From positions 1 to 64,000 of the forward strand of contig JACVCJ010000009.1 of NCBI GenBank assembly GCA_016742095.1: a stretch of DNA of 64,000 bases, written 5' to 3'. The notes under the pieces were generated by a model that saw only the letters and a program-made list of their open reading frames with translations, was not told the origin of the DNA and ran no database searches. Position numbers and translations under genes: made by a program. Origin of the DNA: Bacteroidia bacterium (GTDB lineage Bacteria; Bacteroidota; Bacteroidia; CAIKAF01). Within the stretch, counting starts at the first letter, position 1. Each line of letters begins with the position of its first letter. Below are positions 1-64,000 of the stretch, one piece after another.

Positions 1-3000
1 GTATACGGCTGGTATACAGACCGTATGCCGCTCCGTCGAACGTTATTTGCAGTACGGCGCCGTTCCATACGGGTTGCCAGTTAAAGGAGGCCTTTCCGCA
101 ATGTATGCCCAGCGGACCGTACAGGGTCTCCGTACCGTTAAAGTCTACCTGGCGCAGGCGCACGTAATGCATATCTGCCTGCGGCAGTTCAAAACTGTAG
201 CTGTTCAGTTCGTTTGAATTCCCGGCGCCGCTTACCGTACCGGCTTTTTCGAACGCATACGGTGTACGGCCCTCTTCGATCTCGAAATAGGCGTTATTTA
301 CCTCGCTGTAGGTACTCCAAACCAGACGGGCTTTTCCGTCCTGGCCGCAGATCACTTCCATATCGCCCATAGAGACCGGTAGCGGGTTCGGAATACCGCC
401 GCTGAAACCCCAGTTGCTCCATCCGGAGGCACCGGTACGCTGTAACACGGGACGACTTAGCGTGCCCTGCGGCTGCTGATGCGCACCGCTTTCCTGCCAG
501 GGCCCGCCGCCGGTACGTTTCAGTGCCGTAAGTTCGCACAGGGACGTGATACCACTGAAATTTTCGCCCACCAGGGTAATATCATAGCTGCCACCGTTCA
601 GGCCGTCGTTGGCATCCATCTGCCAGTAGCCTTCGGTCTGGGTATTTTCTGCGGAGAATGCCGCGCAGGAGCCGGCCACGGCAATATTCAGCGGCAGACC
701 GCTAAGGCCCATCGGTACCGGTTCAAAATGGCCGGTAAGGGAACCGCCCGTTGTCGGAGCGGCCGTGTACTCTACAGTTACAAAACGGTCGTACCCGCCT
801 ACACCAAAGGGGAACAGGCCGCTGGCAGCACCGCTGTTGGTACCGTTGAACCAGCGTTTCATGGTACCTGCCACATAACCGTCGGTATAATTGAGTGTAC
901 CCGTCTGTGCGCTGGATATGCCCAGTTCCAGCAGGTAACTGCCGGTTACGATATCTCCCTGTATCATCTGCAGGGTACCGCTGATCTGGCGCGACATTTC
1001 CAGGCTGAGTGTCAGCGAGGCATTGTCCAGTTCGGTGATCACCCTGCCGGAAACCGGGCTGGGCATACCGTTGCCGGGTACCTGGGCCGATTTTCCTATA
1101 AAATGATAGATAGCGCCGGCATTGAACGTCCGGGCGTCCGTCTGCACATTCCCGGAAAGGGCAGCTCCGCTGCGCAGGGCGCCTCCGTTGTGGTCCGACG
1201 TTATTTTGATCGTACCGCCGCTCTCCACCGCAAAGGCCGTGGTATTGGCCGCGCTTATCTCGGTTATGTTCAGCGGTGTATTGGCCGCGCTGAAATTAAA
1301 GCTGAAAACACCGCCCGATCTCACGGTCAGATCGCTGTTATTGCCCAGGCGCAGGTCCTGGTTTATCAGTTGTACGCTGGCCCCGCTGAGCACTTCCATC
1401 TTCAGGCCGCTCATGGCTACGGTGTTTTTTACGTCGATATTCTGCAGTACCGTACCCGAAAACTTCAGGCCGGTGGCCGTAAGGTCGGCCATGGTAATGG
1501 TACCGCCGGATAAAATGAGGTCGCCTTCCAGGTTCACCACGCAGCCGTTCGAAGAGCCGCTGGTCGGGTTCAGGTTGATGGTACCCGCATTCATTACGAT
1601 ATTCCCTTTTACGGTATGTGCCACTTCTACCACAGAAACGGCTGCAAAACGGAATTCGCCGGCCTCTACACGCAGCGTTCCGCCTATTTCCACGTCCTGG
1701 TCCGTATTCACCAGCTGTACGGCAGAAGAAGCAGAAGCATTACGGATAATGAGGTCGTTTTTCGTAAGCGGGAGAAAGGTACCGGAGAAAGGAATACTCT
1801 GTACAAAATTGAAGTTCTCGCCGGGATTGGCATTAAAGTAAAAATTACCGAACAGGTACCCGTCACTGTTGGCAGATATCTGGCTGGGATTGCGGATGAG
1901 GCGGTTGGCACTGCTGCCGGCATCCCAGTCCCAGTTACGCAGCTCCACGGTAGAACCGGCCTGGAAATCTTCGGTGCCGTCCCAGAGACCGTCGCCGTTA
2001 TCGAGTGTAGTGGAATTCAATACAACCAGGGCTCCGCTTTCTGCCCGGATCACACCGCTGCTGCTTACCGTAACCCCCGGGTTATTTACCTGCATCGTTC
2101 CACCGGATTTTACGGTGAGCGAAGCGTACGTGCAGTTGTGTGCTCCCGTAAAATTACCATTGTTCTCGATGATCATGGTGGTACCCGGAGCACCCGCCGC
2201 AAAAGCCGCATTGCTGGTTACGGTATGGCGTATGTACAGGTTGCTGGTGGTATTGGCCGCAGGCGCCGCAGAGGCGGTCCACACACCGGCAACAAAACGC
2301 TCCCAGGTGGCCGTACCCGATGAAGGCCAGGTACCATTGGAGGTAGTGCGGTAACTGTTGGCCGGTACTGTATTGATATCAAACGTTGTGCTGGTAGCGG
2401 GAAGCAGTCCGGGAGCCGTGGCCTGCAGGGTAAAACCCGTTCCGGAAACGGTATGCACGATACTGCCGAAGCTGGCCAGTCCCGAAGCGGCCGAAGCGCT
2501 CAGCGGCGTACCCGTCATGGTACCGGTTGAGGTAATGCTTACCGCGGAAACATAATCCAGGTCGCGGTTACCGTTCACATCCGTGGCGCTCAGCGTCACG
2601 GCCGGACTCATAGATACATTTTCCGACGTGGTGGACGGTTGTTGTACAAAAGCCAGGCGATCGGCCGTAACTTCGATGCGGTTCCGGTTGCCGCTTGTAC
2701 TCGAAGCCGCTCCGCCCGCATTGGCCAGAGCGAATGTCGAACCCGAAGCACTGGCCGAAGCCGAACTTACCGTAAACTGTAACTGCTGGTTATCGGTAAC
2801 GGTTGTGAGAAAAGATACACGCAGCGTCAGGTCCTGGCTGCCGTTATCGGGTGCCGTAAAGCTGCTGCCGCTGAGTCCGCTGAAGCTGATGCTACTGCCC
2901 GCGATCACGGGATTGTTCGCCAGCATGGCATTTCCGTCGAAAAGAGCCGCAGAACGCAGGTTGGCGATATTGCTCACGTTAAAAGTAATGGCATTCAGAG

Positions 3001-4453
3001 TAGTTCCGTAGGTATCGGCGTCGGAAGCAGCAGCTCCGCCGTCGCGTATCGTAAAGCGAAACACGCCTACACTACTGGAGGTATTGGTAATGGTGGCCGC
3101 CTGGTATTGCGTATAGTCGATATCGGAATTATAGCTAAACGCGGCATCTGCAATGATGTCCGAGAATGCACTGTTGGCGCCGGTACCCTGTATGGCAAAC
3201 ACGTAGGGATCTTCGTCCGCGTCGTCACTGGCGATGCTCAGGGTGGCTGTACGCAGGCCGGGGGCCGATGGCGCAAAGGTCACCTGGAACGTAGTACTGC
3301 CCGAGGCCGCTATGGGTGTGGAAGGAATGGCCGTAAGGGAAAAATCGGCCGCATTGGCGCCGCTTATTGTTACGTAAGGCGATACACCCGTCAGGTTCAG
3401 TGTTGCCAGTCCCTGGTTCTGAATGGTAAAGGTATGCGTTACACTGCCCGAAAGTACCAGTGCCGGACCGAAATCGGTGTCGTCCAATGTGGAAGGGCTA
3501 AGATCGTTATGGACGATGGAAACCGAGTTGCCCGTAAGGTTGATCTCCGGGGCCGGAACGCTGCCGGTACCCTGTATGGCGAACACATAGGGATCTTCGT
3601 CGGGATCATCACTGGCAATGCTGATGCTGGCCGTGCGTGTACCTGCGGCAGAAGGATCGAAGCTAACCTGGAAAGTGGTACTACCCGAGGCGGCCACAGG
3701 CGTAGAAGGAATGGCCGTGACCGTAAAATCGGCCGCGTTGGCGCCGCTGATGCTCACGTAAGGCGATGCAGCACTAAGCGTGAGCGGCCCGCTGCCTGTA
3801 TTCTGTATGGTGAAAGTGCGTGTTACCGTACCGCCGGCCACGGGTGTGGAACCGAAATCGGTATGGTCTGCCGCAGAAGGGATCAGGTCGTTATTGGCGA
3901 TGGAAGTACCGTTGCCGGTGATATCGATCTCGGGGTTGAGGGCTGCGGTATAGGATGTCCATTGAATATTGTCTACGATCACCTGTGATGAACCGGTGCT
4001 TCTGATCTCAAGCTGAACGCTCCCCGAAATATTCAGAACCGAGGAATACGTAACCACCGTATTTGAAGTAGGACTCACTGTGATAGATGTTCCGATCTGA
4101 CCGCCGTTTACCCATACTTCAAGCGAACGGCCACCCGTTGCGGTAAAGCCGCGTACATAATCGAAAGTAAGAGTTCCCATTCCTCCGCTGTATGTAGGTG
4201 AAGTAACCGTACGTGTCGTACCGGAATTACCGAAACATATAGCTTTTCCCGTAAGCGTCTGGTCTGTACGGGCGCCTTGTGCCGTCCATACAACACCGTC
4301 CGTACCGGTCCATGTCCGTGCCTGGTATGAACCCGAACTTGCAGTAGGCAGATTATTGAAATTTTCCTGTCCCTGTCCCCATGTAAATGTTATTCCGGAT
4401 AATACAAGGGTAATAATGAGCAACAACGCCCGCAGGTGATATCCTGTATGCAT
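1..4453 (-). CDS. Large secreted multidomain surface protein, C-terminus beyond window edge
   Basis: I read this frame directly: it starts at ATG 4453 and stays open to base 2 (about 1,484 codons). The ORF track omits it because no stop lies in the window, and no track fragment occupies this frame. Residues 1-28 form a signal peptide (LLLIITLVLSGITFTWG). A beta-rich domain of about 140 residues follows, then two tandem 128-residue units resembling choice-of-anchor D/ASPM-SPD2-Hydin domains (about 172-430, with DFG and SIASDD motifs). After that come long Ser/Thr/Gly/Asn-rich beta-rich segments. Near the edge, LVWSTYSEVNNAYFEIE resembles the Fn3-like segment that usually precedes a T9SS sorting domain. 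I infer a cell-surface or secreted adhesin-like protein whose sorting domain lies off the window. No catalytic motif was recognised. It is transcribed divergently from the AraC-type gene. Confidence 0.85.
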   Translation of the reverse strand, partial: MHTGYHLRALLLIITLVLSGITFTWGQGQENFNNLPTASSGSYQARTWTGTDGVVWTAQGARTDQTLTGKAICFGNSGTTRTVTSPTYSGGMGTLTFDYVRGFTATGGRSLEVWVNGGQIGTSITVSPTSNTVVTYSSVLNISGSVQLEIRSTGSSQVIVDNIQWTSYTAALNPEIDITGNGTSIANNDLIPSAADHTDFGSTPVAGGTVTRTFTIQNTGSGPLTLSAASPYVSISGANAADFTVTAIPSTPVAASGSTTFQVSFDPSAAGTRTASISIASDDPDEDPYVFAIQGTGSVPAPEINLTGNSVSIVHNDLSPSTLDDTDFGPALVLSGSVTHTFTIQNQGLATLNLTGVSPYVTISGANAADFSLTAIPSTPIAASGSTTFQVTFAPSAPGLRTATLSIASDDADEDPYVFAIQGTGANSAFSDIIADAAFSYNSDIDYTQYQAATITNTSSSVGVFRFTIRDGGAAASDADTYGTTLNAITFNVSNIANLRSAALFDGNAMLANNPVIAGSSISFSGLSGSSFTAPDNGSQDLTLRVSFLTTVTDNQQLQFTVSSASASASGSTFALANAGGAASSTSGNRNRIEVTADRLAFVQQPSTTSENVSMSPAVTLSATDVNGNRDLDYVSAVSITSTGTMTGTPLSASAASGLASFGSIVHTVSGTGFTLQATAPGLLPATSTTFDINTVPANSYRTTSNGTWPSSGTATWERFVAGVWTASAAPAANTTSNLYIRHTVTSNAAFAAGAPGTTMIIENNGNFTGAHNCTYASLTVKSGGTMQVNNPGVTVSSSGVIRAESGALVVLNSTTLDNGDGLWDGTEDFQAGSTVELRNWDWDAGSSANRLIRNPSQISANSDGYLFGNFYFNANPGENFNFVQSIPFSGTFLPLTKNDLIIRNASASSAVQLVNTDQDVEIGGTLRVEAGEFRFAAVSVVEVAHTVKGNIVMNAGTINLNPTSGSSNGCVVNLEGDLILSGGTITMADLTATGLKFSGTVLQNIDVKNTVAMSGLKMEVLSGASVQLINQDLRLGNNSDLTVRSGGVFSFNFSAANTPLNITEISAANTTAFAVESGGTIKITSDHNGGALRSGAALSGNVQTDARTFNAGAIYHFIGKSAQVPGNGMPSPVSGRVITELDNASLTLSLEMSRQISGTLQMIQGDIVTGSYLLELGISSAQTGTLNYTDGYVAGTMKRWFNGTNSGAASGLFPFGVGGYDRFVTVEYTAAPTTGGSLTGHFEPVPMGLSGLPLNIAVAGSCAAFSAENTQTEGYWQMDANDGLNGGSYDITLVGENFSGITSLCELTALKRTGGGPWQESGAHQQPQGTLSRPVLQRTGASGWSNWGFSGGIPNPLPVSMGDMEVICGQDGKARLVWSTYSEVNNAYFEIEEGRTPYAFEKAGTVSGAGNSNELNSYSFELPQADMHYVRLRQVDFNGTETLYGPLGIHCGKASFNWQPVWNGAVLQITFDGAAYGLYTSRI
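3166..3935 (-). repeat. Two tandem in-frame 384-bp repeats inside the giant surface gene
   Basis: The string ggtaccctgtatggc occurs at 3182 and again at 3566, exactly 384 bases (128 codons) apart, and the surrounding sequence stays similar across the unit (for example gggatcttcgtc in both). Each unit encodes one choice-of-anchor D/Hydin-like domain. It is a protein domain duplication, not a mobile element. Confidence 0.85.
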
Positions 4454-4654
4454 GTGGTGATAGAATGATTTAGGTATTTCCGGTTGCAAAGAAACAACCA
4501 ACTTTGTGATTGCAAAAGTTCCCGCGTCGAAAAAGCAACTTTTTTTTCACCGAAATTTAACCTGTTTGTGACGACGTTTTTTATACACGTAATTACATAT
4601 AAAGTTAATTTTCATTCATTTTCCTTTTACGTTAGCCTTTTCTTACTGAATTTG

Positions 4655-4662
4655 TATCTTTA
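4655..4662 (+). promoter_or_regulatory. -7 promoter element (TATCTTTA variant) for the AraC-type gene
   Basis: TATCTTTA differs from the Bacteroidota -7 consensus TAnnTTTG only in the last base. Only four bases separate it from ATG 4667, so the transcript would be leaderless or nearly so. No clear -33 TTG was seen. Confidence 0.5.
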
Positions 4663-4666
4663 TACC

Positions 4667-5542
4667 ATGTTGGCAAGTCCTCAAATCCGCATCCCGAAAA
4701 TCGATCTGCCTTCCGGCTTTGTGGCTAAAACCCTGCAACAGGAAGAAACGGGCAAGAAAAACCCTGAAGGAACACCGCACCGGCACAACTTTTTTACCGT
4801 GCTGTGGATCACCCGCGGTTCGGGTATTCACCAGATCGACTTTACCGATTTCCCGATCGAGAACCAGTACGTACATTTCGTAAGTCCGCAGCAGGTGCAC
4901 TGGTTCCGCTCCGATCCGGGTGTGGAAGGCTACCTCTTCCTGTTTACCGAAGACTTCCTGCAGGCCTGCGGCATCAACCCGCGTTTTTTGCAGGCCCTGG
5001 GCCTCTTTACGGGCTGCACACAGGCCGAACCGCTCTTTATCCCGGCCGATAAAAGAGCCGCCCTCAAGGAACTCTGCGTCAAGGCCATTGCCGAAACCGA
5101 TCCCTCGCACGATTTTTACCTGGAAGCCGCCGCCTCGTACCTGCGCCTCTTCCTGATCGAATGCAGCCGCATCAAAGGACTTATTCCCAACGAAATAGAG
5201 AACCGGAACGAAAACCGCATCCTGAAATCCTTTCTCGATAACCTGGACAATCATTTTCACCAGAAACACAAAGTGGCCGAATACGCCAGCCTGCAGAACA
5301 TTACGCCCAATTACCTCAACGAAGTGGTAAAGGAAGCCAGCGGGGCCAGCGCCAAGGAACACATTCAGAACCGCCTTTCCCTGGAAGCCATGCGCTACGC
5401 TACCCACAGCGATATGACCACCAAGGAAACGGCTTTTGCCCTGGGCTTTGACGATCCGGCGCATTTCTCTAAGTTCTTCAAGAAGATGAAAGGCATCGAC
5501 TTCACCGGCTTCCGGGAACAGATCCGCAGGCAGCATTTATAG
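4667..5542 (+). CDS. AraC-family transcriptional regulator
   Basis: A 291-residue DNA-binding regulator. The N-terminal half has a cupin-like ligand-binding domain (HRHNFFTVLWITRG, then the VSPQQVHWF strand). The last ~100 residues are the double helix-turn-helix: YASLQNITPNYLNEVVKEA is the first, and FALGFDDPAHFSKFFKKMKG is the classic second recognition region. The track starts 61 codons upstream at 4484, but those residues are a low-complexity, non-conserved leader; ATG 4667 follows a -7 promoter element and gives normal family length. It lies divergent to the giant surface gene, 213 bases apart, so it may control that gene; this is inferred from position only. The effector is unknown. Confidence 0.88.
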   Translation: MLASPQIRIPKIDLPSGFVAKTLQQEETGKKNPEGTPHRHNFFTVLWITRGSGIHQIDFTDFPIENQYVHFVSPQQVHWFRSDPGVEGYLFLFTEDFLQACGINPRFLQALGLFTGCTQAEPLFIPADKRAALKELCVKAIAETDPSHDFYLEAAASYLRLFLIECSRIKGLIPNEIENRNENRILKSFLDNLDNHFHQKHKVAEYASLQNITPNYLNEVVKEASGASAKEHIQNRLSLEAMRYATHSDMTTKETAFALGFDDPAHFSKFFKKMKGIDFTGFREQIRRQHL

Positions 5543-5777
5543 CTTTCCCGGGCAGTAAAAATGTAGAGGACAGCGGCGGATATTACCGCACCGATCTTCA
5601 ACAAATTGCCCCTATACCGCTTTTTTTTCGCATTTTTGTACTGAATTCACGTTCGTTCGTGTAATGGTCTGGCGTTTCCCGGCTCGCAGTCCTCTCCTGC
5701 CCGCATACATCACCGGATGATGCGCCTCCCCTTATTATTACAGCCTGTTGCCGTATTCCGCTGCGGCAATACACATA

Positions 5778-5812
5778 CTAAAAAACCCCCGTTTAAAGCG
5801 GGGGTTTTCCTT
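5778..5812. terminator. Bidirectional intrinsic terminator between araC-type gene and lysyl oxidase gene
   Basis: AAAACCCCCG-tttaaag-CGGGGGTTTT is a strong GC stem flanked by A and T tracts on both sides. It lies between two convergent genes and can end both transcripts. The rest of 5543-5777 shows only a weak CACG/CGTG hairpin near 5650 and no gene. Confidence 0.85.
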
Positions 5813-5831
5813 TTCATAGTTTCACAGGCTT

Positions 5832-7889
5832 CTATTTCTTTACCAGAAATTTCTTCGCCACTTTACCACCGTCAAAATCCAGTTCGAGGGTATATAAACC
5901 GTCGGCAAACGATTGGATGTTCAGCGTTTCGGTGTGTTCGGCACTGCCGTTCCATACCGCCGTACGCACCACGCGGCCCGATACGTCCAGTATACGCATG
6001 CGGATCTCGCCGGCCTGTACGGCACTTACTTTAATGTTCAGCAGGTCCGAAGCCGGGTTCGGGAATATCTCTGCCTGCAGGGCCTTGTTGTATTCCGTTA
6101 CCGAAGCATAGGGCGAAATAAGGCAGTTGCCTGTAATGTTCTTCAGCGTGGCCTCGTATTTCGAATTTACAATGTCCACAATGGTATCTATGCATATCTG
6201 CTCGGCGGTAATATTGTTAAAGAAGAGGCGCACCAGGGGCTGCAGTACGGCCGAGGTGTCCAGCTTCATTTCCTGGTACGACATACCGATCACTTCCGTG
6301 CCGTTCACCTGGAACTGCGGTGTAATATTGTACTGCAGCGGGTTGGCCAGGTTCTGGGCCGATTGTATCTCGATGCCGCTCACCCGGAACTGGTAGGCCA
6401 GCACACTGTGGGTGGCATTTTTTATGCCGATATCGATGTACTGCTGGTTCCAGTTGTAACCGATGATCGAAAGCTCGCTGGTCTGCTGGTTATTGGTGAT
6501 ACCGAAAGGCCAGTCGCAGGGATTATTGATGGGATGCTCGTTCAGGGAACAGTTATTGATCAGGGCCGCATCGTGTACGGTCCAGGTACCGTCGGCGTCC
6601 ATATCGTTACAGATCACCTGCTGCAGGTTGCCGGAGATCAGGTTCTGGTTGTACAGCGAGGCATCGCTCTGGTCCAGGGCCAGGTCGCTGTTCATATCGC
6701 CGCGTACGGCGGTACCGTTACAAACGCCGTTACAGTCGGTCTGTGCATTACCGAACTGTACACCCATGCAGTCTACCACCGGTGTACAGCCCTGCACCAG
6801 GCTGAAGGACGGAATGCCCTGTGCGTCGCGCGCCAGGCGTATACAAACCGAGGCAAAGTTGTTATCGTAGGTGGTTTCGTACTTGCCGGTATAATCGGGG
6901 CTGTGGTCCCAGTTCACCTTTACCACGAGGTGATAGGTACCGGTGTCCACATCGGTAATATCCACCCACTGGCAGTCAAGACCGGCGCCGTAAATATCGC
7001 CGCAGCCGTGCGAAATGCCCATGTTTCCGCAGCCGTACTGCGAGGAGCCGCCACCGCTGCATTCCAGGTCCATTACACAGAAACCGTTCTTAAAACCGAT
7101 GGGGATCTCATTCCCGTTCAGGTCATACAGCTCGTATTTGGCATAACCCACGTAGTGTGCATGCTGGTGACAGTTCACATAGTCGAACTGGGGGTTCGAG
7201 GGATTTGCCTGCCCGATGTAATAATCGGCATTCCCCACATTTTTGATATGCGTGGTAAAACGAATGATGTCGCGGAGTCCGTACCCGTTCAGACAGCCTT
7301 CTTCCACGGAGCACTGGTCGGCATTGCGGGTGTCCATGCTCAGCGAACTTTCCATGGCGCTCTGCACTACGGTAAGATCGGGCGTGGGGCACAGCGGGCT
7401 GGGCGCATACACGCAGGAACCGTTATCTATCGTAGCTTCGGGGTTATAGTTACAGGCATTCGGGTCTGTACAACCTGATATCTGCCCGATGTACTGGAGG
7501 GTCCAGTTAATGGTCTGCCCGTTGCACTGGTTGTTGTAATCGTCGATACGGATATAATAGGTGGTACCCGGCTGCAGAATCCCCTGTACCTCGCTCTGCA
7601 GGCTGCAGGCATCGTCGTTGTAAAGTACGGTGGCCAGGTTGTTCTCGGTAGGGTTCAGTCCCACACAATAATCGTACACATAAATTTTGGTATCGCAGGA
7701 ACTCTGCTGGCAGGTGTATATCCGGTAAATTCCCGGCTGCGTGGGCACAAAGGTGTACCAGCTGTTGGGTTGCGGGGCGGTGTAGCTGCCCGGCGTTACC
7801 GGCGTGGCGTTACTGCAGGATGTACCCTGCGCCATTGCCCCGTATGCCGCAGAGAACAGCATAAGGAAAAGGAGTACGGTTCTTCTCAT
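5832..7889 (-). CDS. Secreted lysyl-oxidase-like copper amine oxidase with dockerin-like repeats and T9SS sorting domain
   Basis: A 685-residue secreted protein. Domains in order (numbering from ATG 7889): signal peptide 1-21; PPC-like beta domain about 25-130; a GCTDPNACNYNP cysteine repeat at about 140-160; a lysyl oxidase domain at about 170-352; a dockerin-like calcium repeat pair at about 397-446 (RGDMNSDLALDQSDA, NDMDADGTWTVHDA); a T9SS type A sorting domain at about 608-685 (IFPNPASDLLNI, ending FLVKK). In the oxidase domain the copper ligands appear as HQHAH (H241, H243, H245). GFKNGFC carries the lysine (K267) and DIYGAGLDCQWVDITD the tyrosine (Y300) that form the LTQ cofactor in animal LOX. 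Expected activity is oxidative deamination of lysyl side chains or amines outside the cell. The track start at 7916 is a TTG inside the -7 element, so ATG 7889 is preferred. Confidence 0.88.
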   Translation of the reverse strand: MRRTVLLFLMLFSAAYGAMAQGTSCSNATPVTPGSYTAPQPNSWYTFVPTQPGIYRIYTCQQSSCDTKIYVYDYCVGLNPTENNLATVLYNDDACSLQSEVQGILQPGTTYYIRIDDYNNQCNGQTINWTLQYIGQISGCTDPNACNYNPEATIDNGSCVYAPSPLCPTPDLTVVQSAMESSLSMDTRNADQCSVEEGCLNGYGLRDIIRFTTHIKNVGNADYYIGQANPSNPQFDYVNCHQHAHYVGYAKYELYDLNGNEIPIGFKNGFCVMDLECSGGGSSQYGCGNMGISHGCGDIYGAGLDCQWVDITDVDTGTYHLVVKVNWDHSPDYTGKYETTYDNNFASVCIRLARDAQGIPSFSLVQGCTPVVDCMGVQFGNAQTDCNGVCNGTAVRGDMNSDLALDQSDASLYNQNLISGNLQQVICNDMDADGTWTVHDAALINNCSLNEHPINNPCDWPFGITNNQQTSELSIIGYNWNQQYIDIGIKNATHSVLAYQFRVSGIEIQSAQNLANPLQYNITPQFQVNGTEVIGMSYQEMKLDTSAVLQPLVRLFFNNITAEQICIDTIVDIVNSKYEATLKNITGNCLISPYASVTEYNKALQAEIFPNPASDLLNIKVSAVQAGEIRMRILDVSGRVVRTAVWNGSAEHTETLNIQSFADGLYTLELDFDGGKVAKKFLVKK

Positions 7890-7913
7890 AAAAAAGGTAA
7901 GTTTAGCTTCTAT

Positions 7914-7921
7914 CAAACCTA
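7914..7921 (-). promoter_or_regulatory. -7 promoter element TAGGTTTG for the lysyl oxidase gene
   Basis: A perfect TAnnTTTG on the minus strand, 24 bases before ATG 7889. It overlaps the TTG that the ORF track used as start. Confidence 0.6.
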
Positions 7922-8026
7922 CAAATTTTTATCATTCCTTTTACATTTTCATTACATTTAGTTTAAAGACAGCCATGGAGTTAGATCGTCGCCGGTGCCC
8001 CGGTTTTGCTTCACATTTTAAAATAG

Positions 8027-8034
8027 TACTTTTG
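8027..8034 (+). promoter_or_regulatory. -7 promoter element TACTTTTG for the methyltransferase-fold gene
   Basis: A perfect TAnnTTTG. A TTTTG ends at 8008, 18 bases upstream, as a possible -33 element. Only five bases separate the element from ATG 8040, predicting a leaderless transcript. Confidence 0.65.
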
Positions 8035-8039
8035 GTCTG

Positions 8040-8891
8040 ATGAAAAACCGGATAAAAAAATACGCCCAGATCCTGTGGCAGCGGCATAAGCTTTCTTCGG
8101 CCGTGCAGATACAGCAGCGACAACTGTTCTTGTATTACCGCGAAAAGATACAGGCCGGACTGCAGATACCGCTTAAGGACACCGGGTTCCGCAATTTTTC
8201 ACAGTTCGAGGAAGACGGACTGCTGCTCTTCATTTTTGCCGTTATCGGCATGGAACACAAGTCTTTCGTAGAGATCGGCTCCGACGACGGGGTGAACAGC
8301 AACTGCGCCAACCTCTATTTTCACTTCGGGTTCAACGGACTTTTCATCGACGCCAATGCCCGTGCCATCGACCGCGGACGCTATTTCTACGGCCGTTACC
8401 CGCATCCCTGGTTTCCCAGGCCCCGCTTTGAGTGCAGTTTTGTGCTGCGGGAGAACATCAACCAGCTGTTACAGAAGAACAACATGAAAGGTAAAGTAGG
8501 CGTACTTTCCATCGATATCGACGGCAACGACTACTGGATCTGGGACGCCATTACGGAAATAGAACCCCAGGTAGTGGTGATCGAGACCCATGTGGAATTC
8601 GGTTACAACGATATTGTAGTGCCTTACGACGCTCAGAACAAGTTCAACGACGTGCATTCCGTGTATCACGGCGCCTCACCCGTAGCCATGAAAAAACTGG
8701 GTAAAAAGAAGGGCTACAAACTGATCGGTACCAATGAGCTGGGTTTTAATTTTATCTTTATAAAAGAAGGGATCGACAACGGTTATTTCCCGGAGAAAGA
8801 ACTGGAGGAACTGCTCACGCATCCCACACTGGAGGCCGCCTTTGCCCGTTTCGAAAGTGTGAAGCACCTGCCCTATGAAAAACCTTTATAA
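8040..8891 (+). CDS. Class I methyltransferase-fold protein, FkbM-like, substrate unknown
   Basis: A 283-residue predicted cytosolic protein. FVEIGSDDGVNSNCANLY (about residues 75-92) resembles the glycine-rich SAM-binding motif I, followed by FIDANARAIDRGR where motif II is expected, and VLSIDIDGNDYWIWDAI resembles the IDIDG.. segment of FkbM-type enzymes. These point to a SAM-dependent methyltransferase fold. FkbM-like enzymes often methylate sugars or cell-surface glycans. Substrate and activity cannot be read from sequence. It is divergent from the lysyl oxidase gene, 150 bases apart, and is followed 34 bases later by the Bax-inhibitor-1 gene. Confidence 0.6.
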   Translation: MKNRIKKYAQILWQRHKLSSAVQIQQRQLFLYYREKIQAGLQIPLKDTGFRNFSQFEEDGLLLFIFAVIGMEHKSFVEIGSDDGVNSNCANLYFHFGFNGLFIDANARAIDRGRYFYGRYPHPWFPRPRFECSFVLRENINQLLQKNNMKGKVGVLSIDIDGNDYWIWDAITEIEPQVVVIETHVEFGYNDIVVPYDAQNKFNDVHSVYHGASPVAMKKLGKKKGYKLIGTNELGFNFIFIKEGIDNGYFPEKELEELLTHPTLEAAFARFESVKHLPYEKPL

Positions 8892-8925
8892 ATATTTTTC
8901 GTATATTTAAACTAAATATCTATTC

Positions 8926-9624
8926 ATGAACACTCCCTATTATTACGAAACCGAAGCCGTTGTAGACGCACAGAAGCAGGCTGCTTTTATGTCGAAAGTA
9001 TACGGCTGGATGTTTCTTGCCCTGATTGTAACCGGGCTGGTGGCGCATTTCACGGCATCTTCCGAACTGGCCCTGCAACTCATTTACGGAAATAAACTGG
9101 CCTTCTGGGTGCTGATACTGGCGCAGCTGGGCCTGGTGGTAGGTATCGGACGCCTGTTGCATAAAATAAGCTATCCCGTGGCCATTGGCCTGTTCATGCT
9201 GTATGCCGGCATTACAGGGCTTACCTTCGGCGGACTTTTTATGGTATACAGCCAGCAGACCATCGGCATTACCTTTCTGTGCACCGCCGGCCTTTTCGGC
9301 AGTATGGCCGCTATCGGGTATTTTACCAAACGAGACCTTACGTCGATCGGTTCCCTGCTTATCGTAGGCCTTATCGGGGTGGTGATCGCCTCGCTGGTAA
9401 ACCTTTTCCTCAATTCGGACACGCTCACCTGGATCATTACCTATGTGGGACTGGCCGTATTCCTGGGCCTCACCGCCTACGACAACCAGAAGCTGAAATA
9501 CATGGCCCTGGCCCTGGACGAAGAAAGCGCACGTAAAGGCTCCATCTTCGGCGCGCTTACCCTGTACCTCGACTTTGTGAATATTTTCCTGTTCCTGCTG
9601 CGCATTCTCGGCGGAAGAAAATAA
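8926..9624 (+). CDS. Bax inhibitor-1/YccA family membrane protein
   Basis: A 232-residue integral membrane protein with about seven hydrophobic segments. Family signatures include SKVYGWMFLALIVTG at the N-terminus, GITGLTFGGLFMVY in the middle, and YVGLAVFLGLTAYDNQKLK followed by GALTLYLDFVNIFLFLLRILG near the end. Bacterial members are inner-membrane proteins linked to calcium leak or stress; the exact role here is unknown. A TATATTTA element at 8902-8909, 16 bases before the start, may give it its own promoter in addition to read-through from the upstream gene. Confidence 0.92.
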   Translation: MNTPYYYETEAVVDAQKQAAFMSKVYGWMFLALIVTGLVAHFTASSELALQLIYGNKLAFWVLILAQLGLVVGIGRLLHKISYPVAIGLFMLYAGITGLTFGGLFMVYSQQTIGITFLCTAGLFGSMAAIGYFTKRDLTSIGSLLIVGLIGVVIASLVNLFLNSDTLTWIITYVGLAVFLGLTAYDNQKLKYMALALDEESARKGSIFGALTLYLDFVNIFLFLLRILGGRK

Positions 9625-9644
9625 GACACCAGAATATATAAAAT

Positions 9645-9684
9645 AGAAAAAGACCGTCTCGCTTATAGCAAGGCGGTCTTTTTC
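9645..9684. terminator. Bidirectional intrinsic terminator
   Basis: AAAAAGACCG ... CGGTCTTTTT forms a perfect 10-bp outer stem around an inner loop with further pairing. It lies between the convergent Bax-inhibitor-1 and DUF3817 genes. Confidence 0.85.
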
Positions 9685-9701
9685 TGTTCAGTATCAGGCA
9701 A

Positions 9702-10007
9702 CTAAGCGGCAGGCTGTTTGCTGCGCCAGTATCTCTCAAAAATAAAGCAACCGAAAGGCAGGACCGAGGCCAGTCCGGCCAGGAACGCCTGTTTCAGGGG
9801 CCAGCGGTCGCTGATATACACGTCGATCAGCATAAAGAAGTACAGGATGAACAGCAGTCCGTGTGCCCAGCCGGCGTATTTCACAAAGAGGGGCATTCCG
9901 GCGCCGTATTTCAGGGGCATGGCTACAAAGAGCAGGAATAAAAAGGAAAGACTTTCGATAAGGGCTATGGTCCTAAAGCGGCCGTCAGCCGTTTTCAGTG
10001 TGTACAT
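9702..10007 (-). CDS. DUF3817-family small membrane protein
   Basis: A 101-residue inner-membrane protein with three hydrophobic segments. FRTIALIESLSFLFLLFVAM, PLKYG and the HGLLFILYF segment match the DUF3817 pattern as I remember it. The function of the family is unknown. It is a short single gene convergent with Bax-inhibitor-1 and separated from it by a shared terminator. Confidence 0.8.
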   Translation of the reverse strand: MYTLKTADGRFRTIALIESLSFLFLLFVAMPLKYGAGMPLFVKYAGWAHGLLFILYFFMLIDVYISDRWPLKQAFLAGLASVLPFGCFIFERYWRSKQPAA

Positions 10008-10063
10008 AAACTAAAAATTTTGCCCAAAGATCGTCAAAATTCCAACGGCGCCTTCTAACAAAA

Positions 10064-10366
10064 TTAGTGATTTTTCGGGCCGGGTCGTTCCTCGATCGAA
10101 TACCCGTTCCCTTTCTTTACAACAACTTTTTTTCCTTCCAGTATATCGTAAAAATCATTTTTGGAAACCTGCATCGATCTCAGGGCGTTTTTAATAATAA
10201 ATTCAGGCACGGGATCTATATGTGTCTGTACAATTACCGGTCTCAGCAGGTCTGCCCGTGTGTATCTGATATGCCCGCTGTTGATCCCCATACATTTACA
10301 CTGAGCCCGTTTCAGGAACGACTCAAAGGTGGATAAAGAAATATTCCGTAAATGTCTTACTGTCAT
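10064..10366 (-). CDS. hicA: HicA-like toxin candidate
   Basis: A 100-residue protein in an ATGA overlap with the upstream HicB-like gene. The pattern is short-HicA-like: an N-terminal helix (STFESFLKRAQ), then GHIRYTR at 31-37 where HicA toxins carry the catalytic histidine (usually GSHH), then PVIVQTH and a C-terminal VSKNDFYDIL helix. HicA toxins are mRNA interferases of the double-stranded RNA-binding fold. The gene order antitoxin then toxin is one of the known arrangements. Sequence is diverged, so toxicity is an inference from pairing with the HicB-like gene. Confidence 0.6.
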   Translation of the reverse strand: MTVRHLRNISLSTFESFLKRAQCKCMGINSGHIRYTRADLLRPVIVQTHIDPVPEFIIKNALRSMQVSKNDFYDILEGKKVVVKKGNGYSIEERPGPKNH

Positions 10367-10746
10367 CAGATAGCAAGCTCCAGAGATTCATCGATGGTTT
10401 TTACATTCGGTTTGGAAGATATAATCCTGAACTCTTCGTTATCTTCCTTCATCTCTTTTATATCCGGCGCTTTTACACGTCTCTTGGTGCGATTGGTCGT
10501 CCATCCCAGACGTTCCAGTTCGTCAAAAAGTGTATCCTTATTCTCCATGTAGGAAACGGTTTCCTGCAGTATATGCGTGAAAGAATCCTTCGCTTCCGTT
10601 TCCGTATTGCCATAACCGGTAAGGTCGAGAGCTGGCGCATACACAAAAAACACCTTGTCTTCAGACCAGATGTATAGTCTGAGACGTATTTTATGCATAA
10701 ACTTCTTGCCCGTAAGAATTCCCCGGTACTGTCCTTTCTTAGACAT
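10366..10746 (-). CDS. hicB: HicB-like antitoxin candidate
   Basis: A 126-residue protein. VFFVYAPALDLTGYGNTETE plus the following EAKDSF segment matches the HicB RNase-H-like fold core (normally ..Y.P.L.G...G.T.eEA...). The C-terminal half is charged and less clear, and might carry a DNA-binding or toxin-binding tail. An alternative start is Met17 (MHKIRLRLYIW). HicB proteins neutralise HicA and often repress their own operon. The stop overlaps the hicA start (ATGA), so the two are translationally coupled. A TAACTTTA element at 10764-10771 lies just upstream. Confidence 0.65.
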   Translation of the reverse strand: MSKKGQYRGILTGKKFMHKIRLRLYIWSEDKVFFVYAPALDLTGYGNTETEAKDSFTHILQETVSYMENKDTLFDELERLGWTTNRTKRRVKAPDIKEMKEDNEEFRIISSKPNVKTIDESLELAI

Positions 10747-10763
10747 GGATACTGATTTGTCTA

Positions 10764-10771
10764 TAAAGTTA
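10764..10771 (-). promoter_or_regulatory. -7 promoter-like element (TAACTTTA) for the hicB-hicA pair
   Basis: One mismatch (last base) to TAnnTTTG, 17 bases before ATG 10746 on the minus strand. No obvious palindromic operator was seen. Confidence 0.4.
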
Positions 10772-10793
10772 GGTAATTTTTTGAAAAGACGCG

Positions 10794-10824
10794 GAACAAA
10801 AAAGGCTCCCTTGCGGAAGCCTTC
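10794..10824 (-). terminator. Intrinsic terminator of the mevalonate operon
   Basis: On the minus strand GGCTTCC-GCAA-GGGAGCC forms a 7-bp stem (one wobble) closed by a GNRA tetraloop and followed by T6. It lies just downstream of the mevalonate kinase stop. Confidence 0.85.
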
Positions 10825-10839
10825 TTTGCTATTATTTAT

Positions 10840-11784
10840 TTAAAACCGATGTATTACCTCTATATTGAACTCTTTCAGTTCGGCGCGGGCCTTTTCCAGG
10901 TCCGGGGCAAAGCCCAGCAGGTAACCGCCGCCGCCGCTTCCGCAGAGTTTCAGGTAGTAACTTTCACTTTCCAGACCCTGTTTCCATACTTTACGGAACT
11001 TTTTGGGGATCATCGGGTCCAGGTGGGCGATCAGGAAGTGCGAGAGCTCTTTTACGTTGCTCAGCAGGTCTTTGGCCTCGCCTTTCAGGAACGCTTTAAT
11101 ACAGTTATCGTTGAAAGGGATCATTTCCTTGCGCACCAGGCCCAGGAAACCGTCTTCCTTGCATTTATCGAGGAACAGCTGCACCAGCGGACCGGTTTTT
11201 CCCACCTGTTTGGTATCGATAAGGAATATGCCGCCGTTGCCGGTCTTTACGCTCTCGGGGATCTGTACCGCACCGATGGCCTCCTTGTTCTCGATGAGCA
11301 GGGGGTGCTGCAGGTAACAGATAAGCGGGTCCAGACCACTGCTGGTGCCGTGGAAATAACATTCCATTTTTGCAAACTGGGCTTTCAGTTTCAGTATATC
11401 GTCCGTGCCCGGTTTTTCTTCGTTGTACACTTTATCAAAGGCATAACGCTCGTACAGGGCCGCCACCAGGGCGCCGCTGCTGCCTACACCGTAGCCCTGC
11501 GGAATGGTACTGTCGAAGATCAGGCCCTTTTCAATATCGGCGTTCAGCGCCTCAATATCGAAGGTAAAACCCAGCTCTTTCTTTTCTACCAGCCCCTGCA
11601 GGTATGCCGCGTACTTTTTCAGATCGGCATTGCTCTGTTTTGCCTCTTCCTCAGACAGGTTACGGCTTTTGAACGTAAGCTTGCCCTTGTAGAAATCAAA
11701 GGGAATAGTGAGCCCCATCGAGTTATGAATGATGCTGTACTCACCAAACAACAAAATCTTTGATTTGAAGTTTTTGTTTGCCAT
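10840..11784 (-). CDS. Mevalonate kinase (GHMP family)
   Basis: A 314-residue cytosolic kinase expected to phosphorylate mevalonate with ATP. The N-terminal KILLFGEYSIIH is the GHMP start motif. GYGVGSSGA (97-105) is the ATP-binding loop, FHGTSSGLDP (144-153) is the mevalonate-kinase-type motif with the catalytic Asp152, and LCGSGGGGYLLGF near the C-terminus is the third GHMP motif. It is the last gene of the mevalonate operon, six bases after mvaD, and is followed by a strong terminator. Operon context supports mevalonate rather than another GHMP substrate. Confidence 0.9.
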   Translation of the reverse strand: MANKNFKSKILLFGEYSIIHNSMGLTIPFDFYKGKLTFKSRNLSEEEAKQSNADLKKYAAYLQGLVEKKELGFTFDIEALNADIEKGLIFDSTIPQGYGVGSSGALVAALYERYAFDKVYNEEKPGTDDILKLKAQFAKMECYFHGTSSGLDPLICYLQHPLLIENKEAIGAVQIPESVKTGNGGIFLIDTKQVGKTGPLVQLFLDKCKEDGFLGLVRKEMIPFNDNCIKAFLKGEAKDLLSNVKELSHFLIAHLDPMIPKKFRKVWKQGLESESYYLKLCGSGGGGYLLGFAPDLEKARAELKEFNIEVIHRF

Positions 11785-11790
11785 TTCGGG

Positions 11791-12873
11791 TTATTTCAGT
11801 TTTACCGGGCCATTCCCTTCTTTATCAAAGATAATGGAATTTCCGGGTAAATGTTTAGCTATTTCGTTATTCAGGAATGTGTGCACCTTCTCCTTCTCGC
11901 TTTCGGGGTAGATCAGGTGTATGTTCGGACCGGCGTCCAGCGTAAAACACATGCGTATTCCGTGCTGTTCGCGGTACTGTTTCATGATATCGAGCAGTTC
12001 CAGGGTCTTGGGCTTCATCAGGATGAACCAGGGATAGCTCATCATCATCATGCCGTGCAGGGTAAGGGCCTCGTTCTCTACCAGTTCGGCAAAACGGTTG
12101 AAGTCGCCTTCGCCGATGGCCTGTAACAGGGCGTCCATGTTCTCACGGGCATGCTCAAAACGGCGTGTGGCGTAGGGATTGGTCTTCATCAGTCCGTGGC
12201 CGGCACGTGAACTTACGCTCTTTTCGCCGCGGTCGCAGATAATGATGGAATCCTGCAGGTTCTGAAAGTCGGGATGTACCTGACCTTCGTACTTGCTGGC
12301 AAACAGGTCCGATGTTTCGGGCAGGGCATCGATGGCCCCCCAGCTTACCAGTCCGCCGTATACGGAACGGCTGGCGCTGCCACTGGCCAGGCGCGAAAGA
12401 ACGCTGGCTTCGCGGTAAAAAGAGGCATCGTCGGTATGCAGGCCGAACACGCGGCGCTCCATTTCTACCAGGCACATGCAGAAAGCACTCATGCCGCTTG
12501 CCGAAGAGGCAATACCGGCCGAATGCGGGAACGTATTCTCTGATCCCAGGCGGAAACGCATGCCCGACAGGTAAGGACGCTGGGGCAGCTGACTTTCCAG
12601 GAACTTTTTGATCTTGTTGCCGAACGCTTCATTGGCCTTTCCTTCGAAATAAAATTCTACTTCGGGACCGTTCTCCGCTGCCGACCATTCCATCTCCGTT
12701 TTGGTATGGCATGCCGAAAGCGTAATGCTGATCGATGGATTGGCAGGGATCTGGTTATCGTATTTTCCCCAGTATTTGACCAGGGCAATGTTCGACGGAC
12801 TGGTCCATGCCGTGTGGCCGTTCGCAAATTCAGCCGGAAGGGTTTCCGGGTATGTTTGTGTTTGTGCGTTCAT
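11791..12873 (-). CDS. mvaD: Diphosphomevalonate decarboxylase
   Basis: A 360-residue enzyme expected to convert mevalonate diphosphate plus ATP to isopentenyl diphosphate, CO2, ADP and phosphate. Hallmarks are SPSNIALVKYWGKYD (25-39), HSAGIASSASG (117-127, ATP loop), SGSASRSVYGG (164-174) and the catalytic Asp in CFTLDAGPNIH (D313). Length and motifs match the family. It starts two bases after the GYDIA-type kinase stop, so the genes are tightly coupled in one operon. Confidence 0.95.
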   Translation of the reverse strand: MNAQTQTYPETLPAEFANGHTAWTSPSNIALVKYWGKYDNQIPANPSISITLSACHTKTEMEWSAAENGPEVEFYFEGKANEAFGNKIKKFLESQLPQRPYLSGMRFRLGSENTFPHSAGIASSASGMSAFCMCLVEMERRVFGLHTDDASFYREASVLSRLASGSASRSVYGGLVSWGAIDALPETSDLFASKYEGQVHPDFQNLQDSIIICDRGEKSVSSRAGHGLMKTNPYATRRFEHARENMDALLQAIGEGDFNRFAELVENEALTLHGMMMMSYPWFILMKPKTLELLDIMKQYREQHGIRMCFTLDAGPNIHLIYPESEKEKVHTFLNNEIAKHLPGNSIIFDKEGNGPVKLK

Positions 12874-12875
12874 GA

Positions 12876-13787
12876 TTAATCTCGCAATAAGACGTTTGAA
12901 TACCCTAAAATTGTTACAAAACCCTTGTCAAAAAAATACTTCCTGGTCACTTTCTCCTCATTTTCAGACACTACCATTACAAAATCTCCGCCCCAGGCAC
13001 CCATACTTTTTACGGCGCCGGCAAAATCGGGGAAGTATTTCTGCTGTACGGTCTGTGTCTGCAGTATACGGCTCATGATCTGCTCGTGCTCCTTCATAAA
13101 GCCGGCCAGTTCGCGGGGAGTAGCCGCCGTGCAGAAGTCCGCTGCCAGTTCGCTGATGCGCTGTACGTCGGCGTCGCTGATCACGGCCTCTTTAAAGAAT
13201 TTCTTTACTTCGGCCGAACTGTTCTGCTTGTTGCCCAGGTACACAAAAAAGATCTGTTCCTTGAACGGCGGGTCGAAGGGCGCGGGTTCCACGAGGGGCG
13301 TTCCTTCCCGGCGGGTAAAGAACAGCGGCCCCGAAGCAATGGCGCAGGCCAGATCATAACCACTGCCGCCAAAGGTATCGGCCAGCAGCTGATAGGGATC
13401 TACTTCAGCATATTCTGCCAGCAGGGCCAGCAGGGTGCTGCTGGTGCCCAGTCCCCAGTCCCGGTCAAAATCGGTATCGAAACGGAATTCTTTCCCCCTG
13501 AATTTACTTACTACTTCCGGGCGCTGACGCAGTATGGAGGCCATAATTTCGTCGAGGCGGTCGCCGATGGCCGGCAGGTTGGTGGCCGTAACGCATATGC
13601 TGCTGTCCAGTGTAGCCTCGAACCAGGCATTGCCTTTTTCGGCGCTGTACCAGCGGCAGCCTTCATAGGCAATATCGCTTACCTGCATACGCTGCCCGTA
13701 TCTCAGGGGCAGGGCCAGGGCTCTGGCGCCTTTCAGCACCATGTATTCGCCGCTGAGTAAAAATTTGCCGTGGGCGCGGTATTCCAT
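12876..13787 (-). CDS. GYDIA-type GHMP kinase, probable phosphomevalonate kinase
   Basis: A 303-residue GHMP-fold kinase. The N-terminus has HGKFLLSGEYMVLKG, WGLGTSSTLL (111-120) is the ATP loop, and GSGYDLACAIASG (141-153) is the motif that gives the GYDIA family its name, here with Leu for Ile. It lies between HMG-CoA reductase and diphosphomevalonate decarboxylase and the operon has no other candidate for the phosphomevalonate step. I therefore infer phosphomevalonate kinase; the sequence alone does not fix the substrate. It starts three bases after the reductase stop. Confidence 0.82.
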   Translation of the reverse strand: MEYRAHGKFLLSGEYMVLKGARALALPLRYGQRMQVSDIAYEGCRWYSAEKGNAWFEATLDSSICVTATNLPAIGDRLDEIMASILRQRPEVVSKFRGKEFRFDTDFDRDWGLGTSSTLLALLAEYAEVDPYQLLADTFGGSGYDLACAIASGPLFFTRREGTPLVEPAPFDPPFKEQIFFVYLGNKQNSSAEVKKFFKEAVISDADVQRISELAADFCTAATPRELAGFMKEHEQIMSRILQTQTVQQKYFPDFAGAVKSMGAWGGDFVMVVSENEEKVTRKYFFDKGFVTILGYSNVLLRD

Positions 13788-13790
13788 CAG

Positions 13791-15146
13791 CTATCCGTGG
13801 TTGAGAATATTTTCGCGGTAGGCGATCAGGAAACTGCGTACCGAATTGAATGACACTTTATTATGCTTAAAATACTCCACGGCGTCCACTTTTTCGGTCT
13901 CGCTGGCCTCAAAATGGTTCAGGATATTCAGCAGGTGCATTTTCATATGTCCTTTCTGAATACCGCTGGTGGTAAGCGAGTGCAGGGCGCCGAAGTTATT
14001 GGCCAGACCGGCGGTGGCCGCAATCATCATCAGCTCGCGGGCATCGGGATTGCCCAGCATTTCGATGGAACGGCGCGCCATCGGGTGCAGGGCCGTCAGT
14101 CCGCCCACCACGCCCAGGGCCATCGGCACTTCCAGCACGTATTTAAACGTATTGTTACTGAGATCGATATAGGTAAGCGACGAGTATTTGCCGCTGCGCG
14201 AAGCATAGGTATGCCCGGCCGCTTCCACCGCACGGAAATCGTTACCGGTGGCCAGCACCAGGGAGTCGATACCGTTGTAGATGCCTTTGTTGTGGGTGGT
14301 GGCACGGTAGGTGTCCACGGTGGCCACTTTCACGGCCATGGCAAACTTGCGGGCAAATTCATCGGCGGTAATTTTACCGTCCTCAAAGCTTCCCAGCTCT
14401 TCAATGGGACATTCCACCCATACGCGCACCAGGCAGTCGGGCGTGTAATTGCTCAGGATGCTCATGATCACGTCCGCCTGTTTTTCGCTGCCGCTGAAAT
14501 CTTCGCGGTCTTCGCAGAAATTACGCAGGATGGAAGCAAACTCTTCCAGGCAGGAGTTGATGAAATTGGCGCCCATGCTGTCGCAGGTCTCAAAAGAGGC
14601 CTTCAGCTGGTAATAACCGGGCTCGTAAGCGGTCATGTCCACCAGTTCCACATCCAGTATGCCACCGCCGCGTTTTTGCATGTTGGCGGTAATGTGCTGC
14701 GTCTGCTCCATGAGTTCGGCCTTCAGGGCCGGGAATGCATCGATCAGCTTTTGTTTATCGCCGTTCCAGATAAAATGTACCTGGCCCAGTTTACGGGTAT
14801 CCACGATCTCGGCATGGAATCCGCCGCGGGTACTCCAGAATTTGGCGCTTTTGGAAGCGGCCGCCACTACGCTGCTCTCCTCGATCACCATGGGCATCAT
14901 GTAACTTTTGCCGTTAATGATCACATTGGGCACTACACCGTAGGGGAAATAATAGTTGGTGATGGTATTCTCGGAGAATTCATCAAAAATTTTCTGCCTG
15001 GCGGCATCGGGATGGTTAAAAGAGTTCATTTCTGCTTCCACCCGGGCTGCATCCGGAAAAATAGAGGCCGTAGCCTTCAGTTTTTCAGCCTTGCTCAACT
15101 TCGAAAACCCGTTGGCAATGCGGCTTATATCATTTGTATCCGTCAT
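13791..15146 (-). CDS. mvaA: Hydroxymethylglutaryl-CoA reductase, class II
   Basis: A 451-residue soluble enzyme that makes mevalonate from HMG-CoA. It has the class II layout without membrane anchor: ISRIANGFSKLS at the N-terminus, then MVIEESSVVAAAS with the catalytic Glu (E89/E90), THNKGIYNG with Lys287, ATGNDFRAVEA with Asp303, and QKGHMKMH with His400. These match the Glu-Lys-Asp-His set of class II enzymes. It is the first gene of the mevalonate operon. A -7 element lies 21 bases upstream. Cofactor preference (NADH or NADPH) cannot be read reliably. HMG-CoA synthase and IPP isomerase are not in the window. Confidence 0.95.
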   Translation of the reverse strand: MTDTNDISRIANGFSKLSKAEKLKATASIFPDAARVEAEMNSFNHPDAARQKIFDEFSENTITNYYFPYGVVPNVIINGKSYMMPMVIEESSVVAAASKSAKFWSTRGGFHAEIVDTRKLGQVHFIWNGDKQKLIDAFPALKAELMEQTQHITANMQKRGGGILDVELVDMTAYEPGYYQLKASFETCDSMGANFINSCLEEFASILRNFCEDREDFSGSEKQADVIMSILSNYTPDCLVRVWVECPIEELGSFEDGKITADEFARKFAMAVKVATVDTYRATTHNKGIYNGIDSLVLATGNDFRAVEAAGHTYASRSGKYSSLTYIDLSNNTFKYVLEVPMALGVVGGLTALHPMARRSIEMLGNPDARELMMIAATAGLANNFGALHSLTTSGIQKGHMKMHLLNILNHFEASETEKVDAVEYFKHNKVSFNSVRSFLIAYRENILNHG

Positions 15147-15167
15147 TAATGTGCGGTTTTAAAAACG

Positions 15168-15175
15168 CAAAGTTA
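15168..15175 (-). promoter_or_regulatory. -7 promoter element TAACTTTG for the mevalonate operon
   Basis: A perfect TAnnTTTG on the minus strand, 21 bases before the reductase ATG. A TTTTG lies 24 bases further upstream (15204-15200) as a possible -33 element. Confidence 0.65.
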
Positions 15176-15278
15176 GACGTTTTCGGGCAAACAATGTTAC
15201 AAAAGCGATATTCTGATGTGCAGACGGTGCACTTAAACCCATGAAAACAGGCATTTTAACATACATTTCAGAATTTAG

Positions 15279-15286
15279 TACCTTCG
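15279..15286 (+). promoter_or_regulatory. -7 promoter element (TACCTTCG variant) for the AlkZ-like gene
   Basis: One mismatch to TAnnTTTG and six bases before ATG 15293, which predicts a near-leaderless transcript. It is divergent from the mevalonate operon promoter. Confidence 0.5.
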
Positions 15287-15292
15287 GGGCTG

Positions 15293-16351
15293 ATGACTGC
15301 TTCTGAAATATGTACCCTGCGGCTCCGCAACCAGGCCCTGGATGCTCCTGTTTTTTCACAGCCTGCCGATGTGGTGGCCCATATGGGCGCCATACAGGCT
15401 CAGGATCACGATATGGCGCTCTGGGCGGTGGGCATACGCCTGCCGGGAAGTACCGAAACCCTTGTACGGCAGGCCCTGGACGATGGTCTTATCCTGCGCA
15501 CGCACGTACTGCGCCCCACCTGGCACCTGGTACATGCCGCCGACATCCGCTGGATGCTGCAACTGAGCGCTCCACACATCAACAGCGGTATTGCTTCTGC
15601 CCTGCGCAAACTGGAGCTCGACGAGGCCACCTTTCTGAAAAGCAACGATATCCTGGGCAATGCGCTTGCCGGCGGCCGGCACCTGACCCGTGAGGAACTG
15701 GCCCCGGAGCTGGAACGGAACGGTATTGCCCTAAGCGGCCTGCGCCTGCTGCACCTGTTCTTCCGGGCGGAACTGGACGGACTGATCTGCAGCGGTATTC
15801 CCCGCGGTAAGAACAACACCTATGCCCTGCTGGAAGAACGGGTACCGGCACAAACGCCTCTCAGCCGCGAGGAAGCCCTGGCCCGGCTCTGTCTGCGTTA
15901 CTTTAGCAGTCACGGCCCGGCTACCCTGGCCGATTTCAGCTGGTGGTCCGGACTGCCCCTTACCGAAGCCCGCAAAGGCCTGCGATCGGTACAGAAGCAA
16001 CTGCACGAAATTGTGTTTGAGAACGAAAGCTATTTCTTTGCGGAAAGCGCTTCGTATGCAAAAAACGTACCGGGAAATGCACTGCTGCTGCCGGCTTTTG
16101 ACGAATACCTGATCGCGTATAAGAAGCGCGGACTGTTCCTGCCGGAAGCCCATACCCGCACGGTGATCACGGAGAACGGCCTCTTCCGGCCGCTTATCCT
16201 GCACGAAGGACAGGCCCGCGGCACCTGGAAACGTACGCGTAAAAAGACGCACATCGATATGGAATACCATTTCTTTGCGCCAAAATACAAATTGAAAAAA
16301 AGCCTCCTGAAACCGGCGGAAGAGGCCTATCATACCTTTTTACATTCCTGA
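15293..16351 (+). CDS. Winged-helix DNA-binding protein of the AlkZ/YcaQ (HTH_42) DNA glycosylase family
   Basis: A 352-residue protein. IQAQDHDMALWAVGIRLPG (34-52) contains Q35-A-Q37, matching the Q-x-Q catalytic motif of AlkZ-type glycosylases (YcaQ-type enzymes have Q-x-D). Downstream are LRTHVLRPTWHLV, then SHGPATLADFSWWSGL, then FDEYLIAYKKR, all typical of the HTH_42 superfamily with tandem winged helices. Family members unhook DNA interstrand crosslinks or bulky N-alkyl adducts; AlkZ protects an azinomycin producer. A repair or self-resistance role is inferred. It is followed three bases later by a small hypothetical gene and probably co-transcribed with it. Confidence 0.85.
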   Translation: MTASEICTLRLRNQALDAPVFSQPADVVAHMGAIQAQDHDMALWAVGIRLPGSTETLVRQALDDGLILRTHVLRPTWHLVHAADIRWMLQLSAPHINSGIASALRKLELDEATFLKSNDILGNALAGGRHLTREELAPELERNGIALSGLRLLHLFFRAELDGLICSGIPRGKNNTYALLEERVPAQTPLSREEALARLCLRYFSSHGPATLADFSWWSGLPLTEARKGLRSVQKQLHEIVFENESYFFAESASYAKNVPGNALLLPAFDEYLIAYKKRGLFLPEAHTRTVITENGLFRPLILHEGQARGTWKRTRKKTHIDMEYHFFAPKYKLKKSLLKPAEEAYHTFLHS

Positions 16352-16354
16352 ACA

Positions 16355-16699
16355 ATGCCATACACCTATCTTTTCAGACCTGTTTACGGCGGCGATACGC
16401 TGCTGCTGGAGTTTTATGCCGAAGGCGGCTTTGAGGATTTTATCAATACCCTGTTCGAAGTACTGGGCCCCCTGGAACCGGTAATTGTCAAAAGCGAGCT
16501 GATCCTGCAGGACGAGATGCTTTTTACGGTGCACAGTACCATGGGGGAATTCACCCTTTCGAAAGATCCCTGGGACCTGGTCTTTATCCTGAGCGACGAA
16601 CACCAGGACTGCCTGCACGAAGCCGACCGCCTGCTGCAGCTCGACGGCCGTTTTGTGAAAGAAGAAGCCGACTTTGAGGCTTACCGCCTGCCGGAATAA
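16355..16699 (+). CDS. Hypothetical protein downstream of the AlkZ-like gene
   Basis: A 114-residue acidic, soluble-looking protein that I do not recognise. It has no signal peptide or membrane segment, and several hydrophobic beta-like stretches (DTLLLEFYAEGGFEDFINTL, WDLVFILSD). ATG 16355 follows the upstream TGA by three bases, so it is likely co-translated with the AlkZ-like protein. A terminator follows directly. It could be a partner or an unrelated passenger. Confidence 0.7.
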   Translation: MPYTYLFRPVYGGDTLLLEFYAEGGFEDFINTLFEVLGPLEPVIVKSELILQDEMLFTVHSTMGEFTLSKDPWDLVFILSDEHQDCLHEADRLLQLDGRFVKEEADFEAYRLPE

Positions 16700-16700
16700 A

Positions 16701-16734
16701 AAAAGGCCTTCTCCCGCTGGAAAAGGCCTTTCTA
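16701..16734. terminator. Bidirectional intrinsic terminator
   Basis: AAAAGGCCTT ... AAAAGGCCTTT forms an A/T-flanked stem between the convergent hypothetical gene and the T9SS cargo gene. Confidence 0.75.
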
Positions 16735-16752
16735 TCTAATAAACAGTGAGGC

Positions 16753-17928
16753 TTATTTGCGAACCACTACTTTTTCCATGGCCATCAGTTTACCATCGTT
16801 GTGGTACAGCATAATGGCGTAAGAACCGCTGCTCAGGTTCTGCAGCGAAAGTACGTTCGAGTTAACGGTTTTGGCTTCGATCAGCGTGCCTTTCATATCG
16901 AAGATCTTGTATACGGTACCGGCCGGGATCTGCTGTGAGAAACGGATCTCGTCAGCGGTCGGGTTCGGGTATACTTTCAGATCGGGCATGCTTTCGAACT
17001 GTTCCATACCCACCAGCAGCGACTCGTTCGAAATGAACTGTGCATTGGTAGGCTGGTTGCTGGTCTCGTCCACTTCGATGCTGGCGAAACGGTAGTCGTA
17101 GTTATTGGCAAAGAATTCGTAGGTAGTGATGGTATCCATACCGGTGGCATTGCCCAGGGCGCCGGCCAGTTCAGGCGAGAACAGCGCAATGGTCTGTGCA
17201 AACTGCTGGTCGATCAGGTTCCAGCCCTGTGTAATATTGATAAAGCCCGGTACTACGATCGGGTTGCCGAAATAGGCATAGGTAGTGTCTACGTTCTGCT
17301 GTACCACTTTGGCACGCAGGGCGGCCACCACGGCCAGGTCGGTGGTCAGGTTACCCCATGAGTCCACGTTGGCGTCGATGTCTGACTGGCGTTTGATCCA
17401 TACTGAATCCACCTTCACCTGGATATTACCCATGAGCGGAACGGTTACCGTAGTATCGATACCGATAAATACTTTCTGCTCAAACTGGTAGTTACCGCCG
17501 AAGTTATCGAGGTAACTGGTCGGGAAAGGCAGTACGGTATAGCCCGGGTTAAAGTTCACGGCGATGGGGAAACCACTGAATATCAGTTCGGTTCCCACGG
17601 CGCTTACCGAGTTGCTCTGTTTGTTCAGGTAGATGATGGTGCTGCCCTGTACCTGTGCGATATTGGAAGCAGGGAACTGCGCTCCGTTAGGCAGTGTGGC
17701 CGGGTTTACGAAAGAGATCGTATCCAGGGAACGTGTTTCCAGCGTGGTAAAGTCCCATGATTTGTTGGTGCCGGGAGTACCGAGCGGGAGATTGGTCGGG
17801 GGAAGATCGTCCGTACCCATGTAGACCTCATCTCCGGGAGATGCAAAGTCGTTTACTCCGATGGTGATCTGGGCGTTGAGAAGTGTACCTGTGCCAAAGG
17901 CTAAAATGAAAGGTAATAGTCTTTTCAT
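16753..17928 (-). CDS. Secreted protein with T9SS type A sorting domain, function unknown
   Basis: A 391-residue exported protein. The first ~19 residues are a signal peptide (MKRLLPFILAFGTGTLLNA). The body is beta-rich with many aromatic, Asn and Thr residues and no catalytic motif I recognise. The last ~75 residues are a T9SS sorting domain: LKVYPNPTADEIRFS, then VYKIFDMKGTLIE, then LSSGSYAIMLYHNDG and final VVVRK. It is expected to cross the outer membrane through the Gld/Spr machine and be attached or released. The track start at 17976 adds 16 residues before the signal peptide, so ATG 17928 is preferred. Confidence 0.88.
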   Translation of the reverse strand: MKRLLPFILAFGTGTLLNAQITIGVNDFASPGDEVYMGTDDLPPTNLPLGTPGTNKSWDFTTLETRSLDTISFVNPATLPNGAQFPASNIAQVQGSTIIYLNKQSNSVSAVGTELIFSGFPIAVNFNPGYTVLPFPTSYLDNFGGNYQFEQKVFIGIDTTVTVPLMGNIQVKVDSVWIKRQSDIDANVDSWGNLTTDLAVVAALRAKVVQQNVDTTYAYFGNPIVVPGFINITQGWNLIDQQFAQTIALFSPELAGALGNATGMDTITTYEFFANNYDYRFASIEVDETSNQPTNAQFISNESLLVGMEQFESMPDLKVYPNPTADEIRFSQQIPAGTVYKIFDMKGTLIEAKTVNSNVLSLQNLSSGSYAIMLYHNDGKLMAMEKVVVRK

Positions 17929-17953
17929 GATATTTTTTAAAAACTTATAACTC

Positions 17954-17961
17954 CAAAGATA
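17954..17961 (-). promoter_or_regulatory. -7 promoter element TATCTTTG for the T9SS cargo gene
   Basis: A perfect TAnnTTTG, 25 bases before ATG 17928 on the minus strand, with a TTTTG 25 bases further upstream. Confidence 0.65.
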
Positions 17962-18012
17962 TAACTTTATTTCCAAGCCTAACCATCAAAATATGTAGAA
18001 GTTGAATTGCAG

Positions 18013-18405
18013 ATGTCTAATAATTTCGTACATTCGTCGAATAAAACAACCCCCTCTGTGCCATATAAAGAAGTAAACGAAGATCACCTGAAAGTCTATT
18101 ACCCTATAGGAGAAGTTGCAGAAATGCTCGGCGTAAACGTCTCACTCATACGCTACTGGGAAAATGAGTTCGACGCCCTGAAACCCGTTCGCAACAAAAA
18201 AGGCAATCGTTTTTTTACCCGGAACGACCTGGAATATCTTCGCCGTATCCATCAGCTGGTAAAAGTGCAGGGATATACCCTGGACGGAGCCAAAAAATTC
18301 CTGGAAGAATCCGAGCAGGAATGGAAACGTAAACAACAGCTGGTCCAGCGCCTCGAGAACATCCGGGCCGAGCTGCAGAACCTGAAAAGATCCCTTCAGC
18401 TCTGA
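18013..18405 (+). CDS. MerR-family transcriptional regulator
   Basis: A 130-residue DNA-binding protein. The winged helix-turn-helix is at about 30-100: YYPIGEVAEMLGVNVSLIRY, WENEF, then NRFFTRNDLEYLRRIHQLVK. A coiled C-terminal helix (KKFLEESEQEWKRKQQLVQR) would dimerise. No C-terminal metal or drug-binding domain is present, as in the short MerR-like regulators common in Bacteroidota. The track start at 18007 is a TTG two codons upstream of this ATG. The gene is divergent from the T9SS cargo gene with only 84 bases between starts, so it may regulate that gene. Confidence 0.88.
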   Translation: MSNNFVHSSNKTTPSVPYKEVNEDHLKVYYPIGEVAEMLGVNVSLIRYWENEFDALKPVRNKKGNRFFTRNDLEYLRRIHQLVKVQGYTLDGAKKFLEESEQEWKRKQQLVQRLENIRAELQNLKRSLQL

Positions 18406-18453
18406 GCATTTTCCCTTTTTTGTACCTTGTGACACTTTTATCTTTCATGTTTG

Positions 18454-19218
18454 ATGAAAAAAATAATTATGACCATAGCTTTAGCAGGCGTACTGGCCGA
18501 TGCCGACGCCCAGAAAAACAAGACCCAGATCGTGGAGATCTCTACTTCGTACGGCAACATGTATGTGTACCTGTATGATGAAACGCCCAAACATAAGGCC
18601 AATTTCCTGAAACTGGCCGGCGAGGGTTTTTATGACAGCACCACGTTCCACCGGGTGATCAGCGCCTTTATGATCCAGGGCGGTGACCCGAATACCAAAA
18701 CCGCCGACAAGGCACACCTGGCAGGCCAGGGCGGCCCCGGCTACACCATCGATGCCGAGATACAGCCCGGCCTGTACCACCGCAAAGGCGTACTGGCGGC
18801 CGCACGTATGGGCGATGCCGTGAACCCCGCAAAAGCGTCCAGCGGATCGCAGTTCTACATTGTACAGGGTAAAAAACTGAACGACCAGGAACTGATGATG
18901 GCCGAAAAACAGCGCCAGGCACGCAACCCCTCCTATAAAATGCCCGAAGAGATGAAGGAAGCCTACCGTACCATCGGCGGTACTCCCTGGCTCGACGGCG
19001 AATACACCATCTTCGGCGAAGTGATCAAGGGCCTGGACGTGGTGGATAAGATCGCCACCGTAAAGACCCGCCCCGGCGATAAACCCGAGGAAGATATCCG
19101 CATCACGGCCAAAGTGATCCGGGTAAGTAAAAAAGAACTCGAAAAAGAGTACGGCTATAAACCTGCTGCCGCAGCCGACGACAAAGGCGGCAAAAAAGAC
19201 AAAGAGAAGAAAAAATAA
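18454..19218 (+). CDS. Cyclophilin-type peptidyl-prolyl isomerase, exported
   Basis: A 254-residue periplasmic proline isomerase that assists folding of exported proteins. Residues 1-20 are a signal peptide (MKKIIMTIALAGVLADADAQ). The cyclophilin core has FYDSTTFHRVISAFMIQGGD with the catalytic Arg and Gln region, then SSGSQFYIVQG, and TIFGEVIKGLDVVDKIA. An insert of about 30 residues between the FYIVQG and TPWLDG segments is usual in Bacteroidota forms. The tail is very Lys/Asp-rich (GGKKDKEKKK). A TTG at 18451 opens the track ORF; ATG 18454 is preferred. TATCTTTC at 18439-18446 is a weak -7 candidate. Confidence 0.93.
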   Translation: MKKIIMTIALAGVLADADAQKNKTQIVEISTSYGNMYVYLYDETPKHKANFLKLAGEGFYDSTTFHRVISAFMIQGGDPNTKTADKAHLAGQGGPGYTIDAEIQPGLYHRKGVLAAARMGDAVNPAKASSGSQFYIVQGKKLNDQELMMAEKQRQARNPSYKMPEEMKEAYRTIGGTPWLDGEYTIFGEVIKGLDVVDKIATVKTRPGDKPEEDIRITAKVIRVSKKELEKEYGYKPAAAADDKGGKKDKEKKK

Positions 19219-19240
19219 CAGCTGTTAGCTGTACGAAATT

Positions 19241-19277
19241 AAAAGGCTGCCTTGCTATGAGCAAGACAGCCTTTTTC
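19241..19277. terminator. Intrinsic terminator after the cyclophilin gene
   Basis: AAAAGGCTG-c-CTTGC-tatga-GCAAG-a-CAGCCTTTTT is a two-part stem with one mismatch and a T tract. Confidence 0.8.
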
Positions 19278-19320
19278 TATTTGTGAAATAAAAAACCAAA
19301 CCTCCGAGATCTTTCCAAAA

Positions 19321-19375
19321 AACCGTAAAAACCCCGCTTTATCAGGCGCCTATACCCTCGCGGGGTTTTACGGTC
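19321..19375. terminator. Long hairpin, probably the terminator of the opposing lipoprotein gene
   Basis: ACCGTAAAAACCCCGC pairs with GCGGGGTTTTACGGT with one bulged A, giving a 15-bp stem around a 22-base loop that itself holds the palindrome AGGCGCCT. The A/T-rich part of the stem would leave a U-run after a shorter GC core on the minus strand. It lies 30 bases past the lipoprotein stop. Confidence 0.6.
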
Positions 19376-19405
19376 TTCTGTTTATGAATCGTTACTTTTT
19401 CATAC

Positions 19406-19825
19406 TCAGTCGGGGGTGGTCTGCAGCTGCAGCTCACCTTTATCAAAATTGGTCACGTTCACCGAAACGGTATATTTTCCTTTATCCAGCGGGATGGCGC
19501 CTACATAGTCGATCACCTGCAGGATAAATTTCTTTTCGTTTATGAACAGCGTAATACTGGGCAGGGCATAGGCCTCGGAAAACGGCTGGTAACAGGTGAT
19601 GTCGTTCTTCTTTATCGGGCCGTAATACGCGGTGTAGGAGCCCGGATTCATCATTACGTTACAGAAATTATAATCGCTTACGTTGCGTATACGAATATTG
19701 GTCATGGCCGGGTCTTCCTTACAGGGTACCACCATGGCCGGCTCTATGCAGGCCTTGTCTTTGTTGCGGCAGGAAAAAAGTCCGGCCAGTACAAACACAA
19801 TGATATATGCGGCTGCTTTGTTCAT
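19406..19825 (-). CDS. Small predicted lipoprotein
   Basis: A 139-residue protein with a lipoprotein signal peptide: VFVLAGLFSC places the lipid-modified Cys at residue 19. The mature part is beta-rich (IRIRNVSDYNFCNVMMNPG, TLFINEKKFILQVIDYVG) and contains several cysteines. I do not recognise a family. It starts 16 bases after the LVIVD-repeat lipoprotein stop, so the two form an operon and may act together at the outer membrane or periplasmic face. Confidence 0.8.
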   Translation of the reverse strand: MNKAAAYIIVFVLAGLFSCRNKDKACIEPAMVVPCKEDPAMTNIRIRNVSDYNFCNVMMNPGSYTAYYGPIKKNDITCYQPFSEAYALPSITLFINEKKFILQVIDYVGAIPLDKGKYTVSVNVTNFDKGELQLQTTPD

Positions 19826-19841
19826 GTTGCTGTTCTTATGT

Positions 19842-21125
19842 TTATCCTACAATGGCAATGACCCCGGCCGCCTGGAAATTACCCGACTGGTTGTAGGTAT
19901 ACAGGTAAATTCCGTTATCGCCGATGAACATGGCCACGCCGTTATACAGGATCACATCTTTTACATTCAGTCCGGTCAGTTCCTGGACATACAGCAGGTT
20001 GGCCGGATCGGCCGCATTGAACACCTTTACGCCGTGCGTACCTTCGCAAATGGCCAGTATATTACCCTCGATGCCCAGTCCGTGCGGGTTTACCATCGGG
20101 TAGGTACGGATCAGCGTGGGGTTCTGTACCTGGTTCACGTTCAGCACGTCCAGCTGGTTGCTTCCGTTCTGGCAGGGCGTACCGTCGCGCAGGGTCACGT
20201 AGGCAATGTCTTCGCTTACCACTACCGGGTCGCAGGCCGTGGCATGGGTGAACTGGCTCACGTATACCGGGGTGGAAGCATTCTGCAGGCTGTAGATGAA
20301 TACGCCGTTCTGGCTGCCGATGAACAGGAAGCGCTCATAGGCCACGATGGTCTCGATGCTCATGCCCACCTGTTGTTCCGACACTTTGGAAGGATTGGAA
20401 GGATCGGCCAGGGAATAGGCGCTGAGGCTGCTGGGGCTCACGCTGTACAGGAAATCGCCGCGTACTGCAAAAGCTGCCAGGGAACCACCACCCGAATAGG
20501 TGGCCGGGCCTCCGCCGGCACCCGAAGCCAGGGACACACCGCCGAAATTGGTCATATCGCCCATTTCGTAAAAAACCGTATTACCACCGGGTGTACAGGC
20601 CTGTTCGTCCTTCACTTTTTCAATATTCCAGCCGATCACCACACCTTTGGCCTTATCGGGGGCCACTACGGGATAGCCCGTTTTAGCCTCTACTTTAAAG
20701 GGATTGTATTCAAATACGTCGGTCAGTCGTTTTACTTCCGAAGGCGAAGACGGGTTCGATACGTCGATCACCAGCAGGTCGGTATAACTGTCGGCCAGCA
20801 GGTAATTGCCCTTCACCGCTACGTCCACCACACCGGGCACATTTACAAAAACCAGTTCCTGAGGGGCAGCCGGGTTGCTGATGTTGTAGATGTGTATGCC
20901 CTTGTTCAGGTCGCTTACAAAAAGGTAGTTATCGGTACGCCAGAACTTAGAAGGTTTTTCCAGCACCTGCGAAGAAGAGAGCGTAAGGGGTTTGCGCAGT
21001 TCCTCGTAAGAGAGGTATACAGGCACGTTGGCGTCGTAGATCGTTTCCACACTGCACTTATCGCGGCAGCCGGCAAATACCAGCACCAGCATGGAAACAA
21101 CGGTCGAGAATCGGATATACTTCAT
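19842..21125 (-). CDS. LVIVD-repeat beta-propeller lipoprotein
   Basis: A 427-residue lipoprotein with lipobox VLVFAGC (Cys at residue 20). The mature chain has repeated blades of the LVIVD type: DNYLFVSDLNKGIHIYNISN, GNYLLADSYTDLLVIDVSNP, ERFLFIGSQNGVFIYSLQN, GNILAICEGTHGVKVFNAAD and a last GDNGIYLYTYNQ. These repeats fold as a propeller and are common in surface proteins; no enzymatic motif is seen. It is divergent from the beta-barrel gene across a dyad-symmetric region and is followed by the small lipoprotein. Confidence 0.88.
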   Translation of the reverse strand: MKYIRFSTVVSMLVLVFAGCRDKCSVETIYDANVPVYLSYEELRKPLTLSSSQVLEKPSKFWRTDNYLFVSDLNKGIHIYNISNPAAPQELVFVNVPGVVDVAVKGNYLLADSYTDLLVIDVSNPSSPSEVKRLTDVFEYNPFKVEAKTGYPVVAPDKAKGVVIGWNIEKVKDEQACTPGGNTVFYEMGDMTNFGGVSLASGAGGGPATYSGGGSLAAFAVRGDFLYSVSPSSLSAYSLADPSNPSKVSEQQVGMSIETIVAYERFLFIGSQNGVFIYSLQNASTPVYVSQFTHATACDPVVVSEDIAYVTLRDGTPCQNGSNQLDVLNVNQVQNPTLIRTYPMVNPHGLGIEGNILAICEGTHGVKVFNAADPANLLYVQELTGLNVKDVILYNGVAMFIGDNGIYLYTYNQSGNFQAAGVIAIVG

Positions 21126-21149
21126 AAAAGTTTGTTGAGTTTAAAGCCA

Positions 21150-21238
21150 AGATGCAGGCCGGAGGAAAAAGGTTGCACGGAACAGAAAAAAAATAAAATT
21201 TCAGGCGGCATGCAACCCTGCGGAAACGTTTTGCATCT
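21150..21238. promoter_or_regulatory. Concentric two-part dyad between divergent envelope genes
   Basis: AGATGCA (21150) pairs with TGCATCT (21232), and GGTTGCA (21171) pairs with TGCAACC (21211). Both pairs are centred on base 21194, and the arms on each side are separated by exactly 14 bases. It lies between the LVIVD lipoprotein gene (minus) and the beta-barrel gene (plus). It may be an operator for a dimeric or tetrameric regulator, or an RNA structure. Confidence 0.5.
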
Positions 21239-21266
21239 ATAAGGAACAAAAAAGACACTCCCCGCT

Positions 21267-21938
21267 ATGAAAAAAATTTTCAGCATACTGTTTCCCGGCC
21301 TGCTGGCCATCCCTGCCCTTTCGGCACAGAAAGAGGCCGTAACACTGCTCCTGCCGCGCAAAAGCCTGCTGGGCGTTTACAATACCTCTACCATCAGTAT
21401 CATGCCCCGTATGTCGCCCAACAATTATTATCCTTACCCTTATTACGACATATACGGCCTGCCCTACGCTTACAATGGTAATACCGAAAACCGCGTGGCT
21501 TTCAGCTTCCGGAACACTACGGGCTATCGCTTCTTCGATTTCCTGAACGTAGGCGCCGGCGTAGGTATAGAACGTTATGAAAGCCTGGCCCTGAACCTGC
21601 CGTTCTTTGGCGAGGTTTCCGGTAATATCCTCAACAAGCGTTTTACCCCGGTGTATTTTATACAGGCGGGTTACGGACTGGGCATAAAAACGGCTCCCAA
21701 AGGCGATGATTACTACCGCGTGACCCATACGAAAGGCGGACTGATGCTGGCCGGCGGGATCGGTTTTGCCGGACGGATAGACCGGAATACGATCTTACGC
21801 CTTAACTTTGGCTACCGTTTGCAACAGGCTGCCTACACCGCTGAAGTTCAGCCCTACAACAGCCCGATGCAGGTACAGACGCGCAGCATGAGCTATCACC
21901 GCCTGGAAATGGGAATAAGTTTTACCTTTCAGCAGTAA
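21267..21938 (+). CDS. Predicted outer-membrane beta-barrel protein
   Basis: A 223-residue exported protein with signal peptide 1-20 (ILFPGLLAIPALSAQ). The mature chain alternates polar and aromatic residues in short strands (FLNVGAGVGIERYESLAL, VYFIQAGYGLGIKTA, LMLAGGIGFAGRID, ILRLNFGYRLQQAAY) and ends MEMGISFTFQQ-like with a terminal aromatic strand, as outer-membrane barrels do. The Tyr/Pro-rich stretch NNYYPYPYYDIYG is probably a loop. The sigma factor gene begins 12 bases later, so the barrel gene, sigma factor and its partner may form one operon. Confidence 0.75.
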   Translation: MKKIFSILFPGLLAIPALSAQKEAVTLLLPRKSLLGVYNTSTISIMPRMSPNNYYPYPYYDIYGLPYAYNGNTENRVAFSFRNTTGYRFFDFLNVGAGVGIERYESLALNLPFFGEVSGNILNKRFTPVYFIQAGYGLGIKTAPKGDDYYRVTHTKGGLMLAGGIGFAGRIDRNTILRLNFGYRLQQAAYTAEVQPYNSPMQVQTRSMSYHRLEMGISFTFQQ

Positions 21939-21950
21939 AGGAGCTTTTAT

Positions 21951-22508
21951 TTGGAGATATCTGCCGACATACTCAAGGGATGCCGTTCGGGCAAAAGAGC
22001 CTCACAGGAGCAGCTTTACAGGCTGCTTACGCCCCGGCTGTTCCCGGTATGCCTGCGTTTTGCCTCCTCGCGCAGCGAAGCGGAAGATTACATGCAGGAA
22101 AGCTGGATCCGGATCTTTCAGAAGATACCGGATTTCCGCAGTGAAGGCTCTTTCGAAGGCTGGGCGCGGCGCATTACCGTTACCACCTGCCTGGAAGACC
22201 TGCGGCGACGCAACGTGCTGACAGATACCACGGCCGATCTGCCCGCCCTTACGCTTAGCGAAGATTCCACCGCCATTTCGGGGATCTCCGCGGCCGAACT
22301 CATCGCCCTGATACAGACCCTGCCCGCGGGGTACCGCACTATTTTTAACCTGTACGTCATGGAAGAATTCACCCACGAAGAAATTGCCCTGCGGCTGGGG
22401 ATCAGCGAAGGCACCTCCAAGTCGCAGCTGGCACGGGCCAGGCAACTTCTCCGGGATAAAATAACACACCTGCACCGTGAAGCCAAACCACAACACACAC
22501 CGAAATGA
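21951..22508 (+). CDS. ECF-type RNA polymerase sigma factor
   Basis: A 185-residue sigma-70-family factor. Region 2 is at about 25-90 (AEDYMQESWIRIFQKIPDFR, then FEGWARRITVTTCLEDLRRR) and region 4 at about 122-178 (LPAGYRTIFNLYVMEEFTHE, then RLGISEGTSKSQLARARQLL). The start is TTG 21951: no in-frame ATG occurs before region 2, and AAAGGAG sits eight bases upstream as an unusually good Shine-Dalgarno for this genome. The gene overlaps the next gene by ATGA, the usual arrangement for a sigma factor and its membrane regulator. Confidence 0.92.
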   Translation: MEISADILKGCRSGKRASQEQLYRLLTPRLFPVCLRFASSRSEAEDYMQESWIRIFQKIPDFRSEGSFEGWARRITVTTCLEDLRRRNVLTDTTADLPALTLSEDSTAISGISAAELIALIQTLPAGYRTIFNLYVMEEFTHEEIALRLGISEGTSKSQLARARQLLRDKITHLHREAKPQHTPK

Positions 22509-24034
22509 ACGATTCAACAAAATATAACGACGAGCAACTGCGCCGGCAGCTGGAAAACTATGCCGAAATGCCTTCGGACAAGGTCTGGAGCGGCGTAGCC
22601 AATGCGCTGGACCAGAAGAAGAAAAAACGGCGCCTGCTGTTCTGGTTCCTGCTGCTGGGCGGCATCGCCTGTGGCAGTACCGTATGGTTCCTCGGCGGCA
22701 ACAGACCTTCCGGGGCCGGACAAACGGCAGCGCAAAACGATGTACGTACGGCCGGCGTAAACGAAAAACCGGCACGGGAAACGGAAGCCAGCGCCGCTTC
22801 TTCCCAGGATAACGATGCGGCACATACCGCCGAAACGGCTGCATCGGCAACAGGTACAACGGCCGCCGGCAACACCTCGCGGAACTCCCGGGCAAGCACC
22901 TACCCGCAGTCTGAAGCAACGGCAAACACCGCGGCCACAACACCTGGGCATGCCCACACAGGTACCTCCGCTACGGAAGCGGCTGTCCATACCCATCACG
23001 GCGCCACTACTTCACAGTCCTCCACACACGCAGGCACAAGCGAAAGCGGGCAGATACAGACACACAGCGGCTTCCATCCGCTCACTCCGGGTGGAGAAAA
23101 TCCGGCAATTACCGCAACGCCCCGCCGGAATTCCGGCATTCCACAACGAAGCACAACTTCAGCCATACAGTCTCAGAATCGCATACATCCCCTCAGCCTG
23201 GCCGGCAACGGAGCTTTTATACTACCCGGAAATGCTCTGAAACCCGTACTGAAAGAAAACAATCTGCGCGAAGGCGCGTTTTTCCGGCCGGCCATACGTC
23301 CGGTATACCCGAAGATCGCTCCCTTCCTCAGCCTGGAGGCTTCAGCCGGTTCGGTGTGGTATAACCGCCGTGCCGCTTCCGGTCCGCAGAACGGTCTGGC
23401 CGAAAAAAATATGCAGAGCCGTACTTCAGGCCTGTATGCCGCAGGTATATTCAAGGGTGGCTTTTTCTTCGGCCGCCACGGAATTTTTTCTGCCGGTATG
23501 GGCTATGAATACTATGGTTTTTCCAATCCCTACGCGCTTACCTATTCCGGTTCGCCCAATGTAGGCACGGGATCTGCACCCGAGACCATCGACGCCGGCT
23601 CCTACGAATCCTTCGGCGATATAAATATTCCCCTGCCCGTGATCGACTACAACGGGATACAGAAGACCCTCAACGGCCGCCTGCACATGCAGACGCATAA
23701 TCTCTTCTTCCCGCTGGACCTGGGCGCGCGTTACAATTTCCGTAATTTTTCGCTGGGCATTACCGCCGGACCGGCCTTTCACGTGTTGCTGCGCCAGAAC
23801 GTATATTTCCGGAACGAAGACGGCACACAGCTGCCTGTAGACATCAGTCAGCCCGCTTCCTTCAATATTTCCCTGGGCATGGAACCCGTGCTTGCCTACC
23901 GCATCCGCAGCTGGTCGCTGTTTGCCTCGGGCGGTTTCCGTTATCACCTGCTCAGCGCCGTAAAAGACCCTTCGGTACGCAGTTATCCCTACCGTGCCAA
24001 CGGACAGCTGGGCCTGCGCTACCACTTACGTTAG
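22505..24034 (+). CDS. Predicted membrane-spanning partner of the ECF sigma factor with C-terminal barrel-like domain
   Basis: A 509-residue protein translationally coupled to the sigma factor (ATGA). Residues 1-43 are cytosolic and could hold an anti-sigma helix (EQLRRQLENYAEMPSDKVW). KKKKRR precedes one membrane segment at 44-64 (LLFWFLLLGGIACGSTVWFL). Residues 65 to about 255 are a low-complexity Ala/Thr/Ser/His linker. The last ~240 residues look like an outer-membrane-type barrel (GLYAAGIFKGGFFFGRHG, NFSLGITAGPAFHVLL, SLFASGGFRYHLLSA, ending RYHLR). I infer an anti-sigma-like protein that spans the envelope or senses it. No classic zinc anti-sigma motif is present, and no family was assigned with certainty. 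Confidence 0.75.
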   Translation: MNDSTKYNDEQLRRQLENYAEMPSDKVWSGVANALDQKKKKRRLLFWFLLLGGIACGSTVWFLGGNRPSGAGQTAAQNDVRTAGVNEKPARETEASAASSQDNDAAHTAETAASATGTTAAGNTSRNSRASTYPQSEATANTAATTPGHAHTGTSATEAAVHTHHGATTSQSSTHAGTSESGQIQTHSGFHPLTPGGENPAITATPRRNSGIPQRSTTSAIQSQNRIHPLSLAGNGAFILPGNALKPVLKENNLREGAFFRPAIRPVYPKIAPFLSLEASAGSVWYNRRAASGPQNGLAEKNMQSRTSGLYAAGIFKGGFFFGRHGIFSAGMGYEYYGFSNPYALTYSGSPNVGTGSAPETIDAGSYESFGDINIPLPVIDYNGIQKTLNGRLHMQTHNLFFPLDLGARYNFRNFSLGITAGPAFHVLLRQNVYFRNEDGTQLPVDISQPASFNISLGMEPVLAYRIRSWSLFASGGFRYHLLSAVKDPSVRSYPYRANGQLGLRYHLR

Positions 24035-24063
24035 TCTGCTACTTTCGTGCTCATCCACAAATA

Positions 24064-24098
24064 AAAAAGCCTTCCGCGCAACCGGAAGGCTTTACTTT
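24064..24098. terminator. Bidirectional intrinsic terminator
   Basis: AAAAGCCTTCC-gcgcaacc-GGAAGGCTTTA, with T6 shortly after, between the convergent sigma-partner and DUF4476 genes. Confidence 0.85.
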
Positions 24099-24118
24099 TT
24101 TATGAATATGTCTGCGAC

Positions 24119-25159
24119 TTAGCGGCGGTTACCGATGTAATTGGTGAGTTCGGTCACGCTGCTTTCAAAGTCGAACGTAGGATAGATCACAAAGTAGTTC
24201 TGACGGTCGATGCAGTAATCGTAGCAGTATTTGGCCACGTCCAGCTTACCGCTTTCAAAGCTGAGCAGGTCGCACAGTTCCTTGATCTGTGCAGAGGAGA
24301 ACCAGTTGGTGCGGGTCTGCTGCTTAATAGTGTTCACACGGCTGTCGTCGAAGCTCTGACGGGTAACGGTGCTCTTGAACTGAGAGAACGTGCCGGGGTC
24401 CATGGCCATCATCTGGTTATTGGGCCAGTTGGGATTATTGTTATTCCAGTTCGGATTGTTCGGGTTGTTGGGATTGTTGTTCCAGTTCGGATTCTGGTTA
24501 TTCCAGTTGGGGTTCTGGTTGTTCCAGTTGGGATTGTTGTTGTTCCAGTTCGGGTTCGTATTATTCCAGTTCGGATTGGTGTTCCAGTTGTTGTTTCCGA
24601 AGCTGTAATCCAGTCCGAAGAAAGGGTTCCAGTTCTGTCCGAAGTTATACATACTTCCGTTCCCGGCGGGGTTGTACATCCCGTTCCACATCTGGTTCCA
24701 CAGGTCGCTGTAGTTCCCGCTGCCCATCGGCATGTTCAGGGGAACGGTATTCAGCAGGTACATTCCCTGCATAGAGAAATAATCCACGATGTAGCGCATG
24801 TTGTTCTGCAGGTTCAGCGTGGTGCGGTAGGTAAGCACGCCGTTGCGCATAATGGTTACAAAATTGCTGGCGCCGGGCTGCAGGTCAAAAAAGCGGAAAC
24901 GACCGCTGTTGGTGGTAATGCTCTGGTTGTTCACGGTAACGGTGAACACGCCGGGTTCGGGGATACGGATAAAAACTTCGGCATAACCGGGCATGTAGTT
25001 GTAGTTCCACACATAGTTCATGGCACCGCCGGTAGCGCTGCGGTTATTCTTGGTCACGGGGGCGGAGTTCGGGAGCAGGGTCCCGATCTGTCCGGGATTC
25101 TGGGCAAACACGGGGCTGGCGGCGGCCAGAATGATAAGTAGTGTAAAGAAACGTTTCAT
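24119..25159 (-). CDS. DUF4476 exported protein with Asn-Pro-Trp-rich tandem repeats
   Basis: A 346-residue exported protein. Residues 1-19 are a signal peptide (LLIILAAASPVFAQ). About 45-130 is a beta-rich domain (GYAEVFIRIPEPGVFTVTVN). About 190-250 is a low-complexity region of heptads like NPNWNNQ. About 258-343 is DUF4476 (FDDSRVNTIKQQ, FSSAQIKELCDLLSFESGKL, AKYCYDYCIDRQNYFVIYPT). The DUF4476 function is unknown; it occurs in many Bacteroidota exported proteins. The repeat probably forms a flexible spacer. A -7 element lies 21 bases upstream. Confidence 0.88.
   Translation of the reverse strand: MKRFFTLLIILAAASPVFAQNPGQIGTLLPNSAPVTKNNRSATGGAMNYVWNYNYMPGYAEVFIRIPEPGVFTVTVNNQSITTNSGRFRFFDLQPGASNFVTIMRNGVLTYRTTLNLQNNMRYIVDYFSMQGMYLLNTVPLNMPMGSGNYSDLWNQMWNGMYNPAGNGSMYNFGQNWNPFFGLDYSFGNNNWNTNPNWNNTNPNWNNNNPNWNNQNPNWNNQNPNWNNNPNNPNNPNWNNNNPNWPNNQMMAMDPGTFSQFKSTVTRQSFDDSRVNTIKQQTRTNWFSSAQIKELCDLLSFESGKLDVAKYCYDYCIDRQNYFVIYPTFDFESSVTELTNYIGNRR
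24421..24597 (-). repeat. Tandem 21-bp repeats encoding NPNWNN heptads
   Basis: About seven imperfect in-frame 21-bp copies (consensus gttccagttsggattntt on the plus strand) encode N-P-N-W-N-N-x. The copy number may vary between strains by slippage. It lies inside an open frame and is not a CRISPR. Confidence 0.85.
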
Positions 25160-25180
25160 ATGCTATAATTTATAAGGTTT

Positions 25181-25188
25181 CAAATGTA
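25181..25188 (-). promoter_or_regulatory. -7 promoter element TACATTTG for the DUF4476 gene
   Basis: A perfect TAnnTTTG on the minus strand, 21 bases before ATG 25159; TTTG lies 23 bases further upstream (25215-25212). Confidence 0.6.
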
Positions 25189-25375
25189 AGAGCAATTTGT
25201 CTAAACCTGTACAAAGGCAATGCCTGTTTTTTCCACAACCCGGTCACAAAGTGGTATTTGGCTAAAAATTAACAAGTAAGGGCCTTCAAACGTCAACACT
25301 AAAATAACATAAATTGCTGACAGACAAAATAATACACAACCAAATACTCAGCTTGCATACTAAAAAGATTCCTTG

Positions 25376-25383
25376 TACCTTCG
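25376..25383 (+). promoter_or_regulatory. -7 promoter element (TACCTTCG variant) for the SDR gene
   Basis: One mismatch to TAnnTTTG, with TTG ending 20 bases upstream at 25355 and ATG 34 bases downstream. The track start TTG 25373 overlaps this element and is rejected as the start. Confidence 0.5.
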
Positions 25384-25417
25384 TTACAGAAACACATTAC
25401 AAATCAAGATACGCACT

Positions 25418-26308
25418 ATGAATATGTACACACAACCGATGTTACCCGAAGGTTCTTTCCGCAATAAAACGGCCATTGTTACCGGGGGCGGTACCGGACT
25501 GGGCAAATCGATGACCCGTTATTTCCTGCAGCTGGGCGCCAATGTGGTGATCACCTCACGTAAGATCGACGTGCTGAAGGAGACCGCCGCCGAACTGGAA
25601 GCCGAAACGGGAGGCAAAGTACTGCCGGTAGCCTGTGACGTACGTAACTACGAAGAGGTGGAAGCCATGCTGAAGACCACCATCGATACATTCGGCGGGG
25701 TAGACATACTGGTGAACAATGCCGCCGGTAACTTTATTTCACCTACCGAACGCCTCAGCAACCGCGCATTCGATACCATTATCGACATTGTGCTGAAAGG
25801 TACCTACAACTGCACGCTGGCCGTGGGTAAATACTGGATATCCGGGAAAAAACAGGGCAATATGCTCAATATAACCACTACCTACGCCTTTACCGGTTCG
25901 GGCTACGTGGTACCCAGCGCCGCGGCCAAAGGCGGTGTGCTGGCCATTACGCGTTCACTGGGCGTGGAATGGGCCAAGTACGGCATCCGGGTAAACGCCA
26001 TCGCACCGGGGCCCTTCCCTACCAAAGGTGCCTGGGACCGCCTGTTTCCTAAACAGTTTGCCGAAATGATCAAACCCGATATGCGTGTGCCGCTCAAACG
26101 CGTGGGCGAACACCAGGAACTGGCCAACCTGGCCGCGTACCTCGTAAGTGATTACAGCGCCTATGTAACGGGCGAAGTGGTGACCATCGACGGTGGCGAA
26201 TGGCTCAACGGCGCCGGGGAATTCAACTGGCTCGATATGATGACCACACCCGAGATGTGGGACCAGATCGAAGCCGCCATCCGCTCCAATTCAAAACCGA
26301 AGGAATAA
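25418..26308 (+). CDS. Short-chain dehydrogenase, 2,4-dienoyl-CoA-reductase-like
   Basis: A 296-residue NAD(P)-dependent SDR. GGGTGLGKSMTRYF is the Rossmann nucleotide-binding motif, NNAAGNFISPTERLS follows, and NITTTYAFTGSGYVVPSAAA precedes a lysine in AAAKGG. The Tyr and Lys are 15 residues apart, as in mitochondrial DECR1, instead of the classical YxxxK. WAKYGIRVNAIAPGP then TKGAWDRL also match DECR-type enzymes. It should reduce 2,4-dienoyl-CoA intermediates during unsaturated fatty acid degradation. The track ORF begins at a TTG in the promoter; ATG 25418 is used. No other beta-oxidation gene is nearby. Confidence 0.85.
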   Translation: MNMYTQPMLPEGSFRNKTAIVTGGGTGLGKSMTRYFLQLGANVVITSRKIDVLKETAAELEAETGGKVLPVACDVRNYEEVEAMLKTTIDTFGGVDILVNNAAGNFISPTERLSNRAFDTIIDIVLKGTYNCTLAVGKYWISGKKQGNMLNITTTYAFTGSGYVVPSAAAKGGVLAITRSLGVEWAKYGIRVNAIAPGPFPTKGAWDRLFPKQFAEMIKPDMRVPLKRVGEHQELANLAAYLVSDYSAYVTGEVVTIDGGEWLNGAGEFNWLDMMTTPEMWDQIEAAIRSNSKPKE

Positions 26309-26347
26309 GGCGTCTGCCGCAGCATACGGTGCTTTGCCGGATTTAAT

Positions 26348-26355
26348 TACCTTTG
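26348..26355 (+). promoter_or_regulatory. -7 promoter element TACCTTTG for the COG2509-type gene
   Basis: A perfect TAnnTTTG ending four bases before the GTG start at 26360, predicting a leaderless transcript. Confidence 0.65.
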
Positions 26356-26359
26356 CGCC

Positions 26360-27922
26360 GTGCCGAAGATCGTACAGATACAGCTGGAACCCGAAAAAGC
26401 CTTTGATCCTGTGGCCCAGGCCCAGGCCCTGCGCAGTTCGGGCATTGCGTTCCGCCATTTCGAAGTGACGAAGCGCAGCATCGACGCGCGCGGCGGAAAA
26501 GTACGCTACCAGCTGGCCATTACCTGTTATACCGAAGGCGAGAACCCGGGAACGGAAACGTACGAACCCATTCAGAACGCGGTGGGCAATGCCCCGGAAG
26601 TGCTTATTGTGGGCGCCGGACCCGCCGGGTATTTTGCGGCCATGGAATGCATTGCGCTCGGCCTCAAACCCATTGTACTGGAACGCGGCAAACCCGTCCG
26701 CGAACGCCGCCGCGACCTGGCACAGCTTACGCGCAGCCACATCGTAAACCCCGAAAGTAACTACTGCTTCGGCGAAGGCGGTGCGGGCACCTACAGCGAC
26801 GGCAAACTGTATACCCGTTCCGACAAACGCGGCGACATCCGCAAGGTGCTCGATACCTTTTGTTTTTTCGGCGCTGATGCCGATATACGCGTCAATGCAC
26901 GTCCGCACATCGGTACCAATAAACTGCCGGGCATCATGGAAGCGATGCGGGCCTTTATACTGGCCAGCGGCGGCGAGATCCGCTTCGATACCCGGGTCAC
27001 GGACCTTATCCTCAGCGATAACGTACTGCTGGGCGTGAAAACCGAAAAGAACGAAAGCCTGCGCGGCATCGGGGTGATCCTGGCCACGGGGCATTCAGCC
27101 GACGATATTTACCGCCTGCTGCGTTCCCGCAATATTTACACCGAACCCAAGGCCTTTGCGCTGGGCGTGCGCGCCGAACATCCGCAGGGCCTCATCGACA
27201 GCATACAGTACAAACGTGCCGAACGCGGCGAATTCCTGCCCCCGGCCTATTACAGCCTGGTTACACAGGTGCAGGGCAAGGGCGTGTATTCCTTCTGCAT
27301 GTGCCCGGGCGGTATCATTGCGCCCTGTACCACACAGGAAGGCATGATCGTTACCAATGGCTGGAGCCCCAGCAAGCGTAACAATCCCTTTGCCAATTCG
27401 GGCATCGTTACCGAAATTACACCGGAGGACGCCCGCGACTGGGAGGAATATCCCGGCGATCCGCTGGCACTGCTGCATTACCGTGCACAGGTAGAAAGCG
27501 CTGCCTGTGCCGTTGCCGGCCATACACAGGCCGCTCCCGCACAGACCATTCCCGACTTTATCAAAGGCAAACTGTCCGCGGTTCTGCCTGAATGTTCCTA
27601 CACACCGGGCATCGTATCCGCCGACCTGCGCACTGTGCTTCCACAGGCTGTGGCGCAACGCCTGCAGAAAGGCTTCAGCGATTTCGGCAAAAAAATGCAC
27701 GGTTACGTAACGTCCGAAGCCGTACTGGTAGCGCCGGAAAGCCGTACCAGTTCGCCCGTGCGCATCCCGCGTGACCCGCATACGCTGATGCACGTACAAA
27801 CGGCCGGACTCTTCCCCTGTGCCGAAGGAGCGGGTTATGCCGGCGGCATCGTGTCCGCGGCCATCGACGGGTACCGCTGTGCACGCGCCGTAGCGGTATA
27901 TGCCGGTATACTTAAAGATTAA
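26360..27922 (+). CDS. FAD-dependent oxidoreductase, COG2509-type
   Basis: A 520-residue flavoprotein with GTG start. Residues 1-75 are a small alpha/beta N-terminal domain seen in this family (RHFEVTKRSIDARGG). VLIVGAGPAGYFAAMECIAL (82-101) is the FAD-binding dinucleotide fold, then VLERGKPVRERRRD and the signature NYCFGEGGAGTYSDGKLYTR. CPGGIIAPCTTQEGM and the C-terminal FPCAEGAGYAGGIVSAAIDG complete the pattern. The family is described as an uncharacterised FAD dehydrogenase, so substrate is unknown. The stop overlaps the 3' end of the convergent glycosyltransferase by four bases. Confidence 0.85.
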   Translation: MPKIVQIQLEPEKAFDPVAQAQALRSSGIAFRHFEVTKRSIDARGGKVRYQLAITCYTEGENPGTETYEPIQNAVGNAPEVLIVGAGPAGYFAAMECIALGLKPIVLERGKPVRERRRDLAQLTRSHIVNPESNYCFGEGGAGTYSDGKLYTRSDKRGDIRKVLDTFCFFGADADIRVNARPHIGTNKLPGIMEAMRAFILASGGEIRFDTRVTDLILSDNVLLGVKTEKNESLRGIGVILATGHSADDIYRLLRSRNIYTEPKAFALGVRAEHPQGLIDSIQYKRAERGEFLPPAYYSLVTQVQGKGVYSFCMCPGGIIAPCTTQEGMIVTNGWSPSKRNNPFANSGIVTEITPEDARDWEEYPGDPLALLHYRAQVESAACAVAGHTQAAPAQTIPDFIKGKLSAVLPECSYTPGIVSADLRTVLPQAVAQRLQKGFSDFGKKMHGYVTSEAVLVAPESRTSSPVRIPRDPHTLMHVQTAGLFPCAEGAGYAGGIVSAAIDGYRCARAVAVYAGILKD

Positions 27923-29100
27923 TTTGCGCTCAGTAACTGCTGCAGTACGCGGGTATGCGTATGCCAGCTGAAATGCTCCTCCACAAAGAGACGGGCCCGC
28001 TGTCCCATTTCGCGGGTGCGGGCGGGATCGTTGAGTAAAGACAGGATGTGTGCTGCCAGTTCTTCTGCCGTATCTCCCACGCATACGCAGCTTTCCGGGG
28101 CACGGATGCCATCGTTCGCATTGGAAGTGGTTATTACCGGCAGTCCGCAGGCCATGGCTTCCAGTACTTTGTTCTGCTGACCCGTATTGATGCGCATGGG
28201 AGCCACCATGATGCGGGCCGATTGGTAATAGGGCACCGTATCGGGCACACTGGCATGTAGCTCTACATTTTTAACAGCGCTCAGTTCCTGTACACGGGTA
28301 TCGGGATTGCTGCCCACCAGCCGCAGGGACGGATATACGTTCTTTTGATGCAGCAGGGGCAATATCTCACGCACAAGCCATACACAGGCTTCTATATTGG
28401 GCTTGTAGCCCAGGTTTCCGACAAAAAGCAGGTCACATTCCGGGGCTTTTCCCGAAGGACAAAAACGTTCCAGGTCGATCCCGTTCGAAACGATCTGTAC
28501 CTGTTCTTTCTCCGCAAAAGGCAGTGTATCGCGGTCCCGCCCCGAAATAATGCAGCTGCGGGTAAACTCCTTCTGCACGGCGGCTTCATACCGCAGCAGA
28601 CGTTTATATTCCGAACGCCAGAAGATACGGTCGGGGAAACCTTCCGTCTGCAGGCGCAGGTACACGTTGTGGCTCATACAGTCCATAAAGTCGAGCACCG
28701 TAGTACGATTGCCCGCGGCTTTGCGGTAAGGGGCCATCCGTACCAGCTGAAAAAATACGGCATCGGGATCAGTGCGCTGCACGAAGGCCTCTAATTTCGT
28801 ATATGCTTCAGAGTTCCGGTAATACGCCACCTGGAAAGGCAGTCCGGAGAAAAGGGCGCGACAGGCCGACCATAAAACGGACAGCGATGAAAGCTGCACC
28901 ACCTGTACTTCGCGCACCAGGGCCGAAAGTGTGGCAAATTCCGTCTGCGGAACGGGTTCATCGCTCACACAGAACACATATACGTCGTTCTCTTCTGCCA
29001 GTACGCGTATCTGTTCCCAGGCCCTGAGTTTATCGCCTTTATCGGCAGGCAAAGGAAACCGGGGTAATACCAGCAGTATTTTTTGCGACGTTTTTACCAC
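27919..29100 (-). CDS. Glycosyltransferase family 4 protein (first of pair)
   Basis: A 393-residue retaining glycosyltransferase of GT-B fold. The N-terminus ILLVLPRFPLPADKGDKLRA is the acceptor-side motif common to this subgroup. The C-terminal Rossmann domain has DLLFVGNLGYKPNIEA, then ARIMVAPMRINTGQQNKVLE and AMACGLPVITTSNAN, the usual sugar-nucleotide-binding region with the conserved E. The donor and acceptor are unknown; surface polysaccharide or lipid glycosylation is inferred from the neighbouring GT4 and LptF/LptG genes. The start is GTG 29100. A -7 element overlaps the stop of the upstream GT4 gene. Confidence 0.9.
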   Translation of the reverse strand: MVKTSQKILLVLPRFPLPADKGDKLRAWEQIRVLAEENDVYVFCVSDEPVPQTEFATLSALVREVQVVQLSSLSVLWSACRALFSGLPFQVAYYRNSEAYTKLEAFVQRTDPDAVFFQLVRMAPYRKAAGNRTTVLDFMDCMSHNVYLRLQTEGFPDRIFWRSEYKRLLRYEAAVQKEFTRSCIISGRDRDTLPFAEKEQVQIVSNGIDLERFCPSGKAPECDLLFVGNLGYKPNIEACVWLVREILPLLHQKNVYPSLRLVGSNPDTRVQELSAVKNVELHASVPDTVPYYQSARIMVAPMRINTGQQNKVLEAMACGLPVITTSNANDGIRAPESCVCVGDTAEELAAHILSLLNDPARTREMGQRARLFVEEHFSWHTHTRVLQQLLSAN

Positions 29101-29104
29101 TTCG

Positions 29105-29112
29105 CAAACCTA
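29105..29112 (-). promoter_or_regulatory. -7 promoter element TAGGTTTG in the 12-base gap between two GT4 genes
   Basis: A perfect TAnnTTTG abutting the stop codon of the upstream GT4 gene and four bases before the GTG of the next. It would give the second glycosyltransferase its own leaderless transcript. Confidence 0.55.
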
Positions 29113-30348
29113 CTACTTTTTATCGAGGCGCACGATATCCGCTATGTATTCGCCCACACTTTTTGCCAGGGCTTCATGGGAGAACAATTCCTCCACCTGG
29201 CGGCGGCCGTTCTGCGAGAGTTTTTTCCAGTATTCCGGCGATTCAAGCCAGGCCCGGCACAAGGCCAGCAGTTCGGCCGTATTGCTGAACATCCCGAAAT
29301 GCACATCGGGTTCGGCAGGAATGCCCCGGATGGCTGCAGGTGTTGCCAGCACCGGGATCCCGGCGGCCCAGGCCTCGGGTATTTTCATGCGTATGCCGCT
29401 GCCCGAAAGCAGGGGCACCACCAGGGCATGTTTATCGGCCGTAAAGGCTCGGTAGTCCTCAATTTCGCCATAGTAAAACACGCCTTCCGTTTCAGGGAAC
29501 GCGTCCACATCAAAATGACGGCCCCCGGCATGGAATTCCACCAGGGGAAACTGCCGGCGCAGCTGCGGGAAGATATCTTTTACAAAAAAGGCCACGGCCT
29601 CGGTATTCGGCTGCCAGTCCATGGAACCTACATGAAACATGCGGAAGGGGCCATGGCCGGTATACTGTTCGTGCGGGGCTTCGTGCGATTGCAGGCGAAA
29701 CGATGGGTACACCACACGGGCCGGCACTTTAAGCGCGGCAAAGAACTGTGCGGTAGGTTCGGATACAGCCCATACATCGCGGAGCAGGTGCGCGGTCTTT
29801 TTCTCGAATTTCTGCAGACGCTTTGCCAGTATATGCAGGTAGCGTTTCTTAGGGCTGAAGCGGCTGTGACCCGCCAGCCGGAACCAGATCTCCGATTCAA
29901 TGTTGTGCGCACGGTACACCAGCGGCGCACGCGTCACCGATTTCAGGAAAGGTGCCTGGGCCAGGGCAAACAGTCCGTCGAGTATAATAATATCCGGAAC
30001 GAACTTTTCCGTAATGGCCTGCAGTTGTTTCTGCACAATACTTTTCTGCACCCGGATGATGTGATAGCTTTTGGTGCTGAAAAACAGGTTCAGCAGGGCA
30101 TCGCGCAGGTTCACACGGGTATCCACACGTATTTTCTCCAGGCTGAACGCCGGATCGTGCCATTCGGGGAACAGTGCCTCGGAACGTACGGGATGTTTCT
30201 CCGTATCGAAAAATACGGCCTGTACGGTACAACCGGCATCCAGTATGTTCTGGATCATTGCCCGGGAAGCTGCCGTACCTCCGTCCAGGTCCGGGAAAGG
30301 GACCTTATTGCCTATGAACAGTACCTTTATTTTCTCCATCTCCGCCAT
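29113..30348 (-). CDS. Glycosyltransferase family 4 protein (second of pair)
   Basis: A 411-residue GT-B-fold enzyme. IKVLFIGNKVPFPDLDGGTA is the N-terminal loop, VYRAHNIESEIWFRLA is a typical GT4 segment, MFHVGSMDWQPNTEAVAFFV begins the C-terminal domain, and LVVPLLSGSGIRMKIPEAWA with AAGIPVLATPAAIRGI is the donor-binding region. Start could be Met4 (30339); both overlap the LptF-like 3' end (22 or 13 bases), implying coupling. It resembles the neighbour but is clearly diverged from it. Substrate unknown. Confidence 0.9.
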   Translation of the reverse strand: MAEMEKIKVLFIGNKVPFPDLDGGTAASRAMIQNILDAGCTVQAVFFDTEKHPVRSEALFPEWHDPAFSLEKIRVDTRVNLRDALLNLFFSTKSYHIIRVQKSIVQKQLQAITEKFVPDIIILDGLFALAQAPFLKSVTRAPLVYRAHNIESEIWFRLAGHSRFSPKKRYLHILAKRLQKFEKKTAHLLRDVWAVSEPTAQFFAALKVPARVVYPSFRLQSHEAPHEQYTGHGPFRMFHVGSMDWQPNTEAVAFFVKDIFPQLRRQFPLVEFHAGGRHFDVDAFPETEGVFYYGEIEDYRAFTADKHALVVPLLSGSGIRMKIPEAWAAGIPVLATPAAIRGIPAEPDVHFGMFSNTAELLALCRAWLESPEYWKKLSQNGRRQVEELFSHEALAKSVGEYIADIVRLDKK

Positions 30349-31910
30349 AATAAAAATTTCTTACCCAGATCTTTATAGGTTTCGCGTTCGAATATTTTAC
30401 TATCGTTCGCGGCCATGTACGTCAGAAGCACGCCGAAGGGCAGCAACACCAGGGTACTGATCCACATGCCCCAGAAAGGCGTAAGCGTAAGCGATTTTGC
30501 CGCTTTTTCGCCGATGGTGCTGAGAAGGTAATAGGCAATAAAGATCAGGGTGGCGGAAACCAGCGGAAGGCCCAGACCGCCCCGTTTGATGATGGCGCCG
30601 AGCGGGGCCCCGATAAAAAAGAGCAGCACGCAGGCCACCGAGAGGGTGAATTTGCGGTGCCATTCGGTCTTATGGCGGGCCAGGTTTTCGTTACGGTATT
30701 TTATTTCGTTGGTATAGTCTTCGGCACGGGCGCGGTTACTGCGGGCCACGTTCAGGGCCAGGTCGTACATCTGTATCTGCATCTCGGGCTTCAGTTCTTC
30801 CATCCAGTCGTTTTTGCCGAATTCCCCGAAACTGATCAGCGGACGGGTACTGTCACTCTGTACCACCGGTACCTGGTAACGCGATTCCATCATGTTCTTC
30901 ATGTTGTTGTTCGGCAGGCCGGGCGTAAGCATGTTCAGGCTGCGGATATTGGCGCTGTCCTGCGCGGCAAAAGGATTTGACTGGGCCGAAGACGAACTTT
31001 TACGTCCGAAGAAATAGGTCTTGCGCATACTCACCGTATAGGCTTCGGAGCGCTGGCGGCCTTCATTACGGATATCGAACATGGCTTTGTCCAGCTGCGA
31101 AATGGTCATCATCTGGTAATGGTCCTTGTACAGGTTCTCGGACTCGCGGGAGAGCTTGAATTCCGACAGGTCGATCAGGATCACCTGGTCTTTGAAATAC
31201 TGCACGGCTTCGGGCAGGTTGGGATCGCGCTTGCCGAAAAAGCCCAGCTCGTCGTAGCTAACCCCGTTGTGCAGGGCCAGCAGCAGGTAACGGTCGTCGG
31301 AAGTGACCTCGATACGGCCCGATTCGGCCAGGGTCACGCGGCCGTTGCCTTTGCTGTAGTCCGAATGGTCGTAAATAATTACATCACCGAGCGACTTTTT
31401 ATCTTTCCCCACACGGTCCACCCGCACCACCAGGTCGGGAATGCCGTTGTAAAAAACGCCGGGCTGTATGTCCAGCGCAGGCCGCTGCTTCTGGATGTCC
31501 ATAATGAGAGAACGCGTTTTCAGGTTGGCCACGGGCAGTATATTGTTCGAAAAATAGAACGCCGCCAGGGCCGTGAAAAGCGAGAAGATAATGAGCGGCC
31601 GCATGAGACGGTACAGCGATACGCCGGCCGATTTTATGGCCACCAGTTCCAGGCTTTCGGCCATACTGCCCAGGGTCATGATGCTGCTGAGCAGGATAGC
31701 GATGGGCAGGGCCATAGGCACCAGGCTGGCCGAAGTGTACCACATCAGTTCCAGGATCACCGAAGTTTCGAGACCTTTACCCACCAGGTCGTCCACGTAT
31801 TTCCACACAAACTGCATCAGCAGCACGAACTCGGCGATGAAAAATGTGAGGATGAACGGCCCCAGGTACGACTTCAGCGTATAGCGGTGTATGCGTTTTA
31901 CTACACTCAT
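30327..31910 (-). CDS. LptF/LptG-family permease
   Basis: A 527-residue inner-membrane protein of the LptBFG ABC transporter that extracts lipopolysaccharide for transport to the outer membrane. The N-terminal YTLKSYLGPFILTFFIAEFV and FVWKYVDDLVGKG are typical of YjgP/YjgQ proteins; three or so membrane segments come first, then a large periplasmic domain (about 120-400), then C-terminal segments (FTLSVACVLLFFIGAPLGAI, IKRGGLGLPLVSA). The family is longer in Bacteroidota than in E. coli because of the periplasmic insert. Whether it is LptF or LptG cannot be told here. It heads a cluster with two GT4 genes. Confidence 0.9.
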   Translation of the reverse strand: MSVVKRIHRYTLKSYLGPFILTFFIAEFVLLMQFVWKYVDDLVGKGLETSVILELMWYTSASLVPMALPIAILLSSIMTLGSMAESLELVAIKSAGVSLYRLMRPLIIFSLFTALAAFYFSNNILPVANLKTRSLIMDIQKQRPALDIQPGVFYNGIPDLVVRVDRVGKDKKSLGDVIIYDHSDYSKGNGRVTLAESGRIEVTSDDRYLLLALHNGVSYDELGFFGKRDPNLPEAVQYFKDQVILIDLSEFKLSRESENLYKDHYQMMTISQLDKAMFDIRNEGRQRSEAYTVSMRKTYFFGRKSSSSAQSNPFAAQDSANIRSLNMLTPGLPNNNMKNMMESRYQVPVVQSDSTRPLISFGEFGKNDWMEELKPEMQIQMYDLALNVARSNRARAEDYTNEIKYRNENLARHKTEWHRKFTLSVACVLLFFIGAPLGAIIKRGGLGLPLVSATLIFIAYYLLSTIGEKAAKSLTLTPFWGMWISTLVLLPFGVLLTYMAANDSKIFERETYKDLGKKFLLWRRWRK

Positions 31911-31920
31911 AATCCGACCT

Positions 31921-31928
31921 CAAACCTA
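31921..31928 (-). promoter_or_regulatory. -7 promoter element TAGGTTTG for the LptF/LptG-GT4 cluster
   Basis: A perfect TAnnTTTG on the minus strand, ten bases before ATG 31910. Confidence 0.6.
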
Positions 31929-32055
31929 CGCAAAAAACGGGGTTTTATTGCAGCCGGCCGCGTTTATAATTTCGGGCAGGGGCTATCCCGTTAAAAAACA
32001 CAAAAAAACGTACAAACTGAAAATAAATCCGTTACAATAAGAAACACCTATACCT

Positions 32056-32889
32056 ATGCTCCTTCTTTTTTATCTGCTCCAGTGGTTCCAGGGTACGCCC
32101 GTGGAACTGGGTACTGCGCTTACCCAGAAAAAAGTTCAGGCCGAAGTGATGTCCAACAGCAGATCGGCCCATTACCAGAATCCCGTGCTGCTTACCCTGC
32201 GCAATACCAGCGGCGGCAGCCTGGAAGTGAATATCCCCGCCGGCACCCTTTTTACGCCGGAAGACACCACGCACCAGGGCTATATGAGCACCCGCAATAT
32301 GGTGGTACAGCTGGCCCCGGGCGAAAGTAAGTCCGTAGCCGTTTCGGCCATGTGCATCAACGCCCACCGCGGTTCCCCCTTTAATGAAGCCCGGTACAAA
32401 TATGCCGGCAAGGCCACGGGCAAACTGCTGCAGGTAGCCGAACTGGTGCGCGATATGGAGCTGTACGAGAGCGTGACCGGGCAACAGGCCGTATGGACCG
32501 TTTCGGACAATGAACCGCTGGAAGACGTTACGTCCTTTAATGAAGCCACGCGCAGCGGACTGGTAAACAAACTGGCGGCCATTACCGGCCGGCCCGTTCC
32601 TCCCCCGCCCGCCCCGGATGATTACGAACGGAACCTGCAGGTGAACCCGCGCATAAAGATCGGCGGCAATTACGATTTCCGCCTGTCGAGCACCAAAGCC
32701 ATCCATATTGCCATGTTCAACAGCCAGAACGTGGTGGTACGCGAACTGTACAATAACCCGGCGGAACCGCCCGGACAGAAGCACATCGATTTTTTCTTTG
32801 ATGCCGATATTTACCAGGACGAAGTGTATTATTTCCGCCTGCTGGCCGACGGTGTAATAAAATTAGAGACGGAAATGAGCAGAGATTAA
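32056..32889 (+). CDS. Hypothetical exported protein with C-terminal FlgD-like beta domain
   Basis: A 277-residue protein. The first ~13 residues are hydrophobic (MLLLFYLLQWFQG) and may be a short signal peptide. The middle contains a beta-rich segment (VLLTLRNTSGGSLEVNIPAG, VQLAPGESKSVAVSAMCIN) and a helical part. The last ~80 residues (GGNYDFRLSSTKAIHIAMFN, VVVRELYNN, DEVYYFRLLADG) resemble FlgD/Fn3-like sandwich domains. No enzyme motif was seen and I assign no family. It precedes rpsP by 47 bases; rpsP has its own -7 element in that gap. Confidence 0.7.
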   Translation: MLLLFYLLQWFQGTPVELGTALTQKKVQAEVMSNSRSAHYQNPVLLTLRNTSGGSLEVNIPAGTLFTPEDTTHQGYMSTRNMVVQLAPGESKSVAVSAMCINAHRGSPFNEARYKYAGKATGKLLQVAELVRDMELYESVTGQQAVWTVSDNEPLEDVTSFNEATRSGLVNKLAAITGRPVPPPPAPDDYERNLQVNPRIKIGGNYDFRLSSTKAIHIAMFNSQNVVVRELYNNPAEPPGQKHIDFFFDADIYQDEVYYFRLLADGVIKLETEMSRD

Positions 32890-32898
32890 AAAAATTCG

Positions 32899-32906
32899 TA
32901 TCTTTG
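32899..32906 (+). promoter_or_regulatory. -7 promoter element TATCTTTG for rpsP
   Basis: A perfect TAnnTTTG, 30 bases before the rpsP ATG, in a short A/T-rich leader. Confidence 0.7.
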
Positions 32907-32936
32907 CGGTCCTAAATTTTTTATAAATACATAATT

Positions 32937-33497
32937 ATGCCGGTAAAATTAAGACTACAAAGACACGGAAGAAAGGCGCGTCCTTTTTACCACATCGTAG
33001 CGGCTGACAGCAGAGCTCCGCGGGACGGACGCTTTATCGAAAAAATCGGGTCATTCAACCCCATCGGAACCCAGCAACTGGTACTGGATTCGGAGCGTGC
33101 ACTGTACTGGTTACAGAATGGTGCCCAGCCTACCGATAAAGTACGTGCCATGCTGTCATCCGAAGGTGTTATGTTCCGTAACCACCTCCTGGCAGGTGTA
33201 CGTAAAGGTGCCCTGACACAGGAACAGGCCGATGCAAAATTCGAAGCCTGGATGAAAGAAAAAGAAGGACGTACCGGTAAAAAACTGGACGGGATCCGTA
33301 AGAAACTGGAAGACGCCAAAGCGAAAGCCCTGAGCAATGAAAAAGAAATTGCTGAGAAACGTGCTGCTGCCATCGCCACTGCACAGGCTGAAGCGGAAGC
33401 TGCCGCCAATGCTGCCAACGCCGAAGCGGAACCCGCTGCGGAAGAAGCAGAAGCTGCTCCTGCCTCTGAAGAATCTTCAGAAGCTGCTGCAGAATAA
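32937..33497 (+). CDS. rpsP: 30S ribosomal protein S16 with long C-terminal extension
   Basis: A 186-residue protein. Residues 1-80 are S16 ([34 protein letters not shown]). About 80-186 is an extension not found in the ~80-90-residue enterobacterial protein: a charged helix ([20 protein letters not shown]) followed by an Ala/Glu-rich low-complexity tail. Similar tails are seen in Bacteroidota S16. S16 binds 16S rRNA in the 30S body. The rimM gene follows after 47 bases, then trmN6; trmD and rplS, the usual partners elsewhere, are absent here. Confidence 0.97.
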
Positions 33498-33544
33498 CAT
33501 CGGTTCTTGAAGTATCAATAACCTCAAATACATTAAACCCGGAT

Positions 33545-34105
33545 ATGCAAACGAGTGATTGTTTCAGTCCGGGTTTCGTTTTAAGACCACACGGCATCAA
33601 AGGCAGTGTCCTGATCGGGCTCAAAGTAGAAGATCCGTCGGCTTATGCGGAACTCGGCGCATTATTTATTGAACAGCATCATAGCCTGGTGCCTTACCTG
33701 ATCGAAGAAATTTCGGTAAAGGGCAACAAAGCCTATGTGAAACTGGAAGGGATCTCCACGCCCGAACAGGCCGAAGCCCTCAAGAACAAACAGGTGTACA
33801 TTCCCCTGGACCAGATGCCCGAAGCCGATGCGTACAGCCCCGAACGTATGATCGGGTTCGAAGTGCAGGACAGCGCACACGGAAGCATCGGGCAGCTGGC
33901 CGAGATCGGCGGCAGTAAGATGCAGAAGGTGCTTTCGGTAACACATACTTCCGGCAGGGAGATCCTGATACCCTATACGCCCGAATTCATCAGCGGGGTA
34001 GACCACGAAGCACGCATTATTTTCACAGAAACGCCCGAAGGCCTGCTGGACCTCTACCTGAACGACGCCGGCGACGAAGACCGGGACGACGATGAAGAAG
34101 AGTAA
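33545..34105 (+). CDS. rimM: Ribosome maturation factor RimM
   Basis: A 186-residue assembly factor needed for maturation of the 30S head; it binds S19. The N-terminal domain begins CFSPGFVLRPHGIKGSVLIG, the RimM signature. The C-terminal PRC-barrel half has MIGFEVQDSAHGSIGQLAEI and ILIPYTPEFISGVD. The last residues are acidic (DAGDEDRDDDEEE). It overlaps the trmN6 start by 14 bases, consistent with rpsP-rimM-trmN6 co-transcription. Confidence 0.95.
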   Translation: MQTSDCFSPGFVLRPHGIKGSVLIGLKVEDPSAYAELGALFIEQHHSLVPYLIEEISVKGNKAYVKLEGISTPEQAEALKNKQVYIPLDQMPEADAYSPERMIGFEVQDSAHGSIGQLAEIGGSKMQKVLSVTHTSGREILIPYTPEFISGVDHEARIIFTETPEGLLDLYLNDAGDEDRDDDEEE

Positions 34106-34793
34106 GCCCTTCCGGTTCCGGGAATTTACCATTCTGCAGGAACTGGCCGCCTTCAAGGTAACGGGCGACAGTGTATTCCTGGGCGCCTGGGCCGATTTCA
34201 GCGGGAACAAACAGATCCTCGACCTGGGTACCGGCACCGGGCTCTTAGCGCTTATGGCCGCACAACGCAACCCGGAAGCACAGATCACCGCCCTGGAAAT
34301 AGACCCCGATTCCGCCGCGGAGGCCCGCCACAATGCGGCCCATTCCCCCTGGAAAGAACGTATACACATTACAGAGGGCGATTTCAGCGATTTTACGGCC
34401 CCTGTCCTCTTCGACCATATTATCTGCAACCCGCCGTATTTCAGTAATCAGCTTCAGAACCCGGACGAACGCCTGCGCACCGCACGGCATGCCGCCCCGG
34501 ATTTCTTTCGTATACTTTTCCGCAAAGGGTATGAAATAAGTACGGCGGAGGCCCGGCTTTCGATGGTGCTGCCCGAACAGACCTTTGAGCAGCTTCCCGT
34601 TCATCTGTGGCAGCTGGCACGCAAGACAATACTAAAAACGGGAACGGACAGCAGTAAAAAACTGGTATGTGCAGAATTCCGTAAAAAAGCGGCAGACGAA
34701 CCGCGCATCAGCGAACTGTATATACGAAATCGTGATGGATATACGAAAGAATACCTGGAGCAGACCCGGGACTTTTATCTTTTCGCCCCTTAG
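34092..34793 (+). CDS. trmN6: tRNA1(Val) (adenine37-N6)-methyltransferase
   Basis: A 233-residue SAM-dependent enzyme that methylates A37 of tRNA1(Val). FKVTGDSVFLGAWADF is the TrmN6/YfiC signature, ILDLGTGTGLLALMAAQ is the SAM-binding motif I, and ICNPPYF is the N6-adenine methyltransferase motif IV (NPPY). Length is normal. The start ATG lies within the acidic rimM tail, giving a 14-base overlap. Confidence 0.92.
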   Translation: MKKSKPFRFREFTILQELAAFKVTGDSVFLGAWADFSGNKQILDLGTGTGLLALMAAQRNPEAQITALEIDPDSAAEARHNAAHSPWKERIHITEGDFSDFTAPVLFDHIICNPPYFSNQLQNPDERLRTARHAAPDFFRILFRKGYEISTAEARLSMVLPEQTFEQLPVHLWQLARKTILKTGTDSSKKLVCAEFRKKAADEPRISELYIRNRDGYTKEYLEQTRDFYLFAP

Positions 34794-34805
34794 TTCTGAG
34801 GAGCA

Positions 34806-35354
34806 TCAGTAATCCCCCTTCGAAAAACGTATATAGATGTATTCGTTGTAGATCACGTCGCCGCGTTCTTCATAATCGTATATACGTACCGAATCGTTCC
34901 AGGCACAGTAGAACTTGCCTTCCAGCAGATCGCAGCCCCCTTTGCCGAAGCGGTTTTCGGCCTGCTGGATCAGTTTGAATTTGGTCTCATTGCTCTTGGG
35001 GATAAAGAGGAGTATCTGTACTACTTTATCGTTCACATCGAAGATCACTTCGGTCTTGCTCACCTTTACGCCAAAGATCTCGGAATAGGCGGCCAGTCCC
35101 GGTTTAATGTAATAGGCATTGGGTGTATCGTCGAAATCGTCTTCCTTCAGGCCTTCCTTCTGCATATAGTATTCGTTCTCTTTCTGCGTATAGTAATCCA
35201 CATGCGCCTCTTCGTCATCCAGGATGCTTTTAACGCTTTTATACGAATAACCGAGGGCTATATTACCATAACCGCTGAACGAAACGTGTTCATTGATCTG
35301 CGCGCAGGCAGACGCCACAAACAGCAGGGCAAAAAACGTAGTATAGAGTTTCAT
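34806..35354 (-). CDS. Hypothetical exported protein downstream of the gld cluster
   Basis: A 182-residue protein with signal peptide (LYTTFFALLFVASACAQ). SACA could alternatively act as a lipobox with Cys17. The mature part is rich in Tyr, Asp and Glu, with possible beta strands (VIFDVNDKVVQILLFIP, VIYNEYIYIRFSKGDY). I do not recognise it. It is the last gene on the minus strand behind the gldN paralogue (36 bases), so it may be co-transcribed with it. It is convergent with trmN6. Confidence 0.75.
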   Translation of the reverse strand: MKLYTTFFALLFVASACAQINEHVSFSGYGNIALGYSYKSVKSILDDEEAHVDYYTQKENEYYMQKEGLKEDDFDDTPNAYYIKPGLAAYSEIFGVKVSKTEVIFDVNDKVVQILLFIPKSNETKFKLIQQAENRFGKGGCDLLEGKFYCAWNDSVRIYDYEERGDVIYNEYIYIRFSKGDY

Positions 35355-35390
35355 ACCCGTAATTTATTGAAAAAAAGCGAGAATACAAAA

Positions 35391-36212
35391 TCAGGGTTCC
35401 CAGAGATCGGCCTCCCAGGTACGGATATGCTCCTTTATGGCTTCCGCTTCCAGCAGGGCTTCCATACCGCCTGTCGTGTAATCGGTAATACGGCGGTCGT
35501 ACACGTTGTCTTCCTTGTATACAAAGCCCGAGAACAGGCGTTGCCGGAACGCATCGTCATATGTGAGGATACCGGCCATATTAAAGCGGTTATAGATGTT
35601 CACGTTGGCCAGCAGACGGCGTAATTCGGGGAAATAGATCCAGTACATGTCCTGTTCGGCGCGGAATTCGCCCGTCTTCGGGTCGTACACCTCGCGCACG
35701 GGACAGATGCCGATGATACGCACTTCCAGTACGGAGCGCGCCTTATCGAATACCCAGTCCTCCTTCAGGCGGAATTTTTTGACGGAAGCCGGGTCCAGTG
35801 TTTCCACACGCTTTTTCTCCACGGCTTCGTAGGGCGGTTCGGGCATGTAATCCTGGTAGTATACCGTATCGGTGCCGATCGACAGCGCGTCTGCGTTCTG
35901 CATGCGTACCGTAAGATCGTCATAGGCCGGATCGTAGGCCTGCAGTTGCCCCGCCTGCAATCCGCCCTGTATAATGCTGAACAGGCTGCGGCGGCCGTTC
36001 GTGATCTCGAAGGGATAATACAGGTACTGGTTCATCTTCTCGCGCAGGTCGATCACCCGCCAGATACGGCGCTGCCACATTACGTCGGCTTCGCGCAGGG
36101 AGGCATAAGGGACCGGTTCACGCAAAATGACAACAGGCTCTCCTCCGGGTTCTCCGGGCTGGGCAGCCAGCAGCAGCGGAAAAAATACGCTGAAGAAACA
36201 GATACTTTTCAT
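35391..36212 (-). CDS. gldO: GldN paralogue (GldO-like), gliding/T9SS component
   Basis: A 273-residue exported protein (signal peptide 1-17). It is clearly homologous to the adjacent GldN: ADVMWQRRIWRVIDLREKMN, YYPFEITNGR, KEDWVFDKARSVLEVRIIGI and MYWIYFPELRR all have counterparts there. In Flavobacterium johnsoniae gldN and gldO are adjacent paralogues with partial redundancy, and this pair looks like the same arrangement, although the duplication may be independent. GldN-type proteins form the periplasmic GldKN ring of the T9SS. An intrinsic terminator separates it from gldN, so it may be expressed separately or at lower level. Confidence 0.88.
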   Translation of the reverse strand: MKSICFFSVFFPLLLAAQPGEPGGEPVVILREPVPYASLREADVMWQRRIWRVIDLREKMNQYLYYPFEITNGRRSLFSIIQGGLQAGQLQAYDPAYDDLTVRMQNADALSIGTDTVYYQDYMPEPPYEAVEKKRVETLDPASVKKFRLKEDWVFDKARSVLEVRIIGICPVREVYDPKTGEFRAEQDMYWIYFPELRRLLANVNIYNRFNMAGILTYDDAFRQRLFSGFVYKEDNVYDRRITDYTTGGMEALLEAEAIKEHIRTWEADLWEP

Positions 36213-36260
36213 GGCACAGAAGATTTACGTATACAGATAATTCCGTACCAGGATATAACG

Positions 36261-36297
36261 CAAAAAAAAGAGCCGCATTTTCAGCGGCTCTCTTAAA
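36261..36297 (-). terminator. Intrinsic terminator between gldN and its paralogue
   Basis: AGAGCCGC-attttca-GCGGCTCT is a perfect 8-bp stem; on the minus strand it is followed by T8. It lies 13 bases after the gldN stop and upstream of the gldO-like gene. Confidence 0.88.
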
Positions 36298-36309
36298 AAA
36301 TCTTATTGA

Positions 36310-37173
36310 TTACTGTTCCCAGAGATCGTGTTCGTAATTACGGATCTTGTCTTTGATGTCCTCGTTTTCCAGGAGGGCCTCCATTCCGTTCTTCATGTAA
36401 TCTTTGATCTTACGGTCGTACACGTTATCTTCCTTGTAGATATAGCTGGAGAACAGGCGTTTCATGAATGCATCGTCGTACGTGATCTGCTGGGCAATGT
36501 TATTGAAGCGGTTGTACACTTCTTCATTGGCCATTTTACGACGCAGTTCGGGGAAATAGATCCAGTACATCGGCTGTTCGCCACGGTACTCACCGGTTTG
36601 CGGATCGCGTACTTCGCGTACGGGGCAGATACCGATGATACGGGTTTCCATTACCGAGCGGGATTTTTCGAACACCCAGTCTTCCTTCACCTGGAACTTC
36701 TTGATGGAAGAATAATCCAGGGGCTGGTAACGGAATGTATCGAATTCCTCGTAAGGTTCATACGGACGATAGTCTGTATAAAAGATGGTATCCGAACCGA
36801 TGGACAACGCCTGTTGCTGTGTCAGAGGCACGGTAAAGTCGTCATATACCGGATCGTAGGGACGCAATTCTCCTTTTTCGATACCTTCTTTGATAATGGT
36901 GATCAGGTTTTTACGTCCGTTGGTAATTTCGAACGGATAGTACATGTACTGATTCATCTTCTCGCGAAGGTCGATCACGCGCCATATTCTGCGTTGCCAC
37001 ATTACGTCGGCTTCCCTGATTCCCGGATAAGGAACTACACGGCGCGAAGGAGTAGTTACTTTATCATACACTCCGTCTCGAGGTTCCATAACCTGTGCGG
37101 ACGCTGACTGGCCAAGTGCCAGGAACAGGAATCCGAGGGCGAAAACTGAGAGAAATCTGAATTTAGAAATCAT
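36310..37173 (-). CDS. gldN: GldN, gliding motility/T9SS periplasmic ring component
   Basis: A 287-residue exported protein with signal peptide (FLSVFALGFLFLALGQSASA). It carries the GldN core: ADVMWQRRIWRVIDLREKMN, QYMYYPFEITNGRKNL, VKEDWVFEKSRSVMETRIIG, PMYWIYFPELRRKMANEEV, YKEDNVYDRKIKDYMKNG. GldN/PorN partners GldK/PorK in a ring under the outer membrane that is essential for secretion. It lies 21 bases after gldM in the gldLMN operon. Confidence 0.95.
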   Translation of the reverse strand: MISKFRFLSVFALGFLFLALGQSASAQVMEPRDGVYDKVTTPSRRVVPYPGIREADVMWQRRIWRVIDLREKMNQYMYYPFEITNGRKNLITIIKEGIEKGELRPYDPVYDDFTVPLTQQQALSIGSDTIFYTDYRPYEPYEEFDTFRYQPLDYSSIKKFQVKEDWVFEKSRSVMETRIIGICPVREVRDPQTGEYRGEQPMYWIYFPELRRKMANEEVYNRFNNIAQQITYDDAFMKRLFSSYIYKEDNVYDRKIKDYMKNGMEALLENEDIKDKIRNYEHDLWEQ

Positions 37174-37194
37174 ACTTTATTGTTTTTAATTTTT

Positions 37195-38796
37195 TTAGCG
37201 AACCGGGAATGCAGCGTTCAGTGTAACGGTCCTTCCGTCGGGTTGTTGTACGCGGATCTGCTCAAAGTAGATGGATTTACCTTTCGGGGTTTTGGCCATT
37301 TTGCTTTTTACAGCTTCCGGCAGTACGTTACCGGTAACCGAACTTTCATCGAAGTTACCACCCGGGAAAGAAACTACTTTGAAGCTCAGGATCTTTGAAT
37401 ACAGCGGGAAGTCAAAGTCTTCCATGATCGGCACGATCGCGCTCACGGACTTCACGTGGTTCGAGTTCACGGCATCGCCGGATTTCACGTTACCCCAGCG
37501 AATGGTCGGATCGGGAACACGTTTTACACGGAAAGGCGCTTTACCCATGCTTTGTACGGTACCGTCAGACAGTTTTACGCTTACGCTGATGTCTACGGTG
37601 CTACCTGTACCCGGCTTCAGGATAAATTTACCGTTGGAACCTGTGAAGGAAGCACAACCGGAACAGTTGGCCGTGATCTGGTTGGGAGCAACGCCCGGTA
37701 CCGATACGGTGATCGGGTTTTCCAGACCGCGGTAAACCACGTTCATTTTATCCGGTGATACCGACATCATCGGTTTAGACACCTGGTATTTGGTTTCGAA
37801 GGCCTCTTCGCGAACACCGCCGCTGATGGGGTCTTTGATCTTGATCACACCACTTACCGTTTTCTCACCTTCGCCGGAAGCCTGGATCTTGTAGATACCG
37901 CGGCCGTCAATGAATTCGCTCACCTGCGTGCCGTTGGCGATGATCTCCGGTTTTTCAGTAGAGTTATAGGCGGCCAGGAAGATCTCCGCTTCGAAGGCAT
38001 TACCGGCAAACACCACATTCGATTTCGGGATGATGGCGGCCTTAATGGCATCGAATTTATAGGAGCTGGCCGAGATACGGTTGTAGAGATATTCTACCAT
38101 ATCACCTTCCGCAGCGCGGATATTGTTCTGCCATTTGGTAAGCTCGGTAAGAGCCGCAGGCATAGGCAGGTGATAGAAATAGTAGATCTCCCAGGGAAGT
38201 ATCTCGTCGGATTTGAAACTTTTCTGATCGCTTGTATTCAGGTTTAACTTCAGGTCCGAAGTATCCTTAATGTTATCCAGGAATTCTTTGGACAGCAGTT
38301 TATCGCGGTACTCGGCGATCTTCTTTTTCAGTTCCGATACACGGGCCGAACCGTTCTGTACTTTGCTCGGGTCGTCGGTACCGAAATAATACGTAGGGAT
38401 ATCGTAGTTATCCAGCGCTTTCAGGTTCTTCGCCGTGATGTTTTTGCTGATCACCTCGTCTTTGGTCACACCCTCTGCTTCGGCGATCAGTTCTACTTTC
38501 ATATCCTCGATGTATTTCACCAGTTCGTCTGACATTCCTTTTACTTTAAAGGCTTTGTCATAGTACGGTTTAATACGCTGGAAATTGTCTTTGTAAAGGA
38601 TCTTCTGCTGTTCGAACGAACCATAGATCAGTCCGTTCTTACTTTCGAGGTTTCCTTTCTGCATAACGAGGCCCTCACCTACGATCACGAAGGCATCGAG
38701 GATTTCTTTTGATACGTTCAACGCGAGCATCGCTGTTAACACGAGGTACATCATGTTAATCATCTTCTGCCGCGGGCTCTGACTACCACTTGCCAT
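37195..38796 (-). CDS. gldM: GldM, T9SS/gliding motor periplasmic shaft
   Basis: A 533-residue protein. The N-terminus SPRQKMINMMYLVLTAMLAL, then NVSKEILDAF, is the single membrane anchor that contacts GldL. The rest is periplasmic: helical D1 (about 40-220), then three beta domains (D2-D4), with the C-terminal part VSKPMMSVSPDKMNVVYRGL, then NPITVSVPGV and RVKRVPDPTIRWG, typical of GldM. With GldL it forms the proton-driven rotary motor of T9SS. Length is normal. Confidence 0.97.
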   Translation of the reverse strand: MASGSQSPRQKMINMMYLVLTAMLALNVSKEILDAFVIVGEGLVMQKGNLESKNGLIYGSFEQQKILYKDNFQRIKPYYDKAFKVKGMSDELVKYIEDMKVELIAEAEGVTKDEVISKNITAKNLKALDNYDIPTYYFGTDDPSKVQNGSARVSELKKKIAEYRDKLLSKEFLDNIKDTSDLKLNLNTSDQKSFKSDEILPWEIYYFYHLPMPAALTELTKWQNNIRAAEGDMVEYLYNRISASSYKFDAIKAAIIPKSNVVFAGNAFEAEIFLAAYNSTEKPEIIANGTQVSEFIDGRGIYKIQASGEGEKTVSGVIKIKDPISGGVREEAFETKYQVSKPMMSVSPDKMNVVYRGLENPITVSVPGVAPNQITANCSGCASFTGSNGKFILKPGTGSTVDISVSVKLSDGTVQSMGKAPFRVKRVPDPTIRWGNVKSGDAVNSNHVKSVSAIVPIMEDFDFPLYSKILSFKVVSFPGGNFDESSVTGNVLPEAVKSKMAKTPKGKSIYFEQIRVQQPDGRTVTLNAAFPVR

Positions 38797-38837
38797 TTTT
38801 TCTACCTTTCATTTAAATTGTAAAACAATGGAAGTTC

Positions 38838-39665
38838 TTAGTTACCTGCAGGACGGATGTTCATCGCAGACAACATGTTACCGTATACGGTATTCAGTGC
38901 AGACAGATTATTTCCTAATTTGTGAATTTCTTCTTTGTAACGTTGCGTATCGGCTACAGAGTCGTTCAGGTTGTTCAGCAGCTGGGCAATGTTTCCGTAA
39001 ACTTTACCGGTAGCTTCCAGGTAATCCTGTGAACCCTGCAGTTGCAATTCGTATACGTTATTCAGGGCAGACAGGTTTTTGCTTACGCGCTGTAACTGCT
39101 CGCCATAGCTTTTGCCTTCGGCTTCTGTAGAGCTGAGGCCGGTGAGGCTTTCGGCAGCTTTCACGTATGTGTCCGATAATTTGGCAACTGTCTGGCTGGC
39201 GTTACGCACGCTGCTTACGTACTCGTCGGTAGCGCTGGCAGCCGTAGCCACTTCATTCAGCTGTGATGTATTTTCGCTCAGGCGGGAAATGCTGTCGCGC
39301 AGGCTGGTCAACAGTTCCGGACCGATCTTGGCTTCGGCCAGCATTTTATCCAGTTCCTGGGTAACAGAATCTTTTAATACGAGATTTGCGGTACCTACAC
39401 CGCCACCGCCGCGGGCAGCACGTTCTTCGGCAGGTAAGCCTGCCAGTTCAGGGTAAACAAGGGTCCAGTCCACTTCTTCTTTCGGTGTTTCAAACGCCGA
39501 GATCGCGAATATAACGGCCTCTGTAAGCAGACCTACGGAGATAGCGTAGTTGGCGCCGGGTAAGTGAAGGATCTTCATCCACGCACCTACGATTACCACC
39601 GCAGCTCCCAATCCATAGATCAGGTTCATTACAATCTTTCCTCTTTTTGAATGCAAGAATTTCAT
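38838..39665 (-). CDS. gldL: GldL, T9SS/gliding motor membrane subunit
   Basis: A 275-residue inner-membrane protein. Two transmembrane helices lie in the first ~60 residues (KIVMNLIYGLGAAVVIVGAW and NYAISVGLLTEAVIFAISAF). The second contains the Glu in LLTEAVIF that is implicated in proton use by GldL. The remaining part is a cytosolic coiled coil (LLTSLRDSISRLSENTSQLN, later QRVSKNLSALNNVYELQLQG). Its own -7 element lies ~85 bases upstream, in the gap after gldK. Confidence 0.97.
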   Translation of the reverse strand: MKFLHSKRGKIVMNLIYGLGAAVVIVGAWMKILHLPGANYAISVGLLTEAVIFAISAFETPKEEVDWTLVYPELAGLPAEERAARGGGGVGTANLVLKDSVTQELDKMLAEAKIGPELLTSLRDSISRLSENTSQLNEVATAASATDEYVSSVRNASQTVAKLSDTYVKAAESLTGLSSTEAEGKSYGEQLQRVSKNLSALNNVYELQLQGSQDYLEATGKVYGNIAQLLNNLNDSVADTQRYKEEIHKLGNNLSALNTVYGNMLSAMNIRPAGN

Positions 39666-39749
39666 AACGCTTTTCTTTTGTTTTTTTATTGTTCGTTTTG
39701 GTTTTACCTATGCTAATATACCTCCATTACATATACCGTTCACACAGGG

Positions 39750-39757
39750 CAAACATA
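39750..39757 (-). promoter_or_regulatory. -7 promoter element TATGTTTG upstream of gldL
   Basis: A perfect TAnnTTTG, 84 bases before the gldL ATG in the 157-base gap after gldK. It suggests gldLMN can be transcribed separately from gldK. Confidence 0.5.
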
Positions 39758-39822
39758 ATTTAGGCATTTTTAAAAGTTGATAAAAGAAATGGAATTTATG
39801 TTGTTGTCAGGAAAGAAGTAAC

Positions 39823-41151
39823 TTACTTATAATCCTCTTTAGCTCTACCCATAAATGTTTGCACATTACGGAACCCGATGAACGATTTGCAGGAATCCTG
39901 GTATTCGTAGGTACGTGAAGATGTCTGCAGGAAGAATCCCACATCTTTCCATGAACCACCGCGGATCACCTTACGGCGCAGGGCGATCGGACCGTCCAGC
40001 GCACCGTCTTTGGCTTCATAGTAGAAATCCGGGTTCAGGTCATGCGCAAAGCTGTAGCCTGACTCTTCGAAGGCATCACGGCACCATTCGGCTACGTTAC
40101 CTGCCATACAGTAGAGACCGTATCCGTTCGGGTTGTAGGATTCAACCTGTACGGTTTTGGCGCCACCGTCATCGATATAGTTACCGCGCAGCGGTTTGAA
40201 GTTACCAAGGAAACAACCTTTGGAGTTACGGATATACGGACCGCCCCATGGGTACGGTGATAATTCCAGGCCTCCGCGCGCAGCGTATTCCCATTCCGCT
40301 TCGGTAGGAAGACGGAAATCGTGTACCGGGAACTCACCGCGGCTCTGCAGGTAGTTGTTCATGAAATTCGTTCTCCAGTTCGAGAAACCGTTGGCCTGTT
40401 TCCAGGTAACGCCCACTACCGGATAATCGTCATACGCCGGGTGCCAGAAATACATTTTGGTATGCGGCTCGTTGTATGAATAGGTATAATCGGCTACCCA
40501 CACCAGTGTATCGGGATATACCTTTACACGTTCTTTACGCAGGAACGGACTTCTGTCGTCCTGACCGCGCTCGGGATCCGCAGCGGCCATTTTATAGTCG
40601 ATGAAGTAATATTCGTATACATACTTACGAACGTCGAGTTCGCGTTTTTTGTAGTAACGTTCTTTCTGCGGATAGTACATCTCTTCCAGGGCGTCTGCCT
40701 GATCGGGATCTTCCCATTCGATACGGGTCCTCCAGTTCAGCAGCGGAGGATCCGGCAGGTTCAGGTTCTGAACGTACTCTTCGTATTCTTCGTCCGGGAT
40801 ATAGAATCCTTCTATGCCGGCTTCGCCCAGGAGACGACGCGCCATAGAGTCACGGACCCATTCCACGTACTGGCGGTACTCGTTATTGGATATTTCAGTC
40901 TGATCCATGTAGAAGGCCTCTACGGTAACTGTCTTCGACTGCGAAGTAAAGTTACTCGGCACATCCTGGTCGGAAGGACCCATATTATAGCTACCCATGG
41001 GAACGTATACCATACCGAACGGATCGGGCTGGTACCACTTGGGTCTGTTTTGAGCGCCTACCAGCTGACCTCCGTAGGGGTCGCCGCAGCTATACACGGT
41101 AGCGGCTACTGCTCCGGCCAAAACAACTTTTCTGAGATTTTGCTTTTTCAT
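39823..41151 (-). CDS. gldK: GldK, T9SS/gliding lipoprotein ring component
   Basis: A 442-residue outer-membrane lipoprotein. The lipoprotein signal ends VAATVYSCGD with Cys22. It has the formylglycine-generating-enzyme-like (FGE-sulfatase) fold: GMVYVPMGSYNMGPSDQD, FYMDQTEISNNEYRQYVEWV, PTEAEWEYAARGG, MAGNVAEWCRDAFE, RKVIRGGSWKD. GldK/PorK forms the ring with GldN. The track start at 41190 adds 13 residues before the lipoprotein signal; ATG 41151 is preferred. It lies downstream of the PorP/SprF-family gene. Confidence 0.96.
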   Translation of the reverse strand: MKKQNLRKVVLAGAVAATVYSCGDPYGGQLVGAQNRPKWYQPDPFGMVYVPMGSYNMGPSDQDVPSNFTSQSKTVTVEAFYMDQTEISNNEYRQYVEWVRDSMARRLLGEAGIEGFYIPDEEYEEYVQNLNLPDPPLLNWRTRIEWEDPDQADALEEMYYPQKERYYKKRELDVRKYVYEYYFIDYKMAAADPERGQDDRSPFLRKERVKVYPDTLVWVADYTYSYNEPHTKMYFWHPAYDDYPVVGVTWKQANGFSNWRTNFMNNYLQSRGEFPVHDFRLPTEAEWEYAARGGLELSPYPWGGPYIRNSKGCFLGNFKPLRGNYIDDGGAKTVQVESYNPNGYGLYCMAGNVAEWCRDAFEESGYSFAHDLNPDFYYEAKDGALDGPIALRRKVIRGGSWKDVGFFLQTSSRTYEYQDSCKSFIGFRNVQTFMGRAKEDYK

Positions 41152-41263
41152 TTTCAACACAGATTTCTTGAAAACTTTTAAGAGATGCAATTTTATGGTA
41201 TTAAACGGTAGCTTCCTAAATTAATGATACTTTTCGTTAATTATTTTGTAAAATTTAACGAAA

Positions 41264-42241
41264 CTACGGCGCGTATCGGCGCGTTCTTGAACCCAGGTCA
41301 CGTACGATGAAACCTCCGCCCGACGGCTGATTGATCTCGATCACGAAGCAGTATTTCAGCAGGAGCTCGTGGCTGCCTGAACTGAAACGCAGGATACGTG
41401 ATGTGGTGAGATCGTACGTATAGCTCGCGGTCAGGTTGTGTTGCGAGGTCTGCCAGATCACGGCCCCGCCGCCGATCGAGATCATATCCTGGAAACGGTA
41501 GGTAAGACCACCCCAGTAACGCTTATCCCAGATAATGTTACAGTTGATGTCGAACGAAGGAATGTATTTGAAATCGGTTTTAATGATCGCGTTCGGATTG
41601 ATGTCCAGGCGCGGGTTACCTACACCCTGGAAGGTATAACCGCCCATGATGTACATGTGACGGGCCTGTGTAATGTTCACGTTCTTGGCGCGCAGACCCG
41701 GGATGTTCGATGCGGAGATACCTGCGTACCAGTTATTGGCCTGGTAGTATACACCGGCACCGGCATTGAAGGTAAGGCCCGAACCGGAAGCCGGGATCAG
41801 CGGGTCGCCCAGTACGGTCTGGGGAGCCTGCCATTTGGAACCGTCCACGATCGTGTTCATAAAGCCCAGGTCGATACCCACACGCAGACGGCCTGTGCCG
41901 CCCACCTGGAAACCGTACGCGCCCGCAAGGCGCAGACCCGTATGATTGAAGAAACCGAGACGGTCGTTATACACGCTCAGTCCCACACCTACGTCGTGAC
42001 CTATAATGTTTTTAAGCCCCGCATCCACCGTAAGCTGGTTGGTAAGCGGAGAACCCTCGAAACCCGCCCACTGATAGCGGTTCATAAGGTTCACACAAAT
42101 GTTATTATGAATCCCTGCCGCGGCCGGATTAATAAAAGTTTTGTTAAAATAGAATTGGGTAAACTGAGGGTCTTGTTGAGAAAACAAGCTGGTATTGAGG
42201 GCGAAAAAAGCCCCAAGAGCAAACAAGGATTTGAATTTCAT
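41264..42241 (-). CDS. PorP/SprF-family T9SS outer-membrane protein
   Basis: A 325-residue exported barrel protein with signal peptide (FKSLFALGAFFALNTSLFS). QQDPQFTQFYFNKTFINPAA opens the mature protein and is the PorP/SprF signature, followed by WAGFEGSPLTNQLTVDAGL. Alternating strands and the terminal aromatic region fit an outer-membrane barrel. Family members are linked to export or attachment of SprB-like adhesins, or form part of the PorEP/PorKN complex. Its place directly upstream of gldK suggests the core locus-linked member. ATG 42241 is used instead of the track start 42265. A weak -7 element (TATGTTTA, 42285-42292) is upstream. Confidence 0.93.
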   Translation of the reverse strand: MKFKSLFALGAFFALNTSLFSQQDPQFTQFYFNKTFINPAAAGIHNNICVNLMNRYQWAGFEGSPLTNQLTVDAGLKNIIGHDVGVGLSVYNDRLGFFNHTGLRLAGAYGFQVGGTGRLRVGIDLGFMNTIVDGSKWQAPQTVLGDPLIPASGSGLTFNAGAGVYYQANNWYAGISASNIPGLRAKNVNITQARHMYIMGGYTFQGVGNPRLDINPNAIIKTDFKYIPSFDINCNIIWDKRYWGGLTYRFQDMISIGGGAVIWQTSQHNLTASYTYDLTTSRILRFSSGSHELLLKYCFVIEINQPSGGGFIVRDLGSRTRRYAP

Positions 42242-42383
42242 ACAGTTGCGGTATATGTTTCTCAAATAATATGATTTTGAAACGTAAACATACGAATAAT
42301 TTTTCTTAACAAGTGCAAATGATTAACAAAAAAATGTTCATTTCTGCTTAAGAAAGCGAATCAATTATCTGATGGTTAATAGG

Positions 42384-43559
42384 TTACAAATTTAACTTTT
42401 TTAAAGAGTTCATCCAGCGTTCGGGCACCTCGTTCATGGTCGCCGCCAGGTAGTCCTTTTCGGAACAGGGCACCACGAATTCGGGTACATTATACTGTAT
42501 CTGCAGATCGATCGGTAAGGGTATACGCAGCCACCAGCGGCCCGAAATACGGTTCTGGTAAAAGCGCAGGCTGCTGCTTTCGGTATCGCCGGCCACTTCG
42601 TACGACAGATATTCCGAAGAGGAAAAATCGGGATTATCCACCGTGCGTGCATAAAAGCCGTCGATGATATGCCATACCACCTGGGCCATGGCCGAAGCTC
42701 CCAGGCTGAACTGCGGCGAATCCGTGTCCAGGTTGAACACGCCCGCACAGGTCAGTTTGGGACTCATACCCAGGTAACGGGCCATACGGCACAGCTCTTC
42801 GCCGCGCAGGCCGTTGGGCCATTGTTCCCGGGCCGCCGGACAGGACGAATACTGCATCGACGAGGCGTCTATACTCACCACATCCGCATCGCGCAGGTAC
42901 GGTTCGGCCTCTTCCATCTGTGCACGCAGATCGCCCAGGCGCACCACATCAAAATGCAGGTCGCGGAAGGTCTGCACCAGGCGGGGCGGCACCAGGTAGT
43001 TCTGGTAGCCCATCAGGCTTACATTAAAGAGTTTGTTCAGGCGGTTGAACAGTATTTTGCCCAGCCAGTTGGAAGCGTCCAGCTCTTCGGCCTCATCGCC
43101 CATATCGAGCGAGGCGTCGATCACGCACAGGTTAAAGTACATGTTGCGGCGGCGGTAGGCCTCGTGTATATGCCAGGTATAGTCCTGGCTGTGCCCGAGC
43201 AGGATCACCAGTCCGGCCGAGTTCATGGCCCAGCTCAGGGCTTCCACGATACGGTCGTCTTCGGTCCCGGCCTCGCCCAGGCCTTCGAAACGGATATTTC
43301 CCGCATCGGCCAGGTCGGGTTTATACAGTCCTTTATATAAGGTATAAAGATGTTTACGGATCTCGTCGGGGTAACGGTTGTCCACCGTACCGTCCTTACG
43401 TTCGCCCAGGCCCAGCAGCAGCAGGTCCGGCCGGTTGCTGAGGTCGGGAAAGGCGCCCACATTACCGAAATAGCGGATCGAATCGCCCAGGCGATCGCCG
43501 TTAGGCCGGTCGGGAAGCAAAAAACCCGGTACCGGTGAAAAGAATTCCATAAAATTCAT
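42384..43559 (-). CDS. Degenerate arginase/formimidoylglutamase-superfamily protein
   Basis: A 391-residue protein of the ureohydrolase fold, often named formimidoylglutamase. The three metal-binding regions are altered. LGHSQDYTW (121-129) stands where GGDHS is expected. CVIDASLDMGD (D148, D152) has Ser150 where DAHxD has His. VSIDASSM (229-235) has Ser233 for the second Asp of DxD. At least two manganese ligands are therefore missing, so a full binuclear centre is unlikely. It lies 142 bases upstream of the PorP/SprF gene. Histidine-utilisation genes are absent nearby, so a structural or regulatory role is more likely than histidine catabolism; this is inference. Confidence 0.8.
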   Translation of the reverse strand: MNFMEFFSPVPGFLLPDRPNGDRLGDSIRYFGNVGAFPDLSNRPDLLLLGLGERKDGTVDNRYPDEIRKHLYTLYKGLYKPDLADAGNIRFEGLGEAGTEDDRIVEALSWAMNSAGLVILLGHSQDYTWHIHEAYRRRNMYFNLCVIDASLDMGDEAEELDASNWLGKILFNRLNKLFNVSLMGYQNYLVPPRLVQTFRDLHFDVVRLGDLRAQMEEAEPYLRDADVVSIDASSMQYSSCPAAREQWPNGLRGEELCRMARYLGMSPKLTCAGVFNLDTDSPQFSLGASAMAQVVWHIIDGFYARTVDNPDFSSSEYLSYEVAGDTESSSLRFYQNRISGRWWLRIPLPIDLQIQYNVPEFVVPCSEKDYLAATMNEVPERWMNSLKKLNL

Positions 43560-43563
43560 GGCC

Positions 43564-43571
43564 TAAAGGTA
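43564..43571 (-). promoter_or_regulatory. -7 promoter element (TACCTTTA variant) for the ureohydrolase-like gene
   Basis: One mismatch to TAnnTTTG and four bases before ATG 43559 on the minus strand; predicts a leaderless transcript. Confidence 0.5.
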
Positions 43572-43633
43572 AAAAACAAGGCGGCGCCCGCACAGGAACT
43601 TATCGGAAACTATTCAACAATACATTGTAAAGA

Positions 43634-43671
43634 CAAAGGTCCCCTTCCGCAACAGCGAAAGAAGACCTTCT
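43634..43671 (-). terminator. Probable terminator of the yqeY-topA operon
   Basis: AAGGTC ... CTTCCGC-aaca-GCGAAAG ... GACCTT forms a long interrupted stem 23 bases after the topA stop. T-tract is short, so efficiency is uncertain. Confidence 0.5.
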
Positions 43672-43693
43672 GATATCGTTTACAAGCCGCGGT

Positions 43694-45997
43694 TTACTTA
43701 GCTTTTTTCTTTGGTTTTTTGGCGGGCGCTTCGGCAATGATCTTCTGCACCTCTTCCAGCGTAAGCGCTGCGGGCTCGGTACCTTTCGGTATCTTGTAGT
43801 TTTCCTTGCCCTGTTTTATATACGGACCAAAACGGCCGTTGAGCACCTGTATATCGGTACCTTCGAATTCCTTGATGGTCTTGTTGCTGTCGGCGATGCG
43901 TTTCTCTTCGATCAGCTTAATGGCCTCTCCCATCTGGAAATCGAGCGGATCGGCGCCTTTGGGCAGGGAATAGAACTTGCCGGCATGGCGTACGTACGGA
44001 CCGAAACGGCCTACGCCCACCACCATTTCTTCGTCCTCGAAAATGCCGATCGGTTTCGGCAGTTTAAAGAGCGAAAGCGCTTCTTCCAGCGTAATGGTCT
44101 CGATGCTCTGGTTCTTCTGCAGGCTGGCGAAGCGCGGTTTTTCCTCGTCTTCGGCCTCCCCGATCTGGGCCATGGGACCGTAACGGCCGATGAGGGCATA
44201 TACGTTTTTGCCGGAAGCCGGGTCTACGCCCAGTTCGCGTTTACCTTTGGCGCGTTCGCTGTGCTTTTCGGTATGCTCCACCGTTTCGTGGAACGGACCG
44301 TAAAAATCTTTCAGCATATCCTGCCATTCCATCAGGCCTTCGGCTATTTCGTCGAACTCCTTCTCTACCCGTGCGGTAAAGTTGTAGTCGAGTATCTGCT
44401 TAAAATGTTCGGTGAGGAAGTCGGTAACAATAGTGCCGATGTCCGTCGGGAACAGCTTATTGCGGTCCGCACCGGTCATTTCGGTCTTTACTTCCTTGTC
44501 CACCTTGCTTTTTTCCAGGGTCAGGATGCTGTAGTTGCGCGGTGTACCTTCCAGGTCCTTGCGTTCTACGTAGCCTCTTTTCTGGATAGTAGTGATCGTA
44601 GGCGCATAGGTACTCGGGCGGCCGATACCCAGCTCTTCGAGTTTCTTTACCAGGCTGGCCTCCGTATAGCGGGCCGGAGGGATCGAGAATTTCTCCACCG
44701 CCGTAATGATCTGGCGCTGCAGGGCGTCGCCCTTTTTCACGGCCGGCAGGATCTGGTCATCGTTCTCTTCTTCCTCTTCTTCGTCGGTACTTTCCATGTA
44801 TACTTTCAGGAAACCGTCGAATTTGATCACTTCGCCGCGGGCCACGAATTTTTCCGTGAGGCCGGAACCCTGTATCTCCACCGTGGTCTTTTCCAGCACG
44901 GCATCGGCCATCTGCGAGGCTACGGTACGTTTCCAGATCAGTTCGTACAGTTTCTGGGCGCCGGAGTCCGTGCTTGCCTTCAGTTCCTCGAAATGCGTGG
45001 GGCGGATGGCCTCGTGCGCTTCCTGGGCACCTTTGCTTTTGGTGGTGAACTTACGGGTCTGTATGTATTTTTCGCCGTACTGCGTGCCGATCTGTGCCGA
45101 AGCGCCTTCCAGCGCTGTTTCCGACAGGTTTACGGAGTCGGTACGCATATAGGTGATCTTTCCTTCTTCGTAGAGTTTCTGGGCCAGGGTCATGGTGCGC
45201 GTTACGCTGTAACCCAGTTTACGGCCGGCTTCCTGCTGCAGGGTAGATGTGGTAAAAGGCGCTGCCGGCGTACGTTTGCCGGGTTTGGTCTCCACCGAAC
45301 CGATGCTGAAATCGGCCGAAGTGCATTTTTCCAGGAAATCGAGGGCCTCTTTTTCCGTGGCGAAGCGTTTGTTCAGTTCCGCACGTATCTTAGACGAACC
45401 CACTTTGAACACGCCCGTTACGCGGAAGGCCGACACCGATCTAAAGGCCGAACGTTCGCGCTCGCGTTCCACGATAAGGCGCACGGCCACCGATTGTACA
45501 CGGCCTGCCGAAAGCGAGGGTTTTACCTTTTTCCAGAGTACGGGCGATATTTCGTAACCCACAAGGCGGTCCAGCACGCGGCGGGCCTGCTGGGCATTCA
45601 CCAGGTTCAGGTCGATCTGCCGCGGTTTCTCGATCGCTTTCAGGATCGCATTTTTGGTAATTTCATTGAACACAATGCGGCGGGTCTTGCCGTCTTCGAG
45701 ATTCAGCGTTTCCTTCAGGTGCCAGGCGATCGCTTCTCCTTCGCGGTCCTCATCGGACGCGAGCCATACGGTTTCGCTTTTCTTTACCAGGTCCTTCAGT
45801 TCGCTGATCACTTTTTTCTTGTCGGCGCTGATCTCGTATTTAGGTTCAAAATTGTTCTTTACGTCCACCGAGATGCCTTTTTCGGAAAGGTCGCGTACGT
45901 GTCCGTAGCTCGATTTCACGGTAAAGTCCTTTCCCAGGAACCCCTCTATGGTTTTGGCCTTGGCCGGTGACTCAACAATAACCAGATTTTTTGCCAT
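43694..45997 (-). CDS. topA: DNA topoisomerase I
   Basis: A 767-residue type IA topoisomerase that relaxes negative supercoils. The TOPRIM domain starts LVIVESPAKAKTIEGFLGKD with WLASDEDREGEAIAWHL. The active-site Tyr is in GKITYMRTDSVNLS. RPSTYAPTITTIQKRGYV follows. Instead of zinc fingers the C-terminus has topoisomerase C-terminal repeats (GRYGPMAQIG, GRFGPYVRHAG, GRFGPYIKQGK) and a Lys-rich end (KKPKKKAK). It follows the YqeY-like gene by 21 bases in the same operon. The 661-codon plus-strand ORF over it is a shadow. Confidence 0.97.
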   Translation of the reverse strand: MAKNLVIVESPAKAKTIEGFLGKDFTVKSSYGHVRDLSEKGISVDVKNNFEPKYEISADKKKVISELKDLVKKSETVWLASDEDREGEAIAWHLKETLNLEDGKTRRIVFNEITKNAILKAIEKPRQIDLNLVNAQQARRVLDRLVGYEISPVLWKKVKPSLSAGRVQSVAVRLIVERERERSAFRSVSAFRVTGVFKVGSSKIRAELNKRFATEKEALDFLEKCTSADFSIGSVETKPGKRTPAAPFTTSTLQQEAGRKLGYSVTRTMTLAQKLYEEGKITYMRTDSVNLSETALEGASAQIGTQYGEKYIQTRKFTTKSKGAQEAHEAIRPTHFEELKASTDSGAQKLYELIWKRTVASQMADAVLEKTTVEIQGSGLTEKFVARGEVIKFDGFLKVYMESTDEEEEEENDDQILPAVKKGDALQRQIITAVEKFSIPPARYTEASLVKKLEELGIGRPSTYAPTITTIQKRGYVERKDLEGTPRNYSILTLEKSKVDKEVKTEMTGADRNKLFPTDIGTIVTDFLTEHFKQILDYNFTARVEKEFDEIAEGLMEWQDMLKDFYGPFHETVEHTEKHSERAKGKRELGVDPASGKNVYALIGRYGPMAQIGEAEDEEKPRFASLQKNQSIETITLEEALSLFKLPKPIGIFEDEEMVVGVGRFGPYVRHAGKFYSLPKGADPLDFQMGEAIKLIEEKRIADSNKTIKEFEGTDIQVLNGRFGPYIKQGKENYKIPKGTEPAALTLEEVQKIIAEAPAKKPKKKAK

Positions 45998-46018
45998 AAT
46001 GTTTTGTAGTCGCTATAA

Positions 46019-46468
46019 TTAATTGCCCAGGACGCGTTTTACGGTTTCGGCCAGCAGTTTGCCATCGGCGCGGCCGGCGGTCTTCGGCTGCAGGGCTCCC
46101 ATTACCCTGCCCATGTCCTTAGGTCCGGATGCTCCCAGTTCGCTGATCGTTGCACGCACCAGCGTTTCGATCTCTTCGGGGCTCATCTGTGCCGGCAGGA
46201 ATTTTTCGATCACGGCCAGCTGTGCCTTTTCTTCGGCGGCCAGGTCGGCCCGGCCCTGCTGTTCATACACCGAAATGCTGTCTTTGCGCTGTTTCACCAT
46301 ACGGTTCAGCAGCGCCAGTTCCCCGGCTTCGTCCAGTTCTTTCCCGCTGCCGTCGGTCTGCGCCAGCAGTATGGCCGATTTAATTGCCCGTAATGCGGCC
46401 AGTGCCACGGCATCTTTTGCCAGCATAGCCTTCTTGATATCGTCGTTGATCGTATTGACAAGTGCCAT
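46019..46468 (-). CDS. GatB/YqeY-domain protein
   Basis: A 149-residue helical protein of the YqeY family, which resembles the tail domain of the amidotransferase subunit GatB. Signatures: INDDIKKAMLAKDAVALAAL then RAIKSAIL at the N-terminus, VKQRKDSISVYEQQGR in the middle, and GASGPKDMGRVMGALQPKTA, then GRADGKLLAETVK at the end. A tRNA-binding or aminoacylation-linked role is proposed for the family. It is transcribed with topA. Confidence 0.93.
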   Translation of the reverse strand: MALVNTINDDIKKAMLAKDAVALAALRAIKSAILLAQTDGSGKELDEAGELALLNRMVKQRKDSISVYEQQGRADLAAEEKAQLAVIEKFLPAQMSPEEIETLVRATISELGASGPKDMGRVMGALQPKTAGRADGKLLAETVKRVLGN

Positions 46469-46656
46469 AATAAGCGGAATAGAAATTTCAACAAAACAAT
46501 GAAAAAAAACGGAAAGGATTTGTTTAATTTCTGCAAATTAAAAAGGAATGTAGTTACGGGCTTGTCCAAAAATATTATAAAAATTTGATTATAAACCTAT
46601 TGTAAAAATGAATTAAAGTTCTGATAATTTTGCTGCGAAAAGACATTCAAAAAACA

Positions 46657-46664
46657 TATATTTG
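46657..46664 (+). promoter_or_regulatory. -7 promoter element TATATTTG for the coiled-coil/zapA genes
   Basis: A perfect TAnnTTTG with TTTTG 24 bases upstream (46628-46632), 38 bases before ATG 46703. The overlapping tactttg seven bases later is an alternative. Confidence 0.6.
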
Positions 46665-46702
46665 TACTTTGCATGTTTAGCGGCAAACAGAGCTGATTTT
46701 CA

Positions 46703-47002
46703 ATGGAAAACTCTTCGACACTGGCAGAGAAGCTGGCCGAAAAAGTGGAACGGCTGGTCAATGCCCATCAGGCACTGATGGAGGAAAACCTCGCGTTACA
46801 GCAGGCTGTAGCGGAACTGAGGGCCGAAAGGGACGAGTATATCCGGAGAGTGGCAGACGCGCGGCAGGCAGAAGACAACAGGCTACAGGAACCCGGTCTT
46901 ATATCGGAAAGCAACCTGAAGGCCGAAGCGATCAAACAGAAACTGGATGTGCTGATAGAGGAGACAGAACTGTGCATTCGTGAATTGAAAGGATATGTAT
47001 GA
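46703..47002 (+). CDS. Small coiled-coil protein upstream of zapA
   Basis: A 99-residue protein that is almost entirely predicted coiled coil (AEKLAEKVERLVNAHQALME, LALQQAVAELRAERDEYIRR). It overlaps zapA by ATGA. ZapB is also a short coiled-coil protein that works with ZapA at the Z-ring, so a ZapB-like divisome role is a reasonable guess from size and context; no sequence family was recognised. Confidence 0.8.
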   Translation: MENSSTLAEKLAEKVERLVNAHQALMEENLALQQAVAELRAERDEYIRRVADARQAEDNRLQEPGLISESNLKAEAIKQKLDVLIEETELCIRELKGYV

Positions 47003-47295
47003 GCTCAGGAACAACCTTATCCATCAAGTTACAGATAGCCGGGCGCACCTATCCGCTCACCATACATGCCTCCGAAGAGGAAAATATCCGGAAGGCAGCC
47101 TCCGTTCTGAACGAGAGGATAAAAAAATACGAGGAGACCTTTGCCGTAAAGGATAAACAGGACCTGCTGGCCATGTGCGCCCTGGAACAGGGAGTACAGC
47201 TGTTGCAACGCAGCAGTCAGCTTGCCGAAACGGAAAAAGACCTTACCGAAAAGCTGTCGAAGATCGACCGCCTCTTATCGGATACCAACGTTTGA
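46999..47295 (+). CDS. zapA: Cell division protein ZapA
   Basis: A 98-residue protein that stabilises FtsZ filaments. LSIKLQIAGRTYPLTIHASE then EENIRKAASVLNERIKKYEE is the ZapA globular head, and the remainder is a dimerising helix (LETEKDLTEKLSKID-like). Length is typical. It overlaps the coiled-coil gene and is followed by rny 77 bases later. No 6S RNA fits in that gap. Confidence 0.9.
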   Translation: MSSGTTLSIKLQIAGRTYPLTIHASEEENIRKAASVLNERIKKYEETFAVKDKQDLLAMCALEQGVQLLQRSSQLAETEKDLTEKLSKIDRLLSDTNV

Positions 47296-47372
47296 TAGCC
47301 CGGATTTCATTGCCCGTACCTTTAGCCTGAAAACTCAGGTAATAGTTACATAAATATATAATATACAGCGCA

Positions 47373-48926
47373 ATGGATCTCATAACCATAATCGTTACAG
47401 CCGTAGCCGGCCTGCTGGCAGGAGCCGCAGGAGGGTACTTCCTGGCTTCGGCAGCTCTGCTGAAAAATACACGAAAGAAAAGTGAAGAAACCCTGAAACT
47501 GGCCGAACAGGAAGGGGAAGTGATCAAACAAAAGAAAATAACCCAGGCCAAAGAAAAATTTCTCGAACTGAAATCCGCCCACGAGAAAGAAGTAAATGAC
47601 CGTAACCGCAACCTGGCCGAACTCGAGAAAAAAGCCCTGCAAAAAGAAAACCAGCTTTCCCAGAAACTGGAGAACAATACCCGCAAGGAAAAAGACCTCG
47701 ACAATAAGAACAACGCCCTGAGCCAGCAGATGGAAGTGCTGGAGAAAAAGAAGGACGAACTGGACAAAATGATCAAGCGCCAGGTGCTTCAGCTCGAGAC
47801 CATCGCCGGCCTTACCGCCGCCGAAGCCAAAGAGCAGCTGGTAGAGACCCTGAAGGCCGAAGCCCAGACCGACGCCCTCAGCTATATGCAGAGCCTTATC
47901 GAGGAAACCAAGCTCAATGCCAACCGCGAGGCCAAACGCATCATCCTGCAGTCGATACAGCGCCTCGGTACCGAAACGGCCATCGAGAACGCCATTACCG
48001 TGTTCAACCTGGACAGCGACGACGTAAAAGGACGCATCATCGGCCGCGAAGGACGTAACATACGCGCCCTGGAAAGTGCCACCGGTGTGGAGATCATCAT
48101 CGACGATACCCCCGAGGCCATCGTACTCTCCTGCTTCGATCCCATCCGCCGCGAAATTGCCCGCCTGGCCCTGCACCAGCTGGTGACCGACGGACGTATC
48201 CACCCGGCCCGCATCGAGGAGATCGTGGAAAAAGTGAAAAAACAGGTGGAAGACGAGATCATCGAGATCGGTAAACGTACCTGCATCGACCTGGGTATCC
48301 ACGGTCTGCACCCCGAACTGATCCGCTACGTAGGCCGCATGCGCTACCGCAGCTCGTACGGACAGAACCTGCTGCAGCACTCCCGCGAAGTAGCCAACCT
48401 GTGCGGGATCATGGCCGCCGAACTCGGACTCAACGTAAAACTGGCCAAACGTGCCGGTCTGCTCCACGATATCGGTAAAGTGCCCGACGGCGAAACGGAA
48501 CTGCCGCACGCCCTGTTCGGAGCCAAACTGGCCGAGAAATACAAAGAAAATGCCGAAGTAGTGAACGCCATCGGCGCCCACCACGACGAAATAGAAATGA
48601 CCTCCATGCTGAGCCCCATCGTGCAGGTGTGCGACGCCATTTCCGGCGCCCGCCCGGGTGCCCGCCGCGAGATCGCCGAAAGTTACATCAAACGTATCAA
48701 GGAACTGGAAGGACTGGCCCTCGCCTACCCCGGCGTACTGAAAAGCTATGCCATCCAGGCCGGCCGCGAACTGCGCGTGATCGTGGAAAGCGACAAGGTG
48801 ACCGACGACGAAAGCGATGCACTGGCCTTCAATATCTCGCAGCGTATACAGAACGAAATGACCTATCCCGGACAGGTAAAAGTGACCGTGATCCGCGAAA
48901 AACGTTCCGTAGCCGTAGCCAAATAA
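47373..48926 (+). CDS. rny: Ribonuclease Y
   Basis: A 517-residue membrane-anchored endoribonuclease that starts mRNA decay. Residues 1-25 are the membrane anchor ([20 protein letters not shown]). About 30-190 is a long coiled coil. The KH domain follows ([20 protein letters not shown]), then the HD hydrolase domain with [16 protein letters not shown] and [12 protein letters not shown] (HD pair). The C-terminal [20 protein letters not shown] is the family ending. Length is normal. Confidence 0.97.
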
Positions 48927-48950
48927 GTTTTTTCAATAACCTTGCAGATA

Positions 48951-48980
48951 AGAAAAGGCGGCTCCGGTCGCCTTTTTTCG
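48951..48980 (+). terminator. Intrinsic terminator after rny
   Basis: AAAAGGCG-gctccggt-CGCCTTTTTT, 25 bases past the rny stop and just before the alpha/beta-hydrolase promoter. Confidence 0.85.
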
Positions 48981-48990
48981 TTTAAAAATG

Positions 48991-48998
48991 TAGCTTTG
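48991..48998 (+). promoter_or_regulatory. -7 promoter element TAGCTTTG for the alpha/beta-hydrolase gene
   Basis: A perfect TAnnTTTG, five bases before ATG 49004, right after the rny terminator. Predicts a leaderless transcript. Confidence 0.65.
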
Positions 48999-49003
48999 AA
49001 AAT

Positions 49004-49828
49004 ATGTTTTTCGAATTCGGACAGTATACGCTGCATTACCGCCGGTGGGGACACGGCCCCCGGGTATTGCTGGCTTTTCACGGGTTCGGACAGGATGCCG
49101 GCATATGGGAACAACTGGAGCCCTCGCTCCTGCCCCACTTTACCGTATATGCATTCGATCATTTTCACCACGGACAAAGCAAATACCCGGCCGGATCAAA
49201 GAAAGACACGCCCCTGCAGCCGGAATTCTACACGGCCCTTTTCAACGCATTCCTGCAAAATAACCATATTGATCATTACTGGCTGGCCGGTTACAGCCTG
49301 GGCGGCAAAACGGCGCTGTTCCTGCTGCGCACGCTGTCGCTGAAACCGGAGGGAATACTCCTTTTTGCACCCGACGGCATTATCGAGAGCGGCTGGTACC
49401 GTTTTGTAAGCCGCACCAAAACGGGCGAATGGCTGTACCGCCATACCATGAAACATTCGGGCCTCTTTTTCCCGGCGCTCAAAAGCATGCAGAAAGCGGG
49501 ACTGCTGGCTCCGGCCCTGTATAAGTTCGTATCCGGAAATCTTTCCACGGTAAAAAAACGACAGCTGGTACTGGATACCTGGCGCAGCTACGCCCTCCTC
49601 CGCGGCGCCACGCCCGAAACCTACCGCATCATCCGCGAAGGACATATACAAGCGCATATTTTTACCGGCATCCATGACCGGGTACTGCATAAGAACATCG
49701 GGCCGCGATTTGCACAGCAGAGCGGAGGTACACACCATTCCCTGAAAGCCGGGCACGACCTCATACGCCACAAAACCAATGCAGCGCTGAAAACCGTACT
49801 GGATAAACTGTTCCCTACTGAAGCGTAA
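49004..49828 (+). CDS. Alpha/beta-hydrolase-fold protein
   Basis: A 274-residue hydrolase. LLAFHGFGQD (22-31) is the oxyanion region, AGYSLGGKTA the nucleophile elbow with Ser98, TGIHDRVL carries the candidate acid Asp225 and KAGHDLI the catalytic His251. No signal peptide, so it is cytosolic. The substrate is unknown; the fold includes esterases, haloperoxidases and MenH-like enzymes. Its 3' end overlaps the convergent YceI gene by 14 bases. Confidence 0.88.
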   Translation: MFFEFGQYTLHYRRWGHGPRVLLAFHGFGQDAGIWEQLEPSLLPHFTVYAFDHFHHGQSKYPAGSKKDTPLQPEFYTALFNAFLQNNHIDHYWLAGYSLGGKTALFLLRTLSLKPEGILLFAPDGIIESGWYRFVSRTKTGEWLYRHTMKHSGLFFPALKSMQKAGLLAPALYKFVSGNLSTVKKRQLVLDTWRSYALLRGATPETYRIIREGHIQAHIFTGIHDRVLHKNIGPRFAQQSGGTHHSLKAGHDLIRHKTNAALKTVLDKLFPTEA

Positions 49829-50366
49829 GGGTGCAGTCTACATTAATGGTAATGGTCCTGGAAATATTGTTCACGTAGTTCGAGGGGATCGTTACGTTGT
49901 AATCGGCCAGGTTGATGGTGAACGTACTTTGGGTACTTACCGTGTTGCCTTTTACGGTTACCGTGCCTTTTTCCTTAATTTCCTTCGTAACGCCGTGTAT
50001 GGTAAGCTTACCGCTGGCCTCCACACTGTAGCTGCCGTCCTTATCGTAGCTTACGGCCGAAGGATTGGTAAATTTACCGTCGAAGGTGGCGTTGGGATAC
50101 TTATCGGTATGCAGGTACTGCGTGTTGAAGTGGTCCTGCATGGCCGCCTTTTTGAACTCAAAACTTTTCATCACCACTTTATAGGCGATGCTGCCCGTAC
50201 TTTTATCGAGCAGGGCGATCACCTGGCGGTTGTGCGCCTCGATGGTCTCCAGCGGAGATACCGACGTGAACCAGATATGACCGGTGGTAGTCTTGTACTT
50301 TGTTGACTGGGCAAAGGTCTGCAGCGAGACCGTCAGTATGGCAAAAAGAAAAAGAATACGTTTCAT
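49815..50366 (-). CDS. YceI-family exported protein
   Basis: A 183-residue exported lipid-binding beta-barrel (lipocalin-like). Signal peptide ILFLFAILTVSLQTFAQ. Family motifs: IWFTSVSPLETIEAHNRQV, FNTQYLHTDKYPNATFDGKF and ASGKLTIHGVTKEI. YceI proteins bind isoprenoids or long-chain lipids in the periplasm. It is the last of three minus-strand envelope genes (OB-fold, cytochrome c, YceI). ATG 50366 is used instead of the track start 50372. Confidence 0.92.
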   Translation of the reverse strand: MKRILFLFAILTVSLQTFAQSTKYKTTTGHIWFTSVSPLETIEAHNRQVIALLDKSTGSIAYKVVMKSFEFKKAAMQDHFNTQYLHTDKYPNATFDGKFTNPSAVSYDKDGSYSVEASGKLTIHGVTKEIKEKGTVTVKGNTVSTQSTFTINLADYNVTIPSNYVNNISRTITINVDCTLTLQ

Positions 50367-50425
50367 GATCAATAGGTATTACTATAAGGTATACAAAGGC
50401 TATGCCTTCATTTGCAAGTATTTTG

Positions 50426-50824
50426 TTAATTATCGGGGTAACCGTTGGCGATCCATTTTTCCAGTTTCAGGATCTCGCAGGTGCTGATGCGCGGTTCAGC
50501 CTTAGGCATGGACGAAGCGGTAATGCCGTTTACTTCTTCCTGGCGTATGGCTGAAATGAACACGTCTTTGGAACCGTCGAGGAATTCCTTGATGGCCGAA
50601 TAGGTCTGAAAATCGAGCCCGGCGCCCAGCGTATTGGCATTGGCCACACTGTGGCAGGCATAACAGCGCTGTTCCAGGATGGGCCGTATGGTTGCGGACA
50701 GAGTAACATTTGCCGTATCGCAGCCCACGCCGTACTCATCTTCTTCATTTTTGAAGGTACAGGCGCTTTGCGTTAAAATACCAGCTACGGCCAGTGCAGA
50801 AAGAGTAAAAAAGAGTTTTTTCAT
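50426..50824 (-). CDS. Mono-haem cytochrome c-type lipoprotein
   Basis: A 132-residue lipoprotein: lipobox LTQSAC with Cys22. IRPILEQRCYACHSVANAN contains the single CxxCH haem site (C54, C57, H58), and SSMPKAEPRIS offers Met106 as the sixth iron ligand. The layout matches the small cytochrome c domains common in Bacteroidota. It is expected to carry electrons at a membrane face in the periplasm. It starts three bases after the OB-fold gene and precedes YceI. Confidence 0.88.
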   Translation of the reverse strand: MKKLFFTLSALAVAGILTQSACTFKNEEDEYGVGCDTANVTLSATIRPILEQRCYACHSVANANTLGAGLDFQTYSAIKEFLDGSKDVFISAIRQEEVNGITASSMPKAEPRISTCEILKLEKWIANGYPDN

Positions 50825-50827
50825 ACT

Positions 50828-51268
50828 TTATTTTTCGGTGATGGCACAACGGTTCATCTGTATAACGCCGGGGAAGGGATCTTCGGCAGGTTCAATGCCC
50901 GTGCAGATACATTTGAGCCGGACCGCGTCGCCCGCTTTCATACTTCCGGCCGATCTCATGCTGGTTTCGTCCAGTGTGCCTGAAATATCGTAGTTCTCTG
51001 TGGAAAAGACCAGGGTAGACTGCACCGAATCGCGGGTGATACTGCCCAGCTTGCCGGAAAGTTCCACGATCTTTCCTATGTACTTGTTTGTATACGCAGT
51101 ATCCTTTCCCGTTACATCCGCTGCAAATCCGTCCGTCGTAAATACAAAATCCGCTTTGGCATCACGGGTATCCTTATGCGGTTTAAAATACACCGCAAGG
51201 GCGGCCATAAAGCCCGAAAGCACACAAACCACCACAAAGGCCGACAAATATTTTACCCAGCTCACCAT
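50828..51268 (-). CDS. Membrane-anchored OB-fold (tRNA_anti-like) protein
   Basis: A 146-residue protein with one N-terminal membrane anchor (YLSAFVVVCVLSGFMAALAV). The rest resembles the tRNA_anti-like OB-fold of Bacteroidota exported proteins: NKYIGKIVELSGKLGSITRD, then a central strand pair, then AGDAVRLKCICTGIEPAEDP and VIQMNRCAI. Despite the family name there is no sign of nucleic acid binding. It heads the trio with the cytochrome c and YceI genes. A weak -7 element (TAAGTTTA, 51295-51302) is upstream. Confidence 0.75.
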   Translation of the reverse strand: MVSWVKYLSAFVVVCVLSGFMAALAVYFKPHKDTRDAKADFVFTTDGFAADVTGKDTAYTNKYIGKIVELSGKLGSITRDSVQSTLVFSTENYDISGTLDETSMRSAGSMKAGDAVRLKCICTGIEPAEDPFPGVIQMNRCAITEK

Positions 51269-51388
51269 ACTGTTTATCGTAATTTTTCTGAGATAAACTT
51301 AGTAAATATCCGCGTATCCTCTCCCTGCGGACCAAAAATATTCGTTCCCCGGCCGGAGATCGTCCACCGGAATTCCTGAAATCCTTTG

Positions 51389-51396
51389 TATTTTTG
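51389..51396 (+). promoter_or_regulatory. -7 promoter element TATTTTTG for dnaG
   Basis: A perfect TAnnTTTG, six bases before ATG 51403. The track start TTG 51394 lies inside it and is rejected. Confidence 0.6.
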
Positions 51397-51402
51397 CAGA
51401 GA

Positions 51403-53382
51403 ATGATCCTGCCCCAGACCATAGCACAGATTAAGGACGCCGCCCGTATCGAAGAGGTGGTGGGCGATTACGTGCGCCTGAAGCGTTCCGGCTCTAACCT
51501 GAAGGGGCTTTGTCCGTTCCACGACGAACGTACGCCTTCCTTTATGGTGGCGCCGGCCAAAGGGATCTACAAATGTTTCGGCTGCGGAAAGGCGGGCGAC
51601 AGCGTGCGTTTTGTGATGGACCACGACAAGCTTTCCTACGTCGATGCGCTGCGCGTACTGGCTGCCAAATACGGCATTACCGTGGAGGAACGCGAGCTTA
51701 CCCGCGAAGAACAGGAACAGCAGACCGAACGGGAGGCCCTGTTCGTGGCCAATGAATTTGCCCGCAACTGGTTCAGCGATCAGCTCTGGAACAGCGAGAA
51801 CGGGAAGGTGATCGGGCTCAGCTATTTCAAGGAACGCGGGTTCAGCGAAGAGACCATCCGCCGTTTTCAGCTGGGTTATGCCCCGGAACAGCGCAAAGCG
51901 TTCGGAACAACCGCGCGCGAAAAAGGATACAACCCCGTATACCTGCAGAAGCTGGGGCTCGAAAAAGTGAACGATTCCGGCGATACCTACGATTATTTCC
52001 GCGACCGTGTAATGTTCCCGATACACAATGTATCCGGAAAGGTACTGGGGTTTGGCGGCCGTGTACTTAAAAAGAACGAGAACACTGCCAAGTACCTCAA
52101 CTCGCCCGAAAGCGAGATCTACAACAAGAGCAAGACCCTGTACGGCATTTATTTTGCCAAGCAGGATATTATAAAACAGGACATGGTGTACCTGGTGGAA
52201 GGCTATACCGACGTGATATCGCTGTACCAGAACGGCGTGCAGAACGTGGTGGCCAGCTCGGGCACTTCGCTTACCAGCGACCAGATAAAGGCGCTGCGGC
52301 GTTTTACCTTTAACGTGACCATCCTGTACGACGGCGACTGGGCCGGTATCAAAGCCTCTTTCCGCGGGATAAACATGTTCCTGGAGGCCGGCATGAACGT
52401 AAAGGTGCTGTTGTTCCCCGACGGTGACGACCCGGACAGCTTTGCCCGCAAAACGCCCTACGAAGACCTGATCGCCTACCTGAAAGACAAACCGGAGGAT
52501 TTCATTTCCTTCAAAACCCGTGTATTGTTAAAGGATACAGGCAATGATCCCATCAAAAAGGCCGCCCTCATCCGCGACCTGGTGCAGAGCATCGCCCTGA
52601 TCCCCGATTCCATTACGCGTTCGGTGTACATCAAGGAATGTGCCCGCCTGATGGACATCGATGAAAATACCCTGGTGCTGGAAATGAACCGCATCCGCAA
52701 GGGACAGATCAGTCGTGAGGCCGAAACCCCGCCGGTCAACGAGACCCAGACCGGCGAGGTACAGAAGACCGATTCGCCCGACCCGGAGCACGAAGTGCCC
52801 GTTATCACACCGAACAAAGCCAGCGGACTGCTGCCCCAGGAGCGCGATATTATCCGTTACATACTGCAGTTCGGTTCCCGCATGGCCCATTACGTAGGTT
52901 ACGACGCCGAAGGCAACGAAGAACAGGCCAGTTACAAGGTGGGCGAACTGATCGTGAACGAGATCGAACTGGACGGTTTCAGCTTCGAAAACGAGATCTT
53001 TGCCCGTATTTACACCGAATACAAGCAGATCCTGCATGACCCGTTCTATACCAATATCGAAAGCTATTTCCTGAGCCATCCCGACCCGGAAATATGCGAA
53101 ATGGTGATCAACCTGACCGAAAGTCCCTATACGCTCAGCGAGAACTGGAGCAAGTTCGAGGTATACCCGCTGAAAGAAGAAGACCGCATGTTCAAAAGCG
53201 TAATGAAGACCATTTATTCGCTGAAACTGCAGCGCGTGGACCAGTTGCTGGAAAACACCCGTAAACAGTTGCAGCCCGAAATGGAAGAAGAATCGGAAAT
53301 GGGACTCATGGAAGAAATTATGATCTGGAACCAGACCCGGCGCGAGCTGTCCGAGGTACTGAACCGCACTTTTATAAAGTAG
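51403..53382 (+). CDS. dnaG: DNA primase DnaG
   Basis: A 659-residue primase that makes RNA primers at the replication fork. The N-terminal CHC2 zinc finger is CPFH (37-40) with CFGC (58-61). FGGRVLKKNENTAKYLNSPE begins the catalytic core, and TOPRIM residues appear in VYLVEGYTDVISLYQNG and ILYDGDWAGIKAS. The C-terminal part (about 430-659) is the helicase-binding region. The 3' end overlaps the convergent rsmA by 11 bases. Confidence 0.97.
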   Translation: MILPQTIAQIKDAARIEEVVGDYVRLKRSGSNLKGLCPFHDERTPSFMVAPAKGIYKCFGCGKAGDSVRFVMDHDKLSYVDALRVLAAKYGITVEERELTREEQEQQTEREALFVANEFARNWFSDQLWNSENGKVIGLSYFKERGFSEETIRRFQLGYAPEQRKAFGTTAREKGYNPVYLQKLGLEKVNDSGDTYDYFRDRVMFPIHNVSGKVLGFGGRVLKKNENTAKYLNSPESEIYNKSKTLYGIYFAKQDIIKQDMVYLVEGYTDVISLYQNGVQNVVASSGTSLTSDQIKALRRFTFNVTILYDGDWAGIKASFRGINMFLEAGMNVKVLLFPDGDDPDSFARKTPYEDLIAYLKDKPEDFISFKTRVLLKDTGNDPIKKAALIRDLVQSIALIPDSITRSVYIKECARLMDIDENTLVLEMNRIRKGQISREAETPPVNETQTGEVQKTDSPDPEHEVPVITPNKASGLLPQERDIIRYILQFGSRMAHYVGYDAEGNEEQASYKVGELIVNEIELDGFSFENEIFARIYTEYKQILHDPFYTNIESYFLSHPDPEICEMVINLTESPYTLSENWSKFEVYPLKEEDRMFKSVMKTIYSLKLQRVDQLLENTRKQLQPEMEEESEMGLMEEIMIWNQTRRELSEVLNRTFIK

Positions 53383-54145
53383 CGATCTGCCGTGTGATAT
53401 TTACGAATTCGGGCCAGGGCAGCTGCTCGGCGCGTTTATTCAGTATATCTTCGGGTACCCGGCTCAGATCTACGTTGGGAATCGCTTTCAGCGCATTCCG
53501 CAGGGTTTTGCGGCGCTGGTTGAAGGCCGCTTTCACCACTTTGATGAATTCTTTTTCGTCGCAGCCCAGTTCAAAATCTGTTTTACGGATCATATGCATT
53601 ACGCCGCTTTTTACTTTGGGTGGCGGATTGAATACGTTCTCGTTTACCGTGAACAGGTATTCCGTATCGAAAAAAGCCTGTGCGATCACGCTGGTAATGC
53701 CGTACACTTTAGAACCGTGCAGGGCACAGAGCCGTTCGGCCACTTCTTTCTGGAACATGCCGCAGAGCGCCGTTACCTTGTCTCGGTTCTCAATGGCCTT
53801 AAATACGATCTGGGTAGAAATATTGTAGGGAAAATTGCCACAGATCACGATGGGCGCATCTGTGAGCGTGTGCAGGTCCAGCCTCAGGAAATCGGCTTCC
53901 CGTACAGTAAGATCAGGTTGGGTAAAGTGTTTCTGCAGGTAGGGAATACATTCCTTGTCCAGCTCCACGGCAATGGTACGGTGGTTTTCGCGGCCCAGCA
54001 GGAATTGTGTGAGCACGCCTTTACCGGGCCCTACCTCCACCAGGTCGGCGCCGTCGGCCACTTTCAGGATGGCGCGGGCAATGCGTTCGGCCGTGCCGAT
54101 GTCTGTCAGGAAATGCTGACCCAGGTGTTTTTTAGGAGCGATCAA
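53372..54145 (-). CDS. rsmA: 16S rRNA (adenine1518/1519-N6)-dimethyltransferase
   Basis: A 257-residue enzyme (KsgA) that dimethylates two adjacent adenines in 16S rRNA helix 45. KKHLGQHFLTDIGTAERIAR is the family N-terminus, LVEVGPGKGVLTQFLL is the SAM-binding motif, and ICGNFPYNISTQIVFK contains the NFPY form of the N6-adenine motif. Length is normal. It ends three bases before... the DUF4286 gene start is directly upstream (three-base gap), so the two are in one operon with the flavin reductase gene. Confidence 0.95.
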   Translation of the reverse strand: MIAPKKHLGQHFLTDIGTAERIARAILKVADGADLVEVGPGKGVLTQFLLGRENHRTIAVELDKECIPYLQKHFTQPDLTVREADFLRLDLHTLTDAPIVICGNFPYNISTQIVFKAIENRDKVTALCGMFQKEVAERLCALHGSKVYGITSVIAQAFFDTEYLFTVNENVFNPPPKVKSGVMHMIRKTDFELGCDEKEFIKVVKAAFNQRRKTLRNALKAIPNVDLSRVPEDILNKRAEQLPWPEFVNITRQIATL

Positions 54146-54148
54146 GGC

Positions 54149-54451
54149 TTAATCTATTATTTCGAGTACGGTACGGAAGCCTACGGCCTTGTGTCCGTAA
54201 CGTTCGTTGTGTTCTTTCTGCAGGGCCGGCGCATGGTTTGCCATATAGTCGTTCAGCGTGGAATGGTCGGCACAGGTGTACTGTATGGCATAGGTCAGTC
54301 CCGAATCGGCCTGCCCGGTCATGCGCAGCATGCGGTATTCGGTGAATTTGCCCGTGGCCATCACATCGGGGATATGTACGCTTTTCATCCATTGCAGCCA
54401 GTCGGCCACAATTTCATGATCTACGTTCATGGTTACATTGTATATCAGCAT
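54149..54451 (-). CDS. DUF4286-family small protein
   Basis: A 100-residue protein. LIYNVTMNVDHEIVADWLQW, then MKSVHIPDVMATGKF, then YAIQYTCADHSTLNDYMANH match DUF4286, a ferredoxin-like (stress-responsive barrel type) family of unknown role, often next to rsmA in Bacteroidota. It starts at a TAATG junction with the flavin reductase stop and is followed three bases later by rsmA. Confidence 0.85.
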   Translation of the reverse strand: MLIYNVTMNVDHEIVADWLQWMKSVHIPDVMATGKFTEYRMLRMTGQADSGLTYAIQYTCADHSTLNDYMANHAPALQKEHNERYGHKAVGFRTVLEIID

Positions 54452-55356
54452 TATGCGTTATTTTTTAAGGAGAGCAGCAGCAGGAGCCAGGCTTCTTCCA
54501 CCCGTTCGCTGTTGAGCAGCTGCTGGGCCAGGGGATGTGCCTGTACCATCATTTCGCCCTGCGTAAGACCGAATTCTGCGGCCAGTTCGGCGAAGCGTCC
54601 GGATGCTTCAAAATCGTTCAGTTCGGCGGCATCGGGCAGTTTTTCCACGTTGCCGAGGCGGCCCAGGCTGTTGCCCGTGAGTACAGGGCTGTTCCGGATC
54701 GGTTCCGGCAGGGCGTCCACTCCGATGCCCAGTGTAGTAAGCGGTTTGGTCACCTCGAACAGGGCATCGCCGGAAGCGCGCACGTACCAGTTGGCACCGA
54801 GGCGGCCCACCAGGTCTATTTTATGCTGATCGATCATACCCGCTTCGTTCAGGATGTCTTCGCTGACGTGTATTTTCTGTACCTCGCAGATCACCAGGTT
54901 GCCGGCACCACCGCCGTCGCCCGTCTCCACGATCTGTTTCACCTTGCATTCCAGCTGTACCGGACTTTCCTTTACGCGCGGCGGTTTTATGGTATCCGAA
55001 GCGATCTTGGTAAAGCCCGACTTCACAAATTCGTCCACACCGCGGGCATATTCCGTGCTCGACAGCGAGGTTTGCTGCACCATGGCAAAGTTCACCACAT
55101 TGATCACCACTTCGTCTACCTCGCGCACGTTTTCCAGCGTATGCTTGATGGTATTGTCGCGCACGCGGCGGGCGGGCGAAAAAATGAGCGTTACCGGGTT
55201 GGTACCGAAAATATTGAAAAAGCTGAAGGGCGACAGGTTCACTTCGCCCCGGGCATTGATGGTAGAGGCAAAGCAAATGGGCCGGGGGCCGATGGCAGCC
55301 TGCAGGTAGGCCTGCACGGCCAGCGGGGTTTTATCCTGGGGAGAAAAAGAGATCAT
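54451..55356 (-). CDS. Flavin reductase-like (FMN-binding split-barrel) protein
   Basis: A 301-residue protein. IGPRPICFASTINARGEVNL, then SPFSFFNIFGTNPVTLIFSP is the FMN-binding split-barrel signature of the flavin reductase family; VINVVNFAMVQQTSLSSTEY and VRESPVQLECKV-type segments follow. The reaction would be NAD(P)H-dependent flavin reduction or a related flavin chemistry. The C-terminal ~100 residues are an extra helical region. The track start at 55416 adds 20 residues that overlap accA; ATG 55356 is preferred. It is 10 bases downstream of accA. Confidence 0.88.
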   Translation of the reverse strand: MISFSPQDKTPLAVQAYLQAAIGPRPICFASTINARGEVNLSPFSFFNIFGTNPVTLIFSPARRVRDNTIKHTLENVREVDEVVINVVNFAMVQQTSLSSTEYARGVDEFVKSGFTKIASDTIKPPRVKESPVQLECKVKQIVETGDGGGAGNLVICEVQKIHVSEDILNEAGMIDQHKIDLVGRLGANWYVRASGDALFEVTKPLTTLGIGVDALPEPIRNSPVLTGNSLGRLGNVEKLPDAAELNDFEASGRFAELAAEFGLTQGEMMVQAHPLAQQLLNSERVEEAWLLLLLSLKNNA

Positions 55357-55366
55357 GTATACGTTG

Positions 55367-56320
55367 TTAATCGTTGAACACACCCATTTTCTCGAATTTC
55401 CCGATCCGGAGCGCAATGCGTTTTTCCGGTTTCAGTTTTTCGAGTTCGGCGAGCGCTTTCAGTACGGCGTCTTTTACATTGGCATAGGACTCTTCATGGT
55501 TGGTATGGGCGCCTCCTTCGGGTTCGCGGATCACCCCGTCGATCAGCTTGTTATTCAGCATATCGTCCGAAGTAAGTTTGAGGGCCTCGGCGGCGCGCTC
55601 TTTCTCGTCCCAGGTGCGGAACAGGATGGATGAGCAGCTTTCCGGCGAAATTACCGAATACCAGGTGTACTCGAGCATAAACACGCGGTCGCCCACGCCT
55701 ATGCCCAGGGCTCCGCCCGAAGCGCCTTCGCCGATGATCACCACGATGATGGGCACTTTAATGCGGAACATTTCGTAGATATTGCGGGCAATGGCCTCGC
55801 CCTGTCCGCGCTCTTCCGCCTCCAGGCCGGGATAGGCACCGGGGGTATCTACAAAACATACGATGGGAATATTGAATTTATCGGCTGTCTGCATCAGGCG
55901 CAGGGCCTTGCGGTATCCTTCGGGATTGGCCATACCGAAATTGCGGTACAGGCGCATTTTGGCATTGATGCCTTTCTGCTGGCCGATGAACATCACCGGT
56001 TTGCCGTCCATCTTGGCCAGACCGCCTACCATGGCCTTGTCGTCCTTTACGTTACGGTCGCCGTGCAGCTCCACGAAGGTATTGTCCGAAAGCGCATTCA
56101 TGTACGCCAGTACATAGGGGCGGTCGGGATGACGGGATACCTGCACCTTCTGCCAGGCGCTCAGCTTACTATATATGTCCTTACGGGTCTTGGCAATGGT
56201 CTTTTCCAGTTCTTTTACGCTTTTTGAAGTATCTACCCCGGATGTTTCCGTGATCTCGCGGGTTTTTTCCAGTTGCTCCTCCAAAAGTTTAATGGGCTCT
56301 TCAAAGTCGAGATATACCAT
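55367..56320 (-). CDS. accA: Acetyl-CoA carboxylase carboxyltransferase subunit alpha
   Basis: A 317-residue subunit that transfers carboxyl from biotin to acetyl-CoA to make malonyl-CoA for fatty acid synthesis. [20 protein letters not shown] at the N-terminus, [60 protein letters not shown] and [20 protein letters not shown] are all AccA motifs. The track start 56470 adds 50 unconserved residues; ATG 56320 gives family length and lies 19 bases after a -7 element. accD is not in the window. Confidence 0.97.
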
Positions 56321-56339
56321 ACGTAGATTTTTAAGAGAA

Positions 56340-56347
56340 CAAACGTA
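56340..56347 (-). promoter_or_regulatory. -7 promoter element TACGTTTG for accA
   Basis: A perfect TAnnTTTG on the minus strand, 19 bases before ATG 56320. Confidence 0.65.
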
Positions 56348-56485
56348 CGAATTTTGCCGGAACTCTCCGGAAATTGAACTGAAATCGAACGTAAAACACA
56401 GGCCGACAAGGTAAAAGCGCCGGGCTCCCCACGCGATCTTCGCCCCGCACCTCCCCTTTCCCGAATGCATAGCCGCAGCCCCATT

Positions 56486-56588
56486 AAAATTATAAGTCGC
56501 TAAATATACACATATTTTACAAGATTTAGCGAGTTATAAAATTATAAGTCGCTGAATATAGTATTTTTTATATCTTTATAGCGACTTA
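56486..56588. promoter_or_regulatory. Tandem 52-bp palindromic operator upstream of the ATPase-nuclease gene
   Basis: TTATAAGTCGCT occurs at 56490 and 56542, and its inverted partner AGCGAGTTATAA / AGCGACTTA at 56528 and 56580. Both pairs are offset by exactly 52 bases. The direct copies extend to 23 bases with one mismatch (AAAATTATAAGTCGCT then A or G, then AATATA). The second palindrome brackets the -7-like TATCTTTA at 56571-56578, and ends 11 bases before the ATG. This is the layout of a two-site repressor operator; the binding protein is unknown and could be the gene's own product. Confidence 0.75.
56571..56578 (+). promoter_or_regulatory. -7 promoter-like element (TATCTTTA) for the ATPase-nuclease gene
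   Basis: One mismatch to TAnnTTTG, 21 bases before ATG 56600, and enclosed by the second palindrome of the operator. Confidence 0.45.
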
Positions 56589-56599
56589 CAGGAACGGAT

Positions 56600-58030
56600 A
56601 TGGCAGCAGCTGATATTATAGGACGCAGGGCTGAACTCAGGGAGATCAGGGAGTTCATGGATTCCGGCCGGCCCGAATTCGTGGTCGTGTACGGACGCCG
56701 GCGGGTGGGTAAGACCTACCTGGTACGCGAGGCTTTTGAACACCGGTTCGCCTTTCAGCTTACCGGGCTGGCCAATGCCAGTCTGCCCCAGCAGCTGCTC
56801 AATTTTCACACGGCCCTGCAGAAGGCCTTCCCGCATAGGGAATACCCGGTGCCGGAAAGCTGGTTTGAAGCGTTTCAGCAGCTGATGGCCTGTATGGAGA
56901 AAAAGAAAAAAAAGCGGCAGGTCATTTTCCTGGACGAGCTGCCCTGGCTGGACACACCCAGATCGTCCTTCATCAGTGCCCTGGAACATTTCTGGAACAG
57001 CTGGGCCTCTGCCCGTAAAGATATTGTGCTGATCGTATGCGGGTCGGCGGCCTCCTGGATGCTGAACAAACTGATCAATAACCGGGGCGGACTGCACAAC
57101 CGGGTTACGCGCCGCATGAAGATACTGCCCTTTACCCTGCACGAATGCGAGGCTTTCCTGCGATCGCGGCACATACACTGGACCCGCTACCAGCTGATCG
57201 AGATCTACATGGCCCTGGGCGGTATCCCCTATTACCTGAATGCGCTGCAGCCCGGCATGAGCCCGGCACAGAACATAGACCGCCTCTGTTTTTCCGAAAC
57301 GGGGCTCCTGCGCCAGGAGTTCGACAACCTGTACGCTTCCCTGTTCCGTTTCCCCGAGAACCACACGGCCGTAAGCGAGGCCCTGAGCCGGAAAGCGCGA
57401 GGATTAAGCCGCGAGGAACTGATCGCGGCCTCGGGACTGCCCAATGGCGGCGGGGCTACCAAAGTACTGGAAGAACTGGAGGCCAGCGGCTTTATACGGC
57501 GCTACCTGCCCTTTGATAAAAAGGTGAAGGACAGCCTGTACCAGCTGAGTGATTTCTATACGCTTTTTTATTACCGCTTCATTCATAAACGCCGGCAGTT
57601 TGCCGCCGGTCACTGGCTGCAGCAGACCGACAGTCCGGGGCACCGTGCCTGGAGCGGTTATGCCTTTGAACAGGTATGCCTGGCCCATGTACCACAGATC
57701 AAAAAAGAACTCGGTATCAGCGGGGTGCATTCCGAAGAGGCTTCCTGGCGGAGCAGCGGCAAAGACAACGGCGCGCAGGTAGACCTGCTGATCGACCGCC
57801 GCGACCAGGTGATCAACCTCTGTGAAATGAAGTTTTCGATAAACCCGTTTACGATCGATAAACGATACGCGGCCGAACTGCGTAACAAGATCGGTGTATT
57901 CCGTAACGAAACACAGACCCGCAAGGCCGTATTCCTGACCATGATCAGCACCTACGGCGTAAAAGCCAACGAACATTCGGCCGGACTGGTGCAGAACAAC
58001 CTGGACATGGATTGCCTGTTTGCACCCTGA
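56600..58030 (+). CDS. AAA-type ATPase with C-terminal PD-(D/E)XK nuclease-like domain (ATPase_2/DUF234 type)
   Basis: A 476-residue protein. IGRRAELREIREFM is the family N-terminus, VYGRRRVGKTYLVREAF contains Walker A (32-39), VIFLDELPWLD (108-118) is Walker B, and IVCGSAASWML is the sensor region. About 280-350 is a winged-helix-like part (GLSREELIAASGLPNGGGAT). The C-terminus has QVDLLID ... INLCEMKFS with D395, E409 and K411, the D-ExK pattern of PD-(D/E)XK nucleases. Members are scattered, multicopy accessory genes in archaea and Bacteroidota; the role is unknown. It sits alone between accA and icd with its own operator. Confidence 0.88.
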   Translation: MAAADIIGRRAELREIREFMDSGRPEFVVVYGRRRVGKTYLVREAFEHRFAFQLTGLANASLPQQLLNFHTALQKAFPHREYPVPESWFEAFQQLMACMEKKKKKRQVIFLDELPWLDTPRSSFISALEHFWNSWASARKDIVLIVCGSAASWMLNKLINNRGGLHNRVTRRMKILPFTLHECEAFLRSRHIHWTRYQLIEIYMALGGIPYYLNALQPGMSPAQNIDRLCFSETGLLRQEFDNLYASLFRFPENHTAVSEALSRKARGLSREELIAASGLPNGGGATKVLEELEASGFIRRYLPFDKKVKDSLYQLSDFYTLFYYRFIHKRRQFAAGHWLQQTDSPGHRAWSGYAFEQVCLAHVPQIKKELGISGVHSEEASWRSSGKDNGAQVDLLIDRRDQVINLCEMKFSINPFTIDKRYAAELRNKIGVFRNETQTRKAVFLTMISTYGVKANEHSAGLVQNNLDMDCLFAP

Positions 58031-58033
58031 TAC

Positions 58034-58068
58034 CATGAAAAAAGGCTGCTCCAAAAGGAACAGCCCTA
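58034..58068. terminator. Bidirectional intrinsic terminator between the ATPase gene and icd
   Basis: GGCTGCTCC-aaaa-GGAACAGCC is a 9-bp stem with one mismatch. On the minus strand it is followed by T6, fitting termination of icd; on the plus strand the tail is weaker. Confidence 0.75.
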
Positions 58069-58089
58069 CTAAAAATATATGTTTCCGGA

Positions 58090-59316
58090 TCAGGCGAGGG
58101 CGGCTTTAAGGCCCTTGTCGATGGCGTCCAGGAATTCTTCGGTATACAGGTAATGTTCGCCGTGGCTTACATTGTTACCATGGATACAAACGGCAAGGTC
58201 TTTGGTCATTTTGCCGCTTTCTACGGTTTCGATACAAACGCGCTCCAGGGTCTCCGAGAAACGGATCAGGTCGGTATTGCCGTCCAGTTTGCCGCGGAAA
58301 GCCAGACCACGCGTCCAGGCGAAGATCGAAGCGATCGGGTTCGTAGACGTGGGTTTACCTTTCTGGTGATCGCGGTAGTGACGGGTAACGGTACCGTGTG
58401 CAGCCTCTGCTTCCATGGTTTTGCCGTCGGGCGTAACCAGTACGGAGGTCATCAGGCCCAGTGAACCGAAGCCCTGGGCAACGGAGTCAGACTGTACGTC
58501 GCCGTCGTAGTTCTTACAGGCCCATACAAATTTACCGTTCCATTTCATGGCGCTGGCCACCATATCGTCGATGAGGCGGTGTTCGTAGGTAATACCCGCT
58601 TTTTCGAACTCGGCTTTGAATTCGTTCTGGTAAACGTCTTCAAAAATATCTTTGAAACGTCCGTCGTATTTTTTCAGGATGGTGTTCTTGGTAGACAGGT
58701 ATACCGGCCAGCCTTTCTGCAGACCCATGTTCATACAGGCACGGGCAAAACCGCGGATAGAATCGTCTACGTTATACATGCTGAGCGATACGCCGGGGCC
58801 CTGGAACTGGTATACTTCGTGCTCGATCACGGTTCCGTCCTCGCCTTCGAATTTCACGGTGAGTTTACCTTTACCGGGCACTACGAAATCGGTAGCGCGG
58901 TACTGGTCGCCGAAAGCGTGACGGCCAACGATGATGGGAGAATCCCAGGTAGTAACCAGGCGCGGTACGTTGGAGCAAACGATGGGCTCACGGAACACGG
59001 TGCCGTCCAGGATGTTACGGATGGTGCCGTTGGGTGATTTCCACATCTGCTTCAGGTTGAACTCCTGTACACGGGCCTCATCGGGTGTAATGGTGGCACA
59101 TTTGATACCTACGCCGTATTGTTTGATGGCATTGGCCGCATCGATGGTCACCTGGTCATTGGTCTCATCGCGGTATTCCACACCCAGGTCGTAGTACTTA
59201 ATGTCCAGGTCCAGGTAAGGCAGGATGAGTTTTTCCTTGATAAATTTCCAGATGATGCGGGTCATTTCGTCGCCATCAAGCTCCACCACCGGATTGGCTA
59301 CTTTAATCTTATTCAT
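58090..59316 (-). CDS. icd: NADP-dependent isocitrate dehydrogenase (eukaryotic-type)
   Basis: A 408-residue TCA-cycle enzyme that converts isocitrate to 2-oxoglutarate with [78 protein letters not shown] and [20 protein letters not shown] match the subfamily that includes mitochondrial and cytosolic animal IDH rather than E. coli Icd. The R-x-x-x-R.. and SPNGTIRN substrate residues look intact. It is a single-gene unit with its own promoter and terminator. Confidence 0.96.
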
Positions 59317-59356
59317 AATTGTATTGCTGAATTTTAATAGAATTTCGTTGAAGTGG

Positions 59357-59364
59357 CAAAACTA
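59357..59364 (-). promoter_or_regulatory. -7 promoter element TAGTTTTG for icd
   Basis: A perfect TAnnTTTG on the minus strand with TTTG 18 bases upstream (59386-59383) and a ~40-base leader. Confidence 0.65.
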
Positions 59365-59433
59365 ACAATTTTAGTGGCAGCACAAAGCGAAAATCCCGAT
59401 AAAAAACAGCATATTTGCTTAATAAATATACTT

Positions 59434-59631
59434 ATGCGAAAAAGAATTCTGATCATCCCGGCTTTCCTTTGCCTGCTGCTGAGTTCGGCCTGCAGCGGCG
59501 AATGCGTACGCTGCCAGAAACAGGGCGAGACCACGCTGAATTACTGTGAGACGGATTTCCCGGATAAGAACGCTTACAACGAGCAGGTAGCGGCCCTGAA
59601 AGCGCTGGGCTATACCTGTGGCCAGAAATAG
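59434..59631 (+). CDS. Very small predicted lipoprotein
   Basis: A 65-residue lipoprotein. The signal is KRILIIPAFLCLLLSSAC, with the lipid Cys at about residue 20. The ~45-residue mature part has five further cysteines (CVRCQKQGE, LNYCETDFPDK, YTCGQK), suggesting disulfide bonds or metal binding. I recognise no family. The track start at 59353 adds 27 residues that cross the icd promoter region; ATG 59434 is preferred. It is convergent with the FAD oxidoreductase gene across a GC-rich 115-base gap. Confidence 0.75.
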   Translation: MRKRILIIPAFLCLLLSSACSGECVRCQKQGETTLNYCETDFPDKNAYNEQVAALKALGYTCGQK

Positions 59632-59746
59632 GTACCGCGGCCGTAAAAGCCTGATCGAAAAAAGGCCTGCGTGCACGCACCCGCTGTACGGAGCGCAGCG
59701 CAGCTCGCAGGGATGCCGAAGCCCGTACACAGGGCCCCGGACGATC

Positions 59747-60991
59747 TTACAGGGCCCGGGGGCTCACTGCGCCTGCATAAGGTCCATACCTGCCGAAACG
59801 GAAAACCGGCATAAGCGGGTGTTTCTTTTTACGTAACATAGCGGATATCATTTCCATGGCACACAGCGAAAAGGTGATGCCATTTCCTCCGAAACCCAGT
59901 ACGAAGTACGTGTGCGGGTAACCCGGATGGGTGCCTACATAGGGCAGGCTGTCGGGCGTACCGCCGAAAGTACCGGCCCATACAAAATCTGTACGGAAAG
60001 GAATATCAGGCAGTATGCGGTGCAGGTATTTTTCCAGCTGAGCGGCTTTTTTGGCCAGCAGGGCATCGCGCAGTTCGGCGCTTACAAAATCTTCGTCGGC
60101 TCCGCCAATGAGCAGGCGGTTATCGTCTGTGGCGCGCAGGTAGGTATAGGGGCTGGTCGTATTCCAGAACAGCGTATGCTGCAAATACTTCAGGCTTTGC
60201 GGGCAACGCTCGCCGGCAATGGCCCAGGTAGAAAATAAGCGCACGGGTTCTTCGGGGATGAGGCGTACACTTTCGTAGCCGCCGCACCAGACGAGCCGGC
60301 GGGCCCGGATGCGGTCACCGTGTTCCGTAATGGCCTCGATGCCCTGCCGGGTATGCCGTACGCGACGGATATCCGTTTTATCAAAGATCTCCAGGCCTTG
60401 TTTGTGATGGAAGGCCAGCAGGTCGTGCGTAAAATGAAAAGCGTCGATCGCAGCGGCGCCGGCCGAAAGAATACCGCCCTGTGTATGCTGCAGACCATAG
60501 CGCTCTTCTGCCTCCCCGGCACTGAGCCAGCGCACCGGGAACCCGTAGGTACGGCGGGCATCCAGCTCCTGCCGCAGCCAGGGAACATCTTTTTTGCGGG
60601 CGGCAAAATAAAAGGAGTCCTTTTCTTCGAAACCCGCATCCGAAGCGATCTCGCGCACTATACCCGACAACATGCCGATGGCATTGAAGCAGGAACGGTA
60701 TACGTTTACGGCCGCTTTTTCGCCATGCAGCTGCAACAGGCGGTACAGGGGCATATCCGTTTCGTACTGCAGCATGGAAGTAGTGGCCGAAGTGCTGCCG
60801 TGGGCCACTTCCCGGCGGTCGGCCAGCACCGTACGGTAACCGTCTTTCATGCACTGGTGGGCCATCAGCGCACCGGTGATACCGCCCCCGATGATGAGTA
60901 CATCCGTTTCTGTATCCTTTGCCAGTGAGGGATAGGAATGCAGCAGGCCGTTCCTGACCAGCCAGAAGGGTTCGCTCGATTTCAGTTTCAT
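59747..60991 (-). CDS. FAD-dependent oxidoreductase, DAO family
   Basis: A 414-residue flavoenzyme. DVLIIGGGITGALMAHQCMK (29-48) is the FAD-binding motif, GSTSATTSMLQYETD follows as in DadA/DAO-type amine oxidases, and FVWAGTFGGTPDSLPYVGTH with FVLGFGGNGITFSLCAMEMI is the C-terminal flavin-contact region. The family oxidises amino acids or amines; substrate unknown. No Rieske domain is present at the C-terminus. It lies 47 bases after the alkylglycerol-monooxygenase-like gene on the same strand. Confidence 0.88.
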   Translation of the reverse strand: MKLKSSEPFWLVRNGLLHSYPSLAKDTETDVLIIGGGITGALMAHQCMKDGYRTVLADRREVAHGSTSATTSMLQYETDMPLYRLLQLHGEKAAVNVYRSCFNAIGMLSGIVREIASDAGFEEKDSFYFAARKKDVPWLRQELDARRTYGFPVRWLSAGEAEERYGLQHTQGGILSAGAAAIDAFHFTHDLLAFHHKQGLEIFDKTDIRRVRHTRQGIEAITEHGDRIRARRLVWCGGYESVRLIPEEPVRLFSTWAIAGERCPQSLKYLQHTLFWNTTSPYTYLRATDDNRLLIGGADEDFVSAELRDALLAKKAAQLEKYLHRILPDIPFRTDFVWAGTFGGTPDSLPYVGTHPGYPHTYFVLGFGGNGITFSLCAMEMISAMLRKKKHPLMPVFRFGRYGPYAGAVSPRAL

Positions 60992-61038
60992 ACACCTGTA
61001 TTTTTTGTGTGGGAAACAGGCGCCGGAACAAGGTATTA

Positions 61039-62262
61039 TTACAGCCGGGCGCGCCGGGCAGAGGATGTGCGCAGTCCGTTCAGCAGCAGGGCCAGTCCGA
61101 AGGAAACGCTGAGGAAAAGCGAACCTATGAGCATGATCACAAACCAGTCGCGGTATTGTGTGTAGTACAGCGCATTGAGCATCAGTACCACACAGATAAG
61201 GCGAACGGCCTCTGAGAAAACGGCGGCACGGCGACCTTCGAGCAGTCCGGCACAGATGTGCGTGGTAAGTACGATCAGTGCAAAGCCTGCCAGGCGGTAA
61301 AAGTTGCTGAGTTCTTCGAAATGAATGAGGTATTTGACAAGCGCCGCCGTAAGAATGACGAACTGGATGAACACATAGGTCTTCATGAAGAGCGGAGCCT
61401 GTGCCGGGTTTCGTTTCTCAGCAGGCGCTTCCGGCGGCAGCAGGGTACCCAGGTAGGCGGGTCCGCGGAAGGGCAGCAGCAGTTTGCGCAACAGGCCTTT
61501 TTCGCGGCGGATGCCTTTCCAGAGTTCCGGGTAAAAATGCAGGTTGGCCCACACGGGATTCAGCGAATGCAGGGGCTTGGTGATGCCGTACACAGGTTCT
61601 TCCTTTTCCTCGCAGAAGGTGCCGTGCAGGCGGTCCCAGAGGATAAAGGTGGCGGCGTAGTTCTTATCGAGGTATTGCGGATTGGTGGCATGGTGCACCC
61701 GGTGATGTGAAGGTGTGTTGAACACAAACTCGAACCAGCGCGGCATACGGCGTATGGCCCGGGTATGTATCCAGTACTGGAACAGCGTGGTAAAGGCGCC
61801 GATCAGCACCAGCATGTACAGAGGCACGCCCAGCAGGGCCAGGGGCAGGAACATGAAAAAGGAAAGCAGGTTGTGTATCCAACTCTGGCGCAGGGCTACC
61901 GAAAGGTTGAACTGTTCGCTCTGGTGGTGCACGATGTGCGCTCCCCACATATAGTTCCACTCGTGGCCCAGGCGGTGCGCCCAGTAATAGATGTAATCGA
62001 AAAGTATAAAAGCGGCGATCCATACCCACCAGCTGCCGGGCAGACTGAAAAACCGGAACTGCGTATACACCGCATCGTAGGCGCCCAGCACCAGTAGTTT
62101 GGTAAGAATACCGGTGGCCTGGCTGCCGATACCGAGGTTCAGGTTGGTGATGGTATCTTCGAAATTATACCAGCCGGCGCCCTTACGGCGGCCATACCAG
62201 AATTCCACGGCCATGGAAAGAAAAAAGACCGGGATCGCAAATAGTATATAGTTGGGACTCAT
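61039..62262 (-). CDS. Fatty acid hydroxylase-superfamily protein, alkylglycerol-monooxygenase-like
   Basis: A 407-residue membrane di-iron enzyme. The histidine boxes are HRLGH (96-100), HIVHH (109-113) and HHRVHH (186-191). The sequence around them (YYWAHRLGHEWNYMWGAHIV, EQFNLSVALRQSWIH, NTPSHHRVHHATNPQYLDKN, WDRLHGTFCEEKEEPVYG) closely follows animal AGMO/TMEM195, which cleaves alkyl ether lipids. At least six hydrophobic segments are present, including a C-terminal set after ~300. It may act on ether lipids or another membrane lipid. It is 17 bases after the small membrane gene and probably in one operon with it. Confidence 0.9.
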   Translation of the reverse strand: MSPNYILFAIPVFFLSMAVEFWYGRRKGAGWYNFEDTITNLNLGIGSQATGILTKLLVLGAYDAVYTQFRFFSLPGSWWVWIAAFILFDYIYYWAHRLGHEWNYMWGAHIVHHQSEQFNLSVALRQSWIHNLLSFFMFLPLALLGVPLYMLVLIGAFTTLFQYWIHTRAIRRMPRWFEFVFNTPSHHRVHHATNPQYLDKNYAATFILWDRLHGTFCEEKEEPVYGITKPLHSLNPVWANLHFYPELWKGIRREKGLLRKLLLPFRGPAYLGTLLPPEAPAEKRNPAQAPLFMKTYVFIQFVILTAALVKYLIHFEELSNFYRLAGFALIVLTTHICAGLLEGRRAAVFSEAVRLICVVLMLNALYYTQYRDWFVIMLIGSLFLSVSFGLALLLNGLRTSSARRARL

Positions 62263-62279
62263 GGGATATTAATGAATCC

Positions 62280-62720
62280 CTAAGGTAGTAAATTCTCCGG
62301 TTTTTCGGGCGTGATCATTAAAATAAAAAAGCGGGCCAGCATAGCCAGTTCCAGCAGGAAATACAGGAAAAACCAGGACAGGTTGGCGGCCGTAAGCGGA
62401 AAATTGCGCACCTGGCGCGCCACTTCCCAGGTAATACGTATAAGCATGGACGTATACAGCACAATGGATACGATGAACAGCACTTTGGAGCTGCTGATGA
62501 CCCAGGGCCAGGTGGCTACGGTAAGTATACGAAAATTGAGCCCCATGGCGGCCTGCCAGAGTACCACACCGGCGCCGGCGGCAATGTACAGCACCATAAA
62601 AATGTGGCTGATGTACCAGCCCATACTGAATTTCAGTCTGGCTTCGGGTGTCCAGGTCTTTCGCCCGGTATCGCCCCAGTCGTCCTGGGCGGCTCTGCGT
62701 AAGCGTTCTTCCTTATCCAT
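62280..62720 (-). CDS. Small multi-pass membrane protein, unknown
   Basis: A 146-residue protein. A charged cytosolic N-terminus (MDKEERLRRAAQDDWGDTGR) is followed by three or four membrane segments (WYISHIFMVLYIAAGAGVVL, KVLFIVSIVLYTSMLIRITW, ANLSWFFLYFLLELAMLARF). I recognise no family. It begins two bases after the purF stop and precedes the AGMO-like gene by 17 bases, so it may be an accessory to that enzyme or simply co-transcribed. Confidence 0.75.
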   Translation of the reverse strand: MDKEERLRRAAQDDWGDTGRKTWTPEARLKFSMGWYISHIFMVLYIAAGAGVVLWQAAMGLNFRILTVATWPWVISSSKVLFIVSIVLYTSMLIRITWEVARQVRNFPLTAANLSWFFLYFLLELAMLARFFILMITPEKPENLLP

Positions 62721-62722
62721 GT

Positions 62723-64000
62723 TTAGTATGCGCGGATGTTTTTGCCTTCTACGTAGTTCATAAGGGCGCGGTTGCTTACCCCGGTACCACCCGGCGTAGG
62801 GAAATTACCGGTAAAATACCAGTCGCCTTTATTTTTGGGACAGGCCCGGTGCAGGTTTTCCACGCTCTGGTATACCACCTGTACGTTGCATTCTATGTCT
62901 TTATCGGTAACCAGTTCGGCAATTTTAGCAGAAATTTCGTCGTAGCTGAAGGGCTCGTATATTTTCTGCAGGCAGTTGCGCGACCGGAAGGTGCCCTGTT
63001 TTTCCATTTCGAGGGCCTCGGCGTAGGCTTCGTTCACCACGTGCCAGAGCCCGCGCTCGTGCAGCAGTTCGGTAGCGGCTTTAAAGGCCACGAAGTCGCC
63101 GATCTTGGCCATATCGATGCCGTAACAGTCCGGGTAGCGGATCTGCGGGGCCGAAGATACGATCACGATCGATTTGGGCTGCAGCCTGCTCAGCATCTTG
63201 ATGATGCTCTTTTTGAGCGTGGTGCCGCGCACGATACTGTCGTCGATGATCACGATGTTGTCGATACCCGCGCGTACAGTGCCGTAGGTAATATCGTACA
63301 CGTGCGTTACCATATCGTCGCGGTGTTCATCGTCGGTGATGAAGGTACGCAGTTTTACGTCCTTGATGGCCAGTTTTTCCACCCGCGGACGACGGTTAAT
63401 AAGCTCTGCTACCCGTTCCGGGTCCGGGTTCGGGCCCATTTCGGTGATCTTACGGATCTTATGGTCGTTCAGGTAATCCTCCACTCCTTTGATCATGCCG
63501 TAGAACGAAGATTCCGCGGTATTCGGGATAAAGGAGAACACGGTATTTTCCACATCGTAGTCGATGGCCTTCAGGATATCGGGTACCACCAGGCGGCCCA
63601 GTTCCTTGCGTTCGGCGTAGATCTCGGCATCGCTGCCACGGGAAAAGTATATACGTTCAAAGGAACAGGCGGAGTATTCGGCCGGTTCGTTGATCATTTC
63701 AATTTTAGAGTTGCCGTCCTTTTTCGAGATAAAGGCATGGCCCGGGGGCAGTTCGATAATGCTTTCGAAGGGTACGTTGAACACGGTCTGGATCACGGCA
63801 CGTTCAGAACACACTACGGAAACTTCTTCGTCTTCGTAATAGTAGGCCGGGCGAATTCCGTTCGGATCGCGCAGCACAAAACCATCGCCGTGCCCCATCA
63901 GTCCACATATTACATAGCCACCGTCGAAACGGGCACTGGCCAGGCGCAGGATCTTGGCCACATCCAGTTCGGCGGCCAGGCGTTCCACGGCTTCCATGCG
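62723..64000 (-). CDS. purF: Amidophosphoribosyltransferase, N-terminus beyond window edge
   Basis: The C-terminal ~425 residues of the first enzyme of purine synthesis, which makes 5-phosphoribosylamine from PRPP and glutamine. The frame stays open to base 64000, so the ORF-track Met at 63997 is internal. GHGDGFVLRDPNGIRPAYYY belongs to the glutaminase domain; its catalytic Cys lies off the window. IVIIDDSIVRGTTLKKSIIK is the PRPP-binding loop, and YPDCYGIDMAKIGDFVAFKA follows. The C-terminus is longer than in E. coli (KGDWYFTGNFPTPGGTGVSN), as in the large Bacteroidota form. Confidence 0.93.
   Translation of the reverse strand, partial: RMEAVERLAAELDVAKILRLASARFDGGYVICGLMGHGDGFVLRDPNGIRPAYYYEDEEVSVVCSERAVIQTVFNVPFESIIELPPGHAFISKKDGNSKIEMINEPAEYSACSFERIYFSRGSDAEIYAERKELGRLVVPDILKAIDYDVENTVFSFIPNTAESSFYGMIKGVEDYLNDHKIRKITEMGPNPDPERVAELINRRPRVEKLAIKDVKLRTFITDDEHRDDMVTHVYDITYGTVRAGIDNIVIIDDSIVRGTTLKKSIIKMLSRLQPKSIVIVSSAPQIRYPDCYGIDMAKIGDFVAFKAATELLHERGLWHVVNEAYAEALEMEKQGTFRSRNCLQKIYEPFSYDEISAKIAELVTDKDIECNVQVVYQSVENLHRACPKNKGDWYFTGNFPTPGGTGVSNRALMNYVEGKNIRAY

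Follow-up and report, generated by a model that had tools for sequence, protein, structure and literature searches.

What role does a gene that automatic annotation names formimidoylglutamase play beside the genes for gliding motility and type IX secretion (T9SS)? We addressed this question in a Bacteroidia genome, in a window comprising the whole stretch of 64,000 nucleotides that was analyzed, where an open reading frame on the minus strand (42384..43559; 391 aa, ATG start) adjoins porP/sprF and the gld genes. We label this pseudo-formimidoylglutamase gene at 42384-43559 UH. A sequence-only reading had described its product as a ureohydrolase-fold protein with a broken metal site, placed it at the head of the gliding/T9SS locus, and suggested a possible T9SS-linked, non-enzymatic role.

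A ureohydrolase-fold gene between topA and porP-gldKLMN

The minus-strand order at the locus is topA, UH, porP, gldK, gldL, gldM, gldN, and a second gldN. Profile matches confirmed the same-strand set lying downstream of UH: a porP/sprF family T9SS membrane protein (41264..42265; TIGR03519, 212 bits), gldK (39823..41190; TIGR03525, 572 bits), gldL (38838..39665; TIGR03513, 238 bits), gldM (37195..38796; TIGR03517, 354 bits), and gldN (36310..37173; TIGR03523, 211 bits), all on the minus strand. The position of UH upstream of this set was thus read correctly, but calling it the head of the locus passed over topA, encoding DNA topoisomerase I (43694..45997, minus strand), which lies directly upstream of UH and is its most persistent neighbor. 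The two gldN genes (35391-36212 and 36310-37173, both minus strand) are tandem paralogs that score far above the TIGR03523 cut-off, and the duplication was also seen in many relatives. The porP frame as listed starts with TTG, but translation more likely begins at an internal ATG (MKFKSLFALG), and the gap between UH and porP would change accordingly. Scans with sigma-70 and Bacteroidota promoter models gave results not above chance or no consensus.

UH scored above the curated cut-off of the Pfam Arginase family (PF00491; 24.9 bits, cut-off 22), which matched 71 of 72 UH family members (E-values up to 1), and a profile of the UH family matched the Bacillus subtilis HutG structure 3m1r at 3.8e-19. 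The AlphaFold2 model, built with a 72-sequence alignment, had a pLDDT of 93.9 and a pTM of 0.93; all of its top Foldseek matches belonged to the ureohydrolases (formiminoglutamases, agmatinase, and metformin hydrolase; E-values down to 9.5e-16), and TM scores against the formiminoglutamases were 0.67-0.77 by target length. Ureohydrolase membership is therefore beyond chance, and the predicted structure has the arginase/deacetylase alpha-beta fold, as first read from the sequence (fold matches to formiminoglutamases at TM 0.75-0.77). Matches to PDB profiles and Pfam extend no further than residues 297-309, which divides the protein into a ureohydrolase-fold part (residues 1-303; 42651..43559, minus strand) and a C-terminal extension (residues 304-391; 42384..42650, minus strand).

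A protein search found UH in single copy in 56 of 60 relatives, and a profile search found it in 279 of 296 genomes of the class and about 139 of 199 Bacteroidales genomes, with the weak Bacteroidales match in genome G798 set aside as a generic ureohydrolase. In the phylogenetic tree, a long stem led to a single UH clade (SH-aLRT 100) next to HutG-like proteins of other Bacteroidota, demonstrating that the family is monophyletic and derived from a formimidoylglutamase (HutG)-like ureohydrolase. Outside the class, profile matches ended near position 300-322, without the C-terminal extension. At three loci of one family (L163, L164, and L171), the profile matched only the C-terminal half of UH and the extension; GldL is strongly diverged in these genomes.

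Conserved loss of metal ligands and gain of an extension

Arginases bind metal A through H101, D124, D128, and D232 and metal B through D124, H126, D232, and D234 (metal-ligand positions are given in arginase numbering throughout). Together these six ligands, H101, D124, H126, D128, D232, and D234, complex the Mn ions (PMC6213053). UH of the window keeps three of the six, the equivalents of D124, D128, and D232. The three substitutions proposed earlier were all confirmed: the GGDHS region is rewritten as GHSQDYTW (motif 1, residues 122-129; 43173..43196, minus strand; family consensus GG[SG]QD[LI]T[YF]), with Gln125 at the His that corresponds to H101; Ser replaces the His of DAHxD in DASLD (motif 2, residues 148-152; 43104..43118, minus strand), where the D124 and D128 equivalents are kept and the H126 equivalent is lost; and Ser replaces the second Asp of DxD in DAS (motif 3, residues 231-233; 42861..42869, minus strand), where the D232 equivalent is kept and the D234 equivalent is lost.

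This pattern is a property of the family. Every UH member keeps at most four of the six ligands (none of 219 has five or six), and at least five are kept in all 19 tail-less near relatives. The site B pair, H126 and D234, was never found together among 199 distinct members, whereas D124, D128, and D232 were all Asp in 161 of the 199, and the H101 position was Gln in 158; the Asp triad is incomplete in about a fifth of members. HutG-like relatives also carry the Asp that follows position Gln125 and the one in the SDAPG stretch behind motif 3, so both are inherited rather than new in UH. With the site B pair never intact and the Asp triad mostly kept, the degeneration is both conserved and selective, so that "broken" describes the three lost ligands but not the Asp equivalents, which this protein and most of its relatives retain. 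The consistency with which the other ligands are missing across the family speaks for a non-hydrolytic role, and catalysis has probably been lost.

The extension of ~88 residues is likewise conserved, with F333, W342, W343, C365, Y370, P379, and W382 invariant in a 53-sequence alignment (whole-protein numbering). It matched no Pfam family, and its best E-value in a PDB sequence search was 0.04; a separate model of it (pLDDT 79) matched no known fold (best Foldseek E-value 0.58). The combination of selective, conserved loss and a conserved extension indicates a pseudo-hydrolase that is being conserved rather than a gene in decay, and we consider it very likely that UH is a pseudo-formimidoylglutamase conserved across class Bacteroidia. 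The N-terminus in the window does not resemble a signal peptide, and a signal-peptide-like hydrophobic N-terminal stretch was found in none of 145 members, suggesting that UH is probably cytoplasmic.

The automatic annotation, under which UH would be a working formimidoylglutamase, is extremely improbable in light of these data. Remote similarity to the hutG equivalog profile TIGR01227 exists, and 53 of 60 relatives have an above-cut-off match to imidazolonepropionase (hutI), indicating that a histidine pathway exists; for this reason we do not count a lack of histidine degradation against HutG function. However, the score of UH (21.9 bits) is ten-fold below the cut-off of 229.15, three other members reached only 53.8 to 96.2 bits, and the complete ligand set and the site B pair are absent throughout the family. 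Moreover, a true hutG (288.8 bits, cut-off 229) occurs together with UH in a genome of the same class (G425), and UH is kept in four relatives lacking a hutI match (G026, G039, G049, and G057).

The same evidence leaves room for a second explanation, that UH has nothing to do with secretion and either senses a metabolite or works as a mononuclear enzyme, with the Asp triad and the Gln at position 101 binding one metal ion or small molecule. The carboxylates of one metal site are mostly retained together, the lost ligands are special to the other site, and R68, D85, E219, and R223 do not vary across 72 UH sequences, all of which would fit such a pocket. It is at odds with the partial loss of the triad in about a fifth of members and with the three loci at which only the C-terminal half and the extension are matched, and we regard it as unlikely, though it is the alternative to which we give most weight.

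Gene neighborhood and co-occurrence with T9SS

We counted adjacencies at loci chosen without regard to their neighbors (28 from relatives, a set of 65, and 30 from a phylum sample), leaving out 60 further linked loci that had been picked for linkage. A T9SS gene lay directly downstream of UH at 25 of 28, 25 of 65, and 19 of 30 loci, and topA lay directly upstream at 26 of 28, 45 of 65, and 19 of 30, giving totals of 69/123 for T9SS and 90/123 for topA. Linkage to gldK is thus widely conserved, both in the relatives and in the phylum sample, and the statement in the sequence-only reading that similarly annotated genes sit next to gldK in Flavobacterium-type genomes agrees with the order topA-UH-gldK in a large family of the same class (f46, probably Flavobacteriaceae). 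Yet topA was also present at 68 of the 69 T9SS-linked loci, gldK linkage without topA was seen at 1 of 33 loci, many Bacteroidales have topA-UH without gld genes, and UH stands alone in a Sphingobacteriaceae genome and others. The simplest reading is a single ancestral block, topA-UH-porP-gldKLMN, that was trimmed in different ways. UH also occurs away from topA, beside porP-gldJ-murF or gldJ-murF, in three genomes of one family and one metagenome genome, and these four placements may represent one or two events.

At L098, the gene after UH (11192-13510) encodes a protein of 772 aa that resembles agmatine deiminase and carries a T9SS type A sorting domain, and a member of the same ORF cluster follows UH at L111; at L182, the direct neighbor of UH (1492-5187) encodes a protein of 1231 aa with a type B sorting domain of T9SS. 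In Porphyromonas gingivalis, PGN_1678 lies upstream of porP and is induced with porPKLMN (PMC6994654), but we did not equate it with UH.

Co-occurrence was assessed with GldL or SprA as the sign of a T9SS, SprA being checked only in genomes without GldL. In the class sample, 277 genomes had both UH and T9SS, 2 had UH only, 13 had T9SS only, and 4 had neither; the corresponding Bacteroidales counts were 138, 1, 51, and 9 (Fisher p about 1e-4 in each of these overlapping samples, with phylogeny ignored). Only 2 of 279 UH genomes in the class and 1 of 139 in Bacteroidales lacked both GldL and SprA; with phylogeny again ignored, UH is therefore largely confined to T9SS-bearing genomes, as expected of an accessory factor. 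Even among 30 genomes picked because UH is not beside gldK, GldL was encoded elsewhere in 27, and SprA was found in the remaining three. A core component should accompany the T9SS motor in every genome, but UH was absent from 13 of 290 T9SS-bearing genomes of the class and 51 of 189 in Bacteroidales. It has been cleanly lost in several Bacteroidales, where topA-porP-gldKLM or topA-gldKLM is intact with gaps down to 27-99 bp, indicating that UH is dispensable for keeping T9SS. Evolutionary rates of UH in 63 genomes covaried most strongly with those of TopA (0.38), followed by PorP and GldM (0.23 each), GldN (0.15), GldL (0.03), and GldK (-0.04), a pattern that does not single out T9SS.

These patterns raise the possibility that UH serves topA or another housekeeping function, with its T9SS neighborhood and co-occurrence simply inherited from the ancestral block. 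The more persistent topA adjacency and the covariation with TopA speak for it; against it, UH is absent from 13 of 16 T9SS-less genomes in the two samples, although topA is a housekeeping gene, UH sits beside porP-gldJ-murF away from topA, and topA stays put after clean losses of UH. On balance we judge this improbable, somewhat more so than a sensor or mononuclear enzyme. Nevertheless, the stronger topA linkage, the clean losses, and the covariation with TopA indicate that UH can be no more than a class-specific accessory factor. The proposed T9SS-linked, non-enzymatic role is consequently favored by the conserved degenerate residues and the near-confinement to T9SS genomes and tempered by a topA linkage that outlasts that to gldK, by the losses, and by a rate covariation with TopA at least as high as with any T9SS gene: the link is real but weaker than the sequence-only reading proposed.

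Two narrower associations were considered in Bacteroidales and rejected. Among the genomes tested, GldJ was present in 30 of 30 with UH and 16 of 49 without, which by counts suggests strongly that UH is confined to GldJ-bearing T9SS. On a GldK-L-M tree, however, GldJ absence corresponds to about two events and UH changes at least six times, so that the association amounts to about one loss clade; it is not independent evidence and is suggestive at most. Proteins with a type B sorting domain were likewise more numerous in genomes with UH, but the GldJ-negative clade drives this difference. Among the Bacteroidales genomes tested, nearly all GldJ-negative ones with T9SS encode exactly one such protein, and GldJ-positive ones usually encode several to dozens.

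Proposed role and closest known systems

We propose as the most likely reading, with a probability of roughly one half, that UH is a cytoplasmic pseudoenzyme that is accessory rather than core to gliding-type T9SS, a role suggested by synteny and co-occurrence. A HutG-type ureohydrolase has lost the site B ligands H126 and D234 and exchanged H101 for Gln, gained the conserved C-terminal extension, and been kept across class Bacteroidia, in this scenario for a non-hydrolytic function. From the cytoplasmic side, UH would help to assemble or regulate the apparatus encoded by the neighboring porP-gldKLMN, perhaps contacting GldL or GldM through its new C-terminal face, and the old Gln-Asp-Asp-Asp pocket may hold one metal ion or small ligand. 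A bolder version, which we offer as speculation with long odds, is that UH is a class-wide cytoplasmic regulator whose remodeled one-metal pocket reads a metal ion or metabolite and which relays this signal to the GldLM motor by way of its C-terminal domain, so that gliding and type IX secretion are coupled to metabolism. Our literature searches, which covered few subscription papers, returned nothing relevant linking gldK or T9SS with formimidoylglutamase, arginase, hutG, or topoisomerase, and no biochemical or genetic data on UH, including a gliding or secretion mutant phenotype.

Whatever its function, the name formimidoylglutamase is unsuited to UH. The gene occurs in hundreds of Bacteroidia genomes, where names of this type probably lead to pathways being called falsely; histidine degradation was reported as absent except for formiminoglutamase in one genome paper (PMC11278836), which may be such a case. 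UH also offers a clean example from nature of a binuclear enzyme that loses one metal site and keeps the carboxylates of the other. If the T9SS role is true, a conserved cytoplasmic part beside the best-studied T9SS motor genes has so far been overlooked, and UH would bear on how the cytoplasm contacts that motor.

Among known proteins, HutG (TIGR01227; PDB 3m1r, 1xfk, and 4mxr) is nearest to UH in the tree and shares its fold, and the motif frames of HutG (GGGHD, DxHxD, and SxDxDAxxxSDAPG) can still be recognized. UH differs in the replacement of two His and one Asp metal ligands, in its extension, in scoring far below the curated cut-off, and in its gene neighborhood. PorP/SprF, GldK, GldL, GldM, and GldN share its locus, strand, and nearly the same set of genomes; unlike these T9SS components, UH is cytoplasmic as judged from its sequence, is absent from many intact T9SS loci, and is limited to one class.

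The closest parallel for a degenerate ureohydrolase is the beta subunit of metformin hydrolase (MefH-beta, or MfmB; PDB 8ryi and 8snf), in which four of the six ligands are mutated and which is metal-free and crucial for the activity of its partner (PMC11399263). By analogy, UH could be the inactive partner subunit of an active ureohydrolase: metformin hydrolase structures were the top Foldseek matches, and the same genome encodes arginase-type and agmatinase-type proteins with intact motifs on other contigs. The MefH subunit genes, however, adjoin in an operon, whereas no active ureohydrolase was found next to UH in the window or among its recurrent neighbors, making this explanation very unlikely. 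Both proteins have lost metal ligands, and UH too presumably has a non-catalytic role; UH typically lacks three ligands rather than four, has no adjacent partner, is class-wide, and carries the C-terminal extension.
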